Source of the DNA: Rhizorhabdus wittichii RW1
GTDB lineage: Bacteria > Pseudomonadota > Alphaproteobacteria > Sphingomonadales > Sphingomonadaceae
NCBI GenBank assembly: GCA_000016765.1
Contig: CP000700.1
Coordinates: 1 to 64,000 of the forward strand
Direction of reading: 5' to 3'
DNA length: 64,000 bases
Below are positions 1 through 64,000 of this stretch, one piece after another (the stretch's first letter is position 1; each line of letters opens with the position of its first letter). Under the pieces are notes generated by a model that ran no database searches, was not told where the DNA came from, and saw only the letters and a program-made list of their open reading frames with translations. The translations under genes and the position numbers were made by a program.

Positions 1-37
1 TTGCGTCGAGCCGGCTGATGCCGGCCAGCGGAAGATG

Positions 38-406
38 TCAGGCGGTGGGCGGCCTCAGCCCAGGATCGACCAAGCGCGATGCGATGGCCGCGTCGGAACC
101 GGCAAATGGGCGCATACCGCCGGCACGGGCCATCGCCGCCAGCTCATCGGTTGCGGGAAGGTTCAGCGACGGCCCATGGCATGTGCCGTGGTGGTGCGGA
201 ACGGCCTTATCAGAATCGCCCTGCGACTGATCGGCATCGCCTTCGCTATGCACGGCGCCGCTGCACTCGATCGTGATAGCGCCCGGTCTCTCCTGCGCGT
301 GCACGGTTCCCGTCACCACCAGGGATGACGCGATCATGACAAGCAAAAGGGACCACAACTTACGCAGCATTGAGATTCGTTTAAGTGAAATGGCGCGCAA
401 AGTCAT
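38..406 (-). CDS. Small exported histidine-rich protein
   Basis: A 122-residue product. I chose the ATG at 406 because GGAAG lies 7 bases upstream; a second ATG at 370 would give 110 residues. The N-terminus has a basic stretch, a hydrophobic segment and an Ala-Gln cleavage site (VHAQ), so it should be exported to the periplasm. The mature part holds an ECSG motif and a PHHHGTCHG cluster, which suggests metal binding. Similar small proteins sit near heavy-metal efflux genes in sphingomonads, but no such gene is visible here. Function unknown. Confidence 0.55.
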   Translation of the reverse strand: MTLRAISLKRISMLRKLWSLLLVMIASSLVVTGTVHAQERPGAITIECSGAVHSEGDADQSQGDSDKAVPHHHGTCHGPSLNLPATDELAAMARAGGMRPFAGSDAAIASRLVDPGLRPPTA

Positions 407-619
407 CGTAGAACTTCCGGAGGAACCGATCGCGCCTCGCGCCACGCCGGGATGGCCTCCGTGATTTCGTCGCTGATGGTGGAGAGCGTCAGCGCAGCCA
501 GCAGCAGCCATCCCCATCCCCGTCGAAATCTGAATGTCATCATGGAGCTTTCATGGCGGCTCAGCGCCAGAGGCGAAACCGCAATCGTGCCGCGCGGGAT
601 TCACGCCACATTCTATGTA

Positions 620-637
620 TGATAAAGGACATTATCA
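620..637. promoter_or_regulatory. Inverted repeat upstream of the DUF7673 gene
   Basis: TGATAA and TTATCA form a perfect inverted repeat with a 6-bp spacer, overlapping an AT-rich TATGTATGATAA stretch that could be a -10 region. It lies about 15 bp before the start at 653, where an operator would act. No regulator has been assigned. Confidence 0.35.
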
Positions 638-652
638 CACATTCAGGGGACC

Positions 653-1024
653 ATGATCGCCATGCCCGAGACGGCCTCGACACCGCCGCAGCGCCGCCCT
701 GTCATCCGGACCGTAAGCTTCGATGAGGCCGGCGCGGCGATCGGCCGCTTGCTGCCGATCGCGCTGCCGCCCACGCGCGCGGCCGAGACCGGCGCGTCGG
801 CCAAGGTCGCGGATTTTCTGTTGGCCTGGTGGAATGGCGACGAGTGCGGGCATTTCCCGATCCTGCATCTTTGCAACGTCGATGCCGTCATTGCCGAGGA
901 TATGCTGACGGTCATGGCCTATCTGGCGCAGGAGTCGACCACCTATGCCGATGCCTGGGGTTACCGCGACGCGATGCACGACCTTTGGGTGCGCTATCGC
1001 GGCGACCCCGCCGAGAGCGTTTAA
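653..1024 (+). CDS. DUF7673 family plasmid protein
   Basis: A 123-residue protein with the FLLAWWNGDECGHF...VDAVIAEDM pattern that I recognise as DUF7673, a small family of unknown function common on proteobacterial plasmids and integrative elements. AGGGGA lies just before the start; an internal ATG at 662 is an alternative. It is followed at 38 bp by a ParD-like gene on the same strand. The family supports a mobile-element origin for this end of the window but gives no biochemical role. Confidence 0.7.
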   Translation: MIAMPETASTPPQRRPVIRTVSFDEAGAAIGRLLPIALPPTRAAETGASAKVADFLLAWWNGDECGHFPILHLCNVDAVIAEDMLTVMAYLAQESTTYADAWGYRDAMHDLWVRYRGDPAESV

Positions 1025-1061
1025 ACGTCTCCGAAGATCCACCGTAAAAAGGGATGCCGGC

Positions 1062-1457
1062 ATGATCGAAAATGACGACGAGGCTTTTGCCGACAACTGC
1101 GCCGAGCGCGACCAGGCCAAGGCGCTGCGCGAGCAGGCGCGCGGGGGCGGGCTGCGTTTCGAGGTGTATCTACCCGGCGACATGGCCGATTGGCTGTTGG
1201 CGCAGGTCGAGCGGGGCCATTTCGTTGATCCGTCCGAGGCGGTGTTCGCGATCGTCCAGAACTTCATCGAGATGGAGCCGCACCGCGATTTGCGCGACGA
1301 GCTGTTGCGCCGGATATTGGACGAGTCGGTTGGACGCGGGCTTGAGGACGTGAAGGCGGGCCGCGTTCGTCCCGCCGATGAGGTGTTTGACGAATTGCGC
1401 CGGGAGCTGGCGAAGCCCCGCCGCGAGCCGGCCCGCTGGCAGAAGATCGCACGATGA
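1062..1457 (+). CDS. ParD-like protein
   Basis: 131 residues starting at MIENDDEAF. The middle (MADWLLAQVERGHFVDPSEAV) and the acidic/basic C-terminal helix resemble ParD/CopG-type ribbon-helix-helix antitoxins. No ParE toxin follows; instead the stop codon overlaps the start of a tyrosine recombinase (ATGA at 1454-1457), so the two are translationally coupled. It may regulate or accompany the recombinase rather than act as an antitoxin. An upstream in-frame extension is unlikely because it reads through the end of the DUF7673 gene. Confidence 0.55.
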   Translation: MIENDDEAFADNCAERDQAKALREQARGGGLRFEVYLPGDMADWLLAQVERGHFVDPSEAVFAIVQNFIEMEPHRDLRDELLRRILDESVGRGLEDVKAGRVRPADEVFDELRRELAKPRREPARWQKIAR

Positions 1458-2416
1458 ACCAGCTCGCCCTCCTACCCTCGCCCGCGCTGGCGTTGCCGGC
1501 CTTGATCGCGGCGGCCGACGACGCCACGCGGCTGCGCTTCCTTGAGTTCTTCGCCGTCACCATCCGCAATCCGCATACGCGCCGTGCCTATGCGCGCGCG
1601 GCGGGCGACTTCCTGGCCTGGTGCGAGGCGCGCGGCGTTGCCTCTCTCGCTGGCGTGCAACCGCTCCACGTCGCGGCCTGGGTCGAGGCGCTGGGGCGCG
1701 AGCTGGCCGCGCCCAGCGTCAAGCAGCAGCTCGCCGGCGTGCGCCACCTGTTCGACTGGCTGGTAACGGGCCATATCGTGCCGGTGAATCCTGCCGGATC
1801 GGTGCGCGGGCCGGCGCATAGCCAGCGGCGCGGCAAGACGCCGGTGCTCGCCCCCGACGAGGCGCGGCGGCTGCTCGATACCATCGACGTGACGACGCCG
1901 GCGGGCCTGCGCGACCGCGCCCTGATTGGATTGATGGTCTATTCATTCGCACGGATCGGCGCGGCGCTCGCGATGCGGGTGGAGGACGTGTTCGTGCAGA
2001 ATCGCAGGCTTTGGGTGCGCCTGCACGAGAAGGGCGGCAAGCGCCATGAAATGCCCTGCCACCACAACCTTGAGCATTATCTCGCTGAATATCTCGACGG
2101 GTGCGAGTTGCGCGAAGACCGCAAAGGGCCGCTGTTCCGCACGATCGCGCGCGGCACTAAGCGCCTCAGCGATACCCCCCTGCCCCAAGCCAATGCGTTC
2201 GCGATGGTGCGCCGGCGCGCGGGCGCGGCCGAGATCGGGACGGCGATCGGCAACCATTCGTTCCGCGCGACCGGGATCACCACCTATCTGAAAAACGGCG
2301 GCACGTTGGAGACGGCCGCGACGATGGCAAACCACAGCTCGACGCGCACCACCCAGCTTTACGACCGGAGACCCGATGACGTGACGCTGGACGAGGTGGA
2401 GCGGGTGTTGATCTAG
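1454..2416 (+). CDS. Tyrosine recombinase (phage-type integrase family)
   Basis: 320 residues with a SAM-like core-binding N-terminal half (about 25-110) and a catalytic C-terminal half. The expected catalytic residues are visible: Arg167, Lys193 or Lys196 in HEKGGKRHE, His268 and Arg271 in HSFRATG, His294 in NHSS and nucleophile Tyr303 in QLYDRR. Proteins of this size and context are found on alphaproteobacterial plasmids and integrative elements, where they resolve dimers or integrate the element. Its start overlaps the ParD-like gene and its end overlaps the convergent phosphatase by 4 bp. Confidence 0.85.
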   Translation: MNQLALLPSPALALPALIAAADDATRLRFLEFFAVTIRNPHTRRAYARAAGDFLAWCEARGVASLAGVQPLHVAAWVEALGRELAAPSVKQQLAGVRHLFDWLVTGHIVPVNPAGSVRGPAHSQRRGKTPVLAPDEARRLLDTIDVTTPAGLRDRALIGLMVYSFARIGAALAMRVEDVFVQNRRLWVRLHEKGGKRHEMPCHHNLEHYLAEYLDGCELREDRKGPLFRTIARGTKRLSDTPLPQANAFAMVRRRAGAAEIGTAIGNHSFRATGITTYLKNGGTLETAATMANHSSTRTTQLYDRRPDDVTLDEVERVLI

Positions 2417-3042
2417 GCGGCGATCGCCGGCGCACACGCCCAGCGGTCGCCATCCCAATGAAACCCTAGCCGCTGCGCGTTGCTGATCGCGGGCGGCTCG
2501 CCCTTGCGCCAGAAGGCGCGCATCTTGGCGCGCTCGTCCAGATCGGCGTCGGCGACGATCGCGCGCGCGGCCTGGATGAACTGCCCATGTCCGAACACAT
2601 AGACGAGCGAAGCGGGCGGCATGGCCGCGAGGCGGGCCAGCGCCGCCTCGCAGCGCCCGAGCAAGGCGCGGAAACTCTCCGCCCCTTCCCCGTCGCAATA
2701 GTCCGGATCGGCCGCGCTCCAATAGCGTTCGAGGTGCGGCATCCGTTCGGCGCTGCGCGTGCCGTTCCAGCGCGCCGGTTGCAGATAGGTAAATTCTTCG
2801 ATCGGCCACACTTCGACCGGCACGCCAGGAAAGCGCGCTATCGTCGGCGCGGCCGTCTGCCGGGTGCGGGTATAGGGCGACGTGACGATGAGCGCGGGCG
2901 CTTGCGTCCAGCTCGCCGCGACCTGGCGCGCTTGTTCGTGGCCGCGCTCCGTCAGCTCGATCGCCGCGAGATCATGGCACGGCACGCCGGCGTTGCCGGT
3001 GGATTCGCCGTGGCGGATGAAGATCGCCCGCATGTGCGTCAT
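2413..3042 (-). CDS. Histidine phosphatase superfamily protein
   Basis: 209 residues beginning MTHMRAIFIRHGES. The RHGE signature (His11 nucleophile), the SPYTRTRQTA segment and a second catalytic histidine in VFGHGQF are those of phosphoglycerate-mutase-like phosphatases. The substrate cannot be told from sequence. The ATG follows directly on the TAG of the YafQ toxin gene, so it is the third gene of the dinJ-yafQ operon, an unusual cargo for a toxin-antitoxin unit. Confidence 0.8.
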   Translation of the reverse strand: MTHMRAIFIRHGESTGNAGVPCHDLAAIELTERGHEQARQVAASWTQAPALIVTSPYTRTRQTAAPTIARFPGVPVEVWPIEEFTYLQPARWNGTRSAERMPHLERYWSAADPDYCDGEGAESFRALLGRCEAALARLAAMPPASLVYVFGHGQFIQAARAIVADADLDERAKMRAFWRKGEPPAISNAQRLGFHWDGDRWACAPAIAA

Positions 3043-3324
3043 CTATCCGAATACCTCGCTATGCGAGCCAAGGCGCGCGAGGCGCAGCGTTTCGTCGTCG
3101 GGCTTGGCGTAGATCAGCACCAGATCGGGCTTGACGTGGCAATCGCGGTAGCCCGCCCAATCGCCGCTCAGATCATGGTCGCGGTATTTGGGATCAAGCG
3201 GCGTGTCGGTCGCGAGCGCGGCCAGGACAGGCAGAAGATCGGCATCGAGGGTCGCTCGATGCCGGCCCTTTGATTCCCGCTTGTAGTCGCGCTTGAACCG
3301 GGTCGAACGATCAATCGTCCGCAC
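3043..3324 (-). CDS. YafQ family toxin (mRNA interferase)
   Basis: 93 residues, normal length for the RelE/YafQ family of ribosome-dependent mRNA endonucleases. The C-terminal part (DHDLSGDWAGYRDCHVKPDL, LIYAK, LGSHSEVF) matches the YafQ core, including the conserved histidines. Its start lies inside the end of the antitoxin gene (14-bp overlap), the usual DinJ/YafQ arrangement. It should cleave translated mRNA when the antitoxin is degraded. Confidence 0.9.
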   Translation of the reverse strand: MRTIDRSTRFKRDYKRESKGRHRATLDADLLPVLAALATDTPLDPKYRDHDLSGDWAGYRDCHVKPDLVLIYAKPDDETLRLARLGSHSEVFG

Positions 3325-3577
3325 GGAGGTCCGCCATCAGCGCATCGACGCTGGCGAACTTGGTCCCCTTCCCCGCCGCCAGCTCTGCCATTGCCTCGCG
3401 TGTCGCGGCGTTCGGAACCTTGACCTCGAAAGGCAAGCGCCGTTCGTCGGCGATACGCAGCATCAACAGTCGGATAGCGTCGGAGATCGAAAGGCCCATC
3501 GCGCCCAGCGCGGCGGTGGCGCGTTCCTTCGTCGTATTGTCGATCCTGGCGCGGACATAGGTGTCGGAAACAGCCAT
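3311..3577 (-). CDS. DinJ/RelB family antitoxin
   Basis: 88 residues from MAVSDTYVRARID, chosen because AGAAGGA lies upstream at good spacing; a longer reading frame starts inside the promoter. The ribbon-helix-helix N-terminus and the LSISDAIRLLMLRIADERRLPFEV core are typical of DinJ. It should neutralise the YafQ toxin and repress its own promoter. Confidence 0.9.
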   Translation of the reverse strand: MAVSDTYVRARIDNTTKERATAALGAMGLSISDAIRLLMLRIADERRLPFEVKVPNAATREAMAELAAGKGTKFASVDALMADLRADD

Positions 3578-3594
3578 TGGGATTTCCTTCTGAA

Positions 3595-3634
3595 AACGTA
3601 GTCCCAACGTAGTCACAAAATCTGATTTTGGCAA
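3595..3634 (-). promoter_or_regulatory. dinJ-yafQ promoter with direct-repeat operator
   Basis: On the minus strand TTGCCA (3634-3629), a 17-bp spacer and TACGTT (3611-3606) form a likely promoter. The plus strand shows AACGTAGTC twice, at 3595-3603 and 3606-3614, spaced 11 bp, one helical turn. One copy covers the -10 box, as expected for autorepression by a ribbon-helix-helix antitoxin. Confidence 0.6.
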
Positions 3635-3995
3635 TGGGTGCGGTGATTATGCGCCTGCCGCTGACGCGGCATCGTGGCTCTAGTCGCTCACGCTCCCCAA
3701 GCCCGCAAGCGGTCTTGGCCCAAGGTGACGATCCACATGGCGGAAGCGAGATCGCTGCGCGGATCTCGCGCAGCAATGCCGGCGTGCGCCGGCGCCGATC
3801 CTGTTTGAAGGGGGAAAGGCGGTCCCGGCCGCCTCTCCCCCGCAACGGGATAGACGGGCCGTGCCTCGCTACGCTGCGGCCGCTCCACCCCGTCGATTCC
3901 CGCTGCCCCCCTCTCCCGCCGGCGTTCTTGGGCGTCCGTGTTCCGGCCGATGGCATGGCCATCGCCGGACAGGCGATTTGAAGGGAGTAAAGACG
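3635..3995. other. Intergenic region with a long hairpin; no gene
   Basis: No credible coding frame was seen in these 361 bases. The region holds a strong hairpin: GGGGGAAAGGCGG at 3810-3822 pairs with CCGCCTCTCCCCC at 3829-3841 with one mismatch. It lies in the leader of the SprT-like gene and may be a terminator-like or regulatory structure. Confidence 0.5.
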
Positions 3996-4625
3996 ATGAC
4001 CCACGAAACCCGCGAAAGCTGGCTCAATGCCGTGGCGCAGGGCATGGCTCCGCTGTTCGAGGCGCTGGACGCCCCCCTGCCCGACCGCGTGCGCGTGGCG
4101 ATCGGCTTCACCAGTAGAGGCGCGAAGGGCAAGGCGATCGGTGAGTGCTGGGACAACCGGCTCAGCGCGGACGGGCATTTTGAAATCTTCATCCGCCCGG
4201 ACCTAGCGCATGCGCCTGACGCCATGCCCGCGCAGATCGCCGCCATCCTCGCCCACGAGCTGGTCCATGCCGCTGTCGGCATCCCGGCAGGGCATGGGAA
4301 GGCGTTTAAACGGGTCGCGCTTGGGCTGGGCCTTGTCGGGCCGATGCGCGCCACCACTCCCGGCGACGCCTTACTTGCGGCCATCGCACCGATCCTTGAG
4401 GCCGCTGGCTCCCTCCCCCATGCCCATCTCGACACCGGCGGGGAGTCGACCGCGCCCAAGAAGCAGAAAACCCGGATGCTGAAATGCGAGTGCGCGACGT
4501 GCGGCTATACTGTGAGGACCGCGCGCAAGTGGCTGGAATTGGCCGGAGCGCCGCTTTGCCCGATTGAAGGGCACGGGATCATGCAGCATGAGCCGCTGGA
4601 CGCCGACGATGACGAGGGTGGTTAA
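3996..4625 (+). CDS. SprT-like domain metalloprotein
   Basis: 209 residues; the start is set by AGGGAG before the ATG. Residues 87-91 are HELVH, the zinc-binding active site of the SprT/zincin fold, with His100 in GHGKAF a likely third ligand. The C-terminus carries a zinc-ribbon pattern (CECATCGY... LCPIEGHG). SprT-like proteins in this setting are plasmid-borne and of uncertain role; the fold is shared with DNA-protein-crosslink proteases. It lies just upstream of the partition genes. Confidence 0.75.
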   Translation: MTHETRESWLNAVAQGMAPLFEALDAPLPDRVRVAIGFTSRGAKGKAIGECWDNRLSADGHFEIFIRPDLAHAPDAMPAQIAAILAHELVHAAVGIPAGHGKAFKRVALGLGLVGPMRATTPGDALLAAIAPILEAAGSLPHAHLDTGGESTAPKKQKTRMLKCECATCGYTVRTARKWLELAGAPLCPIEGHGIMQHEPLDADDDEGG

Positions 4626-4673
4626 GCGTCCTCCCCCTGCCCCTTTCATTCAGGCACGGCTTGCACTATGCCC

Positions 4674-4686
4674 ACATGCAAACATG
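4674..4686. repeat. Partition-type repeat, copy 1
   Basis: ACATGCAAACATG, 22 bp before parA. First of five related copies around the partition genes. Likely a binding site for the ribbon-helix-helix partner, by analogy with parS/operator sites of ParA-type cassettes. Confidence 0.5.
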
Positions 4687-4707
4687 CGGTCATGTAAGGA
4701 TATTCAC

Positions 4708-5361
4708 ATGCCAACAATCGCCATTATCAGCCAGAAGGGTGGTGCGGGGAAAACCACCCTCGCCCTGCATCTGGCCGCCGCCGCCGAGGATGCTGGCCAT
4801 ACCGCGCTGGTGATCGACCTCGACCCGCAGGCGACAGCGAGCCAGTGGGCGGCGTGGCGCAAGGATGCGCCCCCGGTCGTGATCGACAGCGCCCCCCCTC
4901 GCCTTGCCGCCAAGATCGAGCAGGCGAGGGCGCAAGGCGCAGCGTTCATCGTGATCGACACCCCGCCCCATGCCGACAGCGCCGCCAGCGCCGCCGTCGA
5001 GGCGGCCGACCTGGTGCTGATCCCATGTCGGCCGAGCGCGTTCGACCTGGCCGCGATCAAGACGACCGCCAGCCTTGTGAAGATGCGCGGCAAGCCCGCT
5101 TTCGTGATCTTCACGGCGGGAAGCCCGACCGCGCCGCGCATGTATGAGGAAGCGACGCAGCTTGTGCAGGATTATGGGCTGGACGCCTGCCCGCACCGTG
5201 TTGCGGATCGTGCCGCGTTCCGTCACGCGGCGGCCGAGGGGAAAACCGCGATGGAGATCGAGCCGGACGGCAAGGCGGCAGACGAGGTGCGCCAGCTTTA
5301 CAAGTGGACATGCGAGCATGTAAACATGCAAGCATCAACGAAGCGGAGGGCCAGCGCATGA
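4708..5361 (+). CDS. parA: ParA family partition ATPase
   Basis: 217 residues beginning MPTIAIISQKGGAGKTT, the deviant Walker A of ParA ATPases, followed by DLDPQATAS (switch) and VIDTPPH (Walker B). The length fits small plasmid ParA proteins of type Ib, which lack an N-terminal DNA-binding domain. It overlaps the next gene, a ribbon-helix-helix protein, by ATGA, and ACATGC-type repeats lie before it and inside its 3' end. Together these make a plasmid or integrative-element segregation cassette. Confidence 0.9.
   Translation: MPTIAIISQKGGAGKTTLALHLAAAAEDAGHTALVIDLDPQATASQWAAWRKDAPPVVIDSAPPRLAAKIEQARAQGAAFIVIDTPPHADSAASAAVEAADLVLIPCRPSAFDLAAIKTTASLVKMRGKPAFVIFTAGSPTAPRMYEEATQLVQDYGLDACPHRVADRAAFRHAAAEGKTAMEIEPDGKAADEVRQLYKWTCEHVNMQASTKRRASA
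5308..5335. repeat. Partition-type repeats, copies 2 and 3
   Basis: ACATGCGAGCATG (5308-5320) and ACATGCAAGCAT (5324-5335) lie inside the last codons of parA, just upstream of the ribbon-helix-helix gene. Confidence 0.5.
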
Positions 5362-5672
5362 GCCGGAAGGGATCATTGCTTGCATTGCGGGATCGCGATC
5401 CCGCACCAACGCCGGCGTCGACCGAGCCGGAGGGAAGGGCGGCCGCGCTGACCGCCCGCAGCACTGGCGTAGGCACCGGCAGCAGTTCGAGCAGCAGCCC
5501 GGTTGCGCCGAGCCGTCAGGGCAAGAAGGCGATGACGGGCTATTTCAGCCCGGAAATGTCGTTCGCCATGCACATGACCGCCCGCAAGCACGGCATGAGC
5601 TTGCAGGACGCGATGGCCGAGGCGTTCAACGACTGGCTCCGAAAGATGGGGGAAAGTCCTGTAGGCAAGTGA
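5358..5672 (+). CDS. Ribbon-helix-helix partition partner (ParG/omega-like)
   Basis: 104 residues. The N-terminal half is low-complexity (serine and alanine rich, unstructured); the C-terminal half (KKAMTGYFSPEMSFAMHMTA, then SLQDAMAEAFNDWL) looks like the antitoxin-like ribbon-helix-helix domain found in centromere-binding proteins paired with short ParA proteins. The ATGA overlap with parA supports joint expression. Expected role: binds the ACATGC repeats, stimulates ParA and represses the operon. This is inferred from context. Confidence 0.65.
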   Translation: MSRKGSLLALRDRDPAPTPASTEPEGRAAALTARSTGVGTGSSSSSSPVAPSRQGKKAMTGYFSPEMSFAMHMTARKHGMSLQDAMAEAFNDWLRKMGESPVGK

Positions 5673-5673
5673 G

Positions 5674-5693
5674 CATGTTCACATGCAAACATA
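5674..5693. repeat. Partition-type repeat, copy 4 (palindromic form)
   Basis: CATGTTCACATGCAAACATA: arms CATGTT and AACAT(A) around the ACATGC core. It begins 2 bp after the ribbon-helix-helix stop codon. Confidence 0.5.
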
Positions 5694-5716
5694 TAGCTTA
5701 GGGGAAAACTCATGCC

Positions 5717-6063
5717 GTGCTAATCGTGTCCGCCATCTTCGCACTGGTGATGATCGGATTGTCCATCCGGGCAAACGCCCGTTTCCGGCAGGAAAGGAAC
5801 TGCCGATGCAATAGCGGCTTTCACGATCAGAGCCGCTTTCCAATTTGGTGAATTGGTCCGCACCTCGCGTTCTAGCTCTCAGCTTCACGCCCTTCCTTGC
5901 GATCTGTGTGCTGGGGCTGTTCAATGTTGCAGCGATGACCCTAACGCCGAGGCCGGGGCAGGAGGGGATGCTGTTACCGTCCCTGATCTTTATTGGAGGC
6001 GCGTTCGTGGCGGCCCATGTTTTCCACCTTTGGTTGATCGGAAGGAGCCTGGGCCGAAGTTAA
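5717..6063 (+). pseudogene. Broken small inner-membrane protein gene
   Basis: A hydrophobic first segment (VLIVSAIFALVMIGLS) starts at a GTG at 5717 and continues into ANARFRQER. The frame then shifts, and the second frame reads KELPMQ, a TAG stop, then RLSRSEPLSNLVNWSAPRV and two further hydrophobic segments ending at 6063. The stop sits where related proteins have LPMQW, so a TGG to TAG change is likely. I read this as one membrane protein of about 115 residues broken by a frameshift and a nonsense change. Family recognition is from memory and tentative. Confidence 0.45.
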
Positions 6064-6075
6064 ACTCAATGTCGT

Positions 6076-6095
6076 CATGTTCACATGCAAACATG
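6076..6095. repeat. Partition-type repeat, copy 5 (palindromic form)
   Basis: CATGTTCACATGCAAACATG, identical to copy 4 except for the last base; arms CATGTT and AACATG are perfect. It lies between the broken membrane gene and the Tn3 end. Confidence 0.5.
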
Positions 6096-6168
6096 GCAGT
6101 TAACGCCACGACACTGTCCTATTGCCGCCACGATTTTCGGCGAAGCAATCACGCCATGGTAGTTATTA

Positions 6169-6213
6169 GGCCCAGTCGGCCCGAAGCTGCGATTTTGGCC
6201 AGGTTGAAGAACG
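6169..6213 (+). repeat. Tn3 left inverted repeat
   Basis: Begins GGCCCAGTCGGCCCGAAGC and contains GCGATTTTGGCCA. It pairs with 11764-11808; the first 33 bases differ at one position only. Confidence 0.85.
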
Positions 6214-6235
6214 AACACTGAACGCTTGATTGATT

Positions 6236-7108
6236 CTACCAGGACCGTTGCTGACCACCGACCTCGTAGATATCGGCTTCCATGGAGCAATTGTAGCTCT
6301 CTGCGATGTTGAACATCTCGGAGAGGAGGCTTTGGATTTCCTCATCAAGGGAAATGCCATCCGGATCGGGGTCATAGGCGACGGTCAGTTTGTAATCACA
6401 ATTGCCGTTTTTTACCATGGCGTAGTCGCGTTCCAGCATCGCCTCAATCCGCTCCCGAGCGGGTTTTCTACCTCTTCCACGCTTGTTGAAGTTCTCGATA
6501 ATCAGATGCAGGGCGATGCTGGCAGTGGGCGGCTTTTCCGGCAGTTTGGTCTGTGACGGAATAATGTCGAGCGCCCGATAGACGGTCATTCGTGAGACCT
6601 TCAGGTCGCGGGCAACGCGGGCCTTGCTGGCGCCGGCGGCAAGGCGACGGCGGATTTCATCGTCATCGACGTTCTTCTTCCGGCCTTTGTAAACGCCTTC
6701 GGCGCGCGCCGCTTCGATCCCGGCGCGCTGACGATCCTTGATGAACTTCAGCTCCATATCGGCGACCATGCCGAGTATGGTGATGACCATTCGCCCCATG
6801 TCGCCCGCCGTCGTCACCTCTGGCTCAAGGATGCGCAGCGAAGCTCCCTTTTCATCAAGCTCATGCACCAGGTTCAGGACATCGCGCGTGGAGCGGCCGA
6901 GCCGGTCGAGCCGCAGCACGACCAGCTCGTCGCCGGTGTGCATAAACTGCATGATCGTTTCCAGTTCCGTGCGCCCGCTCCGCGAGGCCCCCGATCCGGT
7001 CTCGGAACGGATAATTTCGCAACCTGCATTCTTGAGGCGGCCAATCTGGATATCCAGATCCTGGTCCGTGGTGCTGACGCGGGCATATCCGATACGAGCC
7101 AAGTGCAA
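6236..7108 (-). CDS. tnpR: Serine resolvase with C-terminal extension
   Basis: 290 residues. The catalytic domain (IGYARVSTTDQ with Ser12, RLDRLGRSTRD) and a helix-turn-helix (KARVARDLKVSRMTVYRAL, about 160-180) are those of Tn3 resolvases. About 110 further residues follow that ordinary resolvases of about 185 residues lack, ending in an acidic segment of unknown function. It would resolve Tn3 cointegrates at the res site just upstream. Transcribed in the same direction as the transposase. Confidence 0.9.
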   Translation of the reverse strand: MHLARIGYARVSTTDQDLDIQIGRLKNAGCEIIRSETGSGASRSGRTELETIMQFMHTGDELVVLRLDRLGRSTRDVLNLVHELDEKGASLRILEPEVTTAGDMGRMVITILGMVADMELKFIKDRQRAGIEAARAEGVYKGRKKNVDDDEIRRRLAAGASKARVARDLKVSRMTVYRALDIIPSQTKLPEKPPTASIALHLIIENFNKRGRGRKPARERIEAMLERDYAMVKNGNCDYKLTVAYDPDPDGISLDEEIQSLLSEMFNIAESYNCSMEADIYEVGGQQRSW

Positions 7109-7215
7109 AATCCGTCACATTAGGGTGGCTCTTGCAGTGTATCGTCACATTGAGCGCAAACCCACCCTTTTGTGACAGACGAATGGTGTCACTCGGCCCT
7201 ATCACTCTGGGGTGT
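7109..7215. promoter_or_regulatory. Probable res site and tnpR promoter region
   Basis: The gap between the transposase end and tnpR contains several related half-sites: CGTCACATT occurs twice, and GTGACA (7172-7177) faces TGTCAC (7187-7192) as a perfect inverted repeat. Tn3-family res sites are made of such resolvase-binding subsites in this position. Confidence 0.6.
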
Positions 7216-7244
7216 ACCCAAATGTTATAGGCCGATCAGCCGCC

Positions 7245-7545
7245 TCACGCTGCAAGCCGTCCAAAATCAATCCGGTCGTTCAGGTCGAGGTCGAAGCGGC
7301 CATAAGGGTTCACATGACTGTAGATCAACGGCGTGAGACCACGATAATCTTCCGGCGTCATCCGCCCCGCCCACTTCGGCTCAACCAGTACGGTCTGAAG
7401 CATGCGGGTGTTCACATACACCAGCGACGCTTGCAGGAGGTGTAGCGCCAGAACGGAGATTTCCTGCTCATGGATGCGGTTGGTGGCGATCTCGCCGCCC
7501 TTGCCGAAGAACACGAAACCATTAGCGCCGTTCCAGTTCTCAACC
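7245..7545 (-). pseudogene. tnpA: 3' part of the split Tn3 transposase gene
   Basis: Encodes the C-terminal 99 or so residues: [19 protein letters not shown], then [21 protein letters not shown], the conserved end of Tn3 transposases. It is separated from its 5' part by the insertion at 7546-9071. The CAACC at 7541-7545 is one copy of the target duplication. Confidence 0.9.
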
Positions 7546-9071
7546 TATTTTGTTGAAAAACTTGCGCTTGAAGTGGCGCTGAAGGTCTGATTCACTCTGC
7601 ATAGGCGAGCGGAGATGATCCGATGATGGGCGAGCGGACGGTGGCGCAGGAAGCGCTGTTCTACAGCTTCAATCTGGAGCGGCATGTGCCGCCGGATCAT
7701 CTGCTACGCTCGATCGACCGGTTCGTGGACCTGTCGGATATCCGCGAGCACCTGCGGCCTTATTATAGCGAGACGGGTCGGCCATCGATCGACCCAGAGT
7801 TGATGATCCGGATGCTGATCATCGGCTATTGCATGGGCATCCGGTCGGAGCGACGGCTGTGTGACGAGGTGCATCTCAACCTCGCCTATCGCTGGTTCTG
7901 CCGGCTGGGGCTGGAGGGCGACGTGCCCGATCACTCGACGTTCTCGAAGAACCGGCATGGACGCTTCCGCGACAGCGATCTGCTGCGGCAACTGTTCGAG
8001 ATGACGGTGGCGCGCTGCATGGCCGAAGGACTGGTCGGCGGCGAAGGCTTTGCGGTCGATGCGAGCCTGATCCGGGCGGATGTCCACCGGCAACGGTCGG
8101 TGCCGGGTGAAGAGGGCTTGCCGCCGGAAGCGGTCGGTCGTGCGGTCGCTGAGTATCTGGACGTGCTGGACGATGCGGCGTTCGGCGGTGCAACGCCGGT
8201 GACACCCAAGCGGATCAATCTCACCGATCCAGCCTCGCGCTGGACCGCCGCCACGCGCGAGGCGGCCTTTTACGCCTACAGCACCAACTATCTGATCGAC
8301 CTCGATCATGCGGTCATCGTCGATGTCGAGGCGACCACCTCGGTGCGGCAGGCGGAGGTGACCGCCCAGCGCAGGATGATCGAGCGAACGCAGGATCGCT
8401 TCGGCATCTGGCCCGAGCGCCTCGTGGCCGATACCGCCTATGGCTCTGCCCCCAACCTGGCCTGGCTGGTCGAAGAGATGAGCATCGAGCCGCATATTCC
8501 GGTGTTCGACAAGTCCGCTCGGACTGACGGCAGCTTCGAGCGCGCCGACTTCGTCTATGACCATGATGACGACAGCTACATCTGCCCGGTCGGCAACCGC
8601 CTACGGCGTTCCAACCGCAACTTCAGCACGCCCCGTGATCGCGTCGATAAGGACGGTTCGATCCGCTACCGCGCGCGTCAGCAGGACTGCCAGAGCTGTG
8701 CTCTGCGCCAGCGATGCACGCCCAACATGCCCGCTCGCAAGGTCACCCGATCGATCCACGAAGGCGCGCGCGATCTGGCCCGCGACATCGCCACCACCGA
8801 CGCGTATCTCGTCTCACGTCGCCAGCGCAAGAAGGTCGAGATGCTGTTCGCCCACCTCAAGCGCATCCTGAAGCTGGATCGCTTGCGCCTGCGCGGCCCC
8901 AATGGCGCAAGAGACGAGTTCCACCTCGCCGCAGCGGCACAGAACCTCCGCAAAATGGCAAAGATCATCCCGATGGCCAGGCCCGCACCGGCCTGATCGG
9001 CAAAGGACGTCGCTCGCGTCCATCGCGAAGCGCAGTCAAACGGTCTCGCAGCTGACTTCTTCAACAGAATA
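7546..9071 (+). mobile_element. IS1182-like insertion sequence, complete
   Basis: 1526 bp. Its ends read TATTTTGTTGAAAAAC and, on the other strand, TATTCTGTTGAAGAAG, an imperfect 16-bp inverted repeat. CAACC is duplicated at 7541-7545 and 9072-9076. Removing the element plus one CAACC joins the host transposase gene in frame (2913 nt, 970 residues), which confirms the boundaries. It carries one transposase gene. Confidence 0.9.
7623..8996 (+). CDS. IS1182-family DDE transposase
   Basis: 457 residues. The N-terminal DUF772-type domain (LRPYYSETGRPSIDPELMIR, ERRLCDEVHLNLAYRWF) is followed by a DDE domain with Asp in FAVDASLIRAD, Asp in LVADTAYGSA and Glu in KKVEMLFAHLKRI. A cysteine cluster (QDCQSCALRQRC) lies before the last acidic residue. 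The frame is intact, so the element could still be active. MMGER at the start gives two adjacent ATG choices. Confidence 0.9.
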   Translation: MMGERTVAQEALFYSFNLERHVPPDHLLRSIDRFVDLSDIREHLRPYYSETGRPSIDPELMIRMLIIGYCMGIRSERRLCDEVHLNLAYRWFCRLGLEGDVPDHSTFSKNRHGRFRDSDLLRQLFEMTVARCMAEGLVGGEGFAVDASLIRADVHRQRSVPGEEGLPPEAVGRAVAEYLDVLDDAAFGGATPVTPKRINLTDPASRWTAATREAAFYAYSTNYLIDLDHAVIVDVEATTSVRQAEVTAQRRMIERTQDRFGIWPERLVADTAYGSAPNLAWLVEEMSIEPHIPVFDKSARTDGSFERADFVYDHDDDSYICPVGNRLRRSNRNFSTPRDRVDKDGSIRYRARQQDCQSCALRQRCTPNMPARKVTRSIHEGARDLARDIATTDAYLVSRRQRKKVEMLFAHLKRILKLDRLRLRGPNGARDEFHLAAAAQNLRKMAKIIPMARPAPA

Positions 9072-11688
9072 CAACCACATTCAGCCCTTCGTGGATCTCG
9101 CGGCGGAATGCCTCCTGACGCAAATACCGGCATAGGAAGATTGTTTTGACCGCGCGGCCGAGTTCACTCAGCGCCTTGTAGGTCGGGTGCATCACTTCGG
9201 CTCTGGCAAACCGGAGCAGGATCGCTTCCGGATCGGCGGTGCGCGATTGCATGGCAGCGGCATATTTGACCATTTCGTCATATTGTTGCTCGATCTCGTC
9301 CCAGTCGATCGGGCTGGAGAGGATCGGCAGTAAATTGGAAAGCCGCGTGCGCATGCCGGCTTGGGGAAGGGCCAGTTTCTGGCGTGCCACTGCTTTCAGC
9401 CGCGGGGCAAGCTCAAATCCAAGGAGTCGGCAGAACGCAAAGCCGACTGCGCTCTGGCCGTGGCTATCGACGTACTGGCGCTGGATTTCCATGTCGGTGC
9501 AATGGCGTAGCACGCCTTCGATCATGGAGGCGACCTCCGAGGAAGAGCACCGCTTGAGCTGGGAATAAACGCAGGTCGCGCGCTTCTCCACATGCCAGTA
9601 GATCATGACGCCACGGCCGCCATAGCGGGCGTGCCATTCCGTCATCAGGTTGCGGTCCCACGCGCCGAACTTCGTTGAATCGGACGCGCATGCCGTGCCC
9701 GCATCTCCCCATACTGCGGCATTGCGGATTGCCAGTGTCGCGTTTGCTACCCGCGCGCACGCCTCCCTCAGCGCTGGCGCGTGGATGAAACGGCGATGGA
9801 CATGCAGCAATTCCTCGTAACTGACATCGGGTGTTGCGCCAGCGACCCGCTTGAGCCCGGCGTTCGTGCCCAAGCCATAGAGACACAGCAAAAGACGCTG
9901 AGCCAAGGCTGCTTTCGACAGGGTAACCCGCGAGGCCGACGTTTCGAAAGCATCCATCAATCCCGTGTCCAGAGCAGCCTCTTTCAACACGTCCAGCAGT
10001 CCGGTCATCGGCCAGCGCTGACCGATCTCGCTTTTGATCGAAGCGAGACCCTTCGGTTCGGGCAAGGGCTTGAACGGTGTAATCGATATCCGGTTGTCGC
10101 CGCGCCACAGGAGCCGGACCTTGTCGTTTTGTGGAATATTGGCATTGAGGAGCAACAGTTCCCGTTCAAGCTCCTCCCGGATCGAGGCGCAAAACGCCTG
10201 CGCATCTGGCGTCAGGCTGAGGCCGGAATAGTACGCATCTCGCCTGATCTCGAAGTCCTTGGGAAGATCGTCATCGGGATTGCGATAGCGATCCGCCCCG
10301 ACCACCCAGATTTCTTTGGAGCGGATGCGGTCGCGCAGTTGCGTCAGGACGCAAAGCTCATAGCTGATCCGGTTTACCCGCCCATCGTCATCAATGACGG
10401 AACTGCGCCATCGCGCTGGAATCACCTCATCGATCGGAACATCCTGCAATGGCACGAAGCGGCATCCGCCATCCACCTTGCTCCTGATCCAGTCGAGGGC
10501 CGCCAGGACCGGCCGCCACACCGCGTTGTTCGACCGGAACTCAAGTACGGAAAGCAGGCTTGGCAGCATGCGCCGGTAATGATTGGCCCAGGAACCACGC
10601 ATCACCTTGTAGATGCGCCGGTCCAGAGCGCCCTTCGCATGGCTCTCCTTGACGATCGCCGCCAGCTTGGCCTTACCGGCGATCGGGAAAATGACATCGC
10701 AGATGCGCCCCGATGGTTCATTGATCGAGGCGCTGGCGATCTCGACCAGCAGGCGCTCCTTTCCATAGACCCGCTCGATGTCTTTCGCGATATCGCCCAC
10801 CACCTTGCGTTTCGAGCGCGTTCCGATCTTGTGAACGGTTTCGATCAGCAGGTCGATCATCGCGTCAGTGAGTTGCGCCTCCCGCGACATTAGATAAATC
10901 GCATAAAGGCCGAGCTGTCGCGCCGGCGCATGCCGGCGCATCTCCGAGGCCTTTTCACCGGCAACGCGGCGAACAATCTGATCGACCCATGGCTTGCCCG
11001 TAGCCGTCAGGAGATCATGGGGAAGATCAAGTCTCTGGATAAAGGCGAGTTTCTCGGTCACGTCGAGAATGTTGTCGAGCGTTGCCTGTCCGGCGTCACC
11101 CTTCATCCTGTTGAATCCGGTCGAGCTGTCCGGATCGGCAAGCGAGGCTTCCAATAACGCCACCGCATCTGACGAAAGCCGATCACTGGTTCCGATCAGC
11201 CAGGTGTCCAGATAATCTTGCCGTTGTGAGCGAACGACACGTTCAAGCTCCTTGCGCGACGGCCCATAAATACGCCGGTCCCGGCACCACAGGAAAACAT
11301 GCTCAAGCATGGCATTGATCGACTGGCCGCCCGGGCACAGCTCGCCAGCAATCCATTCCGTCAATTGCGCGCGATCCACCCGCTTCATGCGGTGATATCC
11401 AAGATGGATCAGGATCTCCGCACAATGCCGTCGTGCTGTCCGACTGGAAAAGTCATAACCGGCTATCTCGCCAGCCTCGACACCGAGTTGCTCGGCCAGA
11501 TACGAGAGGCCATCGGTAGGGATTGAGCCGGGATCGATCGCGAAAAACCCCAGGGAAGCGAAGAATTTCAGCTGCGCGGCGAGGCCAAGGCGCGTCAGGG
11601 CCGGCTTCGAATTTACAAAATCAATATCGGCAAAGCTCAGGCTCCATCGTCCGATCAAATCCCCGCCCGGAATACTCCGATCCATCAA
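9072..11688 (-). pseudogene. tnpA: 5' part of the split Tn3 transposase gene
   Basis: Encodes about 870 residues of a Tn3-family transposase: an N-terminal DUF4158 domain (about 1-170), then the catalytic DDE region ([30 protein letters not shown]). After IHEGLNVV the frame runs into the insertion and stops at once. With the 3' part it would make a 970-residue protein. The start is TTG at 11688 or ATG at 11685. The split should abolish transposition in cis. Confidence 0.95.
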
Positions 11689-11763
11689 CCCACTCCCTAT
11701 GATGGAGCGAACTGTCCTCTTCTATGATTTCCATCGTCAATACCGAATGCCACGTTCCCAAAA

Positions 11764-11808
11764 CGTTCTCCGACTTGGCCAAAATCGCAGCTTGGGGCCG
11801 ACTGGGCC
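11764..11808 (-). repeat. Tn3 right inverted repeat
   Basis: Reverse complement begins GGCCCAGTCGGCCCCAAGC and matches the left end at 6169-6213. Confidence 0.85.
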
Positions 11809-12067
11809 TATATGGGACCGGCTGGAAAGCCGCAGCCTGCTATGGGGCGCACCGTGCAGCCCGAACCTGCGGATCGATTTTCCCGGCATGCCCTGGCTTG
11901 GCCTGTGGCAGAAGCCCGGCGCCCATTATCTGTGCATAGAACCTTGGGCAGGCATGGCCGATCCGGTCAACTTCGACGGCGAAATCTGGGATAAGCCCGG
12001 CATCATGCGTCTTGATCCCGGTGACCAGCGTTCCTTCCACATGAACGTGACGCTTCAGGCGGGCTGA
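11809..12067 (+). pseudogene. 3' fragment of an aldose-1-epimerase-like gene
   Basis: The frame entering from the Tn3 end encodes about 85 residues, including FPGMPWLGLWQKPGA, YLCIEPWAGMADP and DPGDQRSFHMNVTL. I recognise this as the C-terminus of the aldose-1-epimerase family (mutarotase fold). The N-terminal two thirds are missing, cut off exactly at the transposon boundary. It shows that this side of the transposon was an ordinary metabolic locus next to prfC. Confidence 0.7.
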
Positions 12068-12108
12068 AAGCTGGCGTTTATCGCGATTTGTGCTTAGGGA
12101 GCCGCCCC

Positions 12109-13674
12109 ATGACCATTCCATCCCGCCGCACTTTCGCGATCATTTCCCACCCTGACGCCGGCAAGACCACGCTTACCGAAAAACTGCTGCTGGAGGGCGG
12201 AGCGATCCACCTTGCCGGCGAGGTCAAGGCGCGTGGCGCCAACCGCCGCGCCCGTTCGGACTGGATGAAGATCGAGCAGCAGCGCGGCATTTCGGTCACC
12301 AGTTCGGTGATGACGTTCGAGCGGGACGGCGTCACCTTCAACCTGCTCGACACGCCGGGGCACGAGGATTTCAGCGAGGATACCTATCGCACGCTGACCG
12401 CCGTCGACAGCGCCGTGATGGTGATCGACGCGGCCAAGGGCATCGAGCCGCAGACACGCAAGCTGTTCGAGGTATGCCGCCTGCGCAACGTGCCGATCAT
12501 CACCTTCGTCAACAAGGTGGACCGGGAGGGGCGCGACCCCTTCGCACTGCTGGACGAAGTGGCCGATGCGCTGGCGCTCGACGTATGCCCGATGAGCTGG
12601 CCGGTCGGCATGGGCGGCACGTTCGAAGGCATCTACGACTTTGCGAAGAACCGGCTGCGGCAGCCCACGGGAGCAAGCAAGGAGTTCGAGGGCAAGGAAA
12701 CGCATGTCTCCGGCCTTGCCGATCCCGCGCTGGCCGACGTGTTGAGCGAGGATGGCCTGGCGCTGCTGCGCGAGGAGGCGGAACTGGCCCAGGGTGGCTA
12801 CGCCAGTTTCGATCTTGCCGCCTATCGCCATGGCGACCTGACCCCGGTCTATTTCGGATCGGCGCTGAAGCTGTTCGGCGTGAACGAACTGATCGACGCG
12901 CTCGCCGCCTATGCGCCGCCGCCGCGCGCGCAACCCGCCGAACCGGCAGCCATCGAACCGGAACAGGGCGAGGTTACCGGCTTCATCTTCAAGGTGCAGG
13001 CGAACATGGACCCGCAGCACCGGGACCGTATCGCATTCATGCGGCTATGTTCCGGCAAATTCCGGCGCGGCATGAAGCTGACGCCGTCGGGATCGGGAAA
13101 GCCGATCGCCGTGCATTCGCCCATCCTGTTCTTCGCGCAGGACCGCGAGATCGCCGATGAGGCATTTCCCGGCGACATCATCGGCATTCCCAATCACGGC
13201 ACGCTGCGCGTGGGCGATACGCTGTCGGAAAAGAACGATGTGCGCTTCACCGGCCTGCCCAATTTCGCGCCGGAAATCCTGCGCCGTGTCGTGTTGAAGG
13301 ACCCGACCAAGACCAAGCAGCTGCGCAAGGCGCTGGACGATCTGTCGGAAGAAGGCGTGATCCAGGTTTTCTACCCGGAAATCGGCAGCCAGTGGGTCGT
13401 CGGCGTGGTCGGCCAGCTGCAGCTGGACGTGCTGATTTCCCGGCTGGAGGCGGAATATAAGGTCGGCGCCATGCTGGAACCTGCGCCGTTCGAGACCGCC
13501 CGCTGGATCGGCGGCCCGGATGCCGCGATCAAGGGACTGGTGGAGTTCAACCGGTCCAACCTGGCGCGCGACCGCGACGGCAATCTGGTGTTCATGGCGA
13601 AAAGCGCGTGGGACGTGAACTATCAGCAGGAACGCAATCCCGACGTGACGTTCAGCGCCACCAAGGAACGTTAG
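12109..13674 (+). CDS. prfC: Peptide chain release factor 3
   Basis: 521 residues, close to the usual 530. GTPase motifs are clear: SHPDAGKTTL (G1), DTPGHEDFS (G3), NKVDREG (G4). RF3 is a translational GTPase that removes RF1/RF2 from the ribosome after termination. The start follows AGGGAG at good spacing. It is normally a single-copy chromosomal gene, so this stretch is chromosome-derived or the replicon is a chromosome or chromid. Confidence 0.95.
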   Translation: MTIPSRRTFAIISHPDAGKTTLTEKLLLEGGAIHLAGEVKARGANRRARSDWMKIEQQRGISVTSSVMTFERDGVTFNLLDTPGHEDFSEDTYRTLTAVDSAVMVIDAAKGIEPQTRKLFEVCRLRNVPIITFVNKVDREGRDPFALLDEVADALALDVCPMSWPVGMGGTFEGIYDFAKNRLRQPTGASKEFEGKETHVSGLADPALADVLSEDGLALLREEAELAQGGYASFDLAAYRHGDLTPVYFGSALKLFGVNELIDALAAYAPPPRAQPAEPAAIEPEQGEVTGFIFKVQANMDPQHRDRIAFMRLCSGKFRRGMKLTPSGSGKPIAVHSPILFFAQDREIADEAFPGDIIGIPNHGTLRVGDTLSEKNDVRFTGLPNFAPEILRRVVLKDPTKTKQLRKALDDLSEEGVIQVFYPEIGSQWVVGVVGQLQLDVLISRLEAEYKVGAMLEPAPFETARWIGGPDAAIKGLVEFNRSNLARDRDGNLVFMAKSAWDVNYQQERNPDVTFSATKER

Positions 13675-13686
13675 GACTGGGACGCG

Positions 13687-14943
13687 TCAGGCGCTCACCC
13701 AGTCCTTGCGCAGCGACTTTCCGGCGAGCGCCATGAACAGGCCAGCGAGCAGGTAGAAGCCGAGCGCGGCCACAATGGCATAGCGCAGTGCCTCCACACC
13801 GAAAGCGGGCGTCAGCGCATCGGACAGGCTGCCCACGGCCCAGCTTCCCAAGCCCAATCCCACAAGATTGTTGATCAGCAGGAAGCTGGCCGAGGCGCTG
13901 GCGCGCATCTGCGGCGGCACCAGATGCTGCACCGCGGTCAGCACCGGGCCGAGCCAGACATAGACCAGCGCCTGCGGCACGATGAACATCATGAAGGTAA
14001 AGGACACGCTGTGCGACAGCACACCGATGACGAATAGCGGCATGCCGATAATATAGCTCGCCGCCGGGATCCAGGCATATGCCGCCTTGTCCCGTCCGCC
14101 CAGCCGGTCCCCCAGCCATCCGCCCAGCAGCACGCCCGCCACCCCGCCGAGCAGCAGCAATCCGCCGAGGAACTGCCCCGCGCCCAGCAGATCAAGGCCG
14201 AAGCTGCGCATCAGCAGTGCCGGAAGCCAGAATGCGACGCCATAGCCGCACATCGAACTGCACGCCGCACCCAGCGCCAGCAGCCAGAAGCTGCGTTTTT
14301 TCGCCAGGATGCCGAAGACCGCCGAAACCGGCTCGCCTGCTCCGGTGGCAACCGGCCGCACCGGCTCGCGCACGGTCAGGCGGAACAGCGGCGCGATCAG
14401 CAGGCCCAGCGCACCGACGACCAGAAAGGCCGTCCGCCACTCCACCCGCTGCGCGATATAGCCGCCCAGCAACACGCCGCCCGCCGACCCCAATGGAATT
14501 CCCAGCGAATAGATCGACAGCGCACGTGCACGTTGCTGCGGCGGGAAATAATCGGAAATCACGGCATAGGATGGCGCCACGCCGCCCGCTTCGCCCACAC
14601 CCACGCCGACGCGAAAGGCGAAGAGCTGAACGAAGTTGCCGGCCATGCCGCAGAGCGCGGTAAAGCCGCTCCAGACCGCCAGGCTGATGGTGATGACCCA
14701 TGTGCGGCTGGTACGATCGGCCAGCAGCGCGAGCGGAATCGCCAGTGTGGAATAGAGGAGCGCGAAGGCGATCCCACCAAGCGCACCCAGCTGCGTATCG
14801 CTCAGCCCCAGTTCGGTCTTGATGGGAATGGCCAGGATGCCAAGGATCTGCCGGTCCAGAAAATTGAAGGTATAGACCAGCAGCAGCATGGCCAGCACCA
14901 GCCACTTATAGCGGCCGTCCCGGCCCGGTTCGCTGCTCGTCAT
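13687..14943 (-). CDS. MFS transporter (spinster-like)
   Basis: 418 residues with about 12 hydrophobic segments. The N-terminus reads YKWLVLAMLLLVYTFNFLDRQ, and the loop between segments 2 and 3 has ADRTSRTW; the overall pattern is that of the spinster-like group of the major facilitator superfamily, common in sphingomonads. The start at MTSSEPG is set by GAGGAGA 6-8 bases upstream. It lies downstream of a TonB receptor on the same strand, and the pair probably imports one substrate across the outer and then the inner membrane. Substrate unknown. Confidence 0.85.
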   Translation of the reverse strand: MTSSEPGRDGRYKWLVLAMLLLVYTFNFLDRQILGILAIPIKTELGLSDTQLGALGGIAFALLYSTLAIPLALLADRTSRTWVITISLAVWSGFTALCGMAGNFVQLFAFRVGVGVGEAGGVAPSYAVISDYFPPQQRARALSIYSLGIPLGSAGGVLLGGYIAQRVEWRTAFLVVGALGLLIAPLFRLTVREPVRPVATGAGEPVSAVFGILAKKRSFWLLALGAACSSMCGYGVAFWLPALLMRSFGLDLLGAGQFLGGLLLLGGVAGVLLGGWLGDRLGGRDKAAYAWIPAASYIIGMPLFVIGVLSHSVSFTFMMFIVPQALVYVWLGPVLTAVQHLVPPQMRASASASFLLINNLVGLGLGSWAVGSLSDALTPAFGVEALRYAIVAALGFYLLAGLFMALAGKSLRKDWVSA

Positions 14944-15109
14944 CACTGTCTCCTCGCGACGCATGCTGTCTCATGGGGACGCGGCGAGGGCAACCGGCGT
15001 CGCCATCAGCCCAACAGGTGCGACCGCCACTTATTGCGAGCAATCGGTATCGGGACGGACATGGCCGCCCCGATACCCCCTTGCCCGATCACAGTCCGTT
15101 GCCGGACGA

Positions 15110-17425
15110 TCAGAACTTCACGCCAGCGGACACGAACACCTGCCGCGGATTGCCGTAATAGGCAGTCAGCACGCCTTCGCGGCCCAGCGTCGGGATCAGC
15201 GCGCCCGCAGCGTTGCGATTGAAATTGCCGGTGTCCGGATTCTGGCTGAGGAAGTTGTTGCCCGACACGATATACTGCTTGTCGGTCAGGTTGCGGCCAT
15301 GCACGCCCAGCGAATAACGGCCGCCTTCCGACGTCCACACGATGCTGGCATCCCACAGCGCATAGCCGGCCTGATCCAGACCCGGCGTGCGCAGTTCGAA
15401 CTGCTGCGACTTGCTGCGATAGGAAACCGTGGTGCTGGTCGAAATATCGCCGCCAAAGGCCGGGATCGAATAAGCCAGCGTGCCCGAAGCGGTCCATTTC
15501 GGCGTGTTCTGGAACGCGCGCCGGTTGGCGACGTCGATACCGCGCGAATCGATGAACTGCTTGTACTTGGCGTCGATATAACCGCCCGCCCAGTTGAGGT
15601 TCAGGCGGCTGCCAGGCGCACCGATATCCTTGGCGACCAGCAGGTTTCCTTCGAACTCGATACCCTGGATGCGCGCCTTGCCCGCATTGGTGGTGATGCC
15701 CACGAACGTCTGCTGACCATTGACCGTGGTGCCGATCGAACCGGGCACCTGCACATCGGTATAATCGGAATAGAAACCCGACAATGCGATGGTCAGGCGG
15801 CGGCCATAGGACGCCTTGTAACCGACTTCATAGGTTTCGACCGTTTCCGGATCGAACGAGAGGAAATCGAACACCTGCTGCGGGGTGCACGTGCCGCCGG
15901 TGGGTGTGCGGCATGCGGTGGATTGGCCGCGCGGGTCGAAGCCGCCGCCCTTGAAGCCCTTGGCATAGCTTGCATAGAGCGTCTGGTCCTGGGTCGGCTT
16001 GAACGACAGCGAGGCGCGCGGCGTGAATTCCTTGAACGTCTGCGAGCCGCGGAAATCGGAGGTGGTGGCAAACAGCGTCCCCGTACCGCCGAAGAAGGGC
16101 GATCCGCCACCCAGATAGGTGCGGCGCAGGATCTGCGACGTGCGTTCATCCCAGGTATAGCGACCGCCGACCGACAGGCTGAGTTGCGGCGTGAAGTCGT
16201 AGGTGAAGTCGCCGAAGATCGCGAAGGTTTCGGTGCCCACATCGCCGAAGGTCAGGGGCGTGACCCCGCCGGGCAGGCGCGCGTCGAACACGGTGCGCGC
16301 CTTGGCGTCGAGGAAATAGCCGCCGATCAGGCCGTTCAGGTTGCCGGTGCTCACCAGCAGCTGGATTTCCTGCGAAAGCTGACGGTTGTTATGGAAGGCG
16401 GGCACATCGCCATCGACCGCCGCCAGGCTGTCGAAATCGATCGGCGTAGCGCTGTTGTCCTTGCGCCAGGCAGTGATCGAACGCAGCGTGAAACCGTCCG
16501 TGACTTCGAATTCGCCGAACAGGGAAACGCCATAGGCCTCTACGTCCTGCTTGGGATCGAGCAGGCCAGCACGCGTATCGTAGACATCGTTCAGCACCGG
16601 CGCGCCGCTGAAAAGGCCGGGGATCAGGCGATGGCCGCCGCGCGGTTCGCTCTTGTCCTTGGTGTAATCGCCGGTCAGTCGGACAAAGAAACCCTCGCCA
16701 TCGGCCTGCGCGCTCAACCGCCCTGCCCAGACGTCCTTGTTATAGTTTTCCCGGCCGGTCGTCAGATTGTCGCCGAAACCGCCACGCGACAGGCGCGCCA
16801 GCGCCCCGCCGAACTTCAGCGTCCCATCGCCGACCGGCGTCGATGCCGTGATGACGCCATCGGCCTGATCATAGCTGCCATAGGTGCCACGCACCGACAG
16901 AGTGGGGTCCGTGGTCAGACGCTTCGTCACATATTTGACCGCGCCGCCGATCGTGTTGCGGCCATAAAGCGTGCCCTGCGGACCGCGCAGCACCTCGACC
17001 CGCTCCACATCATAAATGTCGAGAACGGCCGCCTGCGGACGGTTCAGATACACGTCATCAAGATAGAGGCCCACACCTGCCTCGAAACCGGCGACCGGAT
17101 CCTGCTGGCCCACGCCGCGAATGAACGCCGTCAGCGTCGAGTTGGTGCCGCGCGAGGTTTCCAGGGTGACGTTGGGGACCGACTGGCTGATGTCGGTGAT
17201 GTCGATCGCGCCGGATTTCTGAAGGGCGTCGCCACTGATCGCCGTCACCGAAATCGGAACATCGATAAGGCTTTCTTCGCGCCGACGGGCCGTGACGATG
17301 ATCGCGCCGCTGTCGTCGGCCGCCGCTTCCTGCGCCATCGCCGGGGCGGAAAAGGCAGCAGTCGCCAGAGCCAGAGTGGCAACGGACGCGAGCGCAGAAA
17401 CATGAATGGAATGACGGAACCCCAT
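15110..17425 (-). CDS. TonB-dependent receptor
   Basis: 771 residues. The signal peptide ends ...APAMAQ, followed by a TonB-box-like segment (GAIIVTARRREE), a plug domain (DVPISVTAISG, VLRGPQGTLYGRNTIGG) and a 22-strand barrel ending ...GNPRQVFVSAGVKF with the terminal aromatic residue. The start is set by AGGAGAGG upstream. It belongs to the large family of sphingomonad receptors for complex organic substrates. An IS21 copy lies 109 bp upstream and may have displaced its promoter. Probable operon with the MFS transporter. Confidence 0.9.
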   Translation of the reverse strand: MGFRHSIHVSALASVATLALATAAFSAPAMAQEAAADDSGAIIVTARRREESLIDVPISVTAISGDALQKSGAIDITDISQSVPNVTLETSRGTNSTLTAFIRGVGQQDPVAGFEAGVGLYLDDVYLNRPQAAVLDIYDVERVEVLRGPQGTLYGRNTIGGAVKYVTKRLTTDPTLSVRGTYGSYDQADGVITASTPVGDGTLKFGGALARLSRGGFGDNLTTGRENYNKDVWAGRLSAQADGEGFFVRLTGDYTKDKSEPRGGHRLIPGLFSGAPVLNDVYDTRAGLLDPKQDVEAYGVSLFGEFEVTDGFTLRSITAWRKDNSATPIDFDSLAAVDGDVPAFHNNRQLSQEIQLLVSTGNLNGLIGGYFLDAKARTVFDARLPGGVTPLTFGDVGTETFAIFGDFTYDFTPQLSLSVGGRYTWDERTSQILRRTYLGGGSPFFGGTGTLFATTSDFRGSQTFKEFTPRASLSFKPTQDQTLYASYAKGFKGGGFDPRGQSTACRTPTGGTCTPQQVFDFLSFDPETVETYEVGYKASYGRRLTIALSGFYSDYTDVQVPGSIGTTVNGQQTFVGITTNAGKARIQGIEFEGNLLVAKDIGAPGSRLNLNWAGGYIDAKYKQFIDSRGIDVANRRAFQNTPKWTASGTLAYSIPAFGGDISTSTTVSYRSKSQQFELRTPGLDQAGYALWDASIVWTSEGGRYSLGVHGRNLTDKQYIVSGNNFLSQNPDTGNFNRNAAGALIPTLGREGVLTAYYGNPRQVFVSAGVKF

Positions 17426-17645
17426 GCGATCCTCTCCTGAAATACGGCAGCCCATTGGTGGCTTGCCCTGTGTTGAATGACTCGATAATGAAAGTCGAAC
17501 CACCTTTCAACTTCAAAAAATGGCCGATGCGATTGTGGATCGGCGTGCAAAAAGGACCCCGTTAGCGGGGTGATCGGCGTCTAAAAGGGACCCCTCATTT
17601 CGATGGTTTAAGCAGCCGGCTGGATTTTCAGGCGGCGAGATCGGG

Positions 17646-19160
17646 ATGTTGATTTTGGAGACAGTGGTTCGGATTCGGCGCGAGTATGCCGGCGGCAAGG
17701 CGATCAAGGCGATCGCGCGGGATTTGCATGTGTCGCGGAAGGTGATCCGCAAGGCGATCCGGGCGCCGGAAGGCGCATTCGACTATCAGCGCAAGGTTCA
17801 GCCACTGCCTAGGATCGGGCCGTTTCAGGATCGCCTGAACACACTGCTGGAAGAGAACGAGGTGCGCGGCAGGCGCGAGCGACTGCGGATGACGCGGATA
17901 CATGATCTGCTGGAGCGCGAAGGTTTTGAGGGTTCCTACGATGCCGTTCGGCGCTACGCGGCGCGCTGGAAGGCCGACCGGCGCAAGGATGCCGGCGATG
18001 GTGTCACCGCCTTCATCCCGCTGATGTTCAAGCCGGGCGAGGCCTACCAGTTCGACTGGAGCCATGAGGATGTGGAGATCGCCGGCAAGCCGATGCGCGT
18101 GAAGGTTGCGCATATGCGGCTGTGTGCATCGCGGGCGGTCTATGTCCGGGCCTATCCGCGCGAGAGTCAGGAGATGCTGTTCGACGCGCATGCGCGCGGC
18201 TTTGCTTTCTTCGGCGGCGTGCCGGGCCGCGGCATCTACGATAATATGAAGACGGCGGTGACGAGCGTGTTCACGGGGAAGGAGCGGGTCTTCAACCGGC
18301 GGTTCCTGATCATGACCGACCATTATATGGTCGAGCCCACCGCCTGCTCGCCGGCGGCGGGATGGGAGAAGGGCCAGGTCGAGAACCAGGTGCAGACGAT
18401 CCGGGGCCGCTTCTTCCAACCCCGGTTGCGGTTCGCCAGCCTCGACGAGCTCAATGGCTGGCTGGAGGCCGAGTGCCAGCGCTGGGCGGAACGACAGGCA
18501 CACCCGGAACAGGGCGAGCTGACCGTGGCGCAGGCGCTGGAGATCGAGCGATCGGCACTGCAGCCGATGCTGGGACCGTTCGACGGCTTTAACGAGAGCG
18601 AGCATGCGGTGACGGGCACCTGCCTGATCAGCTTCGATCGCAACCGCTACTCGGTTCTCTCGACGGTGGCGCGGCGGACGGTGCAGGTCCGGGCCTATGC
18701 CGACCGCATTGTCGTGCGCTGCGGCGAGGAGGTTGTCGCCGAGCATCCCCGCTACTTCGGGCGCAACCGCACGATCTATGACCCCTGGCATTATCTGCCG
18801 GTACTGGCCCGCAAGCCCGGAGCGCTGCGGAACGGCGCGCCCTTCCAGGACTGGGATCTGCCGCCGGCGCTGGCGCGCCTGCGCCGCAAGCTTGGCAATG
18901 GCGACGATGCCGACCGCCGGTTCGTCCGTGTGCTGTCGGCCGTGCTGACCGATGGTCTGGAGCCGGTCGAAGCGGCCGTCCGCGAGGCATTGGCGACCGG
19001 CACGGCGAGCGACGACCTGATCCTCAACATCCTGGCGCGGCGCCGCGAACCGCCGCGACCGCTCACCATCATCACCTCCGAAGACAGCGCCTTGCGCCAT
19101 CCGCCGATCGCCGACTGCGCCCGTTACGACCAGCTGAGGACCTTCGATGCAGCGGCATGA
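17646..19160 (+). CDS. istA: IS21 transposase IstA
   Basis: 504 residues. Helix-turn-helix at the N-terminus ([20 protein letters not shown]) and an integrase-type catalytic domain ([23 protein letters not shown], and Glu in [10 protein letters not shown]). It overlaps istB by 14 bp, as usual. The product appears identical to the second copy at 33213-34727. Confidence 0.95.
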
Positions 19161-19875
19161 CATGATCGAGGCGATGCGCGGGCTTGGGCTCAAGGGCATG
19201 GCGGGCGCGTTCGACGATGCGGTCACCACCGGCCTTCAGCGCCAGCGCACCACGATGGAGATACTGACCGACCTTCTGCGCGCGGAAGCAACACATCGCC
19301 ATGCTGCCTCGATCCGATACCGGATGGCGGCCGCCCGGCTGCCGGTCGTGAAGGATATCGATGCGTTCCGGTTCGAGGGCACGCCGATCAACGAGGGGCT
19401 GGTGCGTTCGCTGCACAGTGGCGCGTTCCTGCCCGCTCGGCGCAACATCGTCCTGGTCGGCGGCACGGGCACCGGCAAAACCCACCTGGCCATCGCCATC
19501 GCCGCCAATGTCGTTCGCTCGGGTGCGCGAGGCCGCTACTTCAACACCGTCGATCTGGTGACCCGCCTCGAAGAGGAGGCCAGGATCGGCAAGAGCGGCG
19601 CTCTCGCCGCCCAGCTATCCCGACTCGACCTGATCGTGCTCGACGAACTGGGATATCTGCCGTTCGCCCGCTCGGGCGGCCAGTTGCTGTTCCACCTGAT
19701 CAGCAAGCTCTACGAGCAGACCAGCGTCATCATCACCACCAACCTCGCGTTCGGCGAATGGCCCACCGTGTTCGGCGATCCCAAGATGACCACCGCGCTC
19801 CTTGATCGCGTCACCCACCATTGCGACATCGTCGAGACCGGCAATGACAGCTGGCGCTTCAAAAACCGCAGCTGA
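19147..19875 (+). CDS. istB: IS21 helper ATPase IstB
   Basis: 242 residues, full length. AAA+ motifs: [11 protein letters not shown] (Walker A) and [12 protein letters not shown] (Walker B). IstB is a DnaA/DnaC-like ATPase that selects the target and activates IstA. Confidence 0.95.
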
Positions 19876-19944
19876 TCGCCCCCACCGACCTCCGATTAAA
19901 AGATGCTTTGCGCTGCGCGCGCCTCCGGTCGGGCTCCGCCCTCC

Positions 19945-21993
19945 CTACGCCGCGCGCAGCGCAAAGGCGCGTGTCCGATCAACCTTGCGCCATCGTGAAA
20001 GGGGGTCCCTTTTGCGCGCCGATAGGGGGTCCCGTTTGCACGCCGATTGACACGTCACCACCTTCTCGTCGAACAGATTTTCGCCCCGCGCCGTCAGCGC
20101 GACGCCATGGCCCAGCGGCAAGCGCGCGAGCGCATCCACGGTCAGCGCCCTGGGCAGTGTGTCGATCTGAAGATCATCCTCATATTGGCTCGACACATAA
20201 TGGACCGACGCGGAGAGCGTCGGCCCCTGCGCCGGCGTCCAGGCCAGCGTCGCGCTGGCGCTGTTGCGCGGCGTCTGCGCGGGCGCGAAGCCGTCGAACG
20301 CCTTGCCTGGCGCATCGACCTCGCTGTGGCTGTAGGCATAGGAGGCCGACAGGCCGAAATCGCCCAGACGCGCGCTGGCCGTAAGTTCGATCCCCTTGGC
20401 GACGATGCGGTTAACATTCTGGCGCTGGCGGGTGTTGGTGCCGATGGTGACATTGGCGATCGCATCGTCCAGCCGGTTGTAGAAGGCGGTCGCGCCCAGG
20501 GTCACGCCGGGCAGCGGGGTCAGGTCGAAGCCCGCCTCCACGCCCTTCAGGCGCTCGGGCTTCAGCGCCGCGTTCGCCTGCGTCGTGATCGGGAAGACCA
20601 CGAATGGCCGGTACAGCTCGTTCAGCGTCGGCAGGCGAAAGCCGGTATAGCCCGCCCCGCGCAGCGCGAGCGCGCCGCTCAGGCGCAGGATCGCGCCCGC
20701 CCGCCCCGAAAACTGCCAGTCGGACCGGTTGGCGTAATCGGTCGCTGTCACTGCACCGGTGCTGGCGTTGGCCTGATGATAGAAGCCGTCGCTGATCGTC
20801 CAGTGATCCGCCCGCACGCCGCCGGTCAACACCAGGCCTTCTAGCGTCCAGTCGTCCTCGGCGAACAGGCCGGTCGTCACCTGCTGCCCACCGGCATGGC
20901 GGCGGAAGGTGACGGGATTGCTGGCGATATTGGCGTCATAGGCGTCCTCATACATGTCGCCCAGCGCGAAGCGCGTATCCGCGCCCAGCCGCAGTACATG
21001 ATCCGACCCGACCGGCGGGCGGATCTCGATCTTGCCGCCAAGCCCCATGGACGGCGTGTTGCGCTGGTCGAGCGACTTGCGGAAGGTGGAGGCGGAGATC
21101 ACGATATTGGAAAAGTTGCGCGCCTGGATATAGGCGAGCGCATCAACCTGCCAATCGCCGCGCGAGATGAAGCGAACACTGGCGTCCTGCCCTTCGTTCG
21201 CGGAGTCCGCGCCCTTGAACCGCAGCGTCCTGTCGTCCTGAAAGATCGTGGCGCGGAACTGCAATTCGGACGTCACGGAGAGCGGCGCGACCGCGCGTAA
21301 ATTGGTGGACCAGCTATCATAGGCGGCGGGCACGGTCGCCGCGACGCGCTGCGACTTTGGCGTGGTCTGGAAGCCGTTCCCCCGGTCCCAGCGCCCCGAC
21401 AGCGAAACATAGCCGCCGCCTAGGTCCGGCGTGACGCTGGCCGACATCTCGGCGGCGTCATGGCTGCCATAGAAGGCGCTGGCAGCGAAATCCGGCAACT
21501 GGTCGCGCGTGGCGCTGGCCAGCTCGATCGTGCCGGCGACAGCGCCCGCGCCGAACGCACCCGACCCGCCGCCGCGCGTCACCCGCACAACGGACAGACG
21601 GTCCGGAACCAGCGCGGAGAAAGGAATATAGCCAAAGAAGGGATCGGCCACGGGCACGCCGTCCAGCAACACCAGCGTCCGGCTGGATGCATTGCCACCC
21701 AGCGCCCGCAGGGTCGCGCCCTGGTTGGACGGGTTCGACGCCCGGCTGTCCGACCGACGAAACTGCTGGGAGCCGGCGACGTTGGCCAGCACATTCTCCA
21801 GCCGGCCCGACGCATTGTCGAGCAGCCGTTGCCGGTCGATCGCCACCGATCCATAGGCGGGCGTACCGGGTGGCAGGCCCAGCCCCTGTCCCGTTACGAT
21901 GATCGAAGGTGCATCGGCGCCTGCATCATCGGGGGGCTGCGCCAGCACTCCGGATGGCACCAGCAGAAGTATCAGCAGCAGATAGTCTTTCAT
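19945..21993 (-). pseudogene. TonB-dependent receptor truncated by IS21
   Basis: Starts at MKDYLLLILLLVPSGVLAQ (signal peptide). Plug and barrel are intact through ARGENLFDEKVVT, after which the frame enters IS21 at 20052 and adds about 35 foreign residues. The last barrel strand and terminal aromatic residue, needed for outer-membrane assembly, are lost. A Fur-box-like site lies upstream, so the original protein was probably an iron-siderophore or similar receptor. About 680 native residues remain. Confidence 0.8.
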
Positions 21994-22183
21994 GATGCGT
22001 CCACGCCCTCTGGAGTTTGGAGCTTTCGTTGATTGGGCCATCGCGCGTCGCACGCATGTGCCGACGCCGCGGAAACCCGGGCTTAACAGAGCTGAGTTAG
22101 ATCACAGCATGCGCCGGCATGAGATGAGCAGGATATCACTCAACATTGCCCGAGCAAGTCGCAGATGCAGATCAAATCTACGT

Positions 22184-22196
22184 AATGATTCTCATT
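22184..22196 (-). promoter_or_regulatory. Fur-box-like operator
   Basis: The minus strand reads AATGAGAATCATT, one mismatch from the AATGATAATCATT core of the Fur consensus. It lies about 190 bp upstream of the truncated TonB receptor start. Confidence 0.5.
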
Positions 22197-22270
22197 TATC
22201 TGTTTCGCGCAAATAACCGAAAAACCTTGCGGTAAGGCTAATGCGCAACCAACTAACACGTCATGGAGAG

Positions 22271-24181
22271 TTAAAATATGGTCTTAACGCCCTGCACTTC
22301 GATATTATACTTACGCATCTTACGATAAAGCGTCGGCCGGCCGACCCCCAATTGACGAGCCGTAGCGGCAATATTTCCCGCACATTGATGGAGCGCCATT
22401 AATACCGCATCCCGCTCCGTTCGTTCGAGCGAAGCCACCTCGCGCCCCACATTCGAACGAGTTTGCCTCATCTCCTCTGGAAGATGCCTTGGCGCGATCA
22501 GCGCGCTCCCGGCAGCGAGCGCGATGGCCCGACGAAGAATGAGGCTCAGTTGGCGGATGTTCCCGGGCCATGCGAAGGACCGCAGACATTCCAGTGCGTC
22601 ATCCGAGAGGGAAAGTGTCAAACGATCGCCGATTTCGCGATCGACGATTTGTCCTATGAGTTCCGACAAATCCGCTCGCTCGCGTAAGGGGGGCAAGGTG
22701 ACGCAGAGTCCATCAATGCGGTAGTAAAGGTCTTCCCGAAATTCGCCCGTGGCGACGAGCGCCTTGAGGTCACGATGGGTCGCACAGACCAGAGAGATAT
22801 CGATCGGCCTGTCCTTCGATCCGCCCACCGGCATGACGGCCCGCTCCTGCAGAACCCGCAGAAGACGAGCCTGTAGCGAGAGCGGCATGTCCCCGATCTC
22901 ATCCAGGAAGAGTGTTCCACCATGGGCCTGCTCAAATTTACCCGGAGCGCCTCCCCGGCGAGCGCCGGTAAACGCCCCTTCCACATATCCGAACAATTCG
23001 GCCTCGATCAGTCCGTCGGGAATGGACGCACAATTTACCGGCACGAACGGCCCGTTTCGCCGCGGCCCTGAGGCGTGCAGCTCCCGCGCAAGAACCTCCT
23101 TTCCAGTTCCCGTCTCGCCGGTTAGGAGAACAGGAATATCACGAGCGAACGCCAGCTTCGCGTCGCCAATGGTGTCCAGCAGGGCGGGATCGGAACAGAA
23201 CATGTCAGAAGAGGCATGAGACGAACGCTTGCCCGAGGGCGGCGGCAAGAGCGCCTTACCAACCCGCATAACGTCATCTGCATGGCGGGCGAGACTGAGG
23301 TGGACGCGGATGCCGGCCGGCGTGTCTGTCACGATCGGTTCGGCATTGCGGCCGCTAAGCTCGTCAACCGCACGCGCAAAAGGCAGGTCGAACATGTGAT
23401 CGAACTCTGTCGCCGAACGCGTATGCCCAAGCAGCTTGCGCGCGATCTGGTTCCCACCGAGCAATTGCCCATGTTCCGAGAAAGCGAGAACGGCAGCCAA
23501 GGGCGTGCGAAGCAGGTCAGGGTGATAATGTAACGAGACGTGCAGAGCGCCCGGAAGGTCAAGCAGCATATGATTTTCTATGGCTCGGGCGGCAACCCGC
23601 AACGCCTCGCAAACTGATGACAGATCCCTGCCGCTGCGGCAGGTGGCATTCAAGACGCCGATCAGGTCCCCGTTAACGTCGAACAGAGGAACGGCCGCGC
23701 AAGAATAGCCATGAATCTCGTCAAGGAAATGCTCGTTGGCGTGGACAATAAAGGGTTTCTGTTCCACGAGCGCGCATCCCGGCGCTCCGGTGCCGATCGC
23801 ACTTTCGCTGAGGGAAACCCCGTTCCGGAAAAGACTCTCCAGTTCGCGGCACGGCCCTTCGGCGTCGCCGATCGAGCAAATGACAAATCCGCTGACGTCA
23901 AGGCAGGCCAGCACCCAATCCTGCGTGTGAAACGCTTTGTAAAGCCGTGTCATCTCCGGCATCGCATAGCGAATGAGCCGTTCACCCCTTTCTGTGGCGA
24001 TCCGGCGTTCGCCAGGCGCCGCCATGTCGAACAACCTCTTGTCGGACGCGCTCAAACCCAGGCGTCTTGATCGCTCCCAGGAACGCGTGATCGGCTCGGG
24101 CACCCACTGCGACACGATACTCTCGCCCGAGAAGAAAAGATCTCGTGCCCTCCTTGTCTGGCGGACCTGTTCCAGATTCAT
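22271..24181 (-). CDS. Sigma-54-dependent activator (AcoR type)
   Basis: 636 residues; the start MNLEQVRQ is chosen because GAGAGGC precedes the ATG. Order of domains: a GAF-like sensor (about 60-200), a linker or second sensor region (about 220-300), an AAA+ domain with GETGTGKE (Walker A), GAFTGA (sigma-54 contact) and GGTLFLDEIGDM (Walker B), and a Fis-type helix-turn-helix at the end (NIAATARQLGVGRPTLYRKM). AcoR-type activators control acetoin, alcohol and related catabolic operons in response to the substrate. It lies directly downstream of the alcohol-oxidation genes and probably controlled them. Confidence 0.9.
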   Translation of the reverse strand: MNLEQVRQTRRARDLFFSGESIVSQWVPEPITRSWERSRRLGLSASDKRLFDMAAPGERRIATERGERLIRYAMPEMTRLYKAFHTQDWVLACLDVSGFVICSIGDAEGPCRELESLFRNGVSLSESAIGTGAPGCALVEQKPFIVHANEHFLDEIHGYSCAAVPLFDVNGDLIGVLNATCRSGRDLSSVCEALRVAARAIENHMLLDLPGALHVSLHYHPDLLRTPLAAVLAFSEHGQLLGGNQIARKLLGHTRSATEFDHMFDLPFARAVDELSGRNAEPIVTDTPAGIRVHLSLARHADDVMRVGKALLPPPSGKRSSHASSDMFCSDPALLDTIGDAKLAFARDIPVLLTGETGTGKEVLARELHASGPRRNGPFVPVNCASIPDGLIEAELFGYVEGAFTGARRGGAPGKFEQAHGGTLFLDEIGDMPLSLQARLLRVLQERAVMPVGGSKDRPIDISLVCATHRDLKALVATGEFREDLYYRIDGLCVTLPPLRERADLSELIGQIVDREIGDRLTLSLSDDALECLRSFAWPGNIRQLSLILRRAIALAAGSALIAPRHLPEEMRQTRSNVGREVASLERTERDAVLMALHQCAGNIAATARQLGVGRPTLYRKMRKYNIEVQGVKTIF

Positions 24182-24438
24182 GGATTGCCTCTCGTACCGT
24201 TGTCTTTCCGAACGGTGGGGTGCCCGGCGCCTGGACCGGACGGCGCTGATCCCTCTCTCCATTCGAACATCTTTATCGCCCGTCATGCTAGCTTGTTCGA
24301 CGGACGCGAACAACCATCTCTCCTTCTCTGGAAGATCCGATCGTGCCGAAACAGATCGATGCCTGGCGATCACAAAAATGGTCGGCCAGGCGACACATGC
24401 GCCTGGCCGACCATAGTGGCTCAAGGGGAGAGGAATAC

Positions 24439-26064
24439 TCAAGCCACCAAGCCCAGTTCAGCTTCCATCGTCTTGCGCATCTCGAACTTCTGCGCCTTGC
24501 CCGTGACCGTCATAGCGAAGCCCTCGACGATGCGGACATAGCGGGGAACCTTGTAGTGGGCGATCTTACCCCGGCAGTGGGCAATCACATCGTCGGCGCT
24601 CAGCCGATGGCCGGCTCGCGCTATGACCCATGCGCAGACTTCCTCACCAAATTTAGCGTCGCTGACGCCAAAGACCTGCACATCGACGATCAACGGGTGG
24701 CCAAGCAGGAATTCCTCGAGCTCGCGCGGATAGATATTCTCGCCGCCCCGGATGATCATGTCCTTGATGCGGCCGGTAATGCGAACATAGCCCCGCTCAT
24801 CCATCACCGCGAGATCGCCCGAGTGCATCCATCCTTCCGCGTCGATGGCATCGTCGGTCTTTTCCGGATCGTTCCAATATCCCTGCATCACCGCATATCC
24901 GCGCGAGCAATATTCGCCCTGTTGGTTCACCTGCAATGTCTCGCCGTTCAACCCTACGATCTTTGCTTCGGCATGAGGGTGGACGCGGCCCACCGTCGCC
25001 ACTCGCTCTGCGACGGGATCGTCTATCGACGTCTGCGTCGTCAGGGGACTGGTTTCGGTCATGCCATAGCCGATAGTCACCTCGCGCATGTTCAACCGAT
25101 CCATGATCTGCTCCATCATGGCCGCCGGGCAAGGGGCGCCCGCCATGATCCCGGTGCGCAAGGACGAGACGTCGAACTGATCGAGGTCCGGATGGTTGAG
25201 GATCGTGATCAGCATGGTCGGCACTCCGTAAAGCGCCGTACAACGTTCATCTCGCACCGCCTCAAGTGTCATCCGCGCATCATAAGCCTCTCCGGGGTAG
25301 ATCATCGCAGCCCCGCTCGTCACGGATGCAAGATTACCCAGGACCATGCCGAAGCAATGATAGAGCGGAACCGGAATGCAGATGCGGTCCTTGACGGTGA
25401 GATTGATGGTTTGTCCCGAAAAATAACCATTGTTGAGAATGTTGCGATGCGTAAGCGTTGCCCCCTTTGGAAAACCCGTCGTGCCGCTGGTGAATTGTAT
25501 GTTGATGGCATCGTCCGGTCGCAGACTTTCCGATGCCGCGCCCAGCAGCAGGGGATCCGCCGACACGCGCAGTTGCTCCCAAGGAATGAAACCGTCATGT
25601 GCCTGCTCACCAAGCGAAATCACCAGGCGAAGGTCAGGTAAACTACGCGTCCCGATCTCGCGTAGCATGGCGATGTAGTTACTGCTTTTGAAGGCAGATG
25701 CCGTCACCAGCACGCTGCAGCCGACCTTTGCGAGCGCATACTCGATTTCGCTGACACGATAGGCAGGATTGATGTTTACCAGGATCGCGCCGATCTTGGC
25801 GGTCGCGAATTGAATCACGGTCCATTCGGCGCAATTGGGCGCCCAGATGCCGACCCGATCGCCGCGACGCACCCCATGATCGAGCAGTCCGCACGCGACC
25901 CGTTCCGCTTCGCGGTTCAGTTCCTGCCAGCTCCAGCATATATTCTGATGCCGGGAAACCAATGCCAGTTCACTCCCCCAGCGCCGGGCAGCCACCGATA
26001 GGGCTTCTCCCAGCGTCATCTCCAGCAGCGGAACATCAGCCGCGCCTTTCGCAATTGAGAGCAC
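24439..26064 (-). CDS. Acyl-CoA ligase (AMP-binding, FadD-like)
   Basis: 541 residues. P-loop-like motif FTSGTTGFPKGAT, A8-type motif GWMHSGDLAVMDERGY and a C-terminal lysine region VTGKAQKFEMRK are those of acid-CoA ligases. GTG at 26064 is preferred because AGAGG precedes it by five bases; another GTG at 26070 overlaps the aldehyde dehydrogenase stop. It activates a carboxylic acid, presumably the product of the upstream alcohol and aldehyde dehydrogenases, to its CoA ester. Chain length or ring type cannot be told. Confidence 0.85.
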   Translation of the reverse strand: MLSIAKGAADVPLLEMTLGEALSVAARRWGSELALVSRHQNICWSWQELNREAERVACGLLDHGVRRGDRVGIWAPNCAEWTVIQFATAKIGAILVNINPAYRVSEIEYALAKVGCSVLVTASAFKSSNYIAMLREIGTRSLPDLRLVISLGEQAHDGFIPWEQLRVSADPLLLGAASESLRPDDAINIQFTSGTTGFPKGATLTHRNILNNGYFSGQTINLTVKDRICIPVPLYHCFGMVLGNLASVTSGAAMIYPGEAYDARMTLEAVRDERCTALYGVPTMLITILNHPDLDQFDVSSLRTGIMAGAPCPAAMMEQIMDRLNMREVTIGYGMTETSPLTTQTSIDDPVAERVATVGRVHPHAEAKIVGLNGETLQVNQQGEYCSRGYAVMQGYWNDPEKTDDAIDAEGWMHSGDLAVMDERGYVRITGRIKDMIIRGGENIYPRELEEFLLGHPLIVDVQVFGVSDAKFGEEVCAWVIARAGHRLSADDVIAHCRGKIAHYKVPRYVRIVEGFAMTVTGKAQKFEMRKTMEAELGLVA

Positions 26065-26066
26065 GG

Positions 26067-27470
26067 TCACCTCTTGATGTTGATCACTTGGAGCTGCGTA
26101 TATTCGGCGAGGCCCTCGACGGACTGCTCGACACCCAGGCCGGAATTTTTGAAGCCGGCCATGGGGATGTGCGGGCCGATCGCGATATGCTGGTTGACCC
26201 ACATCTGACCGCTTTCGATACGCTCGGCGATCGCCGCGGCGCGCTCGACATCTTTCGACCAGATGGATCCACCCAGGCCGTATTCGGAGGAATTGACGCA
26301 GCGTACCACGTCGTCCACATCCGAGAAGGCGATGACCGGCAATATGGGTCCGAATTGCTCTTCATCCACGATCGTATGGCCGTCGCTGATATCCCGGACG
26401 ATGGTCGGTTGGATGAAATAGCCGGCTCGCTCCATGGCTTCGCCACCGGCGATGATCTTGCCGTCGCGCCGGGCCGCCTCCAGGAATCCCTTCACCTTTT
26501 CAAATTGCGCGCGGTTCTGGATCGGACCGATATTCGTTCCCTGCTTCAGTCCGTCATCGACGACGGCTTCCTGCGCCAGCCTTGCCAATTCGTCGCACAT
26601 CGCCTCGTAGATCGATTCATGCACATAGGCCCGCTTCACCGCCAGGCAGACCTGTCCGCAGTTGAGGAACGCGCCGTTGAAGATCGCCAGCGCCGTCTCA
26701 CGCACATCGACATCCTCCAGCACGATGGCCGGATCGTTGCCGCCCAGCTCGAGCGTGACGCGCTTGAGCGTATCAGCGCTGCTCGCCGCGATCCGCTTGC
26801 CGGTGGCGGTCGAACCCGTGAAGCCAATTTTGGCGACATCCGGATGGGCGGTGAGATGCGGCCCCAGGTCATTATCGTCGGTGATGATGTTGACCACGCC
26901 CGCCGGGAAGATGTCTCGGCACAGCGCGCCTAATGCAAGGGCGGTGACGGGCGTGGTAGGGGCCGGCTTCAAGATGATGCTGTTTCCCGCCAGCACGGCG
27001 GGACCGATCTTCCAGCAGGCGACGAGCAGCGGGAAGTTCCATGCGATGATCCCGACGACCACGCCTAGCGGCCGATGCTTGACGACGATATGGGCCTGCT
27101 CATCGTCCTGTATGACCCGGTCGGGAAGCTCGAGAGTGGCGTAGTGCCGGAGATATCCTTCCGTCCACGCAACTTCCCCCTGGGCCTCGGCAAAGGGCTT
27201 GCCCTGTTCTTGCACCAGCAGGCGCGCGAGATTGTCGCCATCGGCCGCGATGGCATCGGCAAGCTCGATGAGCTTGGCCTGGCGCTGCGCGAAGGGCGTC
27301 TCGGCCCAGCCGGGATAGGCTGCCTTGGCGGCTTTGATGGCTTCGTCGGCCTGAGCCGCTGAAGCGCGCGGCACGGTCACGAACGCTTCGCCGAGTGCGG
27401 GGTTGATGACCTCGAGCGTGCCATCGCCCTCCACGAGTTGGCCCCCAATCAGCAACTTATAATCAGACAT
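26067..27470 (-). CDS. NAD(P)-dependent aldehyde dehydrogenase
   Basis: 467 residues. Catalytic Glu in TLELGGNDP and catalytic Cys in NCGQVCLAVKR are visible, with the Rossmann motif GFTGSTATGK. The start follows GGAGAC. It should oxidise the aldehyde made by the quinohemoprotein alcohol dehydrogenase to the acid. It overlaps or abuts the ligase gene, so the two are co-translated. Confidence 0.9.
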   Translation of the reverse strand: MSDYKLLIGGQLVEGDGTLEVINPALGEAFVTVPRASAAQADEAIKAAKAAYPGWAETPFAQRQAKLIELADAIAADGDNLARLLVQEQGKPFAEAQGEVAWTEGYLRHYATLELPDRVIQDDEQAHIVVKHRPLGVVVGIIAWNFPLLVACWKIGPAVLAGNSIILKPAPTTPVTALALGALCRDIFPAGVVNIITDDNDLGPHLTAHPDVAKIGFTGSTATGKRIAASSADTLKRVTLELGGNDPAIVLEDVDVRETALAIFNGAFLNCGQVCLAVKRAYVHESIYEAMCDELARLAQEAVVDDGLKQGTNIGPIQNRAQFEKVKGFLEAARRDGKIIAGGEAMERAGYFIQPTIVRDISDGHTIVDEEQFGPILPVIAFSDVDDVVRCVNSSEYGLGGSIWSKDVERAAAIAERIESGQMWVNQHIAIGPHIPMAGFKNSGLGVEQSVEGLAEYTQLQVINIKR

Positions 27471-27642
27471 GCTTGTCTCCAGCCACATACGTGGGAAAAT
27501 CGAATATGCAGGGCATCCAGAGCGCCCCATGGTCGCCGGTCTTCAGTCCTGACCGGCGCAAGCGTTTGTCGCCGCCTTTTCACAAAGGATCGGATGACCG
27601 GCGGCGGGCGCCGAAACCGCCGGTCATCCTCTCTAAGCGAGC

Positions 27643-29811
27643 CTATTTTTTCGGTTTTGCGCTCGCGGCAGGTTGTCCGCGCACAGAATCTGCAGTGCCT
27701 TGAATGAACGCCTTGAGCTTCTTGACGTCCTCTGCGGTAAGCTTGCCCTTGAAATCGGGCATACCCTGCTCGGCCATCGCACCTTCGAAAACGAACGCTT
27801 CAAGATTGGCGATCGCCTCGCGGGGCGCATAACCCAGGTTGGGCAAATTGCCTCCCTTGTCGACGCCAGGAACGCCATGGCAGAACAGACAGTTGCTGAC
27901 GTAGAGTGCGCCTCCAGGAGCGACGTCCTTCTTGTCATAGGGCACGCCCGAGAGCAGTTCCCCCTGCTCATATTTTCCGAACTGCGGCAACGGCGCCTTG
28001 CCGCCGATGACGAAGGTGTAGACCGTACCAGGCGAACTGCGGTCGGTAGCGCGCTGGGACTCACCGAAAACACCGCCCCAACCCACCGCAATCGAGACAT
28101 ACTGCTTGCCATCGATCTGGTAGGTGATCGGAGCCGCGATGACGCCACTGCCTACCGGCGACTCCCACATTTTATGGCCGTTGCGCGCATCATAGGCTAC
28201 GAAATGCCCATCTGCGGTTCCTTGGAACACCAGATTCCCCGCTGTGGTCAGCGTGCCACCATTCCACGGCGAAACTTGTTCCTGACTCCAGACTTGCTTC
28301 TGGCGCACCGGGTCCCATGCGATCAGGCGACCGAAGGGTTTGGCCTTCGTCGCCGCGCCTCCCAGCAAACTGCCTGTGTTCCAACCGATGCCGCTCATGG
28401 GCTGGCCTGGAATGTTGGAGCGATATTTCCATTTCGGATCGTCCGCCAGCGAAAGCGGCACATGCTGCGCGGGAATGAACGCCAGCCCCAAAGCCGGATT
28501 GAACGACATGGAATGCCAGTTGTGCCCGCCAAAAGGACCGGGAATGATCTCATAGGGCGTGGCCGAGCGGACGCCGGGCAATTCGATAGGCCTGCCCGCC
28601 TTGTCATAGCCCGAGGCCCAGTTCACCGGCACGAAATTCTTCGCGGAGATGAATTTGCCGTTTGTCCGATCGATGACGAAGAAGAAGCCGTTCTTGGGCG
28701 CATGCAGGATCACTTTGCGCGGCGCGCCGTCGACCGTCATGTCGGCCAGGATCATATCCTGCGTCGACGTGTAATCCCAGTTGTCCCCCGGCGTCTCCTG
28801 ATAGTGCCAGACATATTCGCCGGTATCAGGATTGAGCGCGACGATCGATCCGAGATAGAGATTGTCGCCGCCCTTGGGACTGCGGCGATTGCGCGACCAA
28901 GGCGCCCCGTTTCCGACGCCGATATACATGAGATTGAGCTGCGGATCGAACGCCATGCTGTTCCAGACGGTGCCGCCACCGCCCGCCTCCCAATAGCGTC
29001 CGCTGGGGTCCCAGGTCTTGGCGGCGGCTTCCATCGCCTTGTTCTCAAACGGCTTCGATGGATCTCCCGGGACCGTGAACCAGCGCCAGAGCTTCTTGCC
29101 CGACGACGCATCATAGGCGGTGATATAGCCACGCAACCCCAGCTCCGCGCCACCGTTACCAATGATGACCTTGCCCTTGTACACACGCGGCGCGCCGGTG
29201 ATGGTGGCTGGCGAGTCCGGCGATAGTCTGGTGTCCTCTTCCCACAATTTGGCGCCGGACGCCGCATCAAGCGCGATGAGACGACCATCGAAGGCTCCGA
29301 CGAAGACTTTTCCCTCATAGACGGCCACGCCCCGGTTCACGACGTCACAGCACCCCTTGCCGCCCGCGCTGCGCGGCACTTGCGGATCGAACGTCCACAA
29401 CTGCTTCCCCGTCCGTACATTGATTGCATGCACGACGCTCCAGGATGCTGTCACGTACATGATCCCGTCCACAACAAGCGGCGTTGCCTCTACGCCGCGG
29501 GTCGAGCCCAGATCATAGGTCCAGGCCAAACCCAGTCGGGCGACATTGTCAGTGGATATCTGGGACAGCTTGCTGAAGCGCGTTTCCGAATAGTCGAGGC
29601 CGTAGCTGGGCCATTCCTCGGAAGTCGCAGCGTTCTTGACAATAAAGTCACCGTTAATTTTCCCGGCGATTTTCGAGGTATCGACGGGTGCCCGGTTGCT
29701 CGCTTCGTTCGACCGCGAGCAACCACTCAGTGTCGTACCCAGCAAGAGGAAGCCCGCCCCCACAAGGGCCATTCGCCCCGGCTTTCCCCGCCCGAAAAAG
29801 ATGATCGACAT
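27643..29811 (-). CDS. Quinohemoprotein (PQQ and cytochrome c) alcohol dehydrogenase
   Basis: 722 residues. A lipoprotein signal ends LSGC (Cys31), so the protein should be lipid-anchored on the periplasmic side. The eight-bladed PQQ propeller includes the vicinal disulfide GGKGCC, repeated tryptophan-docking motifs (SGKKLWRW, TGEYVWHY) and the catalytic Asp in GDNWDYTSTQ. A C-terminal cytochrome c domain carries CLFCH and an axial Met in GMPDF. This layout is a type II quinohemoprotein alcohol dehydrogenase, passing electrons through its own heme to the respiratory chain. Substrate unknown. Confidence 0.93.
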   Translation of the reverse strand: MSIIFFGRGKPGRMALVGAGFLLLGTTLSGCSRSNEASNRAPVDTSKIAGKINGDFIVKNAATSEEWPSYGLDYSETRFSKLSQISTDNVARLGLAWTYDLGSTRGVEATPLVVDGIMYVTASWSVVHAINVRTGKQLWTFDPQVPRSAGGKGCCDVVNRGVAVYEGKVFVGAFDGRLIALDAASGAKLWEEDTRLSPDSPATITGAPRVYKGKVIIGNGGAELGLRGYITAYDASSGKKLWRWFTVPGDPSKPFENKAMEAAAKTWDPSGRYWEAGGGGTVWNSMAFDPQLNLMYIGVGNGAPWSRNRRSPKGGDNLYLGSIVALNPDTGEYVWHYQETPGDNWDYTSTQDMILADMTVDGAPRKVILHAPKNGFFFVIDRTNGKFISAKNFVPVNWASGYDKAGRPIELPGVRSATPYEIIPGPFGGHNWHSMSFNPALGLAFIPAQHVPLSLADDPKWKYRSNIPGQPMSGIGWNTGSLLGGAATKAKPFGRLIAWDPVRQKQVWSQEQVSPWNGGTLTTAGNLVFQGTADGHFVAYDARNGHKMWESPVGSGVIAAPITYQIDGKQYVSIAVGWGGVFGESQRATDRSSPGTVYTFVIGGKAPLPQFGKYEQGELLSGVPYDKKDVAPGGALYVSNCLFCHGVPGVDKGGNLPNLGYAPREAIANLEAFVFEGAMAEQGMPDFKGKLTAEDVKKLKAFIQGTADSVRGQPAASAKPKK

Positions 29812-29835
29812 GTCTTTGTTCTTTCTCTCAAATAC

Positions 29836-30890
29836 TTAGAAGACCTTCAGAAGACGCAAATTGAGGCGGTTCGATTCCCGAAATCCGCTCCTCACCGAAA
29901 TGTCGCGGCCGTAGGTGGCGAGCAATTGCACGGTCTTCGCCGGAAACCAGGCCATTCCGACATTGCCCTTCCAATTGCTCGCTTGATCCTGCTGCCTGAT
30001 GCCATCGATCCTCGTCTCGCCACCCGTGACGAACGAGCCGCCGACGCGGAAATCGAGGTTCGGCTTGAGCTGATAACGGGCGAAAGCCTGGAACTGCCCG
30101 CTTGCGGATTGCGTCAGACGCGCGGAAGACGAGCCGAAGTCGTTATTCTTGCCATAGAAGGTCACGTCGCCGACGAGGTCGATCGAGATCTTGGGCGTGA
30201 CCCCCTTAACGAAGCCGCCCTGGAGCACGAACTTCCAACGGTTCTCGCCCAGGTTCAGGGGGCGGGTGCGATCATATGATCCTGTCGGCACATAGACGAA
30301 TGGCGTGATACCGAAATAGGTATTGCTCTTGGGCTTGTTCACCAGCCAAACGGTGGCTGCGAGGATAAGATCGCCGGCCGCGCCGCCGCTTTTACCCAAA
30401 GCGTGCGTATCGCCCTTCCCTTCCAGCTGACCGAGCGGAAGCAGAAACTGCGGGTCGACCGTCAGGCCGGCAATGTCCATAGTGAACGCCGCGCAGAATG
30501 AATACGGTCGAGTCCAATCCGGGATCACCCGGCTGCTTGTCGCCCTTGGCATAGATGGCGTCGCGCTCGGCAAATTGCGCATAGACAATGGCCAGATTGG
30601 ATCCCGGCGGCAGTGCGACATAGTCGCCGGCATCAACGTCGGTCGCCCATGCCGCCGTGCTGGCCATCGGCGTACACAACGCAACGCCTCCCCACAGGGC
30701 CGCCTTCAATGGCGTCGCGCTCGGCAAATTGCGCATAGACAATGGCCAGATTGGATCCCGGCGGCAGTGCGACATAGTCGCCGGCATCAACGTCGGTCGC
30801 CCATGCCGCCGTGCTGGCCATCGGCGTACACAACGCAACGCCTCCCCACAGGGCCGCCTTCAAAAGCGAACCTTTATTGAGATTACCCAT
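29836..30890 (-). pseudogene. Outer-membrane channel gene of the MetA/phenol-degradation family, broken
   Basis: From 30890 the frame reads a signal peptide (ending AWATDVDAGDY) and the start of a barrel protein. A 154-bp tandem duplication shifts the frame. After GLDSTVFILRGVHY a second shift is needed to reach MDIAGLTVDPQFLLPLGQ and the remaining barrel, ending NLRLLKVF. The second lesion looks like a 2-bp loss in TATATG. Net change (+152) leaves the frame broken. Family members are outer-membrane uptake channels for hydrophobic substrates. It is the first gene of the alcohol-oxidation operon. Confidence 0.8.
30555..30862. repeat. 154-bp perfect tandem duplication
   Basis: 30555-30708 and 30709-30862 appear identical. 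They cover the signal-peptide and early barrel codons of the channel gene. As 154 is not a multiple of three, the duplication shifts the frame. Confidence 0.9.
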
Positions 30891-30909
30891 TATCCTCTCC
30901 CTCCATTAT

Positions 30910-30938
30910 ATCATAGTTGGTAACCCCTAAGCTGTCAA
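30910..30938 (-). promoter_or_regulatory. Hybrid promoter made by the IS21-B end
   Basis: Minus strand: TTGACA (30938-30933) formed by the terminal bases of IS21-B, a 17-bp spacer of host DNA, then TATGAT (30915-30910). The predicted start lies just before the GGAGGGAGAGG ribosome-binding stretch of the gene starting at 30890. Both boxes and the spacing are near consensus. Confidence 0.65.
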
Positions 30939-32956
30939 CGGCGGAGCAAAAGTCGGCCATTCGGCGGCGTAAAACCAGGCCATCGTGTTACATGCCGGGG
31001 GGAGTGGCGTGAGGGCGTAGCCCGAGGGCCACTCCCCCCGGCATTGGTGTAATTTTCAGGGTCTGGTTTTGGCCTTGCGGGCCCGGCTGTGCGCGAGGCG
31101 ATAGCTTTCGCCGTTCATCTCGAGGATGCTGACGTGATGGGTCAGGCGATCGAGGAGCGCGCCTGTGAGACGCTCAGATCCGAAGGTTTCGGTCCATTCG
31201 TCGAAGGGCAGGTTGCTGGTGATGAAGGTGGAGCCGCGTTCGTAACGCTGGGAGATCAGCTCGAACAACAGTTCGGCGCCGGTCTTGGAGAGCGGCACAA
31301 AGCCCAGTTCGTCGATGATGAGCAGCTTGTATCCGGCCATCTGCTTCTGGAAGCGCAGAAGACGGCGCTCGTCGCGGGCCTCCATCATTTCGCTGACCAG
31401 CGCTGCCGCGGTGGTGAAGCCCACCGACAGTCCTTTCTGGCATGCTGCCAGTCCGAGCCCCAACGCTACGTGCGTCTTTCCGGTGCCTGATGGCCCCAGA
31501 GCGATGGCGTTCTCACGCCGCTCGATCCACTCGCAGCGCGCCATCTCGAGCACCTGCATCTTGTTGAGCCTGGGGATGGCGGCGAAGTCGAAGCTGTCGA
31601 GGCTTTTGACGGCGGGGAAGCGCGCGGCCTTGATGCGCCGCTCGACCATGCGACGCTCCCTGTCGATCATTTCCATCTCGACGAGGCGGGCGAGGAAGCG
31701 GATATGATCGACGCCTTCAGCGGCACATTGCCGCGCGAGCTTGTGATGCTCACGCAGGCACGTAGGCAGCTTGAGCGCCTTGAGATGGTGAGCGAGAAGG
31801 ATCTCCGGGGCCTGATCGCTCATGCGGCCTCCTGCCGGTCGGAGAGCAGGCTCAGATAGGCTCTGGCAAAGGTCTTCTCGACCGTGGTGCGTGGCAGGAA
31901 GGGATAGACGTCCAGGTCCAGCCTGGGCGGTACGCGTTCGATCCGGCACAGGACGAGGTGCTTGACGGCATCGAAGCCGATGGCGCCAAGATCGATGGCC
32001 TGTTCGACCGCCGCCTGGAGATCGGCGAGGGTGAACGTTTCCAGCAGGCGCAGTACCTGCACATATTCGCGCCTGCCATGTTTGTGCATGCGCCCTTCCA
32101 TCAACCGCTGCAGTGTCGTGAACGCTTCGGGCAGGTCCCAGCCCTGCAAAGGCGCAGCCTGGTCGAATGCGTTGATCTTCTGCTCGATCAGCGGGAGATA
32201 ATGGAGCGGGTCGAAGACAACCTCCTCGCGGGCATAGCAACGAGGATGACGGGCGATGACTTCGCTGCGGCAGCCGATCACCACCTCATCGACATAGGCC
32301 CTGATCCAGACCTCCTGATGGCCCCAGGCCACCGGAACCGAATAATCGTTGGTCCTGTAGCGCACCAGGGATTGCGAGGAGACCCTCCCGCCTTTCTGAT
32401 CGCAGGCCTCGAAGGGTGTAGCGGGCAGAGGCTGCATGGCCGCGAGATCGCGCTGCAGCCGCTCACCGATCGTCTCGCTCTGCCCGCGCACCTTGTCCTG
32501 CTGGCGCTTGCGGCATTGCTCCTCCAGCCACAGGTTGAACGCCTCCCAGGTCGGGAACTTCGGGATCGGCACCATGAAGTTGCGCCGGCAATAGCCTACC
32601 AGCCCCTCCACATTGCCTTTCTCGTTCCCCTTGCCCGGGCGAGCATAGCGGTCGCGGATCACGTAATGTGACAGGAAAGCGCTGAACAGCGTGGCACGCT
32701 GCCGCGTGCCGTCGGGCAGGATCTTCGTCACAAGGCAGCGATCGTTGTCATAGACGATCGAGCGCGGTACCGCGCCGAAAAACGCGAAGGCATGCACGTG
32801 TCCGTCCACCCAGGCCTCCGCCACCGCCGCCGGATAGGCCCGCACATAGCAGGCATCACTGTGCGGCAGATCGAGCGCGAAGAAGTAGGCCTTCTGCTCC
32901 ACCCCGCCGATCTCCACCAGCGCTTCCCCGAAATCGGCCTGCGCATCTCCCGCAGT
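30933..32956 (-). mobile_element. IS21-family element type B, truncated
   Basis: One end is intact, starting TGTCAACGGCGGAGC at 30933. The other is lost where it joins IS21 type A at about 32956. It keeps the C-terminal two thirds of istA and all of istB. The direct flank next to 30933 is CTAAGC; the other flank is gone. Confidence 0.75.
31056..31823 (-). CDS. istB: IS21 type B helper ATPase IstB
   Basis: 255 residues from MSDQAPEILL. AAA+ motifs GPSGTGKTHVAL and LLIIDELGFVPL. Complete, but its partner IstA is truncated. It differs clearly from the type A IstB at 19147-19875. Confidence 0.9.
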   Translation of the reverse strand: MSDQAPEILLAHHLKALKLPTCLREHHKLARQCAAEGVDHIRFLARLVEMEMIDRERRMVERRIKAARFPAVKSLDSFDFAAIPRLNKMQVLEMARCEWIERRENAIALGPSGTGKTHVALGLGLAACQKGLSVGFTTAAALVSEMMEARDERRLLRFQKQMAGYKLLIIDELGFVPLSKTGAELLFELISQRYERGSTFITSNLPFDEWTETFGSERLTGALLDRLTHHVSILEMNGESYRLAHSRARKAKTRP

Positions 32957-33226
32957 GTGCAGCGAACGCACCAGCCCCTCGTTGATCGGCGTGCCCTCGA
33001 ACCGGAACGCATCGATATCCTTCACGACCGGCAGCCGGGCGGCCGCCATCCGGTATCGGATCGAGGCAGCATGGCGATGTGTTGCTTCCGCGCGCAGAAG
33101 GTCGGTCAGTATCTCCATCGTGGTGCGCTGGCGCTGAAGGCCGGTGGTGACCGCATCGTCGAACGCGCCCGCCATGCCCTTGAGCCCAAGCCCGCGCATC
33201 GCCTCGATCATGTCATGCCGCTGCAT
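31820..33226 (-). CDS. Chimeric IstB(A)-IstA(B) reading frame
   Basis: 468 residues. Residues 1-90 are the N-terminus of IS21 type A IstB (up to VRSLH). From about residue 91 (TAGDAQADFGEAL) the frame is the catalytic and C-terminal part of the type B IstA, with AFFGAVPRSIVYDND and EKGNVEGLVGY. The junction keeps the frame open. It has the acidic catalytic residues of IstA but an IstB N-terminus without Walker motifs in place of the DNA-binding domain. Probably non-functional. Confidence 0.8.
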   Translation of the reverse strand: MQRHDMIEAMRGLGLKGMAGAFDDAVTTGLQRQRTTMEILTDLLRAEATHRHAASIRYRMAAARLPVVKDIDAFRFEGTPINEGLVRSLHTAGDAQADFGEALVEIGGVEQKAYFFALDLPHSDACYVRAYPAAVAEAWVDGHVHAFAFFGAVPRSIVYDNDRCLVTKILPDGTRQRATLFSAFLSHYVIRDRYARPGKGNEKGNVEGLVGYCRRNFMVPIPKFPTWEAFNLWLEEQCRKRQQDKVRGQSETIGERLQRDLAAMQPLPATPFEACDQKGGRVSSQSLVRYRTNDYSVPVAWGHQEVWIRAYVDEVVIGCRSEVIARHPRCYAREEVVFDPLHYLPLIEQKINAFDQAAPLQGWDLPEAFTTLQRLMEGRMHKHGRREYVQVLRLLETFTLADLQAAVEQAIDLGAIGFDAVKHLVLCRIERVPPRLDLDVYPFLPRTTVEKTFARAYLSLLSDRQEAA

Positions 33227-34839
33227 CGAAGGTCCTCAGCTGGTCGTAACGGGCGCAGTCGGCGATCGGCGGATGGCGCAAGGCGCTGTCTTCGGAGGTG
33301 ATGATGGTGAGCGGTCGCGGCGGTTCGCGGCGCCGCGCCAGGATGTTGAGGATCAGGTCGTCGCTCGCCGTGCCGGTCGCCAATGCCTCGCGGACGGCCG
33401 CTTCGACCGGCTCCAGACCATCGGTCAGCACGGCCGACAGCACACGGACGAACCGGCGGTCGGCATCGTCGCCATTGCCAAGCTTGCGGCGCAGGCGCGC
33501 CAGCGCCGGCGGCAGATCCCAGTCCTGGAAGGGCGCGCCGTTCCGCAGCGCTCCGGGCTTGCGGGCCAGTACCGGCAGATAATGCCAGGGGTCATAGATC
33601 GTGCGGTTGCGCCCGAAGTAGCGGGGATGCTCGGCGACAACCTCCTCGCCGCAGCGCACGACAATGCGGTCGGCATAGGCCCGGACCTGCACCGTCCGCC
33701 GCGCCACCGTCGAGAGAACCGAGTAGCGGTTGCGATCGAAGCTGATCAGGCAGGTGCCCGTCACCGCATGCTCGCTCTCGTTAAAGCCGTCGAACGGTCC
33801 CAGCATCGGCTGCAGTGCCGATCGCTCGATCTCCAGCGCCTGCGCCACGGTCAGCTCGCCCTGTTCCGGGTGTGCCTGTCGTTCCGCCCAGCGCTGGCAC
33901 TCGGCCTCCAGCCAGCCATTGAGCTCGTCGAGGCTGGCGAACCGCAACCGGGGTTGGAAGAAGCGGCCCCGGATCGTCTGCACCTGGTTCTCGACCTGGC
34001 CCTTCTCCCATCCCGCCGCCGGCGAGCAGGCGGTGGGCTCGACCATATAATGGTCGGTCATGATCAGGAACCGCCGGTTGAAGACCCGCTCCTTCCCCGT
34101 GAACACGCTCGTCACCGCCGTCTTCATATTATCGTAGATGCCGCGGCCCGGCACGCCGCCGAAGAAAGCAAAGCCGCGCGCATGCGCGTCGAACAGCATC
34201 TCCTGACTCTCGCGCGGATAGGCCCGGACATAGACCGCCCGCGATGCACACAGCCGCATATGCGCAACCTTCACGCGCATCGGCTTGCCGGCGATCTCCA
34301 CATCCTCATGGCTCCAGTCGAACTGGTAGGCCTCGCCCGGCTTGAACATCAGCGGGATGAAGGCGGTGACACCATCGCCGGCATCCTTGCGCCGGTCGGC
34401 CTTCCAGCGCGCCGCGTAGCGCCGAACGGCATCGTAGGAACCCTCAAAACCTTCGCGCTCCAGCAGATCATGTATCCGCGTCATCCGCAGTCGCTCGCGC
34501 CTGCCGCGCACCTCGTTCTCTTCCAGCAGTGTGTTCAGGCGATCCTGAAACGGCCCGATCCTAGGCAGTGGCTGAACCTTGCGCTGATAGTCGAATGCGC
34601 CTTCCGGCGCCCGGATCGCCTTGCGGATCACCTTCCGCGACACATGCAAATCCCGCGCGATCGCCTTGATCGCCTTGCCGCCGGCATACTCGCGCCGAAT
34701 CCGAACCACTGTCTCCAAAATCAACATCCCGATCTCGCCGCCTGAAAATCCAGCCGGCTGCTTAAACCATCGAAATGAGGGGTCCCTTTTAGACGCCGAT
34801 CACCCCGCTAACGGGGTCCTTTTTGCACGCCGATCCACA
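32957..34839 (-). mobile_element. IS21-family element type A, truncated inverted copy
   Basis: Left end TGTGGATCGGCG (reading leftwards from 34839), all of istA and the first 90 codons of istB match the complete copy at 17534-20052, in opposite orientation. The rest is replaced by IS21 type B. Confidence 0.9.
33213..34727 (-). CDS. istA: IS21 transposase IstA, second copy
   Basis: 504 residues, apparently identical to the product at 17646-19160, so the duplication is recent. It lacks a full-length cognate IstB here but could use the one from the complete copy. Confidence 0.95.
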   Translation of the reverse strand: MLILETVVRIRREYAGGKAIKAIARDLHVSRKVIRKAIRAPEGAFDYQRKVQPLPRIGPFQDRLNTLLEENEVRGRRERLRMTRIHDLLEREGFEGSYDAVRRYAARWKADRRKDAGDGVTAFIPLMFKPGEAYQFDWSHEDVEIAGKPMRVKVAHMRLCASRAVYVRAYPRESQEMLFDAHARGFAFFGGVPGRGIYDNMKTAVTSVFTGKERVFNRRFLIMTDHYMVEPTACSPAAGWEKGQVENQVQTIRGRFFQPRLRFASLDELNGWLEAECQRWAERQAHPEQGELTVAQALEIERSALQPMLGPFDGFNESEHAVTGTCLISFDRNRYSVLSTVARRTVQVRAYADRIVVRCGEEVVAEHPRYFGRNRTIYDPWHYLPVLARKPGALRNGAPFQDWDLPPALARLRRKLGNGDDADRRFVRVLSAVLTDGLEPVEAAVREALATGTASDDLILNILARRREPPRPLTIITSEDSALRHPPIADCARYDQLRTFDAAA

Positions 34840-35026
34840 ACCGCTACGAACGACCAATCCTGCAATGCTGGAACATGGATGGCGATCTGTCGTGTCAGCA
34901 GGTCCAGGCAGGTCACGCCGTTCGCCGATACAGGCCGTTGCAATGTTCTTCCCGGAGATTATCGCGTCGTTCGATCATTAAAGCCGCGAGTGGCGGTCTT
35001 GCGGGAAGCCTCTTGCGGGGAAGGGG
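34840..35026. other. Flank of the IS21 copy; no gene seen
   Basis: No credible coding frame or recognisable domain; it lies between the IS21 end and the HU terminator hairpin. It may be the remnant of an interrupted gene. Confidence 0.4.
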
Positions 35027-35056
35027 GACGCCTCGATCTCTTGGTATCGAGGCGTC
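35027..35056 (-). terminator. Hairpin downstream of the HU gene
   Basis: GACGCCTCGAT at 35027 pairs with ATCGAGGCGTC ending at 35056. It lies 10 bp past the HU stop codon. There is no T-run, so it is either a weak terminator or an mRNA-stabilising hairpin. Confidence 0.45.
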
Positions 35057-35065
35057 AAGCCCGCT

Positions 35066-35344
35066 TTAGCTGTTGAGCCGGTCCTTGACGGCCTTCGCCA
35101 CGCTGAAGGAGAGTTTTTTCGACGCTGCGATCTTGATGGTTTCGCCGGTGGCCGGGTTCCGGCCTTCGCGGGCGAGAACGTCCTTGACCTTGAACTTGCC
35201 GAAGCCGTTGAGGCTCACCTCTTCGCCTTTGGCGGCGGCGTCAGCTATTGCGGCGAAGACGAGATCGACCGCCTTGCGGGCATCAGCCTTGGTGGCCCCG
35301 GTCGCACCGGCGAGATGATCGGCAAGGTCGCTATTGTTCATCAT
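35066..35344 (-). CDS. HU family DNA-binding protein
   Basis: 92 residues, normal length. The N-terminal helices (DLADHLAGATGATKADARKA) and the beta-arm region (GFGKFKVKDVLAREGRNPAT) match HU. It is a nucleoid protein that bends DNA without sequence specificity. AAGGA lies 5 bases before the first of two ATG codons. It stands at the edge of the accessory island and may be a mobile-element copy. Confidence 0.92.
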   Translation of the reverse strand: MMNNSDLADHLAGATGATKADARKAVDLVFAAIADAAAKGEEVSLNGFGKFKVKDVLAREGRNPATGETIKIAASKKLSFSVAKAVKDRLNS

Positions 35345-35593
35345 GCTGTTCCTTCTGCAATTTTTCGGGATTCCTCTAATAGTGGCGAGGAGCGTGCGGC
35401 GCTATCTCAATGCTCGACCTTATTGAAGGATTCCGGCTTATTGGCCGGACAGGCCATGAGCGATAGTTTTTGCCGGCACCTAGTGGCAAACGCCGGTATC
35501 AGGCGTGTCCATAGTTGCGAATTTCGCAGTTGCAATATTCTATGATGCAATGCACAAGAGACGGGCCTTTCAGGCATCCTCTCCCAACTATCA

Positions 35594-35620
35594 AGCCGCC
35601 TCCTTGTGGGCGGCTTTTTT
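35594..35620 (+). terminator. Rho-independent terminator, plus strand
   Basis: AGCCGCC (35594-35600) pairs with GGCGGCT (35609-35615) and is followed by six T. No plus-strand protein gene ends here, so a short untranslated transcript may start upstream. Confidence 0.6.
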
Positions 35621-35719
35621 CTACCCGAAACAGAGTCGCCGACTCGACCTGAACGATGTGATCCGGCTGACCATGTCGCAGAACTGCTTCTCGACCTCGA
35701 ATCGTCTCATCCACGGACC

Positions 35720-36784
35720 CTATTTGTACATGTCGGGTGGATAGAGCGTCACATACTGAAAATCGCTGTTGCGAAACCGCAAGGCTTCAATCTCCTCGGG
35801 ATTGCCTGCCTCGTCGACCGCGATCGACATGGCGACGTCGATGGTAAGCTCGATCTCGGTCTCCCCGCTCTCATCCTCGAACGGGATAAGCACCTTGTCC
35901 TCGGAATCATACATCGCTTCATCCCAGTTGGGATGAGTGAAAGACACCAATGCTGCGACCTCGATCGTGCCGACCACAAGGATTGATTTACCTGCCTCAC
36001 TTGGTTTGAAGGCGGTGAGTTTTTTCACTTCGACCGAATTGACGGTGATCTCGTCGATCTCCGCATCCATGACGTCGCTACTGTGCAGTCCCCAATTCGT
36101 AAGTTCCTGACTGACGAGGTCGACGATCTGTTCCTCCTGCGTCTCCAGGAAGGGATCGAGTTGCGGCGCGGCCATCTCGAGGCCAAGCGCCGCGAACAGT
36201 TCGGGCAACGACTTCACCAGCGAAATATGCTTCGCAGACCCGACCGGGCCATCAAAGTCGCCATCGTTCGAAACGATGATCACCGGGCTATTTCTCGACG
36301 CCTCCTTCTTGAGGCACTCGAAGGCAAAGGCGTCGGGGAACTGGTCCTTCTTGCCGTCGCCTGAGAAGAAACCTTCCCCTGCCGCATAGGCGCTGAACAC
36401 TGCCGACGGCTTCACCTCGTCGATCTGGAGCGTCTTGGCCTCCAGCGCATCGAACATCTGCGTAGTCGACTCATCGTAGATCGATTTCAGCTTTGCGCGA
36501 AGCTCCGGCCGCTTGAGCGCGGGAAGCGCAACGCCGGTCGCTCCCTCGACAATCTTCCGGAAATGCGGCTGGCTGATCTCCTTGATCGCGTCGAAATCAC
36601 TCTGGATGTACTTTTTGGCAACCTCGGTGATGGTGAGATCGGTGGTCAACACCGTTATCAGACCGGCATCGACAAGATCGACGACACGGGCGATTTCAGG
36701 CCCGCCTGGTGGTTTGCCGGCACTGATGACGATGTTCGCATCCAGGAAGACCTTCGGCGTTCTTTTGGTCGTTTTCTTCGCCAT
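35720..36784 (-). CDS. PIN-domain protein (DUF4935-like)
   Basis: 354 residues. The N-terminal PIN domain has a full acidic set: Asp15 (FLDAN), Glu54 (TITEVAKK), Asp151 (FPDAFAFE) and Asp174 (SNDGDF), so it should be an active Mg-dependent RNase. The C-terminal 150 residues form an acidic beta-rich region of unknown role. It lies 99 bp downstream of the patatin gene on the same strand and may be part of that operon. PIN proteins of this kind often occur in defence islands. Confidence 0.75.
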   Translation of the reverse strand: MAKKTTKRTPKVFLDANIVISAGKPPGGPEIARVVDLVDAGLITVLTTDLTITEVAKKYIQSDFDAIKEISQPHFRKIVEGATGVALPALKRPELRAKLKSIYDESTTQMFDALEAKTLQIDEVKPSAVFSAYAAGEGFFSGDGKKDQFPDAFAFECLKKEASRNSPVIIVSNDGDFDGPVGSAKHISLVKSLPELFAALGLEMAAPQLDPFLETQEEQIVDLVSQELTNWGLHSSDVMDAEIDEITVNSVEVKKLTAFKPSEAGKSILVVGTIEVAALVSFTHPNWDEAMYDSEDKVLIPFEDESGETEIELTIDVAMSIAVDEAGNPEEIEALRFRNSDFQYVTLYPPDMYK

Positions 36785-36883
36785 CGTCAGAGTAGATCCG
36801 TGTTGAGGTCATGTTGGGCAGATGCTTGACGGACAGGCAGCATTTTCTGGAACGTAAGGCTTGGTCAGTCCGCCACCCGTCCC

Positions 36884-37858
36884 CTATCGAAGCATCGCTT
36901 TGAACGTGCTGCTCGCCGAGGCTCCCGCATAGGCGTCGCGCGCGAGCTGTCCCAGGATCTCGGCCGCTTTGTCGGTTGCCCGATCGAGCGCAAGTTCCTT
37001 CTGCTGCTGGAGCGAAGGCACCCTATCGATGCGGACGTAGCTCGAGCCCAGGACGGACTGCACGAGGTCGAGCGACAGGCTCTCCTGCGCCTTCATCGTC
37101 CTCGACACGAGCTCGTCTTTTGCGATCAGCATCACACCGCCGCGGCGCCTGGGCGCACGCGGCACATCCCATCGCAGCTCTCCTGCGGTCCCGACGCTGA
37201 TGAGGTCGATTTCCTGGGGCGTGCGCCCATAGCGCCCAAGCGCCCGCATCAGGGCGATACTATCCGGAGCGTTCGCGATCAGTCCGCCGTCGACATAGGA
37301 ATGCCCGTCGATCACATGGTCGGGGAAATAGGTTGGCGCCGCGGAGGTGGCGAGGGCAATGTCCCGTAGCGAGGTTCCTTCGAGCTTCGGTGACATGCCA
37401 GTGGTTTCGTATATTGCCGGCGCCCAGGCGCCGAAATCGACCGCGGTCACGATCAGGGGTGTCTTCAGGCCGGACAGGGGCGTCTTTCCCGCTTCGCCAA
37501 GAACGGCGTCGATCGTCTGCGCGAGGCCAGCCGCGTCATAGCGCGAGCGCGCCAGCCCCCAGCGACCGAGTAAACCCCGCTTCGGGAAGATCGCCTGGCC
37601 GTGCTTCTCAAACGCGGCGCCGATCACGGCTGGGCGAATGCCTTGGGCCAGGCCGATGGCCACGATGCCGCCGATCGAAGTGCCGGCGATGATATCGAAA
37701 TGGTCTTTGATCGGCTTTCCGATCGTCCGCTCGATCTGTTCGAGGATCCGAACGGTAAAGAGGCCACGATACCCACCTCCGGTCAGCGCCAGAATGCGGA
37801 ACCGTTTGGCCGGCTGCGCGCGCGCACCTTCCCTGATCCCGACGTCGCTCTCGGTCAT
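36884..37858 (-). CDS. Patatin-like phospholipase (CapV-like)
   Basis: 324 residues. Oxyanion motif GGGYRG (27-32), nucleophile Ser61 in GTSIGG and Asp190 in VDGGLIANAP give a complete Ser/Asp dyad. Architecture and length fit the bacterial patatins that act as membrane-degrading effectors, such as CapV of CBASS, but no cyclic-nucleotide synthase is nearby. Its ATG follows one base after the stop of the PIN-like gene, so it is translationally coupled. No signal peptide is present, so it is probably cytoplasmic until activated. Confidence 0.88.
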   Translation of the reverse strand: MTESDVGIREGARAQPAKRFRILALTGGGYRGLFTVRILEQIERTIGKPIKDHFDIIAGTSIGGIVAIGLAQGIRPAVIGAAFEKHGQAIFPKRGLLGRWGLARSRYDAAGLAQTIDAVLGEAGKTPLSGLKTPLIVTAVDFGAWAPAIYETTGMSPKLEGTSLRDIALATSAAPTYFPDHVIDGHSYVDGGLIANAPDSIALMRALGRYGRTPQEIDLISVGTAGELRWDVPRAPRRRGGVMLIAKDELVSRTMKAQESLSLDLVQSVLGSSYVRIDRVPSLQQQKELALDRATDKAAEILGQLARDAYAGASASSTFKAMLR

Positions 37859-37859
37859 A

Positions 37860-38279
37860 TCAAGGGTTCACCACCGTCAGCCCGCTGACGCCGCTATGGT
37901 AGGGCTGCGGATAGTCGACGAAGACAAGATTGGTAGCGAGAGCCGAGGCAACGACCATCGTCGTCGCCTCGCTGACCGGGATCACGGCACCGGCCGGGTT
38001 GGTGGCGATCAGCTTCTGAGCCCGCAGACCAGGCCACAGCATGGCGGCCTTTTCGTCGAACGGCACGATATTATCGAAGCTGCGCACCATGCCGACATAG
38101 CCGCGCAGCGCATCGCGGTGGCCTTGGCGTTCACCCGCCGGGCTTTGCTCGATGGCCAGCAGCGCCTGCCCGAGGGAAACCGCGCTCAGGTGGATCTCTC
38201 GGGCAGGCAGCGCATCGATCGAGGCCGGCGCCTGACCCGTGATCCGGTCAAGCAGGCATTGGGTCGAAAGAAGATACAT
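37860..38279 (-). CDS. PIN-fold protein lacking catalytic acids (dead VapC/FitB)
   Basis: 139 residues. Length and pattern follow VapC/FitB toxins: MYLLSTQCLLDRI at the start, IVPFDEKAAMLWPGLR in the middle and LATNLVFVDYP...VVNP at the end. Where active toxins have LLDTN, this one has LLSTQ (Asp5 replaced by Ser). The GEL glutamate is replaced in SLGQAL, and the second and third acidic positions also look lost. It is probably not a nuclease. It is the middle gene between a Phd-like protein and a patatin phospholipase. Confidence 0.7.
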   Translation of the reverse strand: MYLLSTQCLLDRITGQAPASIDALPAREIHLSAVSLGQALLAIEQSPAGERQGHRDALRGYVGMVRSFDNIVPFDEKAAMLWPGLRAQKLIATNPAGAVIPVSEATTMVVASALATNLVFVDYPQPYHSGVSGLTVVNP

Positions 38280-38285
38280 GGCCGC

Positions 38286-38687
38286 TTAGGCGCTGGCCTG
38301 CTGCCAGGAAGCTTCTCCGGATCGGACAGTGAATTCCTGGCTGCTGTCGTCGTCGCTCTCGACATGGACGAGCTTTCCGCGTGACGGCTGGAACTGCGTG
38401 GCGGCAAGAAATTCTCCGGCGGAAATACCGCCAGCGGCTGCCTTAATGACATTCGCCAAAGCCGCAACCGAGAGGATCACGGTCTGCTCTCCCTTGTCTT
38501 TGCCGACAAGCTGAACCGATCCGTCACGCGCACGCGCAAGCAGCTTGGTGAAGCTGTCACGCGCGGCGCGAATGGTGATAGTGGCCATCGGAGCCCGACC
38601 TTCGAGCAGTTTGCCGAGTTCAACCTCTAGCTGATGCTCTGGAAGGGAGCAGATCCTCTCGATTCCGGCTAGAAGCTGCACGTCCAT
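38286..38687 (-). CDS. Phd/YefM-like DNA-binding protein
   Basis: 133 residues from MDVQLLAGIERIC. Residues about 34-80 (MATITIRAARDSFTKLLARA, then VILSVAALANVI) match the Phd/YefM fold. Unusually there is a 33-residue N-terminal extension before it, and an acidic, serine-rich tail follows. I placed the start at 38687, downstream of the promoter at 38718-38745; a GTG at 38735 lies inside that promoter. It probably represses the operon by binding the palindrome at 38727-38759. Confidence 0.7.
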   Translation of the reverse strand: MDVQLLAGIERICSLPEHQLEVELGKLLEGRAPMATITIRAARDSFTKLLARARDGSVQLVGKDKGEQTVILSVAALANVIKAAAGGISAGEFLAATQFQPSRGKLVHVESDDDSSQEFTVRSGEASWQQASA

Positions 38688-38717
38688 ACCAACCAACCTT
38701 CGCTGCCAATGACGATG

Positions 38718-38759
38718 GTTATAGGGCGTGGCCACAAAATGTCAATGATTGTGGCCACG
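38718..38759 (-). promoter_or_regulatory. Strong promoter with 11-bp palindromic operator
   Basis: Minus strand: TTGACA (38745-38740), a 16-bp spacer, TATAAC (38723-38718). CGTGGCCACAA (38727-38737) and TTGTGGCCACG (38749-38759) form a perfect inverted repeat with an 11-bp spacer. One arm sits between -35 and -10 and the other just upstream of -35. This is a classic autorepression layout for a toxin-antitoxin operon. Confidence 0.75.
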
Positions 38760-38788
38760 GGGCAGATGCATCGATCAATGACGGCTGC

Positions 38789-38826
38789 GTCACTTTACCC
38801 TTCAGGTACCGGTCGGGTAAAGTGAC
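38789..38826. repeat. 12-bp perfect inverted repeat
   Basis: GTCACTTTACCC (38789-38800) and GGGTAAAGTGAC (38815-38826), spacer 14 bp. It lies between the divergent Phd operon and the plus-strand gene at 38909. It may be an operator for the latter or a recombination site. Confidence 0.6.
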
Positions 38827-38908
38827 ACGGATGGCAAAACGTCTTTCGGTCGTTTCTGTGAGCGATTGGGGGATTCACAAGAGTCGTGCTTTGTGCTTGA
38901 TTCGTTCC

Positions 38909-39523
38909 ATGCTTCAGTTCGATCTCTTCGCGCCATCGATCCCAACCCCGGCGCCAGCACCAGTAGTTGGCCTGCCGGATATCGTGCGCATCATCGCGGA
39001 GCACTCGGGTCGGCCGCGCTACACCTTCATGGTGCTCGATCTCATCGCCAGGGCCGCCCGGACGAACGGGGAGGCGGGGCCTCTGGTTCGAGAAGGCGAG
39101 GTTCTGGTGCCCATCCGCGAATGGCTGGCCGCGGCGATTGCGCCGAGCGGCGCGCGTCACCACCAGCGCCGGGCCACCGCCGATAAGGTCCGGGCTGCGC
39201 TCGCAGCCAAAGGAGAATTGCCGGGCGATCCGGTGGAGGCCGCGCGCCGCGTCGACGCGGAACTCAGCGAGCGCATCCGCGAAACCGGCATGACGGCGAT
39301 CAGCCGGGCGGTGTCGGAGTTGGTGAAGGCAGGACTGATCAGACGGCATTACCAGGGCTTTTTCGTGGACCATGAGAACCGCGGTGCGCAGCGTCATGCG
39401 GTCTATACGGTCACGGATGCGGTCCGCGCCGCGCTTCAGCCGAGCATCGTGACCAGCGAAAACCGGCGGCAGCCTTATGTACGAGGCGCACACGCTCAGC
39501 CTCGAGCGGCTGCGGCGCGGTAG
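38909..39523 (+). CDS. Winged-helix-like protein, unknown
   Basis: 204 residues from MLQFDLFAPS. The first part (PDIVRIIAEHSGRPRYTFMV) and the C-terminal third (AISRAVSELVKAGLIRRHYQ, QRHAVYTVTDAV) suggest a winged-helix DNA-binding domain. I do not recognise the family. The start could be further upstream (GTG at 38822), but that would overlap the inverted repeat. Confidence 0.5.
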   Translation: MLQFDLFAPSIPTPAPAPVVGLPDIVRIIAEHSGRPRYTFMVLDLIARAARTNGEAGPLVREGEVLVPIREWLAAAIAPSGARHHQRRATADKVRAALAAKGELPGDPVEAARRVDAELSERIRETGMTAISRAVSELVKAGLIRRHYQGFFVDHENRGAQRHAVYTVTDAVRAALQPSIVTSENRRQPYVRGAHAQPRAAAAR

Positions 39524-39904
39524 GATCGCAGCTTCACATTTCTCGGCGACGATCGGTTCCTGCTGGTCTCTCCAAGCGCATTCAATGGGCTTGGCGTGTG
39601 CACGACCCAGCTCCACAACGAGCCCGTGGTCTATAATCGCAAACGCCATGGCCGGTTCAAACTGGATGGCCGGATGTACGATTTCCGGATGCGGCCGTCG
39701 GTGCCCAGGCGGCTGTCCAAGGAAGTCCTGCTTGTCGACCTCCTCCATAACATCGACAGGCTGCCCGAGGACAAGGTGGCCATCCTGCCGCGTGCGCTTG
39801 CCAAGGCAGGGGAGATGAATAGCGCGCAGCTCGCGCGTGCGGTGAAGGAATACGGTTCGGCTCGTGCCGAACGGCTCCTCGCGCCCGTGCTGCGACCGTC
39901 TTAA
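39477..39904 (+). pseudogene. AbiEi-like C-terminal domain protein, probably frameshifted
   Basis: The long frame from GTG 39596 to 39904 gives RKRHGRFKLDGRMYDFRMRP and SKEVLLVDLLHNIDRLPEDK, resembling the C-terminal domain of AbiEi-type antitoxins. Upstream in the same frame it continues to a TAG at 39521-39523. A natural start, MYEAHTLSLERLRRGR at 39477, is in another frame, and one base lost near 39520 would join them. It may be intact if GTG 39596 is the true start. It ends convergently on the nucleotidyltransferase gene (4-bp overlap). Confidence 0.4.
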
Positions 39905-40575
39905 TCGGAAAGTGAAGCCCCTAAAATTCGGTGCGTAATCGCCTGCGCCTCTGCGACCAGATGGCTGTTCTTTTCCCTGTACAGCAGCTGGCCAATCACC
40001 GTCTCGACAGCCTTCGGGTTGACCTTCTCGACGACTTCCAGCGCCTTGCGGCATCGCTCATGGCCGCATTCACGCAATGCTGACACGACATAGTCGTCAC
40101 CATGGTGCTCGGCGATGGCAGCAAGATCGAACATGTCGCGTGGCTGCAAGTTCCAGCCCCGGAAGTAAACTTTCTTCGCTGCAATCTCGGCCGGAGTTTC
40201 AAGGTCGACCGTCCGCCCCCTCACATCGTGGCGCTCACTGGAAACATCGAGGATGGCGGACGAACAAATGAAGTCGATCTCACCCAGTTCGTCAAAGGCG
40301 AGTTTGAGCGCCTGCGTCCCGTCGCTCTTATATTCGTCCGGCCGACGGGTCATTGCGAAATCCTGGATCTCTGGATTGAGAAAAGGCAGGATTTGCGGAT
40401 CATCAAGGAAGATATCGATGTCGTGGCTTTCACGATGATCGATCTGGAGCATGAGCGCCGTCCCGCCGCCGAAGCTCCACGAGGGCACGAAGCCGACGTT
40501 CTCCTCGAATTGGGCGAAGATTTCCATCGCAAGATCGAACAGGACCGGCCACTGGCTTGGGCCGCGCTCGACCAT
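39901..40575 (-). CDS. AbiEii/AbiGii-type nucleotidyltransferase
   Basis: 224 residues. The nucleotidyltransferase signature is clear: GGGTA (36-40) followed by DHRESHDIDIF with Asp52 and Asp54, and KVYFRG plus FDLAAI further on. AbiEii toxins of type IV systems transfer nucleotides to tRNA or other acceptors and act in phage abortive infection. The gene just upstream (40579-40842) is the likely partner but is not a recognisable AbiEi. Confidence 0.85.
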   Translation of the reverse strand: MVERGPSQWPVLFDLAMEIFAQFEENVGFVPSWSFGGGTALMLQIDHRESHDIDIFLDDPQILPFLNPEIQDFAMTRRPDEYKSDGTQALKLAFDELGEIDFICSSAILDVSSERHDVRGRTVDLETPAEIAAKKVYFRGWNLQPRDMFDLAAIAEHHGDDYVVSALRECGHERCRKALEVVEKVNPKAVETVIGQLLYREKNSHLVAEAQAITHRILGASLSD

Positions 40576-40578
40576 GCG

Positions 40579-40842
40579 TTACGCCGCCAGCGGGAGCGCG
40601 TAGCCCGAGAGGTGGGAGAACTGGTCGGCGACCGCGCAGACCTTGTCGGCGTCGACACCCATTTCCTCGACGAACTGCAGCTGCAGAGCCGGGCTTACTT
40701 CCGAGAAGAAGGAAAACACGGGCGCGTTGAAATCGCTCGCGCTCTTTGGGTCGGCGATCAGCGCAGCGAGTTGATGCGCGGAAAGGTTCGCCCCATAAGG
40801 AGCGTTCACCGTCGCCAACACCAAGCTTACCGCCTTTGCCAT
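40579..40842 (-). CDS. Small partner of the nucleotidyltransferase, unknown family
   Basis: 87 residues, mostly helical by eye, with hydrophobic stretches but no clear membrane span (NLSAHQLAALIADPKSASDF, LQFVEEMGVDADKVCAV). It ends 3 bp before the nucleotidyltransferase start, so the two form an operon. By position it should be the antitoxin, but I do not recognise it. Confidence 0.6.
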   Translation of the reverse strand: MAKAVSLVLATVNAPYGANLSAHQLAALIADPKSASDFNAPVFSFFSEVSPALQLQFVEEMGVDADKVCAVADQFSHLSGYALPLAA

Positions 40843-40992
40843 TTCTAACCTGTACCATGATCTCGTGGATCGTTCAGCGCATATAGCGCTTCGGCGTTAT
40901 CAAAACAAGAACGGCGCCAATCCGCTATCCGGCCAGGCGGGATGTGCAAGGCCGATTCTCCGCGTAAACCGCCCTCCCCGCGTGATTTTCTC

Positions 40993-41021
40993 ACTTACCA
41001 TAATGGGAGATTATGGTAAGT
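40993..41021. repeat. 12-bp perfect inverted repeat, 5-bp spacer
   Basis: ACTTACCATAAT (40993-41004), GGGAG, ATTATGGTAAGT (41010-41021). AT-rich in a GC-rich setting. It lies 150 bp upstream of the 40842 start. Candidate operator or recombinase site. Confidence 0.65.
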
Positions 41022-41077
41022 ACAGGGCTGCTGGAACGGCAGGGAAGGGCAAATTTTGCGGATGATGACGAACGGGG

Positions 41078-41118
41078 AAAAACCATGCGGCACAGATGTG
41101 TCGCGCCTTGTGCCGCAT
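41078..41118 (-). terminator. Rho-independent terminator
   Basis: ATGCGGCACA (41085-41094) pairs with TGTGCCGCAT (41109-41118). Read on the minus strand the stem is followed by GGTTTTT. It ends transcription of the membrane-protein gene at 41146. Confidence 0.7.
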
Positions 41119-41145
41119 GTTTTGAGCAGAACGCCGCCGCTCGCC

Positions 41146-41880
41146 TCAGTCAGCGCCGATCTCGGGAACCTCGAACAGTTCGATTGCGAAATCGGCGATC
41201 TGGTCGGCGGCAAGATGCATCATGGCGATCGGCGCGCTGTCCATGTCGACCCGCTCGATCTTGTCGTCCGTCATCCGGACAATGAAGCGATCGCACTGCT
41301 CGAGCACCACCATGCGGATTCCGTCGTCATCGTCGAGCGTCAGGCGCCGGATGCTGCCTTCATAGGCGACCCAGGCACCGTTGTGGCCGCTCGTCGTGCG
41401 CACATAACCGACCGCGACATGGCCACCGGCCTCGACCTTCTCGACGATCGGCAGGAGCCATCCGAAGCGCAAGGGCGCGGTTCGGGTCGTAATCGGCTTG
41501 GCGCGCGCCATTCTCTCGCAGACCCAGCCGGTCCCAAAGGAAAGCGCCAGGCAGAACAGCAGTTCCAGTTCGATTGCGAGCGCGGAAAGCCCCGATGGGA
41601 CCTGGCCGGACAGAAGTGCCTTGTAGGGATTGGGATCATAGGGAAGCGAGATCAGCGGCTTCCACGCCGCTATCGCTTCGTTGAAGGCAAAAATTCCCGC
41701 CCCGGCGGTGTGCGCAGCGAGCGCCAGCAGCACAATCAGGAAAATGGTGAGATTGGAATTGGGCCGGTCGGGCCGCGGCGACACAAAATCACTCGCCTCG
41801 CCAATACGAAGACCGAAATAACCCGCAAACCCGGGAAGCAGAAGAACCAGAGCGCCAAGCAGCGCGTAGCCGAATGTCAT
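41146..41880 (-). CDS. Membrane protein, unknown (possibly DUF6338-like)
   Basis: 244 residues. Three hydrophobic segments are visible: residues 3-22, about 45-68 (IFLIVLLALAAHTAGAGIFA) and about 102-122. The last 90 residues form a soluble domain (GHVAVGYVRTTSGHNGAWVA and following). I associate the layout with DUF6338 only tentatively. It is co-transcribed with the 55-residue gene just upstream and followed by a strong terminator. Members of such families occur in defence islands, but no role is shown here. Confidence 0.65.
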   Translation of the reverse strand: MTFGYALLGALVLLLPGFAGYFGLRIGEASDFVSPRPDRPNSNLTIFLIVLLALAAHTAGAGIFAFNEAIAAWKPLISLPYDPNPYKALLSGQVPSGLSALAIELELLFCLALSFGTGWVCERMARAKPITTRTAPLRFGWLLPIVEKVEAGGHVAVGYVRTTSGHNGAWVAYEGSIRRLTLDDDDGIRMVVLEQCDRFIVRMTDDKIERVDMDSAPIAMMHLAADQIADFAIELFEVPEIGAD

Positions 41881-41886
41881 TCGAGA

Positions 41887-42054
41887 TCAGGCCGTCTTGG
41901 CGAGCTTCTTGGCCTTTTCAGCACGAATCTTCGCCCGATCGATGACATAGACGCCATCGCGCTGGACGGCCGCCTCGCGTGCCTTCTTCCAGCTGCCGAA
42001 GGTTTCGCGGACCTCCCGGCCAAGGGCCAGAGCTTTTGCCGAGTTGAGCTGCAT
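41887..42054 (-). CDS. Small basic protein
   Basis: 55 residues: MQLNSAKALALGREVRETFG, then WKKAREAAVQRDGVYVIDRA and a lysine-rich end. GGAGG lies 5 bases before the ATG at 42054 (another ATG directly before it is too close). The stop is 6 bp from the start of the membrane-protein gene, so the two are an operon. Unknown family. Confidence 0.6.
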   Translation of the reverse strand: MQLNSAKALALGREVRETFGSWKKAREAAVQRDGVYVIDRAKIRAEKAKKLAKTA

Positions 42055-42084
42055 CATATCCTCCGGGAAGACATATAGCGAACG

Positions 42085-43284
42085 ATGACCGAGAGTTCCA
42101 CCAAATCCTCCCCCATGGAAATCATCGTCGTCAGGACGAACGACACTGCTCTGCCGACACGATCGCGCAAGACAGACGCCGAATCCGTCGATGTGCGGCT
42201 GCTGCGCACGATCGGGGAAATCATTCCGACCGATCTACCGCCGATCAGTCAGCTCGGTCTCGAGACGACCCTGGCGGCGATGGCCGACGCGACGAAGGCG
42301 GCGATAGCCGCCGATCTCGACTGCTGGCGCGACTGGTGCGGTGAAGAAGGCCGCAGGCCATTGCCAGCCGATCCCGAAGATATGGTGCGCTATGTAAACG
42401 CGCTGGACGCCAAAGGCAGGAAGCCCGCGACGCTGGCGCGGCGCATCGCCAGCATCGCCTCGGTCCACCGCATGCTGGGCTTGGCCTCGCCCGCCGCGCC
42501 GACCGACGCCCCGATGGTTCGCGCCGCGCTGAAGGCCATCCGCCGGCAGAGAGGCGCACTTCAGCGTCAGGCTGCGCCTCTGCGGTTAGGCAAGGCGCTG
42601 GATCACCACGCCGCCAAAGGCTTCACCCTGGCTGCGCTACTCGAAGCGTGTGGCGGCGATCTTCAGGGGTTACGGGACGCGGCGTTGCTTTCGCTCGGCT
42701 ATGACGCAGGGCTCCGGGTCAGCGAGCTCACTAGGGTTGAAGCCACGCATATCGATGCGCAGGACGACGGCTCGGCGACCTTGTTCATCCCCTTCTCCAA
42801 AACCGACCAGGAGCAGGAAGGCGCGTGGGCGTGGCTGTCGGCCGAGACGATGCGCAGGGTCGCCTTGTGGCAGGCCGAAAGCGCGATCGAGGACGGGCTG
42901 CTGTTTCGCAGGGTTGGTGTCTATCGCCGGCGCGCGCGCGGCTCCGATCCGGAAACGGCACTGGCCCGAACGACCTACACCATCGGCAAGGAGGCCCTCA
43001 GTCGGCAGGGGGTCAATGGGATCTACAGGCGCGTGGCGAGTGCCGCCTACGAAATGGGGCTGGTCAACCTGAGCGCCAGCAAGCTGGCCGATGCGGTTCA
43101 GGCGCTGTCCACACATTCGCTGCGCGTTGGCCTGACCCAGGACCTCTTCGCCGCCGGAGAGGACGGAGCCGGCATTGCGCAGGCGCTGCGATGGAGTTCA
43201 CCGACAACCGCGCTACGTTACGGTAGAAAGCTCGCGGTGCGAAGCAATGTCGCCGCACGGGTTCTTTCAAGAGTACGTAGCTGA
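42085..43284 (+). CDS. Tyrosine recombinase
   Basis: 399 residues. SAM-like core-binding domain (about 60-160) and catalytic domain with Arg211 (GLRVSEL), Lys239 (FSKTD), His344 and Arg347 (THSLRVG), Trp370 in the second-histidine position and nucleophile Tyr379 (ALRYGRK). It is divergent from the small-gene/membrane-protein operon and stands at the right border of the accessory island, the usual place for an integrase. An internal ATG at 42115 is an alternative start. Confidence 0.85.
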   Translation: MTESSTKSSPMEIIVVRTNDTALPTRSRKTDAESVDVRLLRTIGEIIPTDLPPISQLGLETTLAAMADATKAAIAADLDCWRDWCGEEGRRPLPADPEDMVRYVNALDAKGRKPATLARRIASIASVHRMLGLASPAAPTDAPMVRAALKAIRRQRGALQRQAAPLRLGKALDHHAAKGFTLAALLEACGGDLQGLRDAALLSLGYDAGLRVSELTRVEATHIDAQDDGSATLFIPFSKTDQEQEGAWAWLSAETMRRVALWQAESAIEDGLLFRRVGVYRRRARGSDPETALARTTYTIGKEALSRQGVNGIYRRVASAAYEMGLVNLSASKLADAVQALSTHSLRVGLTQDLFAAGEDGAGIAQALRWSSPTTALRYGRKLAVRSNVAARVLSRVRS

Positions 43285-43354
43285 CCTTGACGCCTCGCCG
43301 CTCGTGGTTCGGCAGCAGAAGGAGGCATGATCTCTCCCAAATATGGAAGATAGC

Positions 43355-44752
43355 CTAAATATGGACTGCGCGCCCGAAGGCAGCAAGCACGCTTTCATGC
43401 ATCGTTTCGGAAATGGTCGGATGCGGAAAAACCGTTTCCATCAGCTCCGCCTCGGTTGTTTCCAGTGTACGACCGATGGTGAAGCCGTGGATCATTTCGG
43501 TCACCTCCGGGCCGACCATGTGTGCGCCCAGCAGCTCGCCAGTTTGGGCATCAAATACCGTCTTGACGAAGCCTTCTGGCTCGCCGAGCGCGATAGCCTT
43601 GCCATTGCCGATGAAGGGAAAGGTGCCAATCCTCACTTCGTGACCTGCTTCCCTCGCATTTGTTTCGGTGAGGCCGACACTAGCGATCTGCGGGTGGCAA
43701 TAGGTGCAGCCGGGAATGTTCCTGGGGTCCATTGCGTGCGGATGCTGACCCGCTATGGTTTCTGCCGCGATAACACCTTCATGGCTGGCCTTGTGCGCTA
43801 GCCAAGGCGGCGCCGTGGCGTCTCCGATCGCCCAGATTCCCTCGACATTGGTGCGGCATGCGCCATCGGTAACAATGTGGCCACGCTCCGTTTTCACACC
43901 CAGTGCCTCAAGCCCAACGGTTTCGGTGTTTGGGACGATCCCGATTGCCACGATGACATGGCTGTATTCGTCCGAAACAAGTTTGCCATCCCGGGCTTTG
44001 ATCGCGACTGTTACGCCGGTGGCACCGATATCGAGCTTTTGGACACCTGCACCCGTCAAGATCTTCATGCCCTGCTTCACCAACGCTTTTTCCAGGAAGG
44101 TCGAGACATCTGCATCCTCGACCGGAACGATCCTGTCCAGCATCTCGACGACTGTCACTTCCGCGCCCATGTCGTTGTAAAAGCTGGCGAACTCGATGCC
44201 GATCGCGCCCGAGCCGATAACAAGCAGCTTGTTCGGCATTTCCGGCGGGTTCATCGCGTGGCGATAGGTCCAGACGCGCTTTCCATCGGCTTTCGGGAAC
44301 GGCAGATCGCGAGCACGCGCGCCCGTGGCGATGATAATATTCTTCGCGGTCAACTCACTGGTCTTACCATCCGGCGCTGTGACAGAAAGCCTCCCTTTGC
44401 CGGTGAGCTTCCCCTCACCCATATAAACGGCGATCCCGTTCTTCTTCATCAGGTGCGAGACACCCTGATTAAGCTGCCTGGCAACGCCGCGTGAGCGCTT
44501 CACCACTGCATCCAGATCGGCGGTTATCTTCTCCGCGACCAGGCCATAATCCTTGGCATGCCGCATGTAGCGAAAAACCTCCGCCGAGCGCAGCAACGCC
44601 TTGGTGGGTATGCAACCCCAGTTGAGGCAGACACCGCCTAGATTCTCGCGCTCGACAATCGCCGTGTTCAACTTGAGCTGAGCGGCGCGGATCGCGGCGA
44701 CATAGCCGCCGGGGCCTGAGCCAAGGACAATCACGTCGTAACTATCAGCCAT
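43355..44752 (-). CDS. lpd: Dihydrolipoyl dehydrogenase (E3)
   Basis: 465 residues, normal length. FAD motif GSGPGGYVAAIRAAQL, redox-active pair in GGVCLNWGCIPTKAL, NAD motif GSGAIGIEFASF and the C-terminal His-Glu dyad region in FPHPTISETMHES. It reoxidises the lipoyl groups of the E2 below. It follows pdhC by 20 bp and is last in the operon. Confidence 0.97.
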   Translation of the reverse strand: MADSYDVIVLGSGPGGYVAAIRAAQLKLNTAIVERENLGGVCLNWGCIPTKALLRSAEVFRYMRHAKDYGLVAEKITADLDAVVKRSRGVARQLNQGVSHLMKKNGIAVYMGEGKLTGKGRLSVTAPDGKTSELTAKNIIIATGARARDLPFPKADGKRVWTYRHAMNPPEMPNKLLVIGSGAIGIEFASFYNDMGAEVTVVEMLDRIVPVEDADVSTFLEKALVKQGMKILTGAGVQKLDIGATGVTVAIKARDGKLVSDEYSHVIVAIGIVPNTETVGLEALGVKTERGHIVTDGACRTNVEGIWAIGDATAPPWLAHKASHEGVIAAETIAGQHPHAMDPRNIPGCTYCHPQIASVGLTETNAREAGHEVRIGTFPFIGNGKAIALGEPEGFVKTVFDAQTGELLGAHMVGPEVTEMIHGFTIGRTLETTEAELMETVFPHPTISETMHESVLAAFGRAVHI

Positions 44753-44772
44753 GTTCGGAAATTCCTTGAGAT

Positions 44773-46035
44773 TCAGGCCAACAGTGTCAGCGGCTTCTCA
44801 ACGATGCGCTTGAAAGCGGCCATCAGTTGCGCACCGTCCGCCCCATCGATCGCGCGGTGATCGAAGCTGCCGGTTACCGACATCACCGTGGCAACGGTCA
44901 GCGCATTGTTCACTACATAAGGCCGCTTTTCGCCCGCGCCGATCGCCATGATCATGGCCTGGGGCGGGTTAATGACAGCCTCGAACTGCTTGATGCCGAA
45001 CATGCCCATGTTCGACAGGCTGGCGGTGCCGCCCTGATATTCATGCGGCTGCAATTTACCGTTGCGCGCGCGCTCCGCCCTATCCTTCATCTCGCTGGAG
45101 ATTGCGGCAACGCCCTTGGCGTTCGCGCCCGCGATGATCGGCGTGATCAGGCCGCCGGGGATCGATACCGCCACCGAAATATCGACGCGGCTGAACCGCA
45201 GCAGATTGTCGCCGGCAAACTGCACATTGCAGCTGGGCACTTCGATAAGGGCGGCCGCCAAGGCCTTGACCAGCAGATCGTTGACCGAGAGCTTGACACC
45301 GCGTTCGGCAAGCCCGTCGTTGAGATCGGCCCGAAGCTTCAGCAATGGATCGAGGTGGATATCGGCCGTGAGGTAGATGTGCGGAACCTGCTGCTTCGAT
45401 TCGGTGAGCCGTCGGGCAATGACTTTCCGCATGTTTGACAGCTTGACGACTTCGTGTGGAATGTCGGGTTCGATCGACGGTACTGCGGCGGCAAACGCCG
45501 CGGGGACCCCCGGAGCGACGGCCGGCATCGAGGCAGGCGTCGCGCCATCAATGTCAACCTTGACGATGCGGCCATTAGGCCCGGAGCCTCTTATCGTAGA
45601 AAGATCGATGGCGCTTGCCTCCGCCAGACGACGGGCAAGCGGGCTGGCCTTGATACGGCTGGCACCAATTGCGGGTGCGGCTGACGACGCGACAGGAACA
45701 GCGGCGGGAATGGATGTAGCGACCTTGTCGGCAATCTCGGGGGCCGGCAGAAGCGCGGGAACAGCCCCTTCCCCGATAGCGGTGATATCCTCGCCTTCGG
45801 CGGCAAGCATGGCGACGACGGTCCCGACCTTCACGCCTTCTGTACCTTCGGGGATGAGGATTTTCGCGATAATGCCTTCGTCCACCGCCTCGAATTCCAT
45901 CGTCGCCTTGTCGGTTTCGATTTCGGCCAGCAGGTCGCCAGACTTCACCACATCGCCCTCCTTCACCAGCCATTTGGCGAGCGAACCCTCCTCCATCGTG
46001 GGAGACAACGCGGGCATCTTGAGTTCAATCGGCAT
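44773..46035 (-). CDS. pdhC: Pyruvate dehydrogenase E2 (dihydrolipoyl acetyltransferase)
   Basis: 420 residues from [17 protein letters not shown]. One lipoyl domain with the modified Lys in ETDKATMEF (about 43), an Ala/Pro linker, a peripheral-subunit-binding domain ([28 protein letters not shown]) and the catalytic domain ending in [14 protein letters not shown] with the active-site His and Asp. Only one lipoyl domain is present in E2, but E1-beta carries another. Confidence 0.95.
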
Positions 46036-46054
46036 TTTCGAAACTCCGCAGGCG

Positions 46055-47425
46055 TCAGCGATAACGGACGCGCTTGACCGCCGCGACCACGTCATCCGCC
46101 TTGATGAGCGCGGCCTTTTCCAGATTCGCGGCATACGGCAGCGGCACGTCCTTGTTGGTGACGCGGAGCACCGGGGCGTCGAGGTCGTCGAAGCCTTCCT
46201 GCATGGCGATGGCGATGATCTCCGAGGAGATGGAGCAGACCGGCCAGCCTTCCTCCACCACCACCATCCTGTTGGTCTTGGCGAGCGACTTCAGCACGGT
46301 TTCCTTATCGAGCGGGCGGAGCGTGCGCAGGTCGATCACCTCCGCGTCAACACCTTCATCTGCCAGCTTGTCGGCGGCTTCCAGCGCGACACCGACACCA
46401 ATGGAGTAGCTCACCAGGGTCACGTCACGCCCCGCGCGGGCGATGCGGGCCTTGCCAATCGGCAGGACATGATCGTCCAGCTTCGGCACGTCGAAGCTCT
46501 GGCCGTAGAGCAACTCGTTTTCCAGGAACACGACCGGATCGGGCGAGCGGATCGCGGCCTTCAGCAGCCCCTTGGCGTCGGCGGCCGAGTAAGGCGCGAT
46601 CACGATCAGGCCAGGAACGGCAGCATACCAGGGCCCGTAATTCTGGCTGTGCTGGGCGCCGACGCGGCTGGCGGCGCCGTTGGGGCCGCGGAACACCACC
46701 GGGCAGCGCATCTGGCCGCCGGACATATAGTTGGTCTTGGCCGCCGAGTTGATGATGTGGTCGATCGCCTGCATGGCGAAGTTGAAGGTCATAAACTCGA
46801 CGATCGGCTTCAAGCCGCCCATCGCCGCGCCTGTGCCTATGCCGGCAAAACCATACTCGGTGATCGGGGTGTCGATGACGCGGCGATCGCCGAACTCTTC
46901 CAGCAGGCCCTGCGTCACCTTGTAGGCGCCCTGATATTGCGCCACTTCCTCGCCCATCACGAAGACGCGGTCGTCGGCGCGCATCTCCTCGGCCATGGCG
47001 TCGCGCAACGCCTCGCGCACCGTGGTCTTCACGATCTCGGTGCCGGCGGGAATATCGGGATCGGCAACCGCCGCGCGGGGCGCAGGCGCCGCAACCGGCT
47101 GCGGGGCCGGCTCCGCCGCCTTGGGCGCGGGTGCCTCGACCTTGGGAGCGGGGGCGGCGGCTTGGACCGTCACGGCGCTTTCACCCTCGCCAGCGATCAG
47201 CGCGATCACCGCGCCCACTTTCACGCCGTCGGTGCCTTCAGGAATGACGATCTTGGCGATGATGCCCTCGTCCACTGCCTCGAATTCCATCGTCGCCTTG
47301 TCGGTCTCGATCTCCGCGAGGATGTCGCCGGATTTCACCGCATCGCCTTCCTTGACGAGCCACTTTGCGAGCGTACCCTCCTCCATGGTGGGAGAAAGCG
47401 CCGGCATCTTCAGTTCAATCGCCAT
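46055..47425 (-). CDS. pdhB: Pyruvate dehydrogenase E1 beta with N-terminal lipoyl domain
   Basis: 456 residues. Residues 1-80 form a lipoyl domain ([15 protein letters not shown]), an Ala/Pro linker runs to about 125, then the transketolase-type E1-beta domain follows ([43 protein letters not shown]). The lipoyl domain on E1-beta is a mark of alphaproteobacterial pyruvate dehydrogenase. It overlaps pdhA by ATGA. Confidence 0.96.
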
Positions 47426-48507
47426 CAATATTGCCCCACCAGCACATCGGTATAGAGTTCGGCAAGCTCGGGCTCCGGGGCCTGCTCGGCGAAGTCGGCG
47501 GCTTCCTGAACGATCTGGCGGATCTCCTTCTCCAGCGCCTTCAACTCATCCTCGGTGACGCCGGCCGCCTCCAACTCCTGCTTGAGATGCTCGATGGCAT
47601 CGGACTTGTCGCGGACCGCCTGCACTTCCTCGCGCGAGCGGTACTTGGCCGGATCGGACATGGAATGGCCCCGATAGCGGTAGGTCTTCAATTCCAGGAG
47701 GATCGGCCCCTTGCCGGACAGCACCCACTGCCGGGCTTCCTCAGCAGCGCCACGGACAGCGAGCACGTCCATGCCGTCCACCTGGATGCCGGGGATGCGG
47801 AAGCTCTCGCCGCGCCGATAGAGTTGGTCCTCGGCCGACGCGCGGTTGACGCTGGTTCCCATGGCGTACTGGTTGTTCTCGATCACGAAAATCACCGGCA
47901 GCTTCCACAGCTCCGCCATGTTGAAGCTTTCGTAGACCTGTCCCTGATTGGCCGCGCCGTCGCCGAAATAGGTGAGGCAGACGCCGCCATCATCCGCATA
48001 TTTATGCTTGAAGGCTAGGCCCGTGCCCAGCCCCACCTGCGCGCCGACGATGCCGTGGCCGCCATAGAAGCCATGATCGACCGAGAACATGTGCATCGAC
48101 CCGCCCTTGCCGCGTGAAATGCCCGCAGCGCGGCCGGTCAGCTCTGCCATGATGACCTTGGGATCGATCCCGTAGGCCAGCATGTGGCCGTGGTCGCGAT
48201 AGCCGGTGATGACGCTGTCCTTGCCCACCCTCATAGCCGATTGCAGGCCGACGGCGACGGCCTCCTGCCCGATATAAAGATGGCAGAAGCCGCCGATCAT
48301 GCCGAAGCCGTAAAGCTGGCCGGCCTTTTCCTCGAAACGGCGGATCAGCAGCATCTGGCGGTAGAGTTCCAGCATCTCCGCATTGGTCGCCTGATAGCGG
48401 ACGGGCTCGGCCGGACGTTCGCGATTGGAGGCGGATCCAGATGAAACCGAAGCCCGCCTTGCCGGCCCGGCTCGGCTCTCTGCCTTCACATGCTGCTCTT
48501 TGGCCAC
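47425..48507 (-). CDS. pdhA: Pyruvate dehydrogenase E1 alpha
   Basis: 360 residues from GTG at 48507, chosen for the purine-rich GGGAAGGG just upstream; the longer frame lacks a ribosome-binding site. Thiamine diphosphate motif [20 protein letters not shown]...VIENN and the phosphorylation-loop-like [11 protein letters not shown] are present. First gene of pdhA-pdhB-pdhC-lpd. Confidence 0.95.
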
Positions 48508-48607
48508 GAACCCTTCCCTTCCCCTGCCTGCTGCGCTTTCGGGGTCTGGCCATGAGATAAATGTCACATCAGTTCAAATCATAGTTCATTCGATGTATGT
48601 ATAACCA

Positions 48608-49519
48608 ATGGTGATGAATCGGATCGCGCTCTACCATCTGGAAACCCTGCTTTGGATCAACCGCCTTGGCTCGTTCAGCGCGGCAGCGAATCGCCTCAAC
48701 ACCACGCAACCGGGCATTTCCGCGCGAATACGCGAACTTGAGAATCACCTGGGAATTCCGTTGTTCGCGCGACAAGGGCGTAACATGATCCTGTCTGTCC
48801 AGGGCCGTGAACTGGTGCGCCGATGCGAGCAGGTGTGGCCGTCGCTTCAACAGGCCCTGCTCAATCCGGTGGACCTCAGCAGCGTGGCCGGCATCGTCCG
48901 TATCGGATCGGGTGAAATTGCGGCCGCCAGTTGCCTGTCCGCTTTCGTGAATGCGATCCGTCAGGAGATGCCAGGGCTTTCACTGGAGATCGAAATCGAC
49001 CTGACATCGAAACTGATCGATGGACTTCTAAGTGGCGCGGCCGATCTGGTTTTCGCGATCGGTCCCGTTGAAATGCCCGGCATCAAGACGCGGCGGATCG
49101 GCGAGGTCGAGTTGATATGGCTCGCGTCTCCCAGCCTCGCGAACATGCTGGAGCAGCGACTCGTGCCCCCAAAAGACCTGCTGTTCTGGTCATTGGCACG
49201 AAGCTCCCCCATGCATGCGATCATGCATGATGCCTTGGGTGGACTGGGATATCATGACGGGAAGATAAACACCTGCAACGACCTGCATTCTCTGATCGAT
49301 ATCATCGTGTCCAGCGGCGGCGTAAGCTTGTTTCCTCTCAACATGGTGGGAGAGAAGATATCTAGTGGCGAGATCGTTCGCGTTTTCGATCAGTCACCGC
49401 CTCCTATTCTGTTGCAGGCAGCGATCCGATCTGCTGAGAAGGACCCGATCATTCTTCATATCTTCGAAATTGCCCATGCGCTGAAAACCGAAGAGGTATC
49501 GGCGCCCGCCGCTCGATAG
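48608..49519 (+). CDS. LysR family transcriptional regulator
   Basis: 303 residues. N-terminal helix-turn-helix (GSFSAAANRLNTTQPGISAR) and a substrate-binding domain. It is divergent from pdhA with a 100-bp shared promoter region, so it most likely controls the pdh operon. LysR control of pdh is not the usual arrangement (PdhR is GntR-type in enterics), which hints that this is an inducible extra copy. Its ligand is unknown. Confidence 0.92.
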   Translation: MVMNRIALYHLETLLWINRLGSFSAAANRLNTTQPGISARIRELENHLGIPLFARQGRNMILSVQGRELVRRCEQVWPSLQQALLNPVDLSSVAGIVRIGSGEIAAASCLSAFVNAIRQEMPGLSLEIEIDLTSKLIDGLLSGAADLVFAIGPVEMPGIKTRRIGEVELIWLASPSLANMLEQRLVPPKDLLFWSLARSSPMHAIMHDALGGLGYHDGKINTCNDLHSLIDIIVSSGGVSLFPLNMVGEKISSGEIVRVFDQSPPPILLQAAIRSAEKDPIILHIFEIAHALKTEEVSAPAAR

Positions 49520-49556
49520 GACCGGGTCTTCGGCCGCGCTTCCGCATGATCGTTCG

Positions 49557-50216
49557 TTACAGGGGCGCTGGACCGCGCCAGTTGGGCCGTGTCGGCAATG
49601 TGCCGTTCGGACGCCTGTGCAGGTCGATGCCATTGCCCCGTTGTCTGGTGAACACCATCAGCGGCACGACGGCGTCATAGGTCGTTGACGAACCGAAAAA
49701 GTCCACCGGGCCGTGCCAACGCTGCCCTTCCGCCACTTTCATCCGATAGGTTCCAGGTGGAACCGCGATTATCGCCCGATCGTTCTTGCGGACATAGACC
49801 GAGATCACATGCCGCCCGCTTTGAGGGTCGAAGAGCTGAACGACGGCGTTCGCATCGGAGGTCGTGACTGCCATCCGCGATGTCGCCCCGGCCGGATCCA
49901 ATGCGGGGTTGACCGTCACGCTGCCCGTTTCGGGGAAGGGTAATCCGGGTTCACTATCCGCCAGCCAGCCTTCCCGCTTCAGCGAATGCCACACCGGGAT
50001 AGCGATGAGAAACAGGCTCAACGCGAGCGACATCCAGCGCAGCATCCCGCCGGCATTACCGCGCGATCCCCTCAACCGGCCGCGCTGATAATCGAAACCG
50101 CGGTTGACGGGATCGAACCAGGCGCCCTCGACGCGCCCGGCCCGATCGTTCCATCGGGTTCCCTTCGCGCGCGCGCGATAGCGCTCGCGCATATAGTCGC
50201 GATCTTTGAGCCCCAT
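49557..50216 (-). CDS. Membrane-anchored conjugation-region protein, unknown
   Basis: 219 residues. A basic, Arg/Gly-rich N-terminal 55 residues are followed by one hydrophobic segment (MLRWMSLALSLFLIAIPVW, about 58-76) and a soluble, beta-rich part (VISVYVRKNDRAIIAVPPGT, YRMKVAEGQRWHGP). It is last in a run of genes from traD and traI, 5 bp after the DUF2726 gene, so it is probably an accessory conjugation gene. Family not recognised. Confidence 0.7.
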   Translation of the reverse strand: MGLKDRDYMRERYRARAKGTRWNDRAGRVEGAWFDPVNRGFDYQRGRLRGSRGNAGGMLRWMSLALSLFLIAIPVWHSLKREGWLADSEPGLPFPETGSVTVNPALDPAGATSRMAVTTSDANAVVQLFDPQSGRHVISVYVRKNDRAIIAVPPGTYRMKVAEGQRWHGPVDFFGSSTTYDAVVPLMVFTRQRGNGIDLHRRPNGTLPTRPNWRGPAPL

Positions 50217-50221
50217 GCCGG

Positions 50222-50731
50222 TTATCCCTGATATGCGGCGCTCGCCGCACCGTCGCGAAGGTCACCCACGAAACCGAGCACCGTCTGTACCGTGGGGCTT
50301 GCACCAGCGGGGATCCGCAATGTGTGATAGCCGGCCCGGGCGGTCATCGCGTCACGCTCCCGATCCTTGCCGGGATCGTGCGAACGATCGTCGATCTCGA
50401 TCAAGGCGACCACCCTTCCCGTCGTGGGATCCTCGACCACAAAGTCGATGATCTTTCGCTGGAAGCGATTCCAGTCCGCTGGGGTCGGCCGCCGGCCCGG
50501 CACCGATGGAACCTTGAGGAGGGCTCCCATCGAGACCTGGGCATGGAGGCGGTACATGGGCAGGATGTGCTCGAGCGCGGCCAGCATGGCTTGCTCGCGC
50601 TGCGTCATGAATGGCCGCGCCACTGGGTCGAGCGGTTTCTGTGGAGTGAAGCCTCGGGACATTTTCGACCAGCCAAGCGCGACGATGACGCCCACCAGCA
50701 GAAGCGAGGCGAGAAATTCAAATGTGCTCAT
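50222..50731 (-). CDS. DUF2726 family protein
   Basis: 169 residues from MSTFEFLASLLLVGVIVALGW, an N-terminal membrane anchor. The DUF2726 domain follows (MTQREQAMLAALEHILPMYR, KIIDFVVEDPTTGRVVALIEIDDRSH), a fold related to restriction-endonuclease-like nucleases, with the IDFVV...IEIDD acidic pattern. Such proteins often lie beside relaxase genes. GGAGGG precedes the start. Confidence 0.75.
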   Translation of the reverse strand: MSTFEFLASLLLVGVIVALGWSKMSRGFTPQKPLDPVARPFMTQREQAMLAALEHILPMYRLHAQVSMGALLKVPSVPGRRPTPADWNRFQRKIIDFVVEDPTTGRVVALIEIDDRSHDPGKDRERDAMTARAGYHTLRIPAGASPTVQTVLGFVGDLRDGAASAAYQG

Positions 50732-50744
50732 TGTAGCCCTCCGT

Positions 50745-50945
50745 TCAGCCCCAGCCGTCCCGGCGACCTTCGCCATTGTCGCGCAGCTTACGGCCATCGA
50801 GGGCCGACCGGCGGATGTTGAGTTCGACCTCCTCACCCTTGCGGGTCAGCTGGACATCACGCGGATCGATGTTGTTGCGCTTCGCATAGTCTTCGGCTGC
50901 CCGTTCGCTCCCGAACTTGCCAGCCTCATCGAATTCCCAACCCAT
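50745..50945 (-). CDS. Small conserved-looking protein next to traI
   Basis: 66 residues from MGWEFDEAGKFGSERAAEDYA; a longer frame begins inside traI, but AAGGAGAC before 50945 fixes the start. Charged, no membrane segment. Unknown function; in the operon between traI and the DUF2726 gene. Confidence 0.65.
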   Translation of the reverse strand: MGWEFDEAGKFGSERAAEDYAKRNNIDPRDVQLTRKGEEVELNIRRSALDGRKLRDNGEGRRDGWG

Positions 50946-50995
50946 CGTTCGTCTCCTTCTCTTCGCCGCAGGCACCACGCCGGCGACTTCTCCAT

Positions 50996-53900
50996 TCACA
51001 AGTCGAGCCCGAGGCTGCGCTCGGGCAGCGGTGGCAGCGGATCGCCGCGATCGGGTTTCAGATCGGGCGGCGCTTGTGGGGCCTTCGCGGCCGGCGCAGA
51101 TGCCGCGCCATCGGGCAGAGGCGGCAGATCGCTTGGAACGGGAGCAAGATCGGACAGGTTGACGCCGTCGATCGGACCGGGATCGAACTTCTCGCGGGGT
51201 TGCGCGCCCGGCCCCTTCCTGCCGTCGATATCGAGGCGGCCGAGCGTCTCGAGCGAGGAGGTCTTGTTGCCGGGATTCATGTCGAGCTGCCGCGCGAGCT
51301 TCTCCTTGTCGTCCACGACCATTGTCAGCTCGTCGCGCACGCGCGTGACCCCGACGTTGAAGAGGCGCTGGTTCGAGAGGTTGCGCTCATGCGACGACAT
51401 GACGGTGATCGCCTTGTCGGTGGTGATCCCCTGGGCCATGTGCATATTAAGGCTATAAGCAAGGTCGAGCCGAGATAGCATCGGGTCACCGAGGCTGAGC
51501 GTGAGGAGCACCTTGTCCGCAGTCTCAACCTTCACGCCATCGGCATCGACGCCCACAACGCGCGCAAGCGCGGCATTGTGCAGGCCGCGCTGCTTGTCGT
51601 TGGCCGTCCAGCGGATGCGGTCCCCTTCGCGCAGCTGAAGGTCCTTCTTTTCAGAAAGCTGCAGGCGATCGCGCTGCTCGGTCGGCGACAGCTTCTGGGG
51701 ATCGAAGCGTATCCTGCGCCGACCGTCCGACAGTTCGACCTTCCCGTTGGCGTGGACCTTGAGGACGTCGTAGCGTCCCGCCTTGATCCCGACGTCCTGC
51801 GCGCCGCCGCGGCCGACCTCGAGCGTCTGGCCCTGACGGTAGGTCGAGGCATAGCGCAGCTCCTCGCGCGTGGTGTTGACCCGCTCAAAGACAGTGAGAT
51901 GGATCGCCTGGCCCTTGACGCTCCCTTCCGCGATCAGGCCATCTTGGATGCGCTGGTTGATGACGGCGCGCGCGTCGCGGCCCGAAGCGAAGACAGCGGT
52001 CGCCTCCCGTTCGCCAGGGGAGAGCTCGAGCCACATGTCGGCCGCAGCGGCGGCCGGCTCCCCCGCCTCGACGACACGGTCCCCCAGCACTTTCAGCGCC
52101 GCGCCGGCCTTGCCGATATTGGCGAGCGCCGCGACGGTGCGCAGTTGGTCGGTGCGTTGGCGGATATTCTGATCCATCCGCGCCATCGTGCCGCCGCCCG
52201 CCTGGATCATGGCGAAGGCCTTGCCCGCGTCGATCGAAGAGAGCTGCTGCCGGTCACCGACCAGAACGAGCTTGTCGACGCCCAAGGCTGCTGTGATCTG
52301 GTGGAGCTTGAGCATTTCGTTCGACGACACCATCGAGGTTTCGTCGACGAGAAGCATGGTACCGGCGAGCTTCTCGCGCGCAGCCTCATATCCCAGCGTG
52401 TCACGCTCGGTCACGAACCGCTCGTTGGCGAGCACGAAGGAAGCGATCGTCTGGGCCTTGATGCCCGCCCCTTCGGCGAGGTCCGCGACCATCTTGTTCT
52501 GGAAGGCAAGTCCGGTGATCCGGGCGCCCTCCTCCTCGGCGACCCGCGCGACCGCCTGGAGCATGGTGGACTTGCCCGTGCCGGCGGCGCCCTGCACCGA
52601 GACGGTACGATCGGCGGATGACAGGATCATCGTCGCGGCGGCGAGCTGCCCAGGATTGAGCGGCCGTTCGGCGGCATCCTGCAATCGCTGCGGCGCATCG
52701 GCGGCCGCCACAATTGGCTCGGACTTCCCTTTCCCCTCCTCGACGGCGGCAAGAATCTTCTCTTCGGTCCGCAGCGCCTCCTGCGTGGTCACCATGCGGC
52801 CAGTCCGGTCCGCGGCTGTCGCGACGCCCGGGATGAGCTGACGGTTCTGCACGAGCCGGTCGATCCGCCTCTCGATCAGGTCGACGGTGACGCCCTTGAG
52901 ACCGAGATCGAGCGCGGTCTTGCCGAGCAGATTGACGGGCCATGCGGCCTCACGTTCGGAGAGGATCCGGACGGCGGACGCGACCGCGAGCTGCGCGCGC
53001 GCTTCCGCTGGCGACTTGACCGCGCGGGCGAGCGCATTGTCCACTAAAGGGTCCTGGGGGCGGAGCAGCGCACCCAGCGTCTGGCGGGCACCAGTTACGG
53101 CATCGACAATGGCGCGGTAGCCGCGCTCGAGAGCATTTTCCGAAGACGCCATCCCGGCGCGCGCCTCGGCTGCTGCCCGCAGGTCCTTGCCGTCGAAGCC
53201 GTGGGCAGCGGCCTGGTCGATCCAGCCCTGCTTCAGCGCGGCGCGGTCCTCGACGTCGAGCTTGGGATCGCGCGAGCGTTTGGTGATTTCGCGCAGGCCC
53301 TCCGGCGACTTGATGCCGAGCCGCGTTGCGTGATCGAGGATCTCCTCGCGGCGCTGGCTGAATTCGCCGATGACCGCCTTGGGAACGCCGGCAATCTCAA
53401 AGGTGCCATGCTTGCCCTTGAGGTCCACCTGATAGCCGATCCGCTCGAGCCCGGCGCGCAGGAAAGCATGGTAGATCGAGCCGATGATGCTGTTGTGGCT
53501 CCAGAGTTTGTCGGCGTGGAGTGCCTGCCATTTGCCATCGGGCATGCGGGTGAGGTTGGCGATGACGGCGTGGATGTGGGCCTGCGGATCGAGCGCCCGG
53601 CTCGTGTCGTGCTGGAAGAGCGCGTAGACGAGATTGCCCGTCTGGACCGGGACCTTGCGCCCCTCGATGTCGCGACGCCCTTCCGCGAGGTTCTTCTCGA
53701 CCCAGGCCATGGTCGCCTTGACCGCGGCCATATTGGCGTCAAGCACGCGCTTGTCGCCGGCGACATAGGCCATGACCGAAGCCGACTTCGGCATGGAGAA
53801 GGTGAGGTCGTAGCCGGCGCGCCGGTTCTCGACCTGGGCGACCGCTTCGCCGCTTGGGAGGATACCGTTCAGCACGCCCTCGAAGGCGTCCTTCGAGACT

Positions 53901-54040
53901 TCTCCGGACAGGCCGATCGCCTCGGCGCCCTCCCCTCCCCAGGCGCTGATCTCGGACGAGCCCTCGACCGTGTAATAGTCGTCCTTCGCGAAATAGTTCG
54001 CGGCACCGGAAGCGGAGCGGACGCCGGCGACCGAGAGCAT
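50996..54040 (-). CDS. traI: MobF family conjugative relaxase/helicase
   Basis: 1014 residues. The relaxase domain occupies about 1-300: tyrosines in NYFAKDDYY (16, 22, 23) for strand cleavage, and the histidine triad region DPQAHIHAVIANLT. A RecD-like helicase follows, with GAAGTGKST (Walker A), LLVDETSM (Walker B), GDRQQLSSI and the C-terminal VGVTRVRDEL. The tail is proline-rich. It nicks oriT, stays bound to the transferred strand and unwinds it. It overlaps traD by ATGA. Confidence 0.95.
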   Translation of the reverse strand: MLSVAGVRSASGAANYFAKDDYYTVEGSSEISAWGGEGAEAIGLSGEVSKDAFEGVLNGILPSGEAVAQVENRRAGYDLTFSMPKSASVMAYVAGDKRVLDANMAAVKATMAWVEKNLAEGRRDIEGRKVPVQTGNLVYALFQHDTSRALDPQAHIHAVIANLTRMPDGKWQALHADKLWSHNSIIGSIYHAFLRAGLERIGYQVDLKGKHGTFEIAGVPKAVIGEFSQRREEILDHATRLGIKSPEGLREITKRSRDPKLDVEDRAALKQGWIDQAAAHGFDGKDLRAAAEARAGMASSENALERGYRAIVDAVTGARQTLGALLRPQDPLVDNALARAVKSPAEARAQLAVASAVRILSEREAAWPVNLLGKTALDLGLKGVTVDLIERRIDRLVQNRQLIPGVATAADRTGRMVTTQEALRTEEKILAAVEEGKGKSEPIVAAADAPQRLQDAAERPLNPGQLAAATMILSSADRTVSVQGAAGTGKSTMLQAVARVAEEEGARITGLAFQNKMVADLAEGAGIKAQTIASFVLANERFVTERDTLGYEAAREKLAGTMLLVDETSMVSSNEMLKLHQITAALGVDKLVLVGDRQQLSSIDAGKAFAMIQAGGGTMARMDQNIRQRTDQLRTVAALANIGKAGAALKVLGDRVVEAGEPAAAAADMWLELSPGEREATAVFASGRDARAVINQRIQDGLIAEGSVKGQAIHLTVFERVNTTREELRYASTYRQGQTLEVGRGGAQDVGIKAGRYDVLKVHANGKVELSDGRRRIRFDPQKLSPTEQRDRLQLSEKKDLQLREGDRIRWTANDKQRGLHNAALARVVGVDADGVKVETADKVLLTLSLGDPMLSRLDLAYSLNMHMAQGITTDKAITVMSSHERNLSNQRLFNVGVTRVRDELTMVVDDKEKLARQLDMNPGNKTSSLETLGRLDIDGRKGPGAQPREKFDPGPIDGVNLSDLAPVPSDLPPLPDGAASAPAAKAPQAPPDLKPDRGDPLPPLPERSLGLDL

Positions 54041-56346
54041 CAGATGCCCATGTCCATGCCGTCATCCTCGCGGCCGGTGGAGAAGTCGTGGCGCAGCTCG
54101 ATCAGGGTCTGGTCCTCGACCTGTGGGCTCGTCTCCCCGTGCCGGTGGCCATCACGACGATCGTCCCGGTCGCGCGCGGAAACCGGCTGTTCCTCGCCGC
54201 TGGCGCGCGCCGCCTGCGCCCTGTCCGCGCTATGCGTGCCAGGCGTCGCCTGTTCGTCCCGGTCGTCCGCCCGCTGCGCCGCGCGGCGGGCGGCATCGTC
54301 CTCCTCCTCGACCTCGGCCGACAGGATCCGTGCGGCGAGATCGCGGGCGAGATTGGTGATCTCGGCCACTTCCTCCACGACCTGCAACGAGCCGTCGCGC
54401 CCGCCCGCCTCCCCTGCCCCGTCTTCCTCGAACACCTCCTCTCCGCGCCTTGAGCGTACCGGCCCGACATCGGGCCGTTGGACGAAGCCCTGGGCGACCT
54501 GGGGATAGTCCTTCCACTCGAGCAGGATGCGCGCGGCGGGGAAGCCGTCGGGGAATTTCACGAAGCCGTGCATCGAGGGCAGGTTGGTGATGTCATCGGC
54601 GATGACGAGTGGTTCGACCTGCTTGCGCGGGGTCAGGGTCGAAGCGTCGCGGGTGTTATTGTAGCCGTAGCTATAGGCCTCATCCATCTGGCGAACCTCG
54701 CGGTTGCCGATGTAGCGCGCGCACTGCTCGGCCGTGTCGAGATCGGCCGTCGCGAGGATGAGCTTGGAGCGGGCGAGCGAGGCGAGATTGCGTGCCCCTT
54801 GCTCGCCATAGACTTCGACCAGCTTCTCGAAGCTGTGGATGCCCAGGATCATCGCGCCGCCAAACGCGCGCGCCGTCTGGAGACCATTCTCGATCGCCGG
54901 AAGGCGATGCAGTGCGCCAAGCTCGTCGAACATGAACCAGGTGCGCAAGCTGCGGGTGCGCGGCAGCGTCATCAGCCGGTTGATCGCGAGATCCATCCAC
55001 AGCGTGAGCAGCGCCCGGTTCATCGGCAGATCGACATAGTTCGACGTCACGAACAGGATCGATCCGGGCTTCTTGTCCCGCGTGATCCAGTCGCGGATCG
55101 AGAAGGATTCGCCCTCGTCGGGAAGGAAGCGAAGGACCTGCGCATTGGTGTTGAAGACGGCGCGGATCGATTCCGCCATGCGGGCCGCTTCGGGGGCAGT
55201 GAGCGGGTCGGCGATGGTGTTGGCGAGGAAGCGGTGGACGCGCTTCAGGTCGGCCGTCATCAGGTTCTCGGACAGCGCCAGATTGCTGGTCTGCCCCCGC
55301 TCCATCAGGCGAATGCACATCTCGATGAAGAGGGTGCGCGCTGCGAGCGCCCAGAAGGGTTCGGACGAACCGCCATCCGAAGGGATTAGCGCCGCCGCGG
55401 CGGCCGTGAATTCGCTGTGGGTGCGGCAATCGTTGAAGATCGACCAGGCCGGGCAGCGCGCGTCCATGGGATTGAGGATCGTGTCGCGTGTGGGATCGTA
55501 GAAGGCTTCGACATAGGCGCCGGTGAGATCGAAGATGACGGCCGTGTCCTGGCGCTCGCGCATCTGGGTGACGAGGCTTCTGAGCTCGGTCGTCTTGCCT
55601 GATCCGGTGGTGCCGATGAGCATCGCATGGGATTGTTCGGTGCGGTGCGGAAAGGGGATGCCCGCGAGCGTGTAGGGATGATGGATGCCGGCTTCCTTGC
55701 GCGCTCGGAACGGGAGCGCGAGAACCTGCCGCGAGGACAGGCCGGGGAAGAGGTCGGCCGCCTCCTCTTCGAACTTCACCCGGTTATGCTCGTTGATCTC
55801 CACCAGAAGCACGCTGCGATCAACCAGCATGGCGCCGCGTTCATGCCGTTCCTGAAGGATCGAACGGCCGCGCCGATGCGAGATGTCGACGAACCAGATG
55901 GCGGCCGGAATGGTGATGAAGACCGAGATCAGGAAAGCGCCGATGAGGCCCCGCATCGCGACGGCCCAGGCTGTGATGACCTCGGGAATATAGGGCACCG
56001 CTTTCATCACGGTGCGCATGAGGTCGCCGTTCGGCAGCGTGACGTTGACGCGCTTGTTCGGATTGAGGTCGATCCAGTTCCAGAGGGTCGCATAGACCTT
56101 CATGCAGACGAGCTGGAAACCATGCTCGTCGAGCTTGAGCGACATGATGATGAACCAGGCGGCGAGAAAGGCGAAGAACCAGAGGATGAAGGGCAGCTTG
56201 GCGCCCGAGAACCACATCAGCATCTCATGGGTGAGTAGCTGGCTGCCGCGGGTGAAATTGCCGGCATTGCGCTGCACGCGGCCGCGCGCCGAATGATGGG
56301 TGAGCGGGACGGGACGCCCGTCCGTGCGGATGTCCTCACGCGCCAT
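54040..56346 (-). CDS. traD: Type IV coupling protein
   Basis: 768 residues. Two N-terminal membrane segments (about 52-72 and 133-155), Walker A GTTGSGKTTE, Walker B in WFMFDELGALHRL, and a long acidic C-terminal region after about 640, as in F-type TraD. It delivers the relaxase-DNA complex to a type IV secretion channel. No mating-pair-formation genes lie in this window, so they are either outside it or absent, in which case the element would only be mobilisable. Confidence 0.95.
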   Translation of the reverse strand: MAREDIRTDGRPVPLTHHSARGRVQRNAGNFTRGSQLLTHEMLMWFSGAKLPFILWFFAFLAAWFIIMSLKLDEHGFQLVCMKVYATLWNWIDLNPNKRVNVTLPNGDLMRTVMKAVPYIPEVITAWAVAMRGLIGAFLISVFITIPAAIWFVDISHRRGRSILQERHERGAMLVDRSVLLVEINEHNRVKFEEEAADLFPGLSSRQVLALPFRARKEAGIHHPYTLAGIPFPHRTEQSHAMLIGTTGSGKTTELRSLVTQMRERQDTAVIFDLTGAYVEAFYDPTRDTILNPMDARCPAWSIFNDCRTHSEFTAAAAALIPSDGGSSEPFWALAARTLFIEMCIRLMERGQTSNLALSENLMTADLKRVHRFLANTIADPLTAPEAARMAESIRAVFNTNAQVLRFLPDEGESFSIRDWITRDKKPGSILFVTSNYVDLPMNRALLTLWMDLAINRLMTLPRTRSLRTWFMFDELGALHRLPAIENGLQTARAFGGAMILGIHSFEKLVEVYGEQGARNLASLARSKLILATADLDTAEQCARYIGNREVRQMDEAYSYGYNNTRDASTLTPRKQVEPLVIADDITNLPSMHGFVKFPDGFPAARILLEWKDYPQVAQGFVQRPDVGPVRSRRGEEVFEEDGAGEAGGRDGSLQVVEEVAEITNLARDLAARILSAEVEEEDDAARRAAQRADDRDEQATPGTHSADRAQAARASGEEQPVSARDRDDRRDGHRHGETSPQVEDQTLIELRHDFSTGREDDGMDMGI

Positions 56347-56626
56347 GATATTGCTCCAGACGTTTGTCGGTTTCCGCGATGATGCGGTCGCGATATTCGG
56401 GGAATTGTTCGCGGATGATGATGTCGAGCGCGAGATGCTGGAACTCGCTGATGCGGGCGATCCGACGGTGGCTTGAGGTCAAGAGCTGGCCGGATCCCAG
56501 GAAGGCATCGACGGCCGCGCGCAGCAGGTCGGACGGCGTGCATCCGCGCTCCGCGGCGAGCGCTACGAGGCGATCATATTTGCTCCGGTCGAGCCGGACC
56601 GAGCAATGCTTGTAGGGAATGGTCAA
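56336..56626 (-). CDS. Ribbon-helix-helix accessory conjugation protein
   Basis: 96 residues. The N-terminus HCSVRLDRSKYDRLVALAAE and following SDLLRAAVDAFLGSG form a CopG/Arc-type ribbon-helix-helix. It is the first gene of the traD-traI operon and borders the probable oriT, where small accessory DNA-binding proteins such as TraY, TrwA and MobC are encoded. It likely binds oriT and represses the operon. It overlaps traD by 11 bp. Confidence 0.8.
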   Translation of the reverse strand: MTIPYKHCSVRLDRSKYDRLVALAAERGCTPSDLLRAAVDAFLGSGQLLTSSHRRIARISEFQHLALDIIIREQFPEYRDRIIAETDKRLEQYHGA

Positions 56627-57107
56627 ACCGAGCCTCCTAGCAGGGAGGCTGGTGGGGTCTCAGAAACCGATCCGACTTATAGCGCAATCGTGTCGGTGGA
56701 GCAAGAAAATCGCATGCGCGGCGCGGAGCGTGTTCTCGTGTAACACGCTGAAATGGCCGATTTTCGTGTGTTTTGTGGGCAGCGAAATCCTGTCCCACAG
56801 CCGCACACGCACCAAGACCGCCATAAGTCGCTGGAATTGTTCCAGAACCCAATGCACCGAGGTGCGTTCGGTGTGCTTCTCTGCACCAGGGCTGATCCAC
56901 TCCCCGGGGCGTCTTGTGACGCGATCAAATGGCATGGGGAAGCGCCTCCGGCGGGACGCCAGGCCGTCCGGTGGACGGAAGGAAAGCCATGGTTGCGGCA
57001 GTTGACCAACCGCTTGGCGGGCGCGCATTCCGTGCTTCCGGCATGGCCGGTGAGCGCTTATAGTGGGCCTGTTCATAGCCCGATCAGCGTGAACCGAGAG
57101 GCCCTTC
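56627..57107. other. Probable origin of transfer (oriT)
   Basis: A 481-bp divergent gap between the transfer operon and a plus-strand gene, with no credible coding frame. It contains GCGTGTT/AACACGC (56728-56748), CTGGAATTGTTCCAG (56831-56845), GCACCGAGGTGC (56854-56865) and CCGGCATGGCCGG (57038-57050). Right of these, CTGTTCATAGCCCGATC at 57069-57085 resembles the R388 nic core TGTCT/ATAGCCCAGAT, which would put the nick at 57074/57075 on the plus strand. The exact site is inferred. Confidence 0.55.
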
Positions 57108-57326
57108 ATGGCACGCACATTGGAACAGGAAAGAGCAGCGATAGAAGAGGAAGGCCGCAAGCTCGAGGAGCGACGGCAACGGCTGGAAGAGAAGGAACGC
57201 GAGGCCGCGATCCAGGCTCTTGAGAAGACCGGCCTGCTGAAGCTCGACGGCAAGCGATTGGGTGGGCTCGTTGCCCGTATCCGGTCGCTCGGCATCGACG
57301 AAGTGGAAAAGCGCCTCACGGCCTGA
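57108..57326 (+). CDS. Small coiled-coil protein beside oriT
   Basis: 72 residues. The first half is a charged coiled coil (LEQERAAIEEEGRKLEERRQ...), the second a short helical domain ending SLGIDEVEKRL. Size and place match MobC/TraC-like accessory mobilisation proteins, but the sequence alone does not prove it. The start is supported by GAGAGG upstream. Confidence 0.65.
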   Translation: MARTLEQERAAIEEEGRKLEERRQRLEEKEREAAIQALEKTGLLKLDGKRLGGLVARIRSLGIDEVEKRLTA

Positions 57327-57356
57327 ACAGCCCCCGCCGCGACCCTTGTCGCGGCA

Positions 57357-57389
57357 CGGGCATGGGGGGTTCGATGCCCCCCATGCCCG
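57357..57389. repeat. Perfect hairpin with TTCGATG loop
   Basis: GGGCATGGGGGG and CCCCCCATGCCC around TTCGATG. A hairpin with the same GGGGGTTCGATGCCCCC core but different outer stem occurs at about 60371-60403, also next to a minus-strand terminator. It may serve as a terminator for the plus-strand gene or an mRNA end-protecting structure. Confidence 0.6.
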
Positions 57390-57403
57390 TAACATCGCCA
57401 CAC

Positions 57404-57437
57404 AAAAAAAGGGAGAGGCGCGTGCGCGCCCCTCCCC
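57404..57437 (-). terminator. Rho-independent terminator
   Basis: Read on the minus strand, GGGAGGGGCGCG pairs with CGCGCCTCTCCC and is followed by seven T. It ends the gene at 57446-57670. Confidence 0.8.
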
Positions 57438-57445
57438 GTCTTGCC

Positions 57446-57670
57446 TCAATATTCGTCGAGCAGTCCGCCCGGCACGCTGTGGACGATCCGGTCGATGATC
57501 GTCATCGGCAGCGCGCCGTAATCGCCCTCGTCGATGGTGATGTAGCCCGCCTCGTCGTCCGCCACGACGTGCTGGTCGAAGTAGCTGTGAAGCGCGCGGC
57601 GTTCGGCGTTCGCGATGGCTGCGAAGAAGGCGGCGTTGTCGGCGGCGGCGCTGGTCGAGATCATCTGCAT
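57446..57670 (-). CDS. Small leading-region protein, unknown
   Basis: 74 residues from MQMISTSAAADNAAFFAAIA, with AGGAG upstream. Alanine-rich helix then an acidic segment (DDEAGYITIDEGDYGALP). No family recognised. It has its own terminator and an extended hairpin about 100 bp upstream. Confidence 0.6.
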   Translation of the reverse strand: MQMISTSAAADNAAFFAAIANAERRALHSYFDQHVVADDEAGYITIDEGDYGALPMTIIDRIVHSVPGGLLDEY

Positions 57671-57770
57671 GGATTCGCTCCTGTCTGTCTTGAATGACAG
57701 GAGCGGCGCGTCAGGCGGCCGAGGCCGGGTCAAGGACCCGCGAAGCGGGCCGCGAAGCGGCGGTGGGGGT

Positions 57771-57840
57771 CACGATTTTCTTCGGCGGCCACCACGCCGA
57801 AGGACGAGCGCCTCCCCTCGATCCGCCGAAGAAAATCGTG
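57771..57840. promoter_or_regulatory. Extended hairpin H1, candidate single-strand promoter
   Basis: CACGATTTTCTTCGGCGG (57771-57788) and its exact reverse complement (57823-57840): an 18-bp perfect stem with a 34-base loop. It lies about 100 bp upstream of the minus-strand gene at 57670. Related in form to hairpins at 58980, 61688 and 63904. Confidence 0.6.
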
Positions 57841-58041
57841 GGGCCCCGCCGTCCTTGAGGCGGCCTCGGACGTCTGACAGAATGGGAAGACTGTGAGAGA
57901 TGTTCCCTCTCGTCGGGAGACCTCGGCCGAGGCGTAGCGACGTGCGGACCGAAGGGTCCGCATGGCACGCGAGCGAGCCGGGGCATCGAGCCATCTCGTC
58001 GAAAGAACGGGACCGAGCGCGTGGCCCGGTCCCGGCTGCCG

Positions 58042-58857
58042 TCAGGGGTGACGGCCGCAATGGCAATAGTGTTCGTCGATGCCGGTCAGGGAGCATAGGC
58101 CGGGTCCGAAGTCGGCATATCGCTCGTCCTCGCCCGCGATGTAGCCGTGGTCATTGGCGATCTTGACGGCGTAGCGGCGCAGGTCCGGATCAAGCTTGTT
58201 GATGGCGCGTGCACAGGCCGTGGAGAACTGGCGGGCGTAGAGTTCGTACGTCGCGCCGGCGGTGGCCCGCATCTCCGCTTCGGCGAGCCGTTCCGCGTCG
58301 GCACGCAACTGTTCGAGGGTCAGAAACTGCGGCGTCTCCTTGATGCACGAACCCCCGGATAGAGCGATAGGCTGGTTCTGGATCACCACGCGATAGGCCG
58401 GGCTATCGTCCGAGAGTGCTCGAAGGATCGCGTAGCCGTTCGATCGGGCGACCTGGCGTGCGATGCGGCAAGTTAGGCGGTAGAGCCGGTCATGCTCGGC
58501 CCTGAAGAAATCCCGTTCGGTGGAGGTTTGGGCAACGCTGACTAAGCGCCCGCAGGTCTGGGTAAGTGCGAGATATCTTTCGAGCAGGCGAATGAGCCGG
58601 AAGCCAGTCGCTTGCGCTGGCCAGTAGCCCGGCTCGTGCGGTTGGACAATATGGGCGGTATCCGGCCGGACGTCGTCGATGTCGTCATCCGGATTGTCCG
58701 GCACATGGTCGTCGGGGATCCGATAGACGGTTCCGCAGTGCGAGCAGCGCGCGCGTTCGTCGACATGATCATATTGCTCGGCGTCGAAGAGGGTCGTGCA
58801 GTTTGGACAGAATGGGGTGCTGAACAGCGTGCGCAGGGAGTGGTGAAGATTGTCCAT
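58042..58857 (-). CDS. Zinc-ribbon leading-region protein, unknown
   Basis: 271 residues from MDNLHHSLRTLFS. Near the N-terminus a four-cysteine zinc ribbon (FCPNCTTLFD, ARCSHCGTVY) resembles those of replication or recombination proteins. A long helical part follows, and the C-terminus has another cysteine/histidine cluster (EHYCHCGRHP). An acidic stretch (DDDIDDVRP) lies between. Not recognised; a DNA-binding role is plausible. Confidence 0.65.
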   Translation of the reverse strand: MDNLHHSLRTLFSTPFCPNCTTLFDAEQYDHVDERARCSHCGTVYRIPDDHVPDNPDDDIDDVRPDTAHIVQPHEPGYWPAQATGFRLIRLLERYLALTQTCGRLVSVAQTSTERDFFRAEHDRLYRLTCRIARQVARSNGYAILRALSDDSPAYRVVIQNQPIALSGGSCIKETPQFLTLEQLRADAERLAEAEMRATAGATYELYARQFSTACARAINKLDPDLRRYAVKIANDHGYIAGEDERYADFGPGLCSLTGIDEHYCHCGRHP

Positions 58858-59441
58858 CGAAGCCTCCGTTGATGATGGTGCGCTCCCCATCTCGCATCGA
58901 TGAGGATGGGCTCATCTGGACGCGGTGTTGAGGCGGTCAGGGACGGCATGGCCGCCGCGTGAGCGGGCAGCGGGGGGAGCCGATTTTGTCGCCGGGAAGC
59001 GCAGCGCGCCGGCCGGCAAAATTGGGGGGACCGCTGATCCTTGACGGCCGATCGACACCCAGCGTCATGCTTTGGCGATGAAGCCTCGTCTGATGCCGAG
59101 ATGTGAGAGAGCTTGGGTCCCGTCTCCCATCTTAGGCACGTGTCCGTGCCTGCCGGCAAGGCACTGTGGCTCGCTGTTCAGACGACCCACCTTGGTGTCT
59201 TCCCATGTCTGTGATAGGTGGCTGTTTGCGCCGCGAAGGCCGTGGCGCCGGGACTGGTAATCCCGTCGAGAAAGGCAGCTCGGTGTGATCTCACGCCGGG
59301 GTGCCTGCGCATATGTCCAGGTGCCTTGGTGCTAAAAGCGTAGGCGCATGTCTCGACGTGTTACCAGCCCCGGCTCCCGCGCCTCGTGCGCGGGAGTTTT
59401 GAGCAAGGGTTCGACCTTTGCGCATTGCGGGGAGCCTGGGG
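58858..59441. other. Intergenic region with hairpin H2 and a plus-strand hairpin
   Basis: No supportable gene in 584 bp. At about 58980-59026 CCGATTTTG...CCGG pairs imperfectly with CCGG...CAAAATTGG (hairpin H2), upstream of the minus-strand gene at 58857. H2 and H3 share the downstream stretch ATTGGGGGGACCGCT. At 59374-59396 CTCCCGCGC/GCGCGGGAG plus TTTT forms a terminator-like hairpin just before the plus-strand gene at 59442. Confidence 0.55.
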
Positions 59442-59702
59442 ATGACCAATTCGGGACGAGAGATTGTTCCCCGCCGCGCGAAAGCCGCACCGCGCACGCC
59501 GGAATCAATCGACATATATGATCCGCAGGGAATCGATTCAAACGTCCGCCGGGCCCTCGCAGTCGTGCTGATGCGTGAGGCGATGGCGGCGCTCGAGCAA
59601 GCTGGCGAGCAGATGGCGACCTGTCATTTACAGGCGGCGATCGACAGCCTCATGCGTCGAAGGACCGACAGGATCCCGCCGGAGAAGAATTGCCGGGACT
59701 AA
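59442..59702 (+). CDS. Small protein, unknown
   Basis: 86 residues from MTNSGREIVPRRAKAAPR, with GGGAG seven bases upstream. The second half (NVRRALAVVLMREAMAALEQ, CHLQAAIDSLMRR) is helical. It is the only plus-strand gene inside the leading region apart from the one next to oriT. Family not recognised. Confidence 0.5.
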   Translation: MTNSGREIVPRRAKAAPRTPESIDIYDPQGIDSNVRRALAVVLMREAMAALEQAGEQMATCHLQAAIDSLMRRRTDRIPPEKNCRD

Positions 59703-59708
59703 CGCATG

Positions 59709-60275
59709 TCAGGCCCATGCGAAGCGGGCAGCCTCGCGCTCCTGCGCGCTCGCGACGAGACGCTCTAGTCGGGGCAGGTAATGACCGACACCGCGCAGCG
59801 CCGCGCGGCTCGGCGTGGCCGGATCGGACAGCCGGGCGCGTAGGAGATCGATGGGGATGTCACCGACGCTGTCAGGCTCGATCGCGAGCGCTTCGAGCAG
59901 CGCGTAGGCATTGCCGTAGGCGAGATCGAGTTCGACGCCCTGATCGGACGTGAGGGCGACGCGCAGGATGATCTCGGCGCTGCTCGGGCAGTGATGGATC
60001 GCGATGCGCTTGCCTCTGAACTGGGCCTCCTCGACGACTGCGATGACAGTGGCCTCGTGGTCGAAAATGCCCGTGATCGCGGCGAGCGCGAGTGGACAGA
60101 CGCGCGCCTCGAAGCTGTCGCCAAGATATTCGTCGGGTTCGAGCAGCGCGATGCCGATACGATCTCCTTCGGAACGGAGGAACCGGCGGAAAGCCGCAAG
60201 CTTGCGGGCTGTGATGATGGCGCTGGGCGAGGCTGTATCGTCGGCCGGCTCGGTGATGCGGAACAGGATGGACAC
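59709..60275 (-). CDS. Leading-region protein, unknown
   Basis: 188 residues from GTG at 60275, supported by AGGAGA upstream; the frame is open further upstream, but without ribosome-binding signals. A mixed alpha/beta sequence (VSILFRITEPADDTASPSAI, EATVIAVVEEAQFRGKRIAI) with no recognised motif. It ends convergently with the small gene at 59702. Confidence 0.6.
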   Translation of the reverse strand: MSILFRITEPADDTASPSAIITARKLAAFRRFLRSEGDRIGIALLEPDEYLGDSFEARVCPLALAAITGIFDHEATVIAVVEEAQFRGKRIAIHHCPSSAEIILRVALTSDQGVELDLAYGNAYALLEALAIEPDSVGDIPIDLLRARLSDPATPSRAALRGVGHYLPRLERLVASAQEREAARFAWA

Positions 60276-60411
60276 GGGCTTGGTCTCCTCGGCTGAAAGC
60301 GCCTCGCCTCTCCCCTCTTTCCTTGGCCCTTTCGGGTATTGTCCGTGCGGCGCGCGCCAGCGCCCGGCGGTGCGCGGGGGTTCGATGCCCCCGCGCACCG
60401 CATCCTCGCAG

Positions 60412-60452
60412 CGAAAAAGCAGGAGAGGCCCCGGCGATTGCCGGAGCCTCTC
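60412..60452 (-). terminator. Rho-independent terminator
   Basis: On the minus strand GAGAGGCTCCGGC pairs with GCCGGGGCCTCTC, followed after a few bases by TTTTT. It lies 10 bp past the DUF2493 gene. Confidence 0.7.
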
Positions 60453-60461
60453 CCGGACGCG

Positions 60462-61541
60462 TCACCGACGACGGCGACCACCGCCGTTCACCATGGCGGC
60501 GTAATAGTCGTCCTGGGTCCAGGGATCGAATTCGTCCCGCGACTTTGCGGTTCTGCCGGTGGGCTGGGCGGGCTGCGGCTTGGCTGACGGTTCGAGCTTC
60601 ACGATGTGGAGGGGAACGCCTGCCTGCCGCAGCTTCTGGGCGAGGTTCATCTGGATGCCGGAGCCTTCGCAGACGACAGCTTCGACCGGCTTGAGGGCGA
60701 GCAGCCGATCGTTGCGGACGAAGGCGGCCTTGGCCCCCAGCCGGCGGTCGAGGCGGAACATGATGACCTTCACGCCGCGTGCTGCTGCCCATGCCTGCGC
60801 GATGGCATCGCAGCCCTTGGTCTGTGCTGTCGTGGCGAGGATCATCTCCGGGATGCGGGCCAGGATCGAGTCCAGACCCTTCCAGAGCATGTCATGATCC
60901 TCCCAGACCTGACCGCCCGAGAAGGCAACGACCGGACCTTCCGGAGCGAACTGCTCACGGCGTTCCCGCATCCGGGCGGCGAGATAGTCTCGGGCGTCGA
61001 TCATCGAGGCGGTGACGCCCTTCGAGACCCGGCTGCCGCGCGTCGGCGAATAGGGCCGTCCGGTCTCGACCCGGTAGACGTCGGCGGCGTGGTCGCGCAT
61101 GCATTCCATGGCATCCCGGCACCCCTGCAGCGTCTGGCAGAGCAGCTGCGCCTCCTCGATCTGCGATGCGTAGATTTCGCTGGGATCGAAGCTGCGCGCG
61201 AGTTCGCCAAGCTCCTTGGCCGCATCGTCCTCGCGGTCGCTGATGCGCTTCGCCACCACATGGAAGCTGTTGACGAAGCCCCAGGCGAGATCGCTCGCGA
61301 AGGGTTCGAGGCGGGTGTCGCGGAACACATCGAAGAGCGTCGCCATCACCATTTCGACGGCGGCTCGGCTCTGTTCCGGATCGGGCATTTCCAGTTGCTC
61401 GCTCTCGTCGACAGGCGAAAGCTTGGCGCGCTCGTCATGCTCGATGAAGGCGGCTTCGTAGAGCGGGCTACGCTGGTCGGTTCCCGTCTCGCTGGCGATG
61501 AAGCTGGCGAAATCGGCGAAGTTCGAGAAGGACTTGGACAT
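60462..61541 (-). CDS. DUF2493 (SLOG-like) protein
   Basis: 359 residues from MSKSFSNFADFASFI. The C-terminal domain (about 215-330) has the DUF2493 Rossmann-like pattern: VVAFSGGQVWEDHDMLW, TKGCDAIAQAWAAARGVKVI and AFVRNDRLLALKPVEAVVCEG. Such SLOG-related domains are predicted to bind nucleotide-derived ligands. The N-terminal half is a plasmid-type extension of unknown role. Frequent on sphingomonad plasmids. Its leader holds hairpin H3. Confidence 0.8.
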   Translation of the reverse strand: MSKSFSNFADFASFIASETGTDQRSPLYEAAFIEHDERAKLSPVDESEQLEMPDPEQSRAAVEMVMATLFDVFRDTRLEPFASDLAWGFVNSFHVVAKRISDREDDAAKELGELARSFDPSEIYASQIEEAQLLCQTLQGCRDAMECMRDHAADVYRVETGRPYSPTRGSRVSKGVTASMIDARDYLAARMRERREQFAPEGPVVAFSGGQVWEDHDMLWKGLDSILARIPEMILATTAQTKGCDAIAQAWAAARGVKVIMFRLDRRLGAKAAFVRNDRLLALKPVEAVVCEGSGIQMNLAQKLRQAGVPLHIVKLEPSAKPQPAQPTGRTAKSRDEFDPWTQDDYYAAMVNGGGRRRR

Positions 61542-62442
61542 GTTGGCCTCCGTGGCTTTTGGATGTCTCATCCACGCGATGAGGCCTTGTTCAGGACATG
61601 CGGCGGTCAGGGAGGTCGGGGACGTTAACCGGGAAGCCGGCCGCGGCCGGACCCCGGTTGACGCCGCACCAGCGGGGAGCGGGGGAACCGATTTTTTTCG
61701 GGTGGGCGCGGCAGCGGCCGCACGAAAAAATTGGGGGGACCGCTCATCCTCGACGGACTGCCAACCCCGCATGCCAAACTAGGCAGACACAAGAGAGGAA
61801 TAGGGATTTCAAACCTCACCGGGGGAATCCCGCAAGCGGGTTCGTCACCCGAATGGGCGGAGACGGGCCGAAGGCCTGGCTCCGTGAGCTTGGCCGGGGC
61901 ACGTGCGGTACGCGCGGGCGGCGGCTTAGCGAATAGAGCCCCGGTCCCGCCCGGCGCGAAGCGTTGGGCGGGATGCGCCGAAACCCTCTTCTCTTCTTCT
62001 TGTCCGGGCAAAACCTCGCCGGCCCGCCCGGCACTGGATGGTCACCGCAAACCTCCCCGGTGCCTGACGTCCTGGGGCGTCACGGTATCGATCACCTGGA
62101 TTGAGGAGCTGGCTGCGAGGCAGTTCGATCGCCGGCTGACACGCTCGCGCCCGCATGTCCGAACGGGGCTGAGCGATAGGGCCCGGGCGCAGTGAACGCG
62201 GCTCGCGGCAGGGCGATGAACCTCACGCGGCACAAGGCGCGGCACAACCTGCGGCACGCATGAGAGCCGGGTCACGACAGGAGCCGCCGGCGTCCGGATT
62301 TCACCGGGAGGTGGGCACGGCAAGTGGAAAACGCCACCAGCGGTGGTGGCGCCCGGCTGTGCGCTCGCGCGGGCAGATGATAGTCAGGCTCGAGCGAAAG
62401 GCAGGGCGAAGCCAACGACACTCGCCGGCTTCGCCGCACGGA
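61542..62442. other. 901-bp leader/intergenic region with hairpin H3
   Basis: No frame here has support from composition or similarity. At 61688-61736 CCGATTTTTTTCG...GTG pairs with CAC...GAAAAAATTGG around a GC-rich loop (hairpin H3), about 150 bp upstream of the DUF2493 start. Further GC-rich inverted repeats follow to about 62000. The rest is unexplained. Confidence 0.5.
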
Positions 62443-63045
62443 TCAGATAGGCCTGATCCAGTCGGCCGCCGGCTGCCAGCCGATGATGTCGCTGCCGCTA
62501 TCGCTGACCGCATCGGCCGAGATGTCGCGCCAGGGCGACCGCGGCCGATAGGTCGGCATATGCCGGGCGGTGAGCAGTTCGAAGGTCGAACAGGTGTAGC
62601 CGCTCAACCTGATCGCGAGCACGGGCTGGTTCTCCGGCGGTAGGCCCGTGAAGACTGAGATGAAGCCCGCGGGAACCGGATGCAGTGTCGCATCGATCAT
62701 CGTGCGCGCGAGCCGGGTCTCGAGTTCACCGGCTTCGCTGCCCCAGGGATGGGCATCGATGTCGATCTGGTCGGCGGCGCCGGCCGCGGGGAGGTAGGAG
62801 AATTCGCCGGACCAGCACCGGCTCTGGGGATGGAGCGCAGCGACGTCGGCCGCGAGACCGGCATCGCCGGTCTCGGAGCGGAGCCAGTCGGCCATGCCCG
62901 GCGTGAGCTTGCCCGAAAGCTTGCGCGCGGCGGTCGGCGCCGCGTCGAGTTCGGGAAATTCGACCAGCCACCAGGCGAGCCGATGGTGAAGGACGATGCC
63001 GTAGCAATGGGCGGCGGCGGTGTTCGAAGGGGCAGGTTTGATCAT
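62443..63045 (-). CDS. Leading-region protein, unknown
   Basis: 200 residues from MIKPAPSNTAAAHCYGIVLH; the upstream frame has no start signals. It is rich in tryptophan (LAWWLVEF, MADWLRSE, IIGWQPAADWI) with no recognised motif. It lies downstream of the ssb and 63078 genes on the same strand, 32 bp from the next gene, so it is probably co-transcribed with them. Confidence 0.65.
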   Translation of the reverse strand: MIKPAPSNTAAAHCYGIVLHHRLAWWLVEFPELDAAPTAARKLSGKLTPGMADWLRSETGDAGLAADVAALHPQSRCWSGEFSYLPAAGAADQIDIDAHPWGSEAGELETRLARTMIDATLHPVPAGFISVFTGLPPENQPVLAIRLSGYTCSTFELLTARHMPTYRPRSPWRDISADAVSDSGSDIIGWQPAADWIRPI

Positions 63046-63077
63046 GACGGTACTCCGTTCGAAAGGCGTGTGACGGG

Positions 63078-63407
63078 TCAGTGGACCGACCCGTCGTGCG
63101 CGAAGATGGAATGGGGAATGGTCAGCTGATGCTCGCTGGCGATCAGCGACCAGGCTGCGGCGAGATCTTCGTAATATTCGCAATCGACGATCGCATCGGC
63201 GCTCGCCTCGCCGAACTGCACTTCCTCGAAGTCGCGGACATGCGCGGCGTCGGTCGCCTCGGTGATCGCCTGGCCGAGGTGCGCGGCGATCTCGTGGCGG
63301 TTAAGGCTGTCTGCCGCGCGGCGGATGCGCTCGACCATGTTGGGGTTGGTGATCTCGACGCCCTGGGCGATTCCGGCGATGTCGTCGAAGCTGGTGAGAG
63401 TGAACAT
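63078..63407 (-). CDS. Small leading-region protein, unknown
   Basis: 109 residues from MFTLTSFDDIAGIAQGVEIT; GGAGAG lies just before this ATG, while an ATG four codons upstream lies on that signal. Acidic, no membrane segment. Not recognised. Second gene after ssb. Confidence 0.65.
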   Translation of the reverse strand: MFTLTSFDDIAGIAQGVEITNPNMVERIRRAADSLNRHEIAAHLGQAITEATDAAHVRDFEEVQFGEASADAIVDCEYYEDLAAAWSLIASEHQLTIPHSIFAHDGSVH

Positions 63408-63465
63408 CTTGCTCTCCATCTGAAGGAAGGTGGAGGGCGGCCGCGAGCGACCGCCCGGGAGACGG

Positions 63466-63795
63466 TCAGAGGAACTCGATTTCCTCGGCGACGATGTCGG
63501 TGTTGTAGTAGGTGCGCCCGTCGCGCTCGTTGCGGCTGTAGCGGATCTCGCCGACCACCAGGAGCTTGTCGCCCTTCTTCTTGTTGTTGGCGACCGACTT
63601 GCCGAGGCCGTTGAAGGCCTTGACCTGATGGAACTCGTCGTAGGTTTCGGTGTAGCCGTTGTCGTCCTTCTGGACCTGGCCGTCCTTGATCACCGGCTTC
63701 GAGGTGACGAGGCTGAAGCTGACGCCGCCCTTGCTGTCCGTGCCGAAGCGGGTGATGTCCGAGGTGATGCGGCCCGAGAGAAAAACCTTGTTCAT
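63466..63795 (-). CDS. ssb: Single-stranded DNA-binding protein
   Basis: 109 residues from MNKVFLSGRITSDIT. One OB-fold with the SSB pattern (FGTDSKGGVSFSLVTSKPV, KKKGDKLLVVGEIRYS, DIVAEEIEFL). It is shorter than chromosomal SSB and lacks the flexible linker and acidic DDIPF-type tail, ending EEIEFL. Plasmid SSBs are early-expressed leading-region proteins that coat the incoming strand. Confidence 0.9.
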   Translation of the reverse strand: MNKVFLSGRITSDITRFGTDSKGGVSFSLVTSKPVIKDGQVQKDDNGYTETYDEFHQVKAFNGLGKSVANNKKKGDKLLVVGEIRYSRNERDGRTYYNTDIVAEEIEFL

Positions 63796-63903
63796 GGCCT
63801 GATGCCTTTCGCGTTTCACGCCAGCGGGCCGATCCCGCTGGGATGAACAATCGCGAAGGCCCGTGATCGAGGGGGCACCGCACCTGCGCTTCAGCGCGGG
63901 GAA

Positions 63904-63970
63904 ACCCCCATTTTTCGAGTGGTGCGGGCAGAGGCCGTCAGGCCTCAACACGGTCGGAAAATGGCGGGTT
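63904..63970. promoter_or_regulatory. Extended hairpin H4 upstream of ssb
   Basis: ACCCCCATTTTTCGA (63904-63918) pairs with TCGGAAAATGGCGGGT (63954-63969) with two mismatches. The inner loop holds AGGCCGTCAGGCCT, a second small stem. It lies about 110 bp upstream of ssb. Confidence 0.6.
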
Positions 63971-64000
63971 GCGGGGATCCCGCACGGGCGTAGCGTTCAT

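Follow-up and report, generated by a model that had tools for sequence, protein, structure and literature searches.

What is the role of the long hairpins that precede the minus-strand genes beside a MobF relaxase operon of Rhizorhabdus wittichii RW1? The earlier note on the window (the whole 64,000-nucleotide stretch of DNA that was analysed) had described four inverted repeats with central ATTTT/AAAAT stems, each about 100-150 bp upstream of a minus-strand gene, and had proposed them as Frpo-like single-strand promoters.

Four hairpins in the leading region

All four repeats are present, at 57771-57840, 58980-59026, 61688-61736 and 63904-63970 (hairpins 1 to 4), their ATTTT/AAAAT stems were confirmed, and they lie about 101, 123, 147 and 109 nt before the start codons at 57670, 58857, 61541 and 63795, respectively. 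The right-side sequence that two of them were said to share is ATTGGGGGGACCGCT, found in both hairpin 2 and hairpin 3. Gene coordinates were taken from the annotated copy of the region in NZ_CP022748. The locus is organised as follows:

50996-54040: MobF relaxase (Pfam TrwC), adjoining the presumed oriT interval
54040-56346: TraD, adjoining the presumed oriT interval
56627-57107 (no strand): presumed oriT interval, nic not pinned; intergenic, separating the TraD/relaxase operon from the first genes of the leading region
57446-57670 (-): gene behind element 1, 75-aa class, annotated in NZ_CP022748
57709-57883 (+): predicted ssDNA promoter element 1, whole, on the T-strand (family model R1, 45.8 bits)
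58042-58857 (-): gene behind element 2, 271 aa, zinc-ribbon-like (sub-threshold Zn_ribbon_4 match)
58919-59071 (+): predicted ssDNA promoter element 2 (family model R1, 76.2 bits)
59709-60275: gene next after the DUF2493 gene of element 3
60462-61541 (-): gene behind element 3, DUF2493 / YspA-like SLOG (Pfam YAcAr, 82.9 bits)
61597-61780 (+): predicted ssDNA promoter element 3 (family model R1, 81.2 bits)
63078-63407 and 62443-63045: continuation of the ssb operon
63466-63795 (-): ssb, behind element 4 (Pfam SSB, 59.7 bits)
63841-64000 (+): predicted ssDNA promoter element 4, second sequence family; its last bases fall just beyond the window

Because a generic scan for imperfect stems let through far too much in GC-rich DNA, we scanned for AT blocks instead. 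With a minimum stem of 12 bp that includes a T4/A4 block, the 64 kb window yields exactly these four hairpins, and the same scan of the related plasmid NZ_CP022748 (49 kb) returned the same four and no others. The window contains two matches to the pattern CCGATTTT-N16-42-AAAATTGGRGGNRCCG, where shuffles lead one to expect 0.00. Folded as DNA in pieces of about 120-140 nt, the plus strands of hairpins 1, 3 and 4 exceed nearly every shuffle in stability (z -3.4, -2.8 and -2.9), and that of hairpin 2 does not (z -0.4). Hairpins 1 to 3 form one homologous family of sequence and structure, hairpin 1 being a divergent member. Hairpin 4, ahead of ssb, belongs to a second, different sequence family with the same plan. 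No Rfam family reached its threshold; the best hit was an implausible microRNA model with 37.2 bits against a cut-off of 93.

Promoter boxes and the strand that folds

The functional element extends beyond the AT hairpin, which is only a cap; the promoter boxes lie to its right. The parts are:

57710-57737 (+): element 1, 5' arm of outer helix P1 (template arm), 28 nt, 86% complementary to 57851-57878
57771-57840 (+): element 1, AT-block apical hairpin (hairpin 1), 18-bp perfect arms
57855-57860 (+): element 1, -35 box TTGAGG on the 3' arm (TTGA family-wide)
57878-57883 (+): element 1, -10 box CAGAAT, 17-nt spacer; P1 stops just before the A of the box
58955-58966 (+): element 2, small hairpin P2 (CCGC-GTGA-GCGG), recurring across the family
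58969-59035 (+): element 2, main hairpin P3 (hairpin 2), with covariation on alignment A1
59041-59046 (+): element 2, -35 box TTGACG, from the family alignment and read from the sequence
59066-59071 (+): element 2, -10 box CATGCT, 19-nt spacer, from the family alignment
61678-61744 (+): element 3, main hairpin P3 (hairpin 3)
61750-61755 (+): element 3, -35 box TCGACG, sequence identical to L126_7093
61775-61780 (+): element 3, -10 box CAAACT, 19-nt spacer
63859-63865 (+): element 4, P1 5' arm GCCCGTG, pairing with CACGGGC at 63983-63989
63904-63970 (+): element 4, AT-block hairpin (hairpin 4)
63969-63974 (+): element 4, -35 box TTGCGG, read from the sequence
63991-63996 (+): element 4, -10 box TAGCGT, 16-nt spacer

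P3 of element 2 is made of AGCGG/CCGCT, a G-rich internal loop and CCGATTTT/AAAATTGG, and its P1 pair GACGC/GCGTC stops at the first base of the -10 box. The plan of element 4, with a covarying P1, is found in L001, L002, L107, L139 and L150, the counterpart of P1 in L139 being GCCCGCG/CGCGGGC; the -10 box of element 4 is placed between P1 and a distal helix, GGATGAAC (63841-63848)/GTTCATCC. This suggests that selection keeps the architecture and not the sequence.

To the right of the AT hairpin, the T-strand of the family carries a -35 box (TTGAC), whose TTGA is nearly invariant, and a -10 box (YANNMT) with its A in 79 and its T in 82 of 83 members, 16-20 nt past the -35 hexamer in nearly all. 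The spacer to the hexamer is broad (about 15-19 nt), wider than in typical double-strand promoters. The earlier note had suggested looking for such boxes formed by the stem: both exist, but in the outer helix flanking the hairpin, and they do not fit inside the ATTTT stem.

The 5' flank pairs with the -35 box and the spacer, with rich covariation, and the pairing ends at the -10 box. Flank complementarity is 54.3 versus 42.1 (sd 7.7) in swapped flanks. Spacer pairing, in an ungapped register anchored only at -35, is 0.55 versus 0.402 +/- 0.012 when swapped (maximum of 500, 0.44), and in the 24-nt group all four Watson-Crick pair types occur at several spacer positions. At positions -7 to -1, counted from the -10 A, pairing reaches 86-94%, and the A itself is paired in 10% (swapped, 40%). 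A paired -35, a paired spacer end and an unpaired A occur jointly in 74% of members versus 16% of swapped ones. The complement of the 5' arm has no matching conserved -10, and in the double-stranded form the two boxes are directed away from the left-hand gene. The folded T-strand is thus predicted, as a model, to be a promoter that faces this gene and whose -10 is already open.

Does the fold belong to the T-strand? It folds better than its complement in 80 of 85 members; within the window, fold energies are -83.6 versus -77.6 kcal/mol for element 1, -67.4 versus -54.3 for element 2 and -68.2 versus -54.2 for element 3, so that the plus strand of hairpins 2 and 3 with both flanks gains about 13-14 kcal/mol. 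This bias is partly an effect of base composition, the shuffle baseline accounting for -1.9 of the -4.8 kcal/mol difference, and wobble counts with swapped-arm controls were therefore added. The inner stem has 96 G.T against 17 A.C (swapped arms, 92 against 38), the conserved third pair is G.T on the T-strand in 75 of 79 members, and one outer-stem pair is a T.G wobble in 32 cases and C.A in none. The long outer helix P1 shows no excess of G.T over A.C (314 versus 260; swapped, 1525 versus 1137), and hence the evidence for the strand consists of the inner hairpin, the -10 mismatch and the geometry.

Spread of the family and rival explanations

Members of the family of hairpins 1 to 3 turned up in over 100 DNA stretches, and practically all of these are alphaproteobacterial. 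In the host genome, both plasmids have significant family matches and the chromosome has none; a viral collection held no exact copy of the motif. Related hairpins are not evenly spread, as the earlier note had required of its own proposal: of the 104 members within 20 kb of their nearest relaxase gene, counted at 65 relaxase loci (MobF, MobQ or MobP) with the relaxase as proxy for oriT, 102 lie upstream of it on the leading side and in T-strand orientation. For 44 of 167 matches there is no relaxase on the contig, and some MobP members are 27-41 kb from the relaxase.

On two plasmids we inspected members that break the relaxase rule. The W07 sites stand beside extra ssb modules and the W04 site beside a HU/DUF736/zincin-metallopeptidase (ArdC-like) module, with no relaxase nearby in either case, which is consistent with leftover leading regions.

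An ORF start with the T-strand as template lies within 500 nt in 99 of 107 genome-contig members, against 35 on the opposite side. There is one element per gene or operon start, in multiple co-oriented copies. The distance from the template base opposite the -10 A to the start codon is mostly 31-48 nt (median 36) in at least six unrelated gene families; about a fifth of the computed distances are implausible, probably owing to wrong start codons in the ORF calls. Most of these families lack any Pfam match. For most of the genes neither PADLOC nor Pfam supplied a name, and the gene of element 1 has no match in either.

Several other roles could be imagined for such hairpins. As folded T-strand near oriT, they might be single-strand initiation sites where RNA polymerase, PriA or DnaG is recruited for priming, gene proximity being secondary, and Frpo itself is reported to yield both messages and primers (PMC7736820). 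The two roles are not mutually exclusive, but we find priming improbable as the explanation, given one element per gene or operon start, the near-constant distance to the start codon, the multiple co-oriented copies and -35/-10 boxes that favour RNA polymerase over DnaG or PriA. In duplex form the box pair does point right, as it would if the elements were promoters for small or antisense RNAs and the palindrome upstream of them served a regulator. Such ordinary duplex elements seem very unlikely, leaving unexplained why the 5' flank pairs with the spacer yet avoids the -10 A, why the distance to the left-hand gene is constant and why the orientation is almost exclusively that of the T-strand; moreover, the two conserved blocks stand anywhere between 7 and 55 nt apart while the stem is retained, which does not resemble a duplex operator.

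Hairpins upstream of start codons, on a minus strand also able to fold, could be structured leaders (riboswitch or attenuator) of the minus-strand mRNA. The conserved third pair, G.T in 75/79, would then be an A.C mismatch, one outer-stem pair is a T.G wobble in 32 cases against no C.A, the mRNA strand folds worse in 80/85 and no Rfam family was reached at threshold. As the predicted start is downstream of the hairpins, these would not even be transcribed, and we consider mRNA leaders extremely unlikely. Terminators of neighbouring genes, suggested by strong hairpins in intergenic DNA, can practically be discarded: the related hairpins sit at the starts of genes and not at their ends, and terminator-like hairpins with T-runs occur elsewhere on the minus strand (e.g. 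57404-57437).

Proposed mechanism and known single-strand promoters

We think that the elements are very probably single-stranded-DNA promoters that switch on the first plasmid genes, transcription being inferred, without expression data. The inference of Frpo-like promoters is well supported computationally, because of the leading-side position, the covarying fold-back, the unpaired -10 and the constant leader, although nic is not pinned. No nic motif could be identified in 56627-57107, despite conserved patches versus L002 and L007, and consequently the direction of transfer is inferred from the geometry of the relaxase operon and by analogy with R388 and F.

On the family, fold, covariation, boxes, bubble, position and orientation observed by computation, we hypothesize the following sequence of events, in which recognition by RNA polymerase, transcription, its timing and the UP-like role are inferred. 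The plasmid would enter the recipient as single-stranded T-strand, and every element would fold back on itself. The 3' arm would present -35 (TTGAC) and -10 (YANNMT) in the reading order of RNA polymerase; the 5' arm would act as template strand, pairing with the -35 and with the spacer but leaving the -10 mismatched, so that the start would already be melted. This duplex would be capped by the AT-block hairpin, placed where the upstream (UP-like) contact falls. RNA polymerase of the recipient could then bind and start about 25-30 nt before the start codon in a typical member, transcribing leftward toward oriT, so that SSB and other early proteins may be made before second-strand synthesis. 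For the four elements of the window the starts are predicted near 57697, 58906, 61582 and 63840. Once the DNA is double-stranded, expression would stop, because the boxes then point in the opposite direction from the gene and the arm that does face it lacks a -10.

It is likely, in our opinion, that alphaproteobacterial conjugative plasmids have their own single-strand promoter system, sequence-unrelated to Frpo and common to MobF, MobQ and MobP, a repeated module for many unrelated, mostly uncharacterised early genes that completion of the second strand reverses and switches off. Single-strand promoters have been established mainly in enterobacterial plasmids, and the surveys (PMC11541004, PMC12826799) relied on similarity to such known cases. 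A second family spanning the class would allow searches by structure, defined by a cap hairpin, pairing of the -35 and the spacer, and an unpaired -10 A, and would show how RNA polymerase can start on folded ssDNA outside E. coli. It would also help to uncover establishment or anti-defence genes that are so far unknown. The elements also make a practical question testable, namely plasmid gene expression in rhizobia, agrobacteria and sphingomonads before the DNA is double-stranded.

Host RNA polymerase reads an ssDNA hairpin in the complementary-strand origin of filamentous phage M13, which differs in being a phage primer site that drives no gene. Closer is the case of Frpo1/Frpo2 of plasmid F (ssiD; Masai and Arai 1997; in vivo, PMC9849209). 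As in F, whose boxes we did not locate here, a T-strand hairpin of the leading region is predicted to rebuild -35 and -10, with the genes transcribed toward oriT and ssb among those behind the promoters. Unlike Frpo, the present family has the small side hairpin P2, a conserved G-rich internal loop and the CCGATTTT/AAAATTGG block, and it serves many short single-gene units in a different host class. There is no sequence homology to Frpo, family model R1 finding no match in F 50000-69000 at E<=10. ssi2/ssi3 of ColIb-P9, single-strand promoters of leading-region genes (cited in PMC7736820), belong to an enterobacterial IncI1 plasmid, unlike this family. Samuel et al. 2024 (PMC11541004) described Frpo-like candidates, which are folded promoters preceding genes of the leading region; they were obtained with a -35/-10/UP consensus combined with the fold and with BLAST seeded by five known sequences and four islands. 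A 2026 PLSDB survey (PMC12826799) used BLAST with 18 such Frpo-like seeds. The main texts of both mention neither Alphaproteobacteria nor sphingomonads, and that of PMC12826799 does not mention Rhizobium. The family of hairpins 1 to 3 is new and unrelated in sequence to the tested E. coli example, yet it is a known kind of element.

Setting and layout of the four elements

The window covers bases 1-64000 of contig C2, one of three contigs of the 5.9 Mb host genome. Its region 56300-64000 is 100% identical to a region on Sphingobium xenophagum plasmids, one of which is typed as conjugative (MOBF / MPF_F). The relaxase (50996-54040, minus strand, Pfam TrwC) reads leftward, as do TraD and a small protein beside it, and most genes to the right of this operon, ssb and a DUF2493 gene among them, are minus-strand genes too. 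If the layout parallels that of R388 and F, oriT would fall around 56.6-57.1 kb, with the plus strand as the transferred T-strand; no nic site could be assigned in that presumed interval.

All four hairpins (57771-57840, 58980-59026, 61688-61736 and 63904-63970) are present where the earlier note had located them, and their distances to the start codons, 101-147 nt, agree with the 100-150 bp or so that it had given. Scanning the window for AT-block stems returned these four and no others, and 49 kb of NZ_CP022748 contained the same four. The putative -35/-10 boxes on the T-strand, and the outer helix (P1) capped by the AT-block hairpin, are as follows.

Element 1: TTGAGG-17-CAGAAT; P1 57710-57737/57851-57878
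Element 2: TTGACG-19-CATGCT
Element 3: TCGACG-19-CAAACT
Element 4: TTGCGG-16-TAGCGT; P1 GCCCGTG/CACGGGC

The P1 of element 4 reads GCCCGCG/CGCGGGC in the related locus L139, and this element has an extra helix, GGATGAAC/GTTCATCC, past the bubble. Terminator-like hairpins followed by a T-run are found on the minus strand at 57404-57437 and about 60409-60455. They end the units of the 75-aa gene and of the DUF2493 gene, so that the promoter-gene-terminator units are short and discrete.

Putative promoter boxes in the predicted fold-back structure

Directly right of the hairpin, the T-strand carries a nearly invariant TCCTTGA and then a block YANNMT-nGG (A in 79/83, T in 82/83), YANNMT lying 16-20 nt past the TTGACN hexamer in nearly all members. 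Judged by sequence, TCCTTGA/TTGACN and YANNMT are standard -35 and -10 features. In duplex DNA these boxes point away from the gene, and the complement of the left arm contains no matching conserved -10, so that no gene-facing promoter is evident in duplex DNA.

The -35/-10 stretch has its complement in the left flank: the alignment score was 54.3, and flanks swapped between members gave 42.1 (sd 7.7). Spacer pairing in a register anchored at the -35 alone was 0.55, compared with 0.402 +/- 0.012 for swapped flanks, and AT, TA, GC and CG pairs all occur at individual spacer positions (group with the -10 A 24 nt from TTGA). Pairing ends at the -10. Each of the seven positions just ahead of its A is paired in 86-94% of cases and the A, which mostly faces C or G, in 10% (swapped, 40%). 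A paired -35, a paired spacer end and an unpaired A occur jointly in 74% of members and in 16% of swapped controls.

Of 85 members, 80 fold more stably on the T-strand than on its complement (mean -15.3 vs -10.6 kcal/mol), about 1.9 kcal/mol of the difference being attributable to composition. For elements 1-3 its fold is 6-14 kcal/mol better than that of the complement; for element 4 the two are about equal. One conserved pair is G.T in 75/79, and the inner stem holds 96 G.T and 17 A.C (92 and 38 with swapped arms); no such asymmetry was seen in P1. Anything between 7 and 55 nt separates the conserved arms, a variation that fits a hairpin but would not fit a duplex operator. Counted from the template base that faces the -10 A, the start codon is mostly 31-48 nt away (median 36), which puts the predicted leader at about 25-30 nt for a typical member. 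For the window elements, with arms placed by hand, predicted leaders are about 27-50 nt. The main claim of the earlier note, single-strand promoters of the Frpo type, is thus supported computationally, transcription itself being inferred.

Position, genes and spread of the family

The covariance model R1, for the family to which hairpins 1-3 belong (hairpin 1 matches at 45.8 bits), gave 167 hits over 41 genomes and 7 plasmids, 123 of them on contigs that also carry a relaxase. Counting only hits no more than 20 kb from their nearest relaxase, 102 lie upstream of it on the opposite strand; there are two exceptions, one that is upstream but shares the strand of the relaxase and one that lies downstream. 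By relaxase type, these 102 comprise 67/74 hits for MobF, 19/21 for MobQ and 16/28 for MobP. Random placement would put about one quarter in this side-and-strand class. Copies are co-oriented in 24/24 multi-copy loci. An even spread around plasmids, which would have refuted the proposal, was therefore not seen.

The hairpins also precede genes, as had been claimed: an ORF templated by the T-strand starts within 500 nt of 99 of the 107 members located in genome contigs (35 on the other side), with start codons concentrated 71-91 nt from the motif edge. These genes belong to at least six unrelated families, and most had no match in a Pfam search.

Small protein of about 54 aa: 46 copies
Protein of about 170 aa: 21 copies
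Group including the 75-aa protein: 21 members
DUF2493: 19
Proteins of 97-141 aa: seven
Zinc-ribbon proteins: five

Six strong elements occupy about 9 kb (1367-9862) of a Shinella locus (CP132318), five ahead of paralogues of one unknown protein of about 170 aa and one ahead of the small protein of about 54 aa. The paralogues are a candidate early establishment or anti-defence family.

In the host genome R1 found six significant sites, all of them outside the chromosome: five on C2 and one on C3. A second cluster (C2:120457 and 122834) is located beside a second MobF relaxase of the same plasmid (115600-116406), which has its own pair of promoter elements (C2:120457-122934). This suggests a fused or doubled transfer region.

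Hairpins 2 and 3 have homologues on plasmids from sphingomonads, Rhizobium, Agrobacterium, Shinella and Bosea. In an alignment of 16 of them, two-sided changes at paired positions filled 24 cells, against 9.7 in shuffles, and the covariation score was 0.270 against 0.096, a value reached by 0 of 500 shuffles. Some short members (L044, L043, L042, L072_3166) have the AT block exchanged between arms with the stem intact, AAAATGC/GCATTTT replacing GATTTT/AAAATT, which is a wholesale compensatory change. The sequence family of hairpin 4 is a distinct one, and its homologues are located ahead of ssb and also at other sites. A 23-bp AT-block hairpin without R1 match, upstream of a DUF736 gene (locus L005, 12778-12856), may represent a third promoter sequence family.

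Scanned for the exact pattern, 84,980 species genomes gave at least 120 matching stretches. Almost all of the 80 loci listed carry an Alphaproteobacteria label (Sphingomonadales, Hyphomicrobiales, Acetobacteraceae, Paracoccus), and a single metagenome bin carries the label Bryobacterales. The exact pattern was absent from the viral collection scanned.

Close to the 3' ends of leading-region genes there is a further strand-specific hairpin, on the T-strand in every case. Its loop TTCGATG is invariant and its core is GGGTTCGATGCCC; the stems, perfect over 9-14 bp, differ in sequence.

57356-57390, T-strand: TTCGATG-loop hairpin
60367-60401, T-strand: TTCGATG-loop hairpin
C2:121676-121688, T-strand: TTCGATG-loop hairpin

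It has 25 matches in 14 genomes or records (none for the reversed pattern); 20 are no more than 5 kb away from an R1 element, all 20 on the same strand as that element. It may be a priming or protein site.

Comparison with Frpo and published surveys

We found no description of such elements in Alphaproteobacteria, subscription papers and preprints being outside the scope of our search. Two published surveys relied on BLAST with Frpo-derived seeds (PMC11541004; PMC12826799), a method that would probably miss the family described here. Frpo1 and Frpo2 of F provide early expression from single-stranded DNA in vivo (PMC9849209). As R1 found no match in the F leading region, the likeness is one of plan and not of sequence: the elements described here and Frpo share the same plan, built from different sequences.
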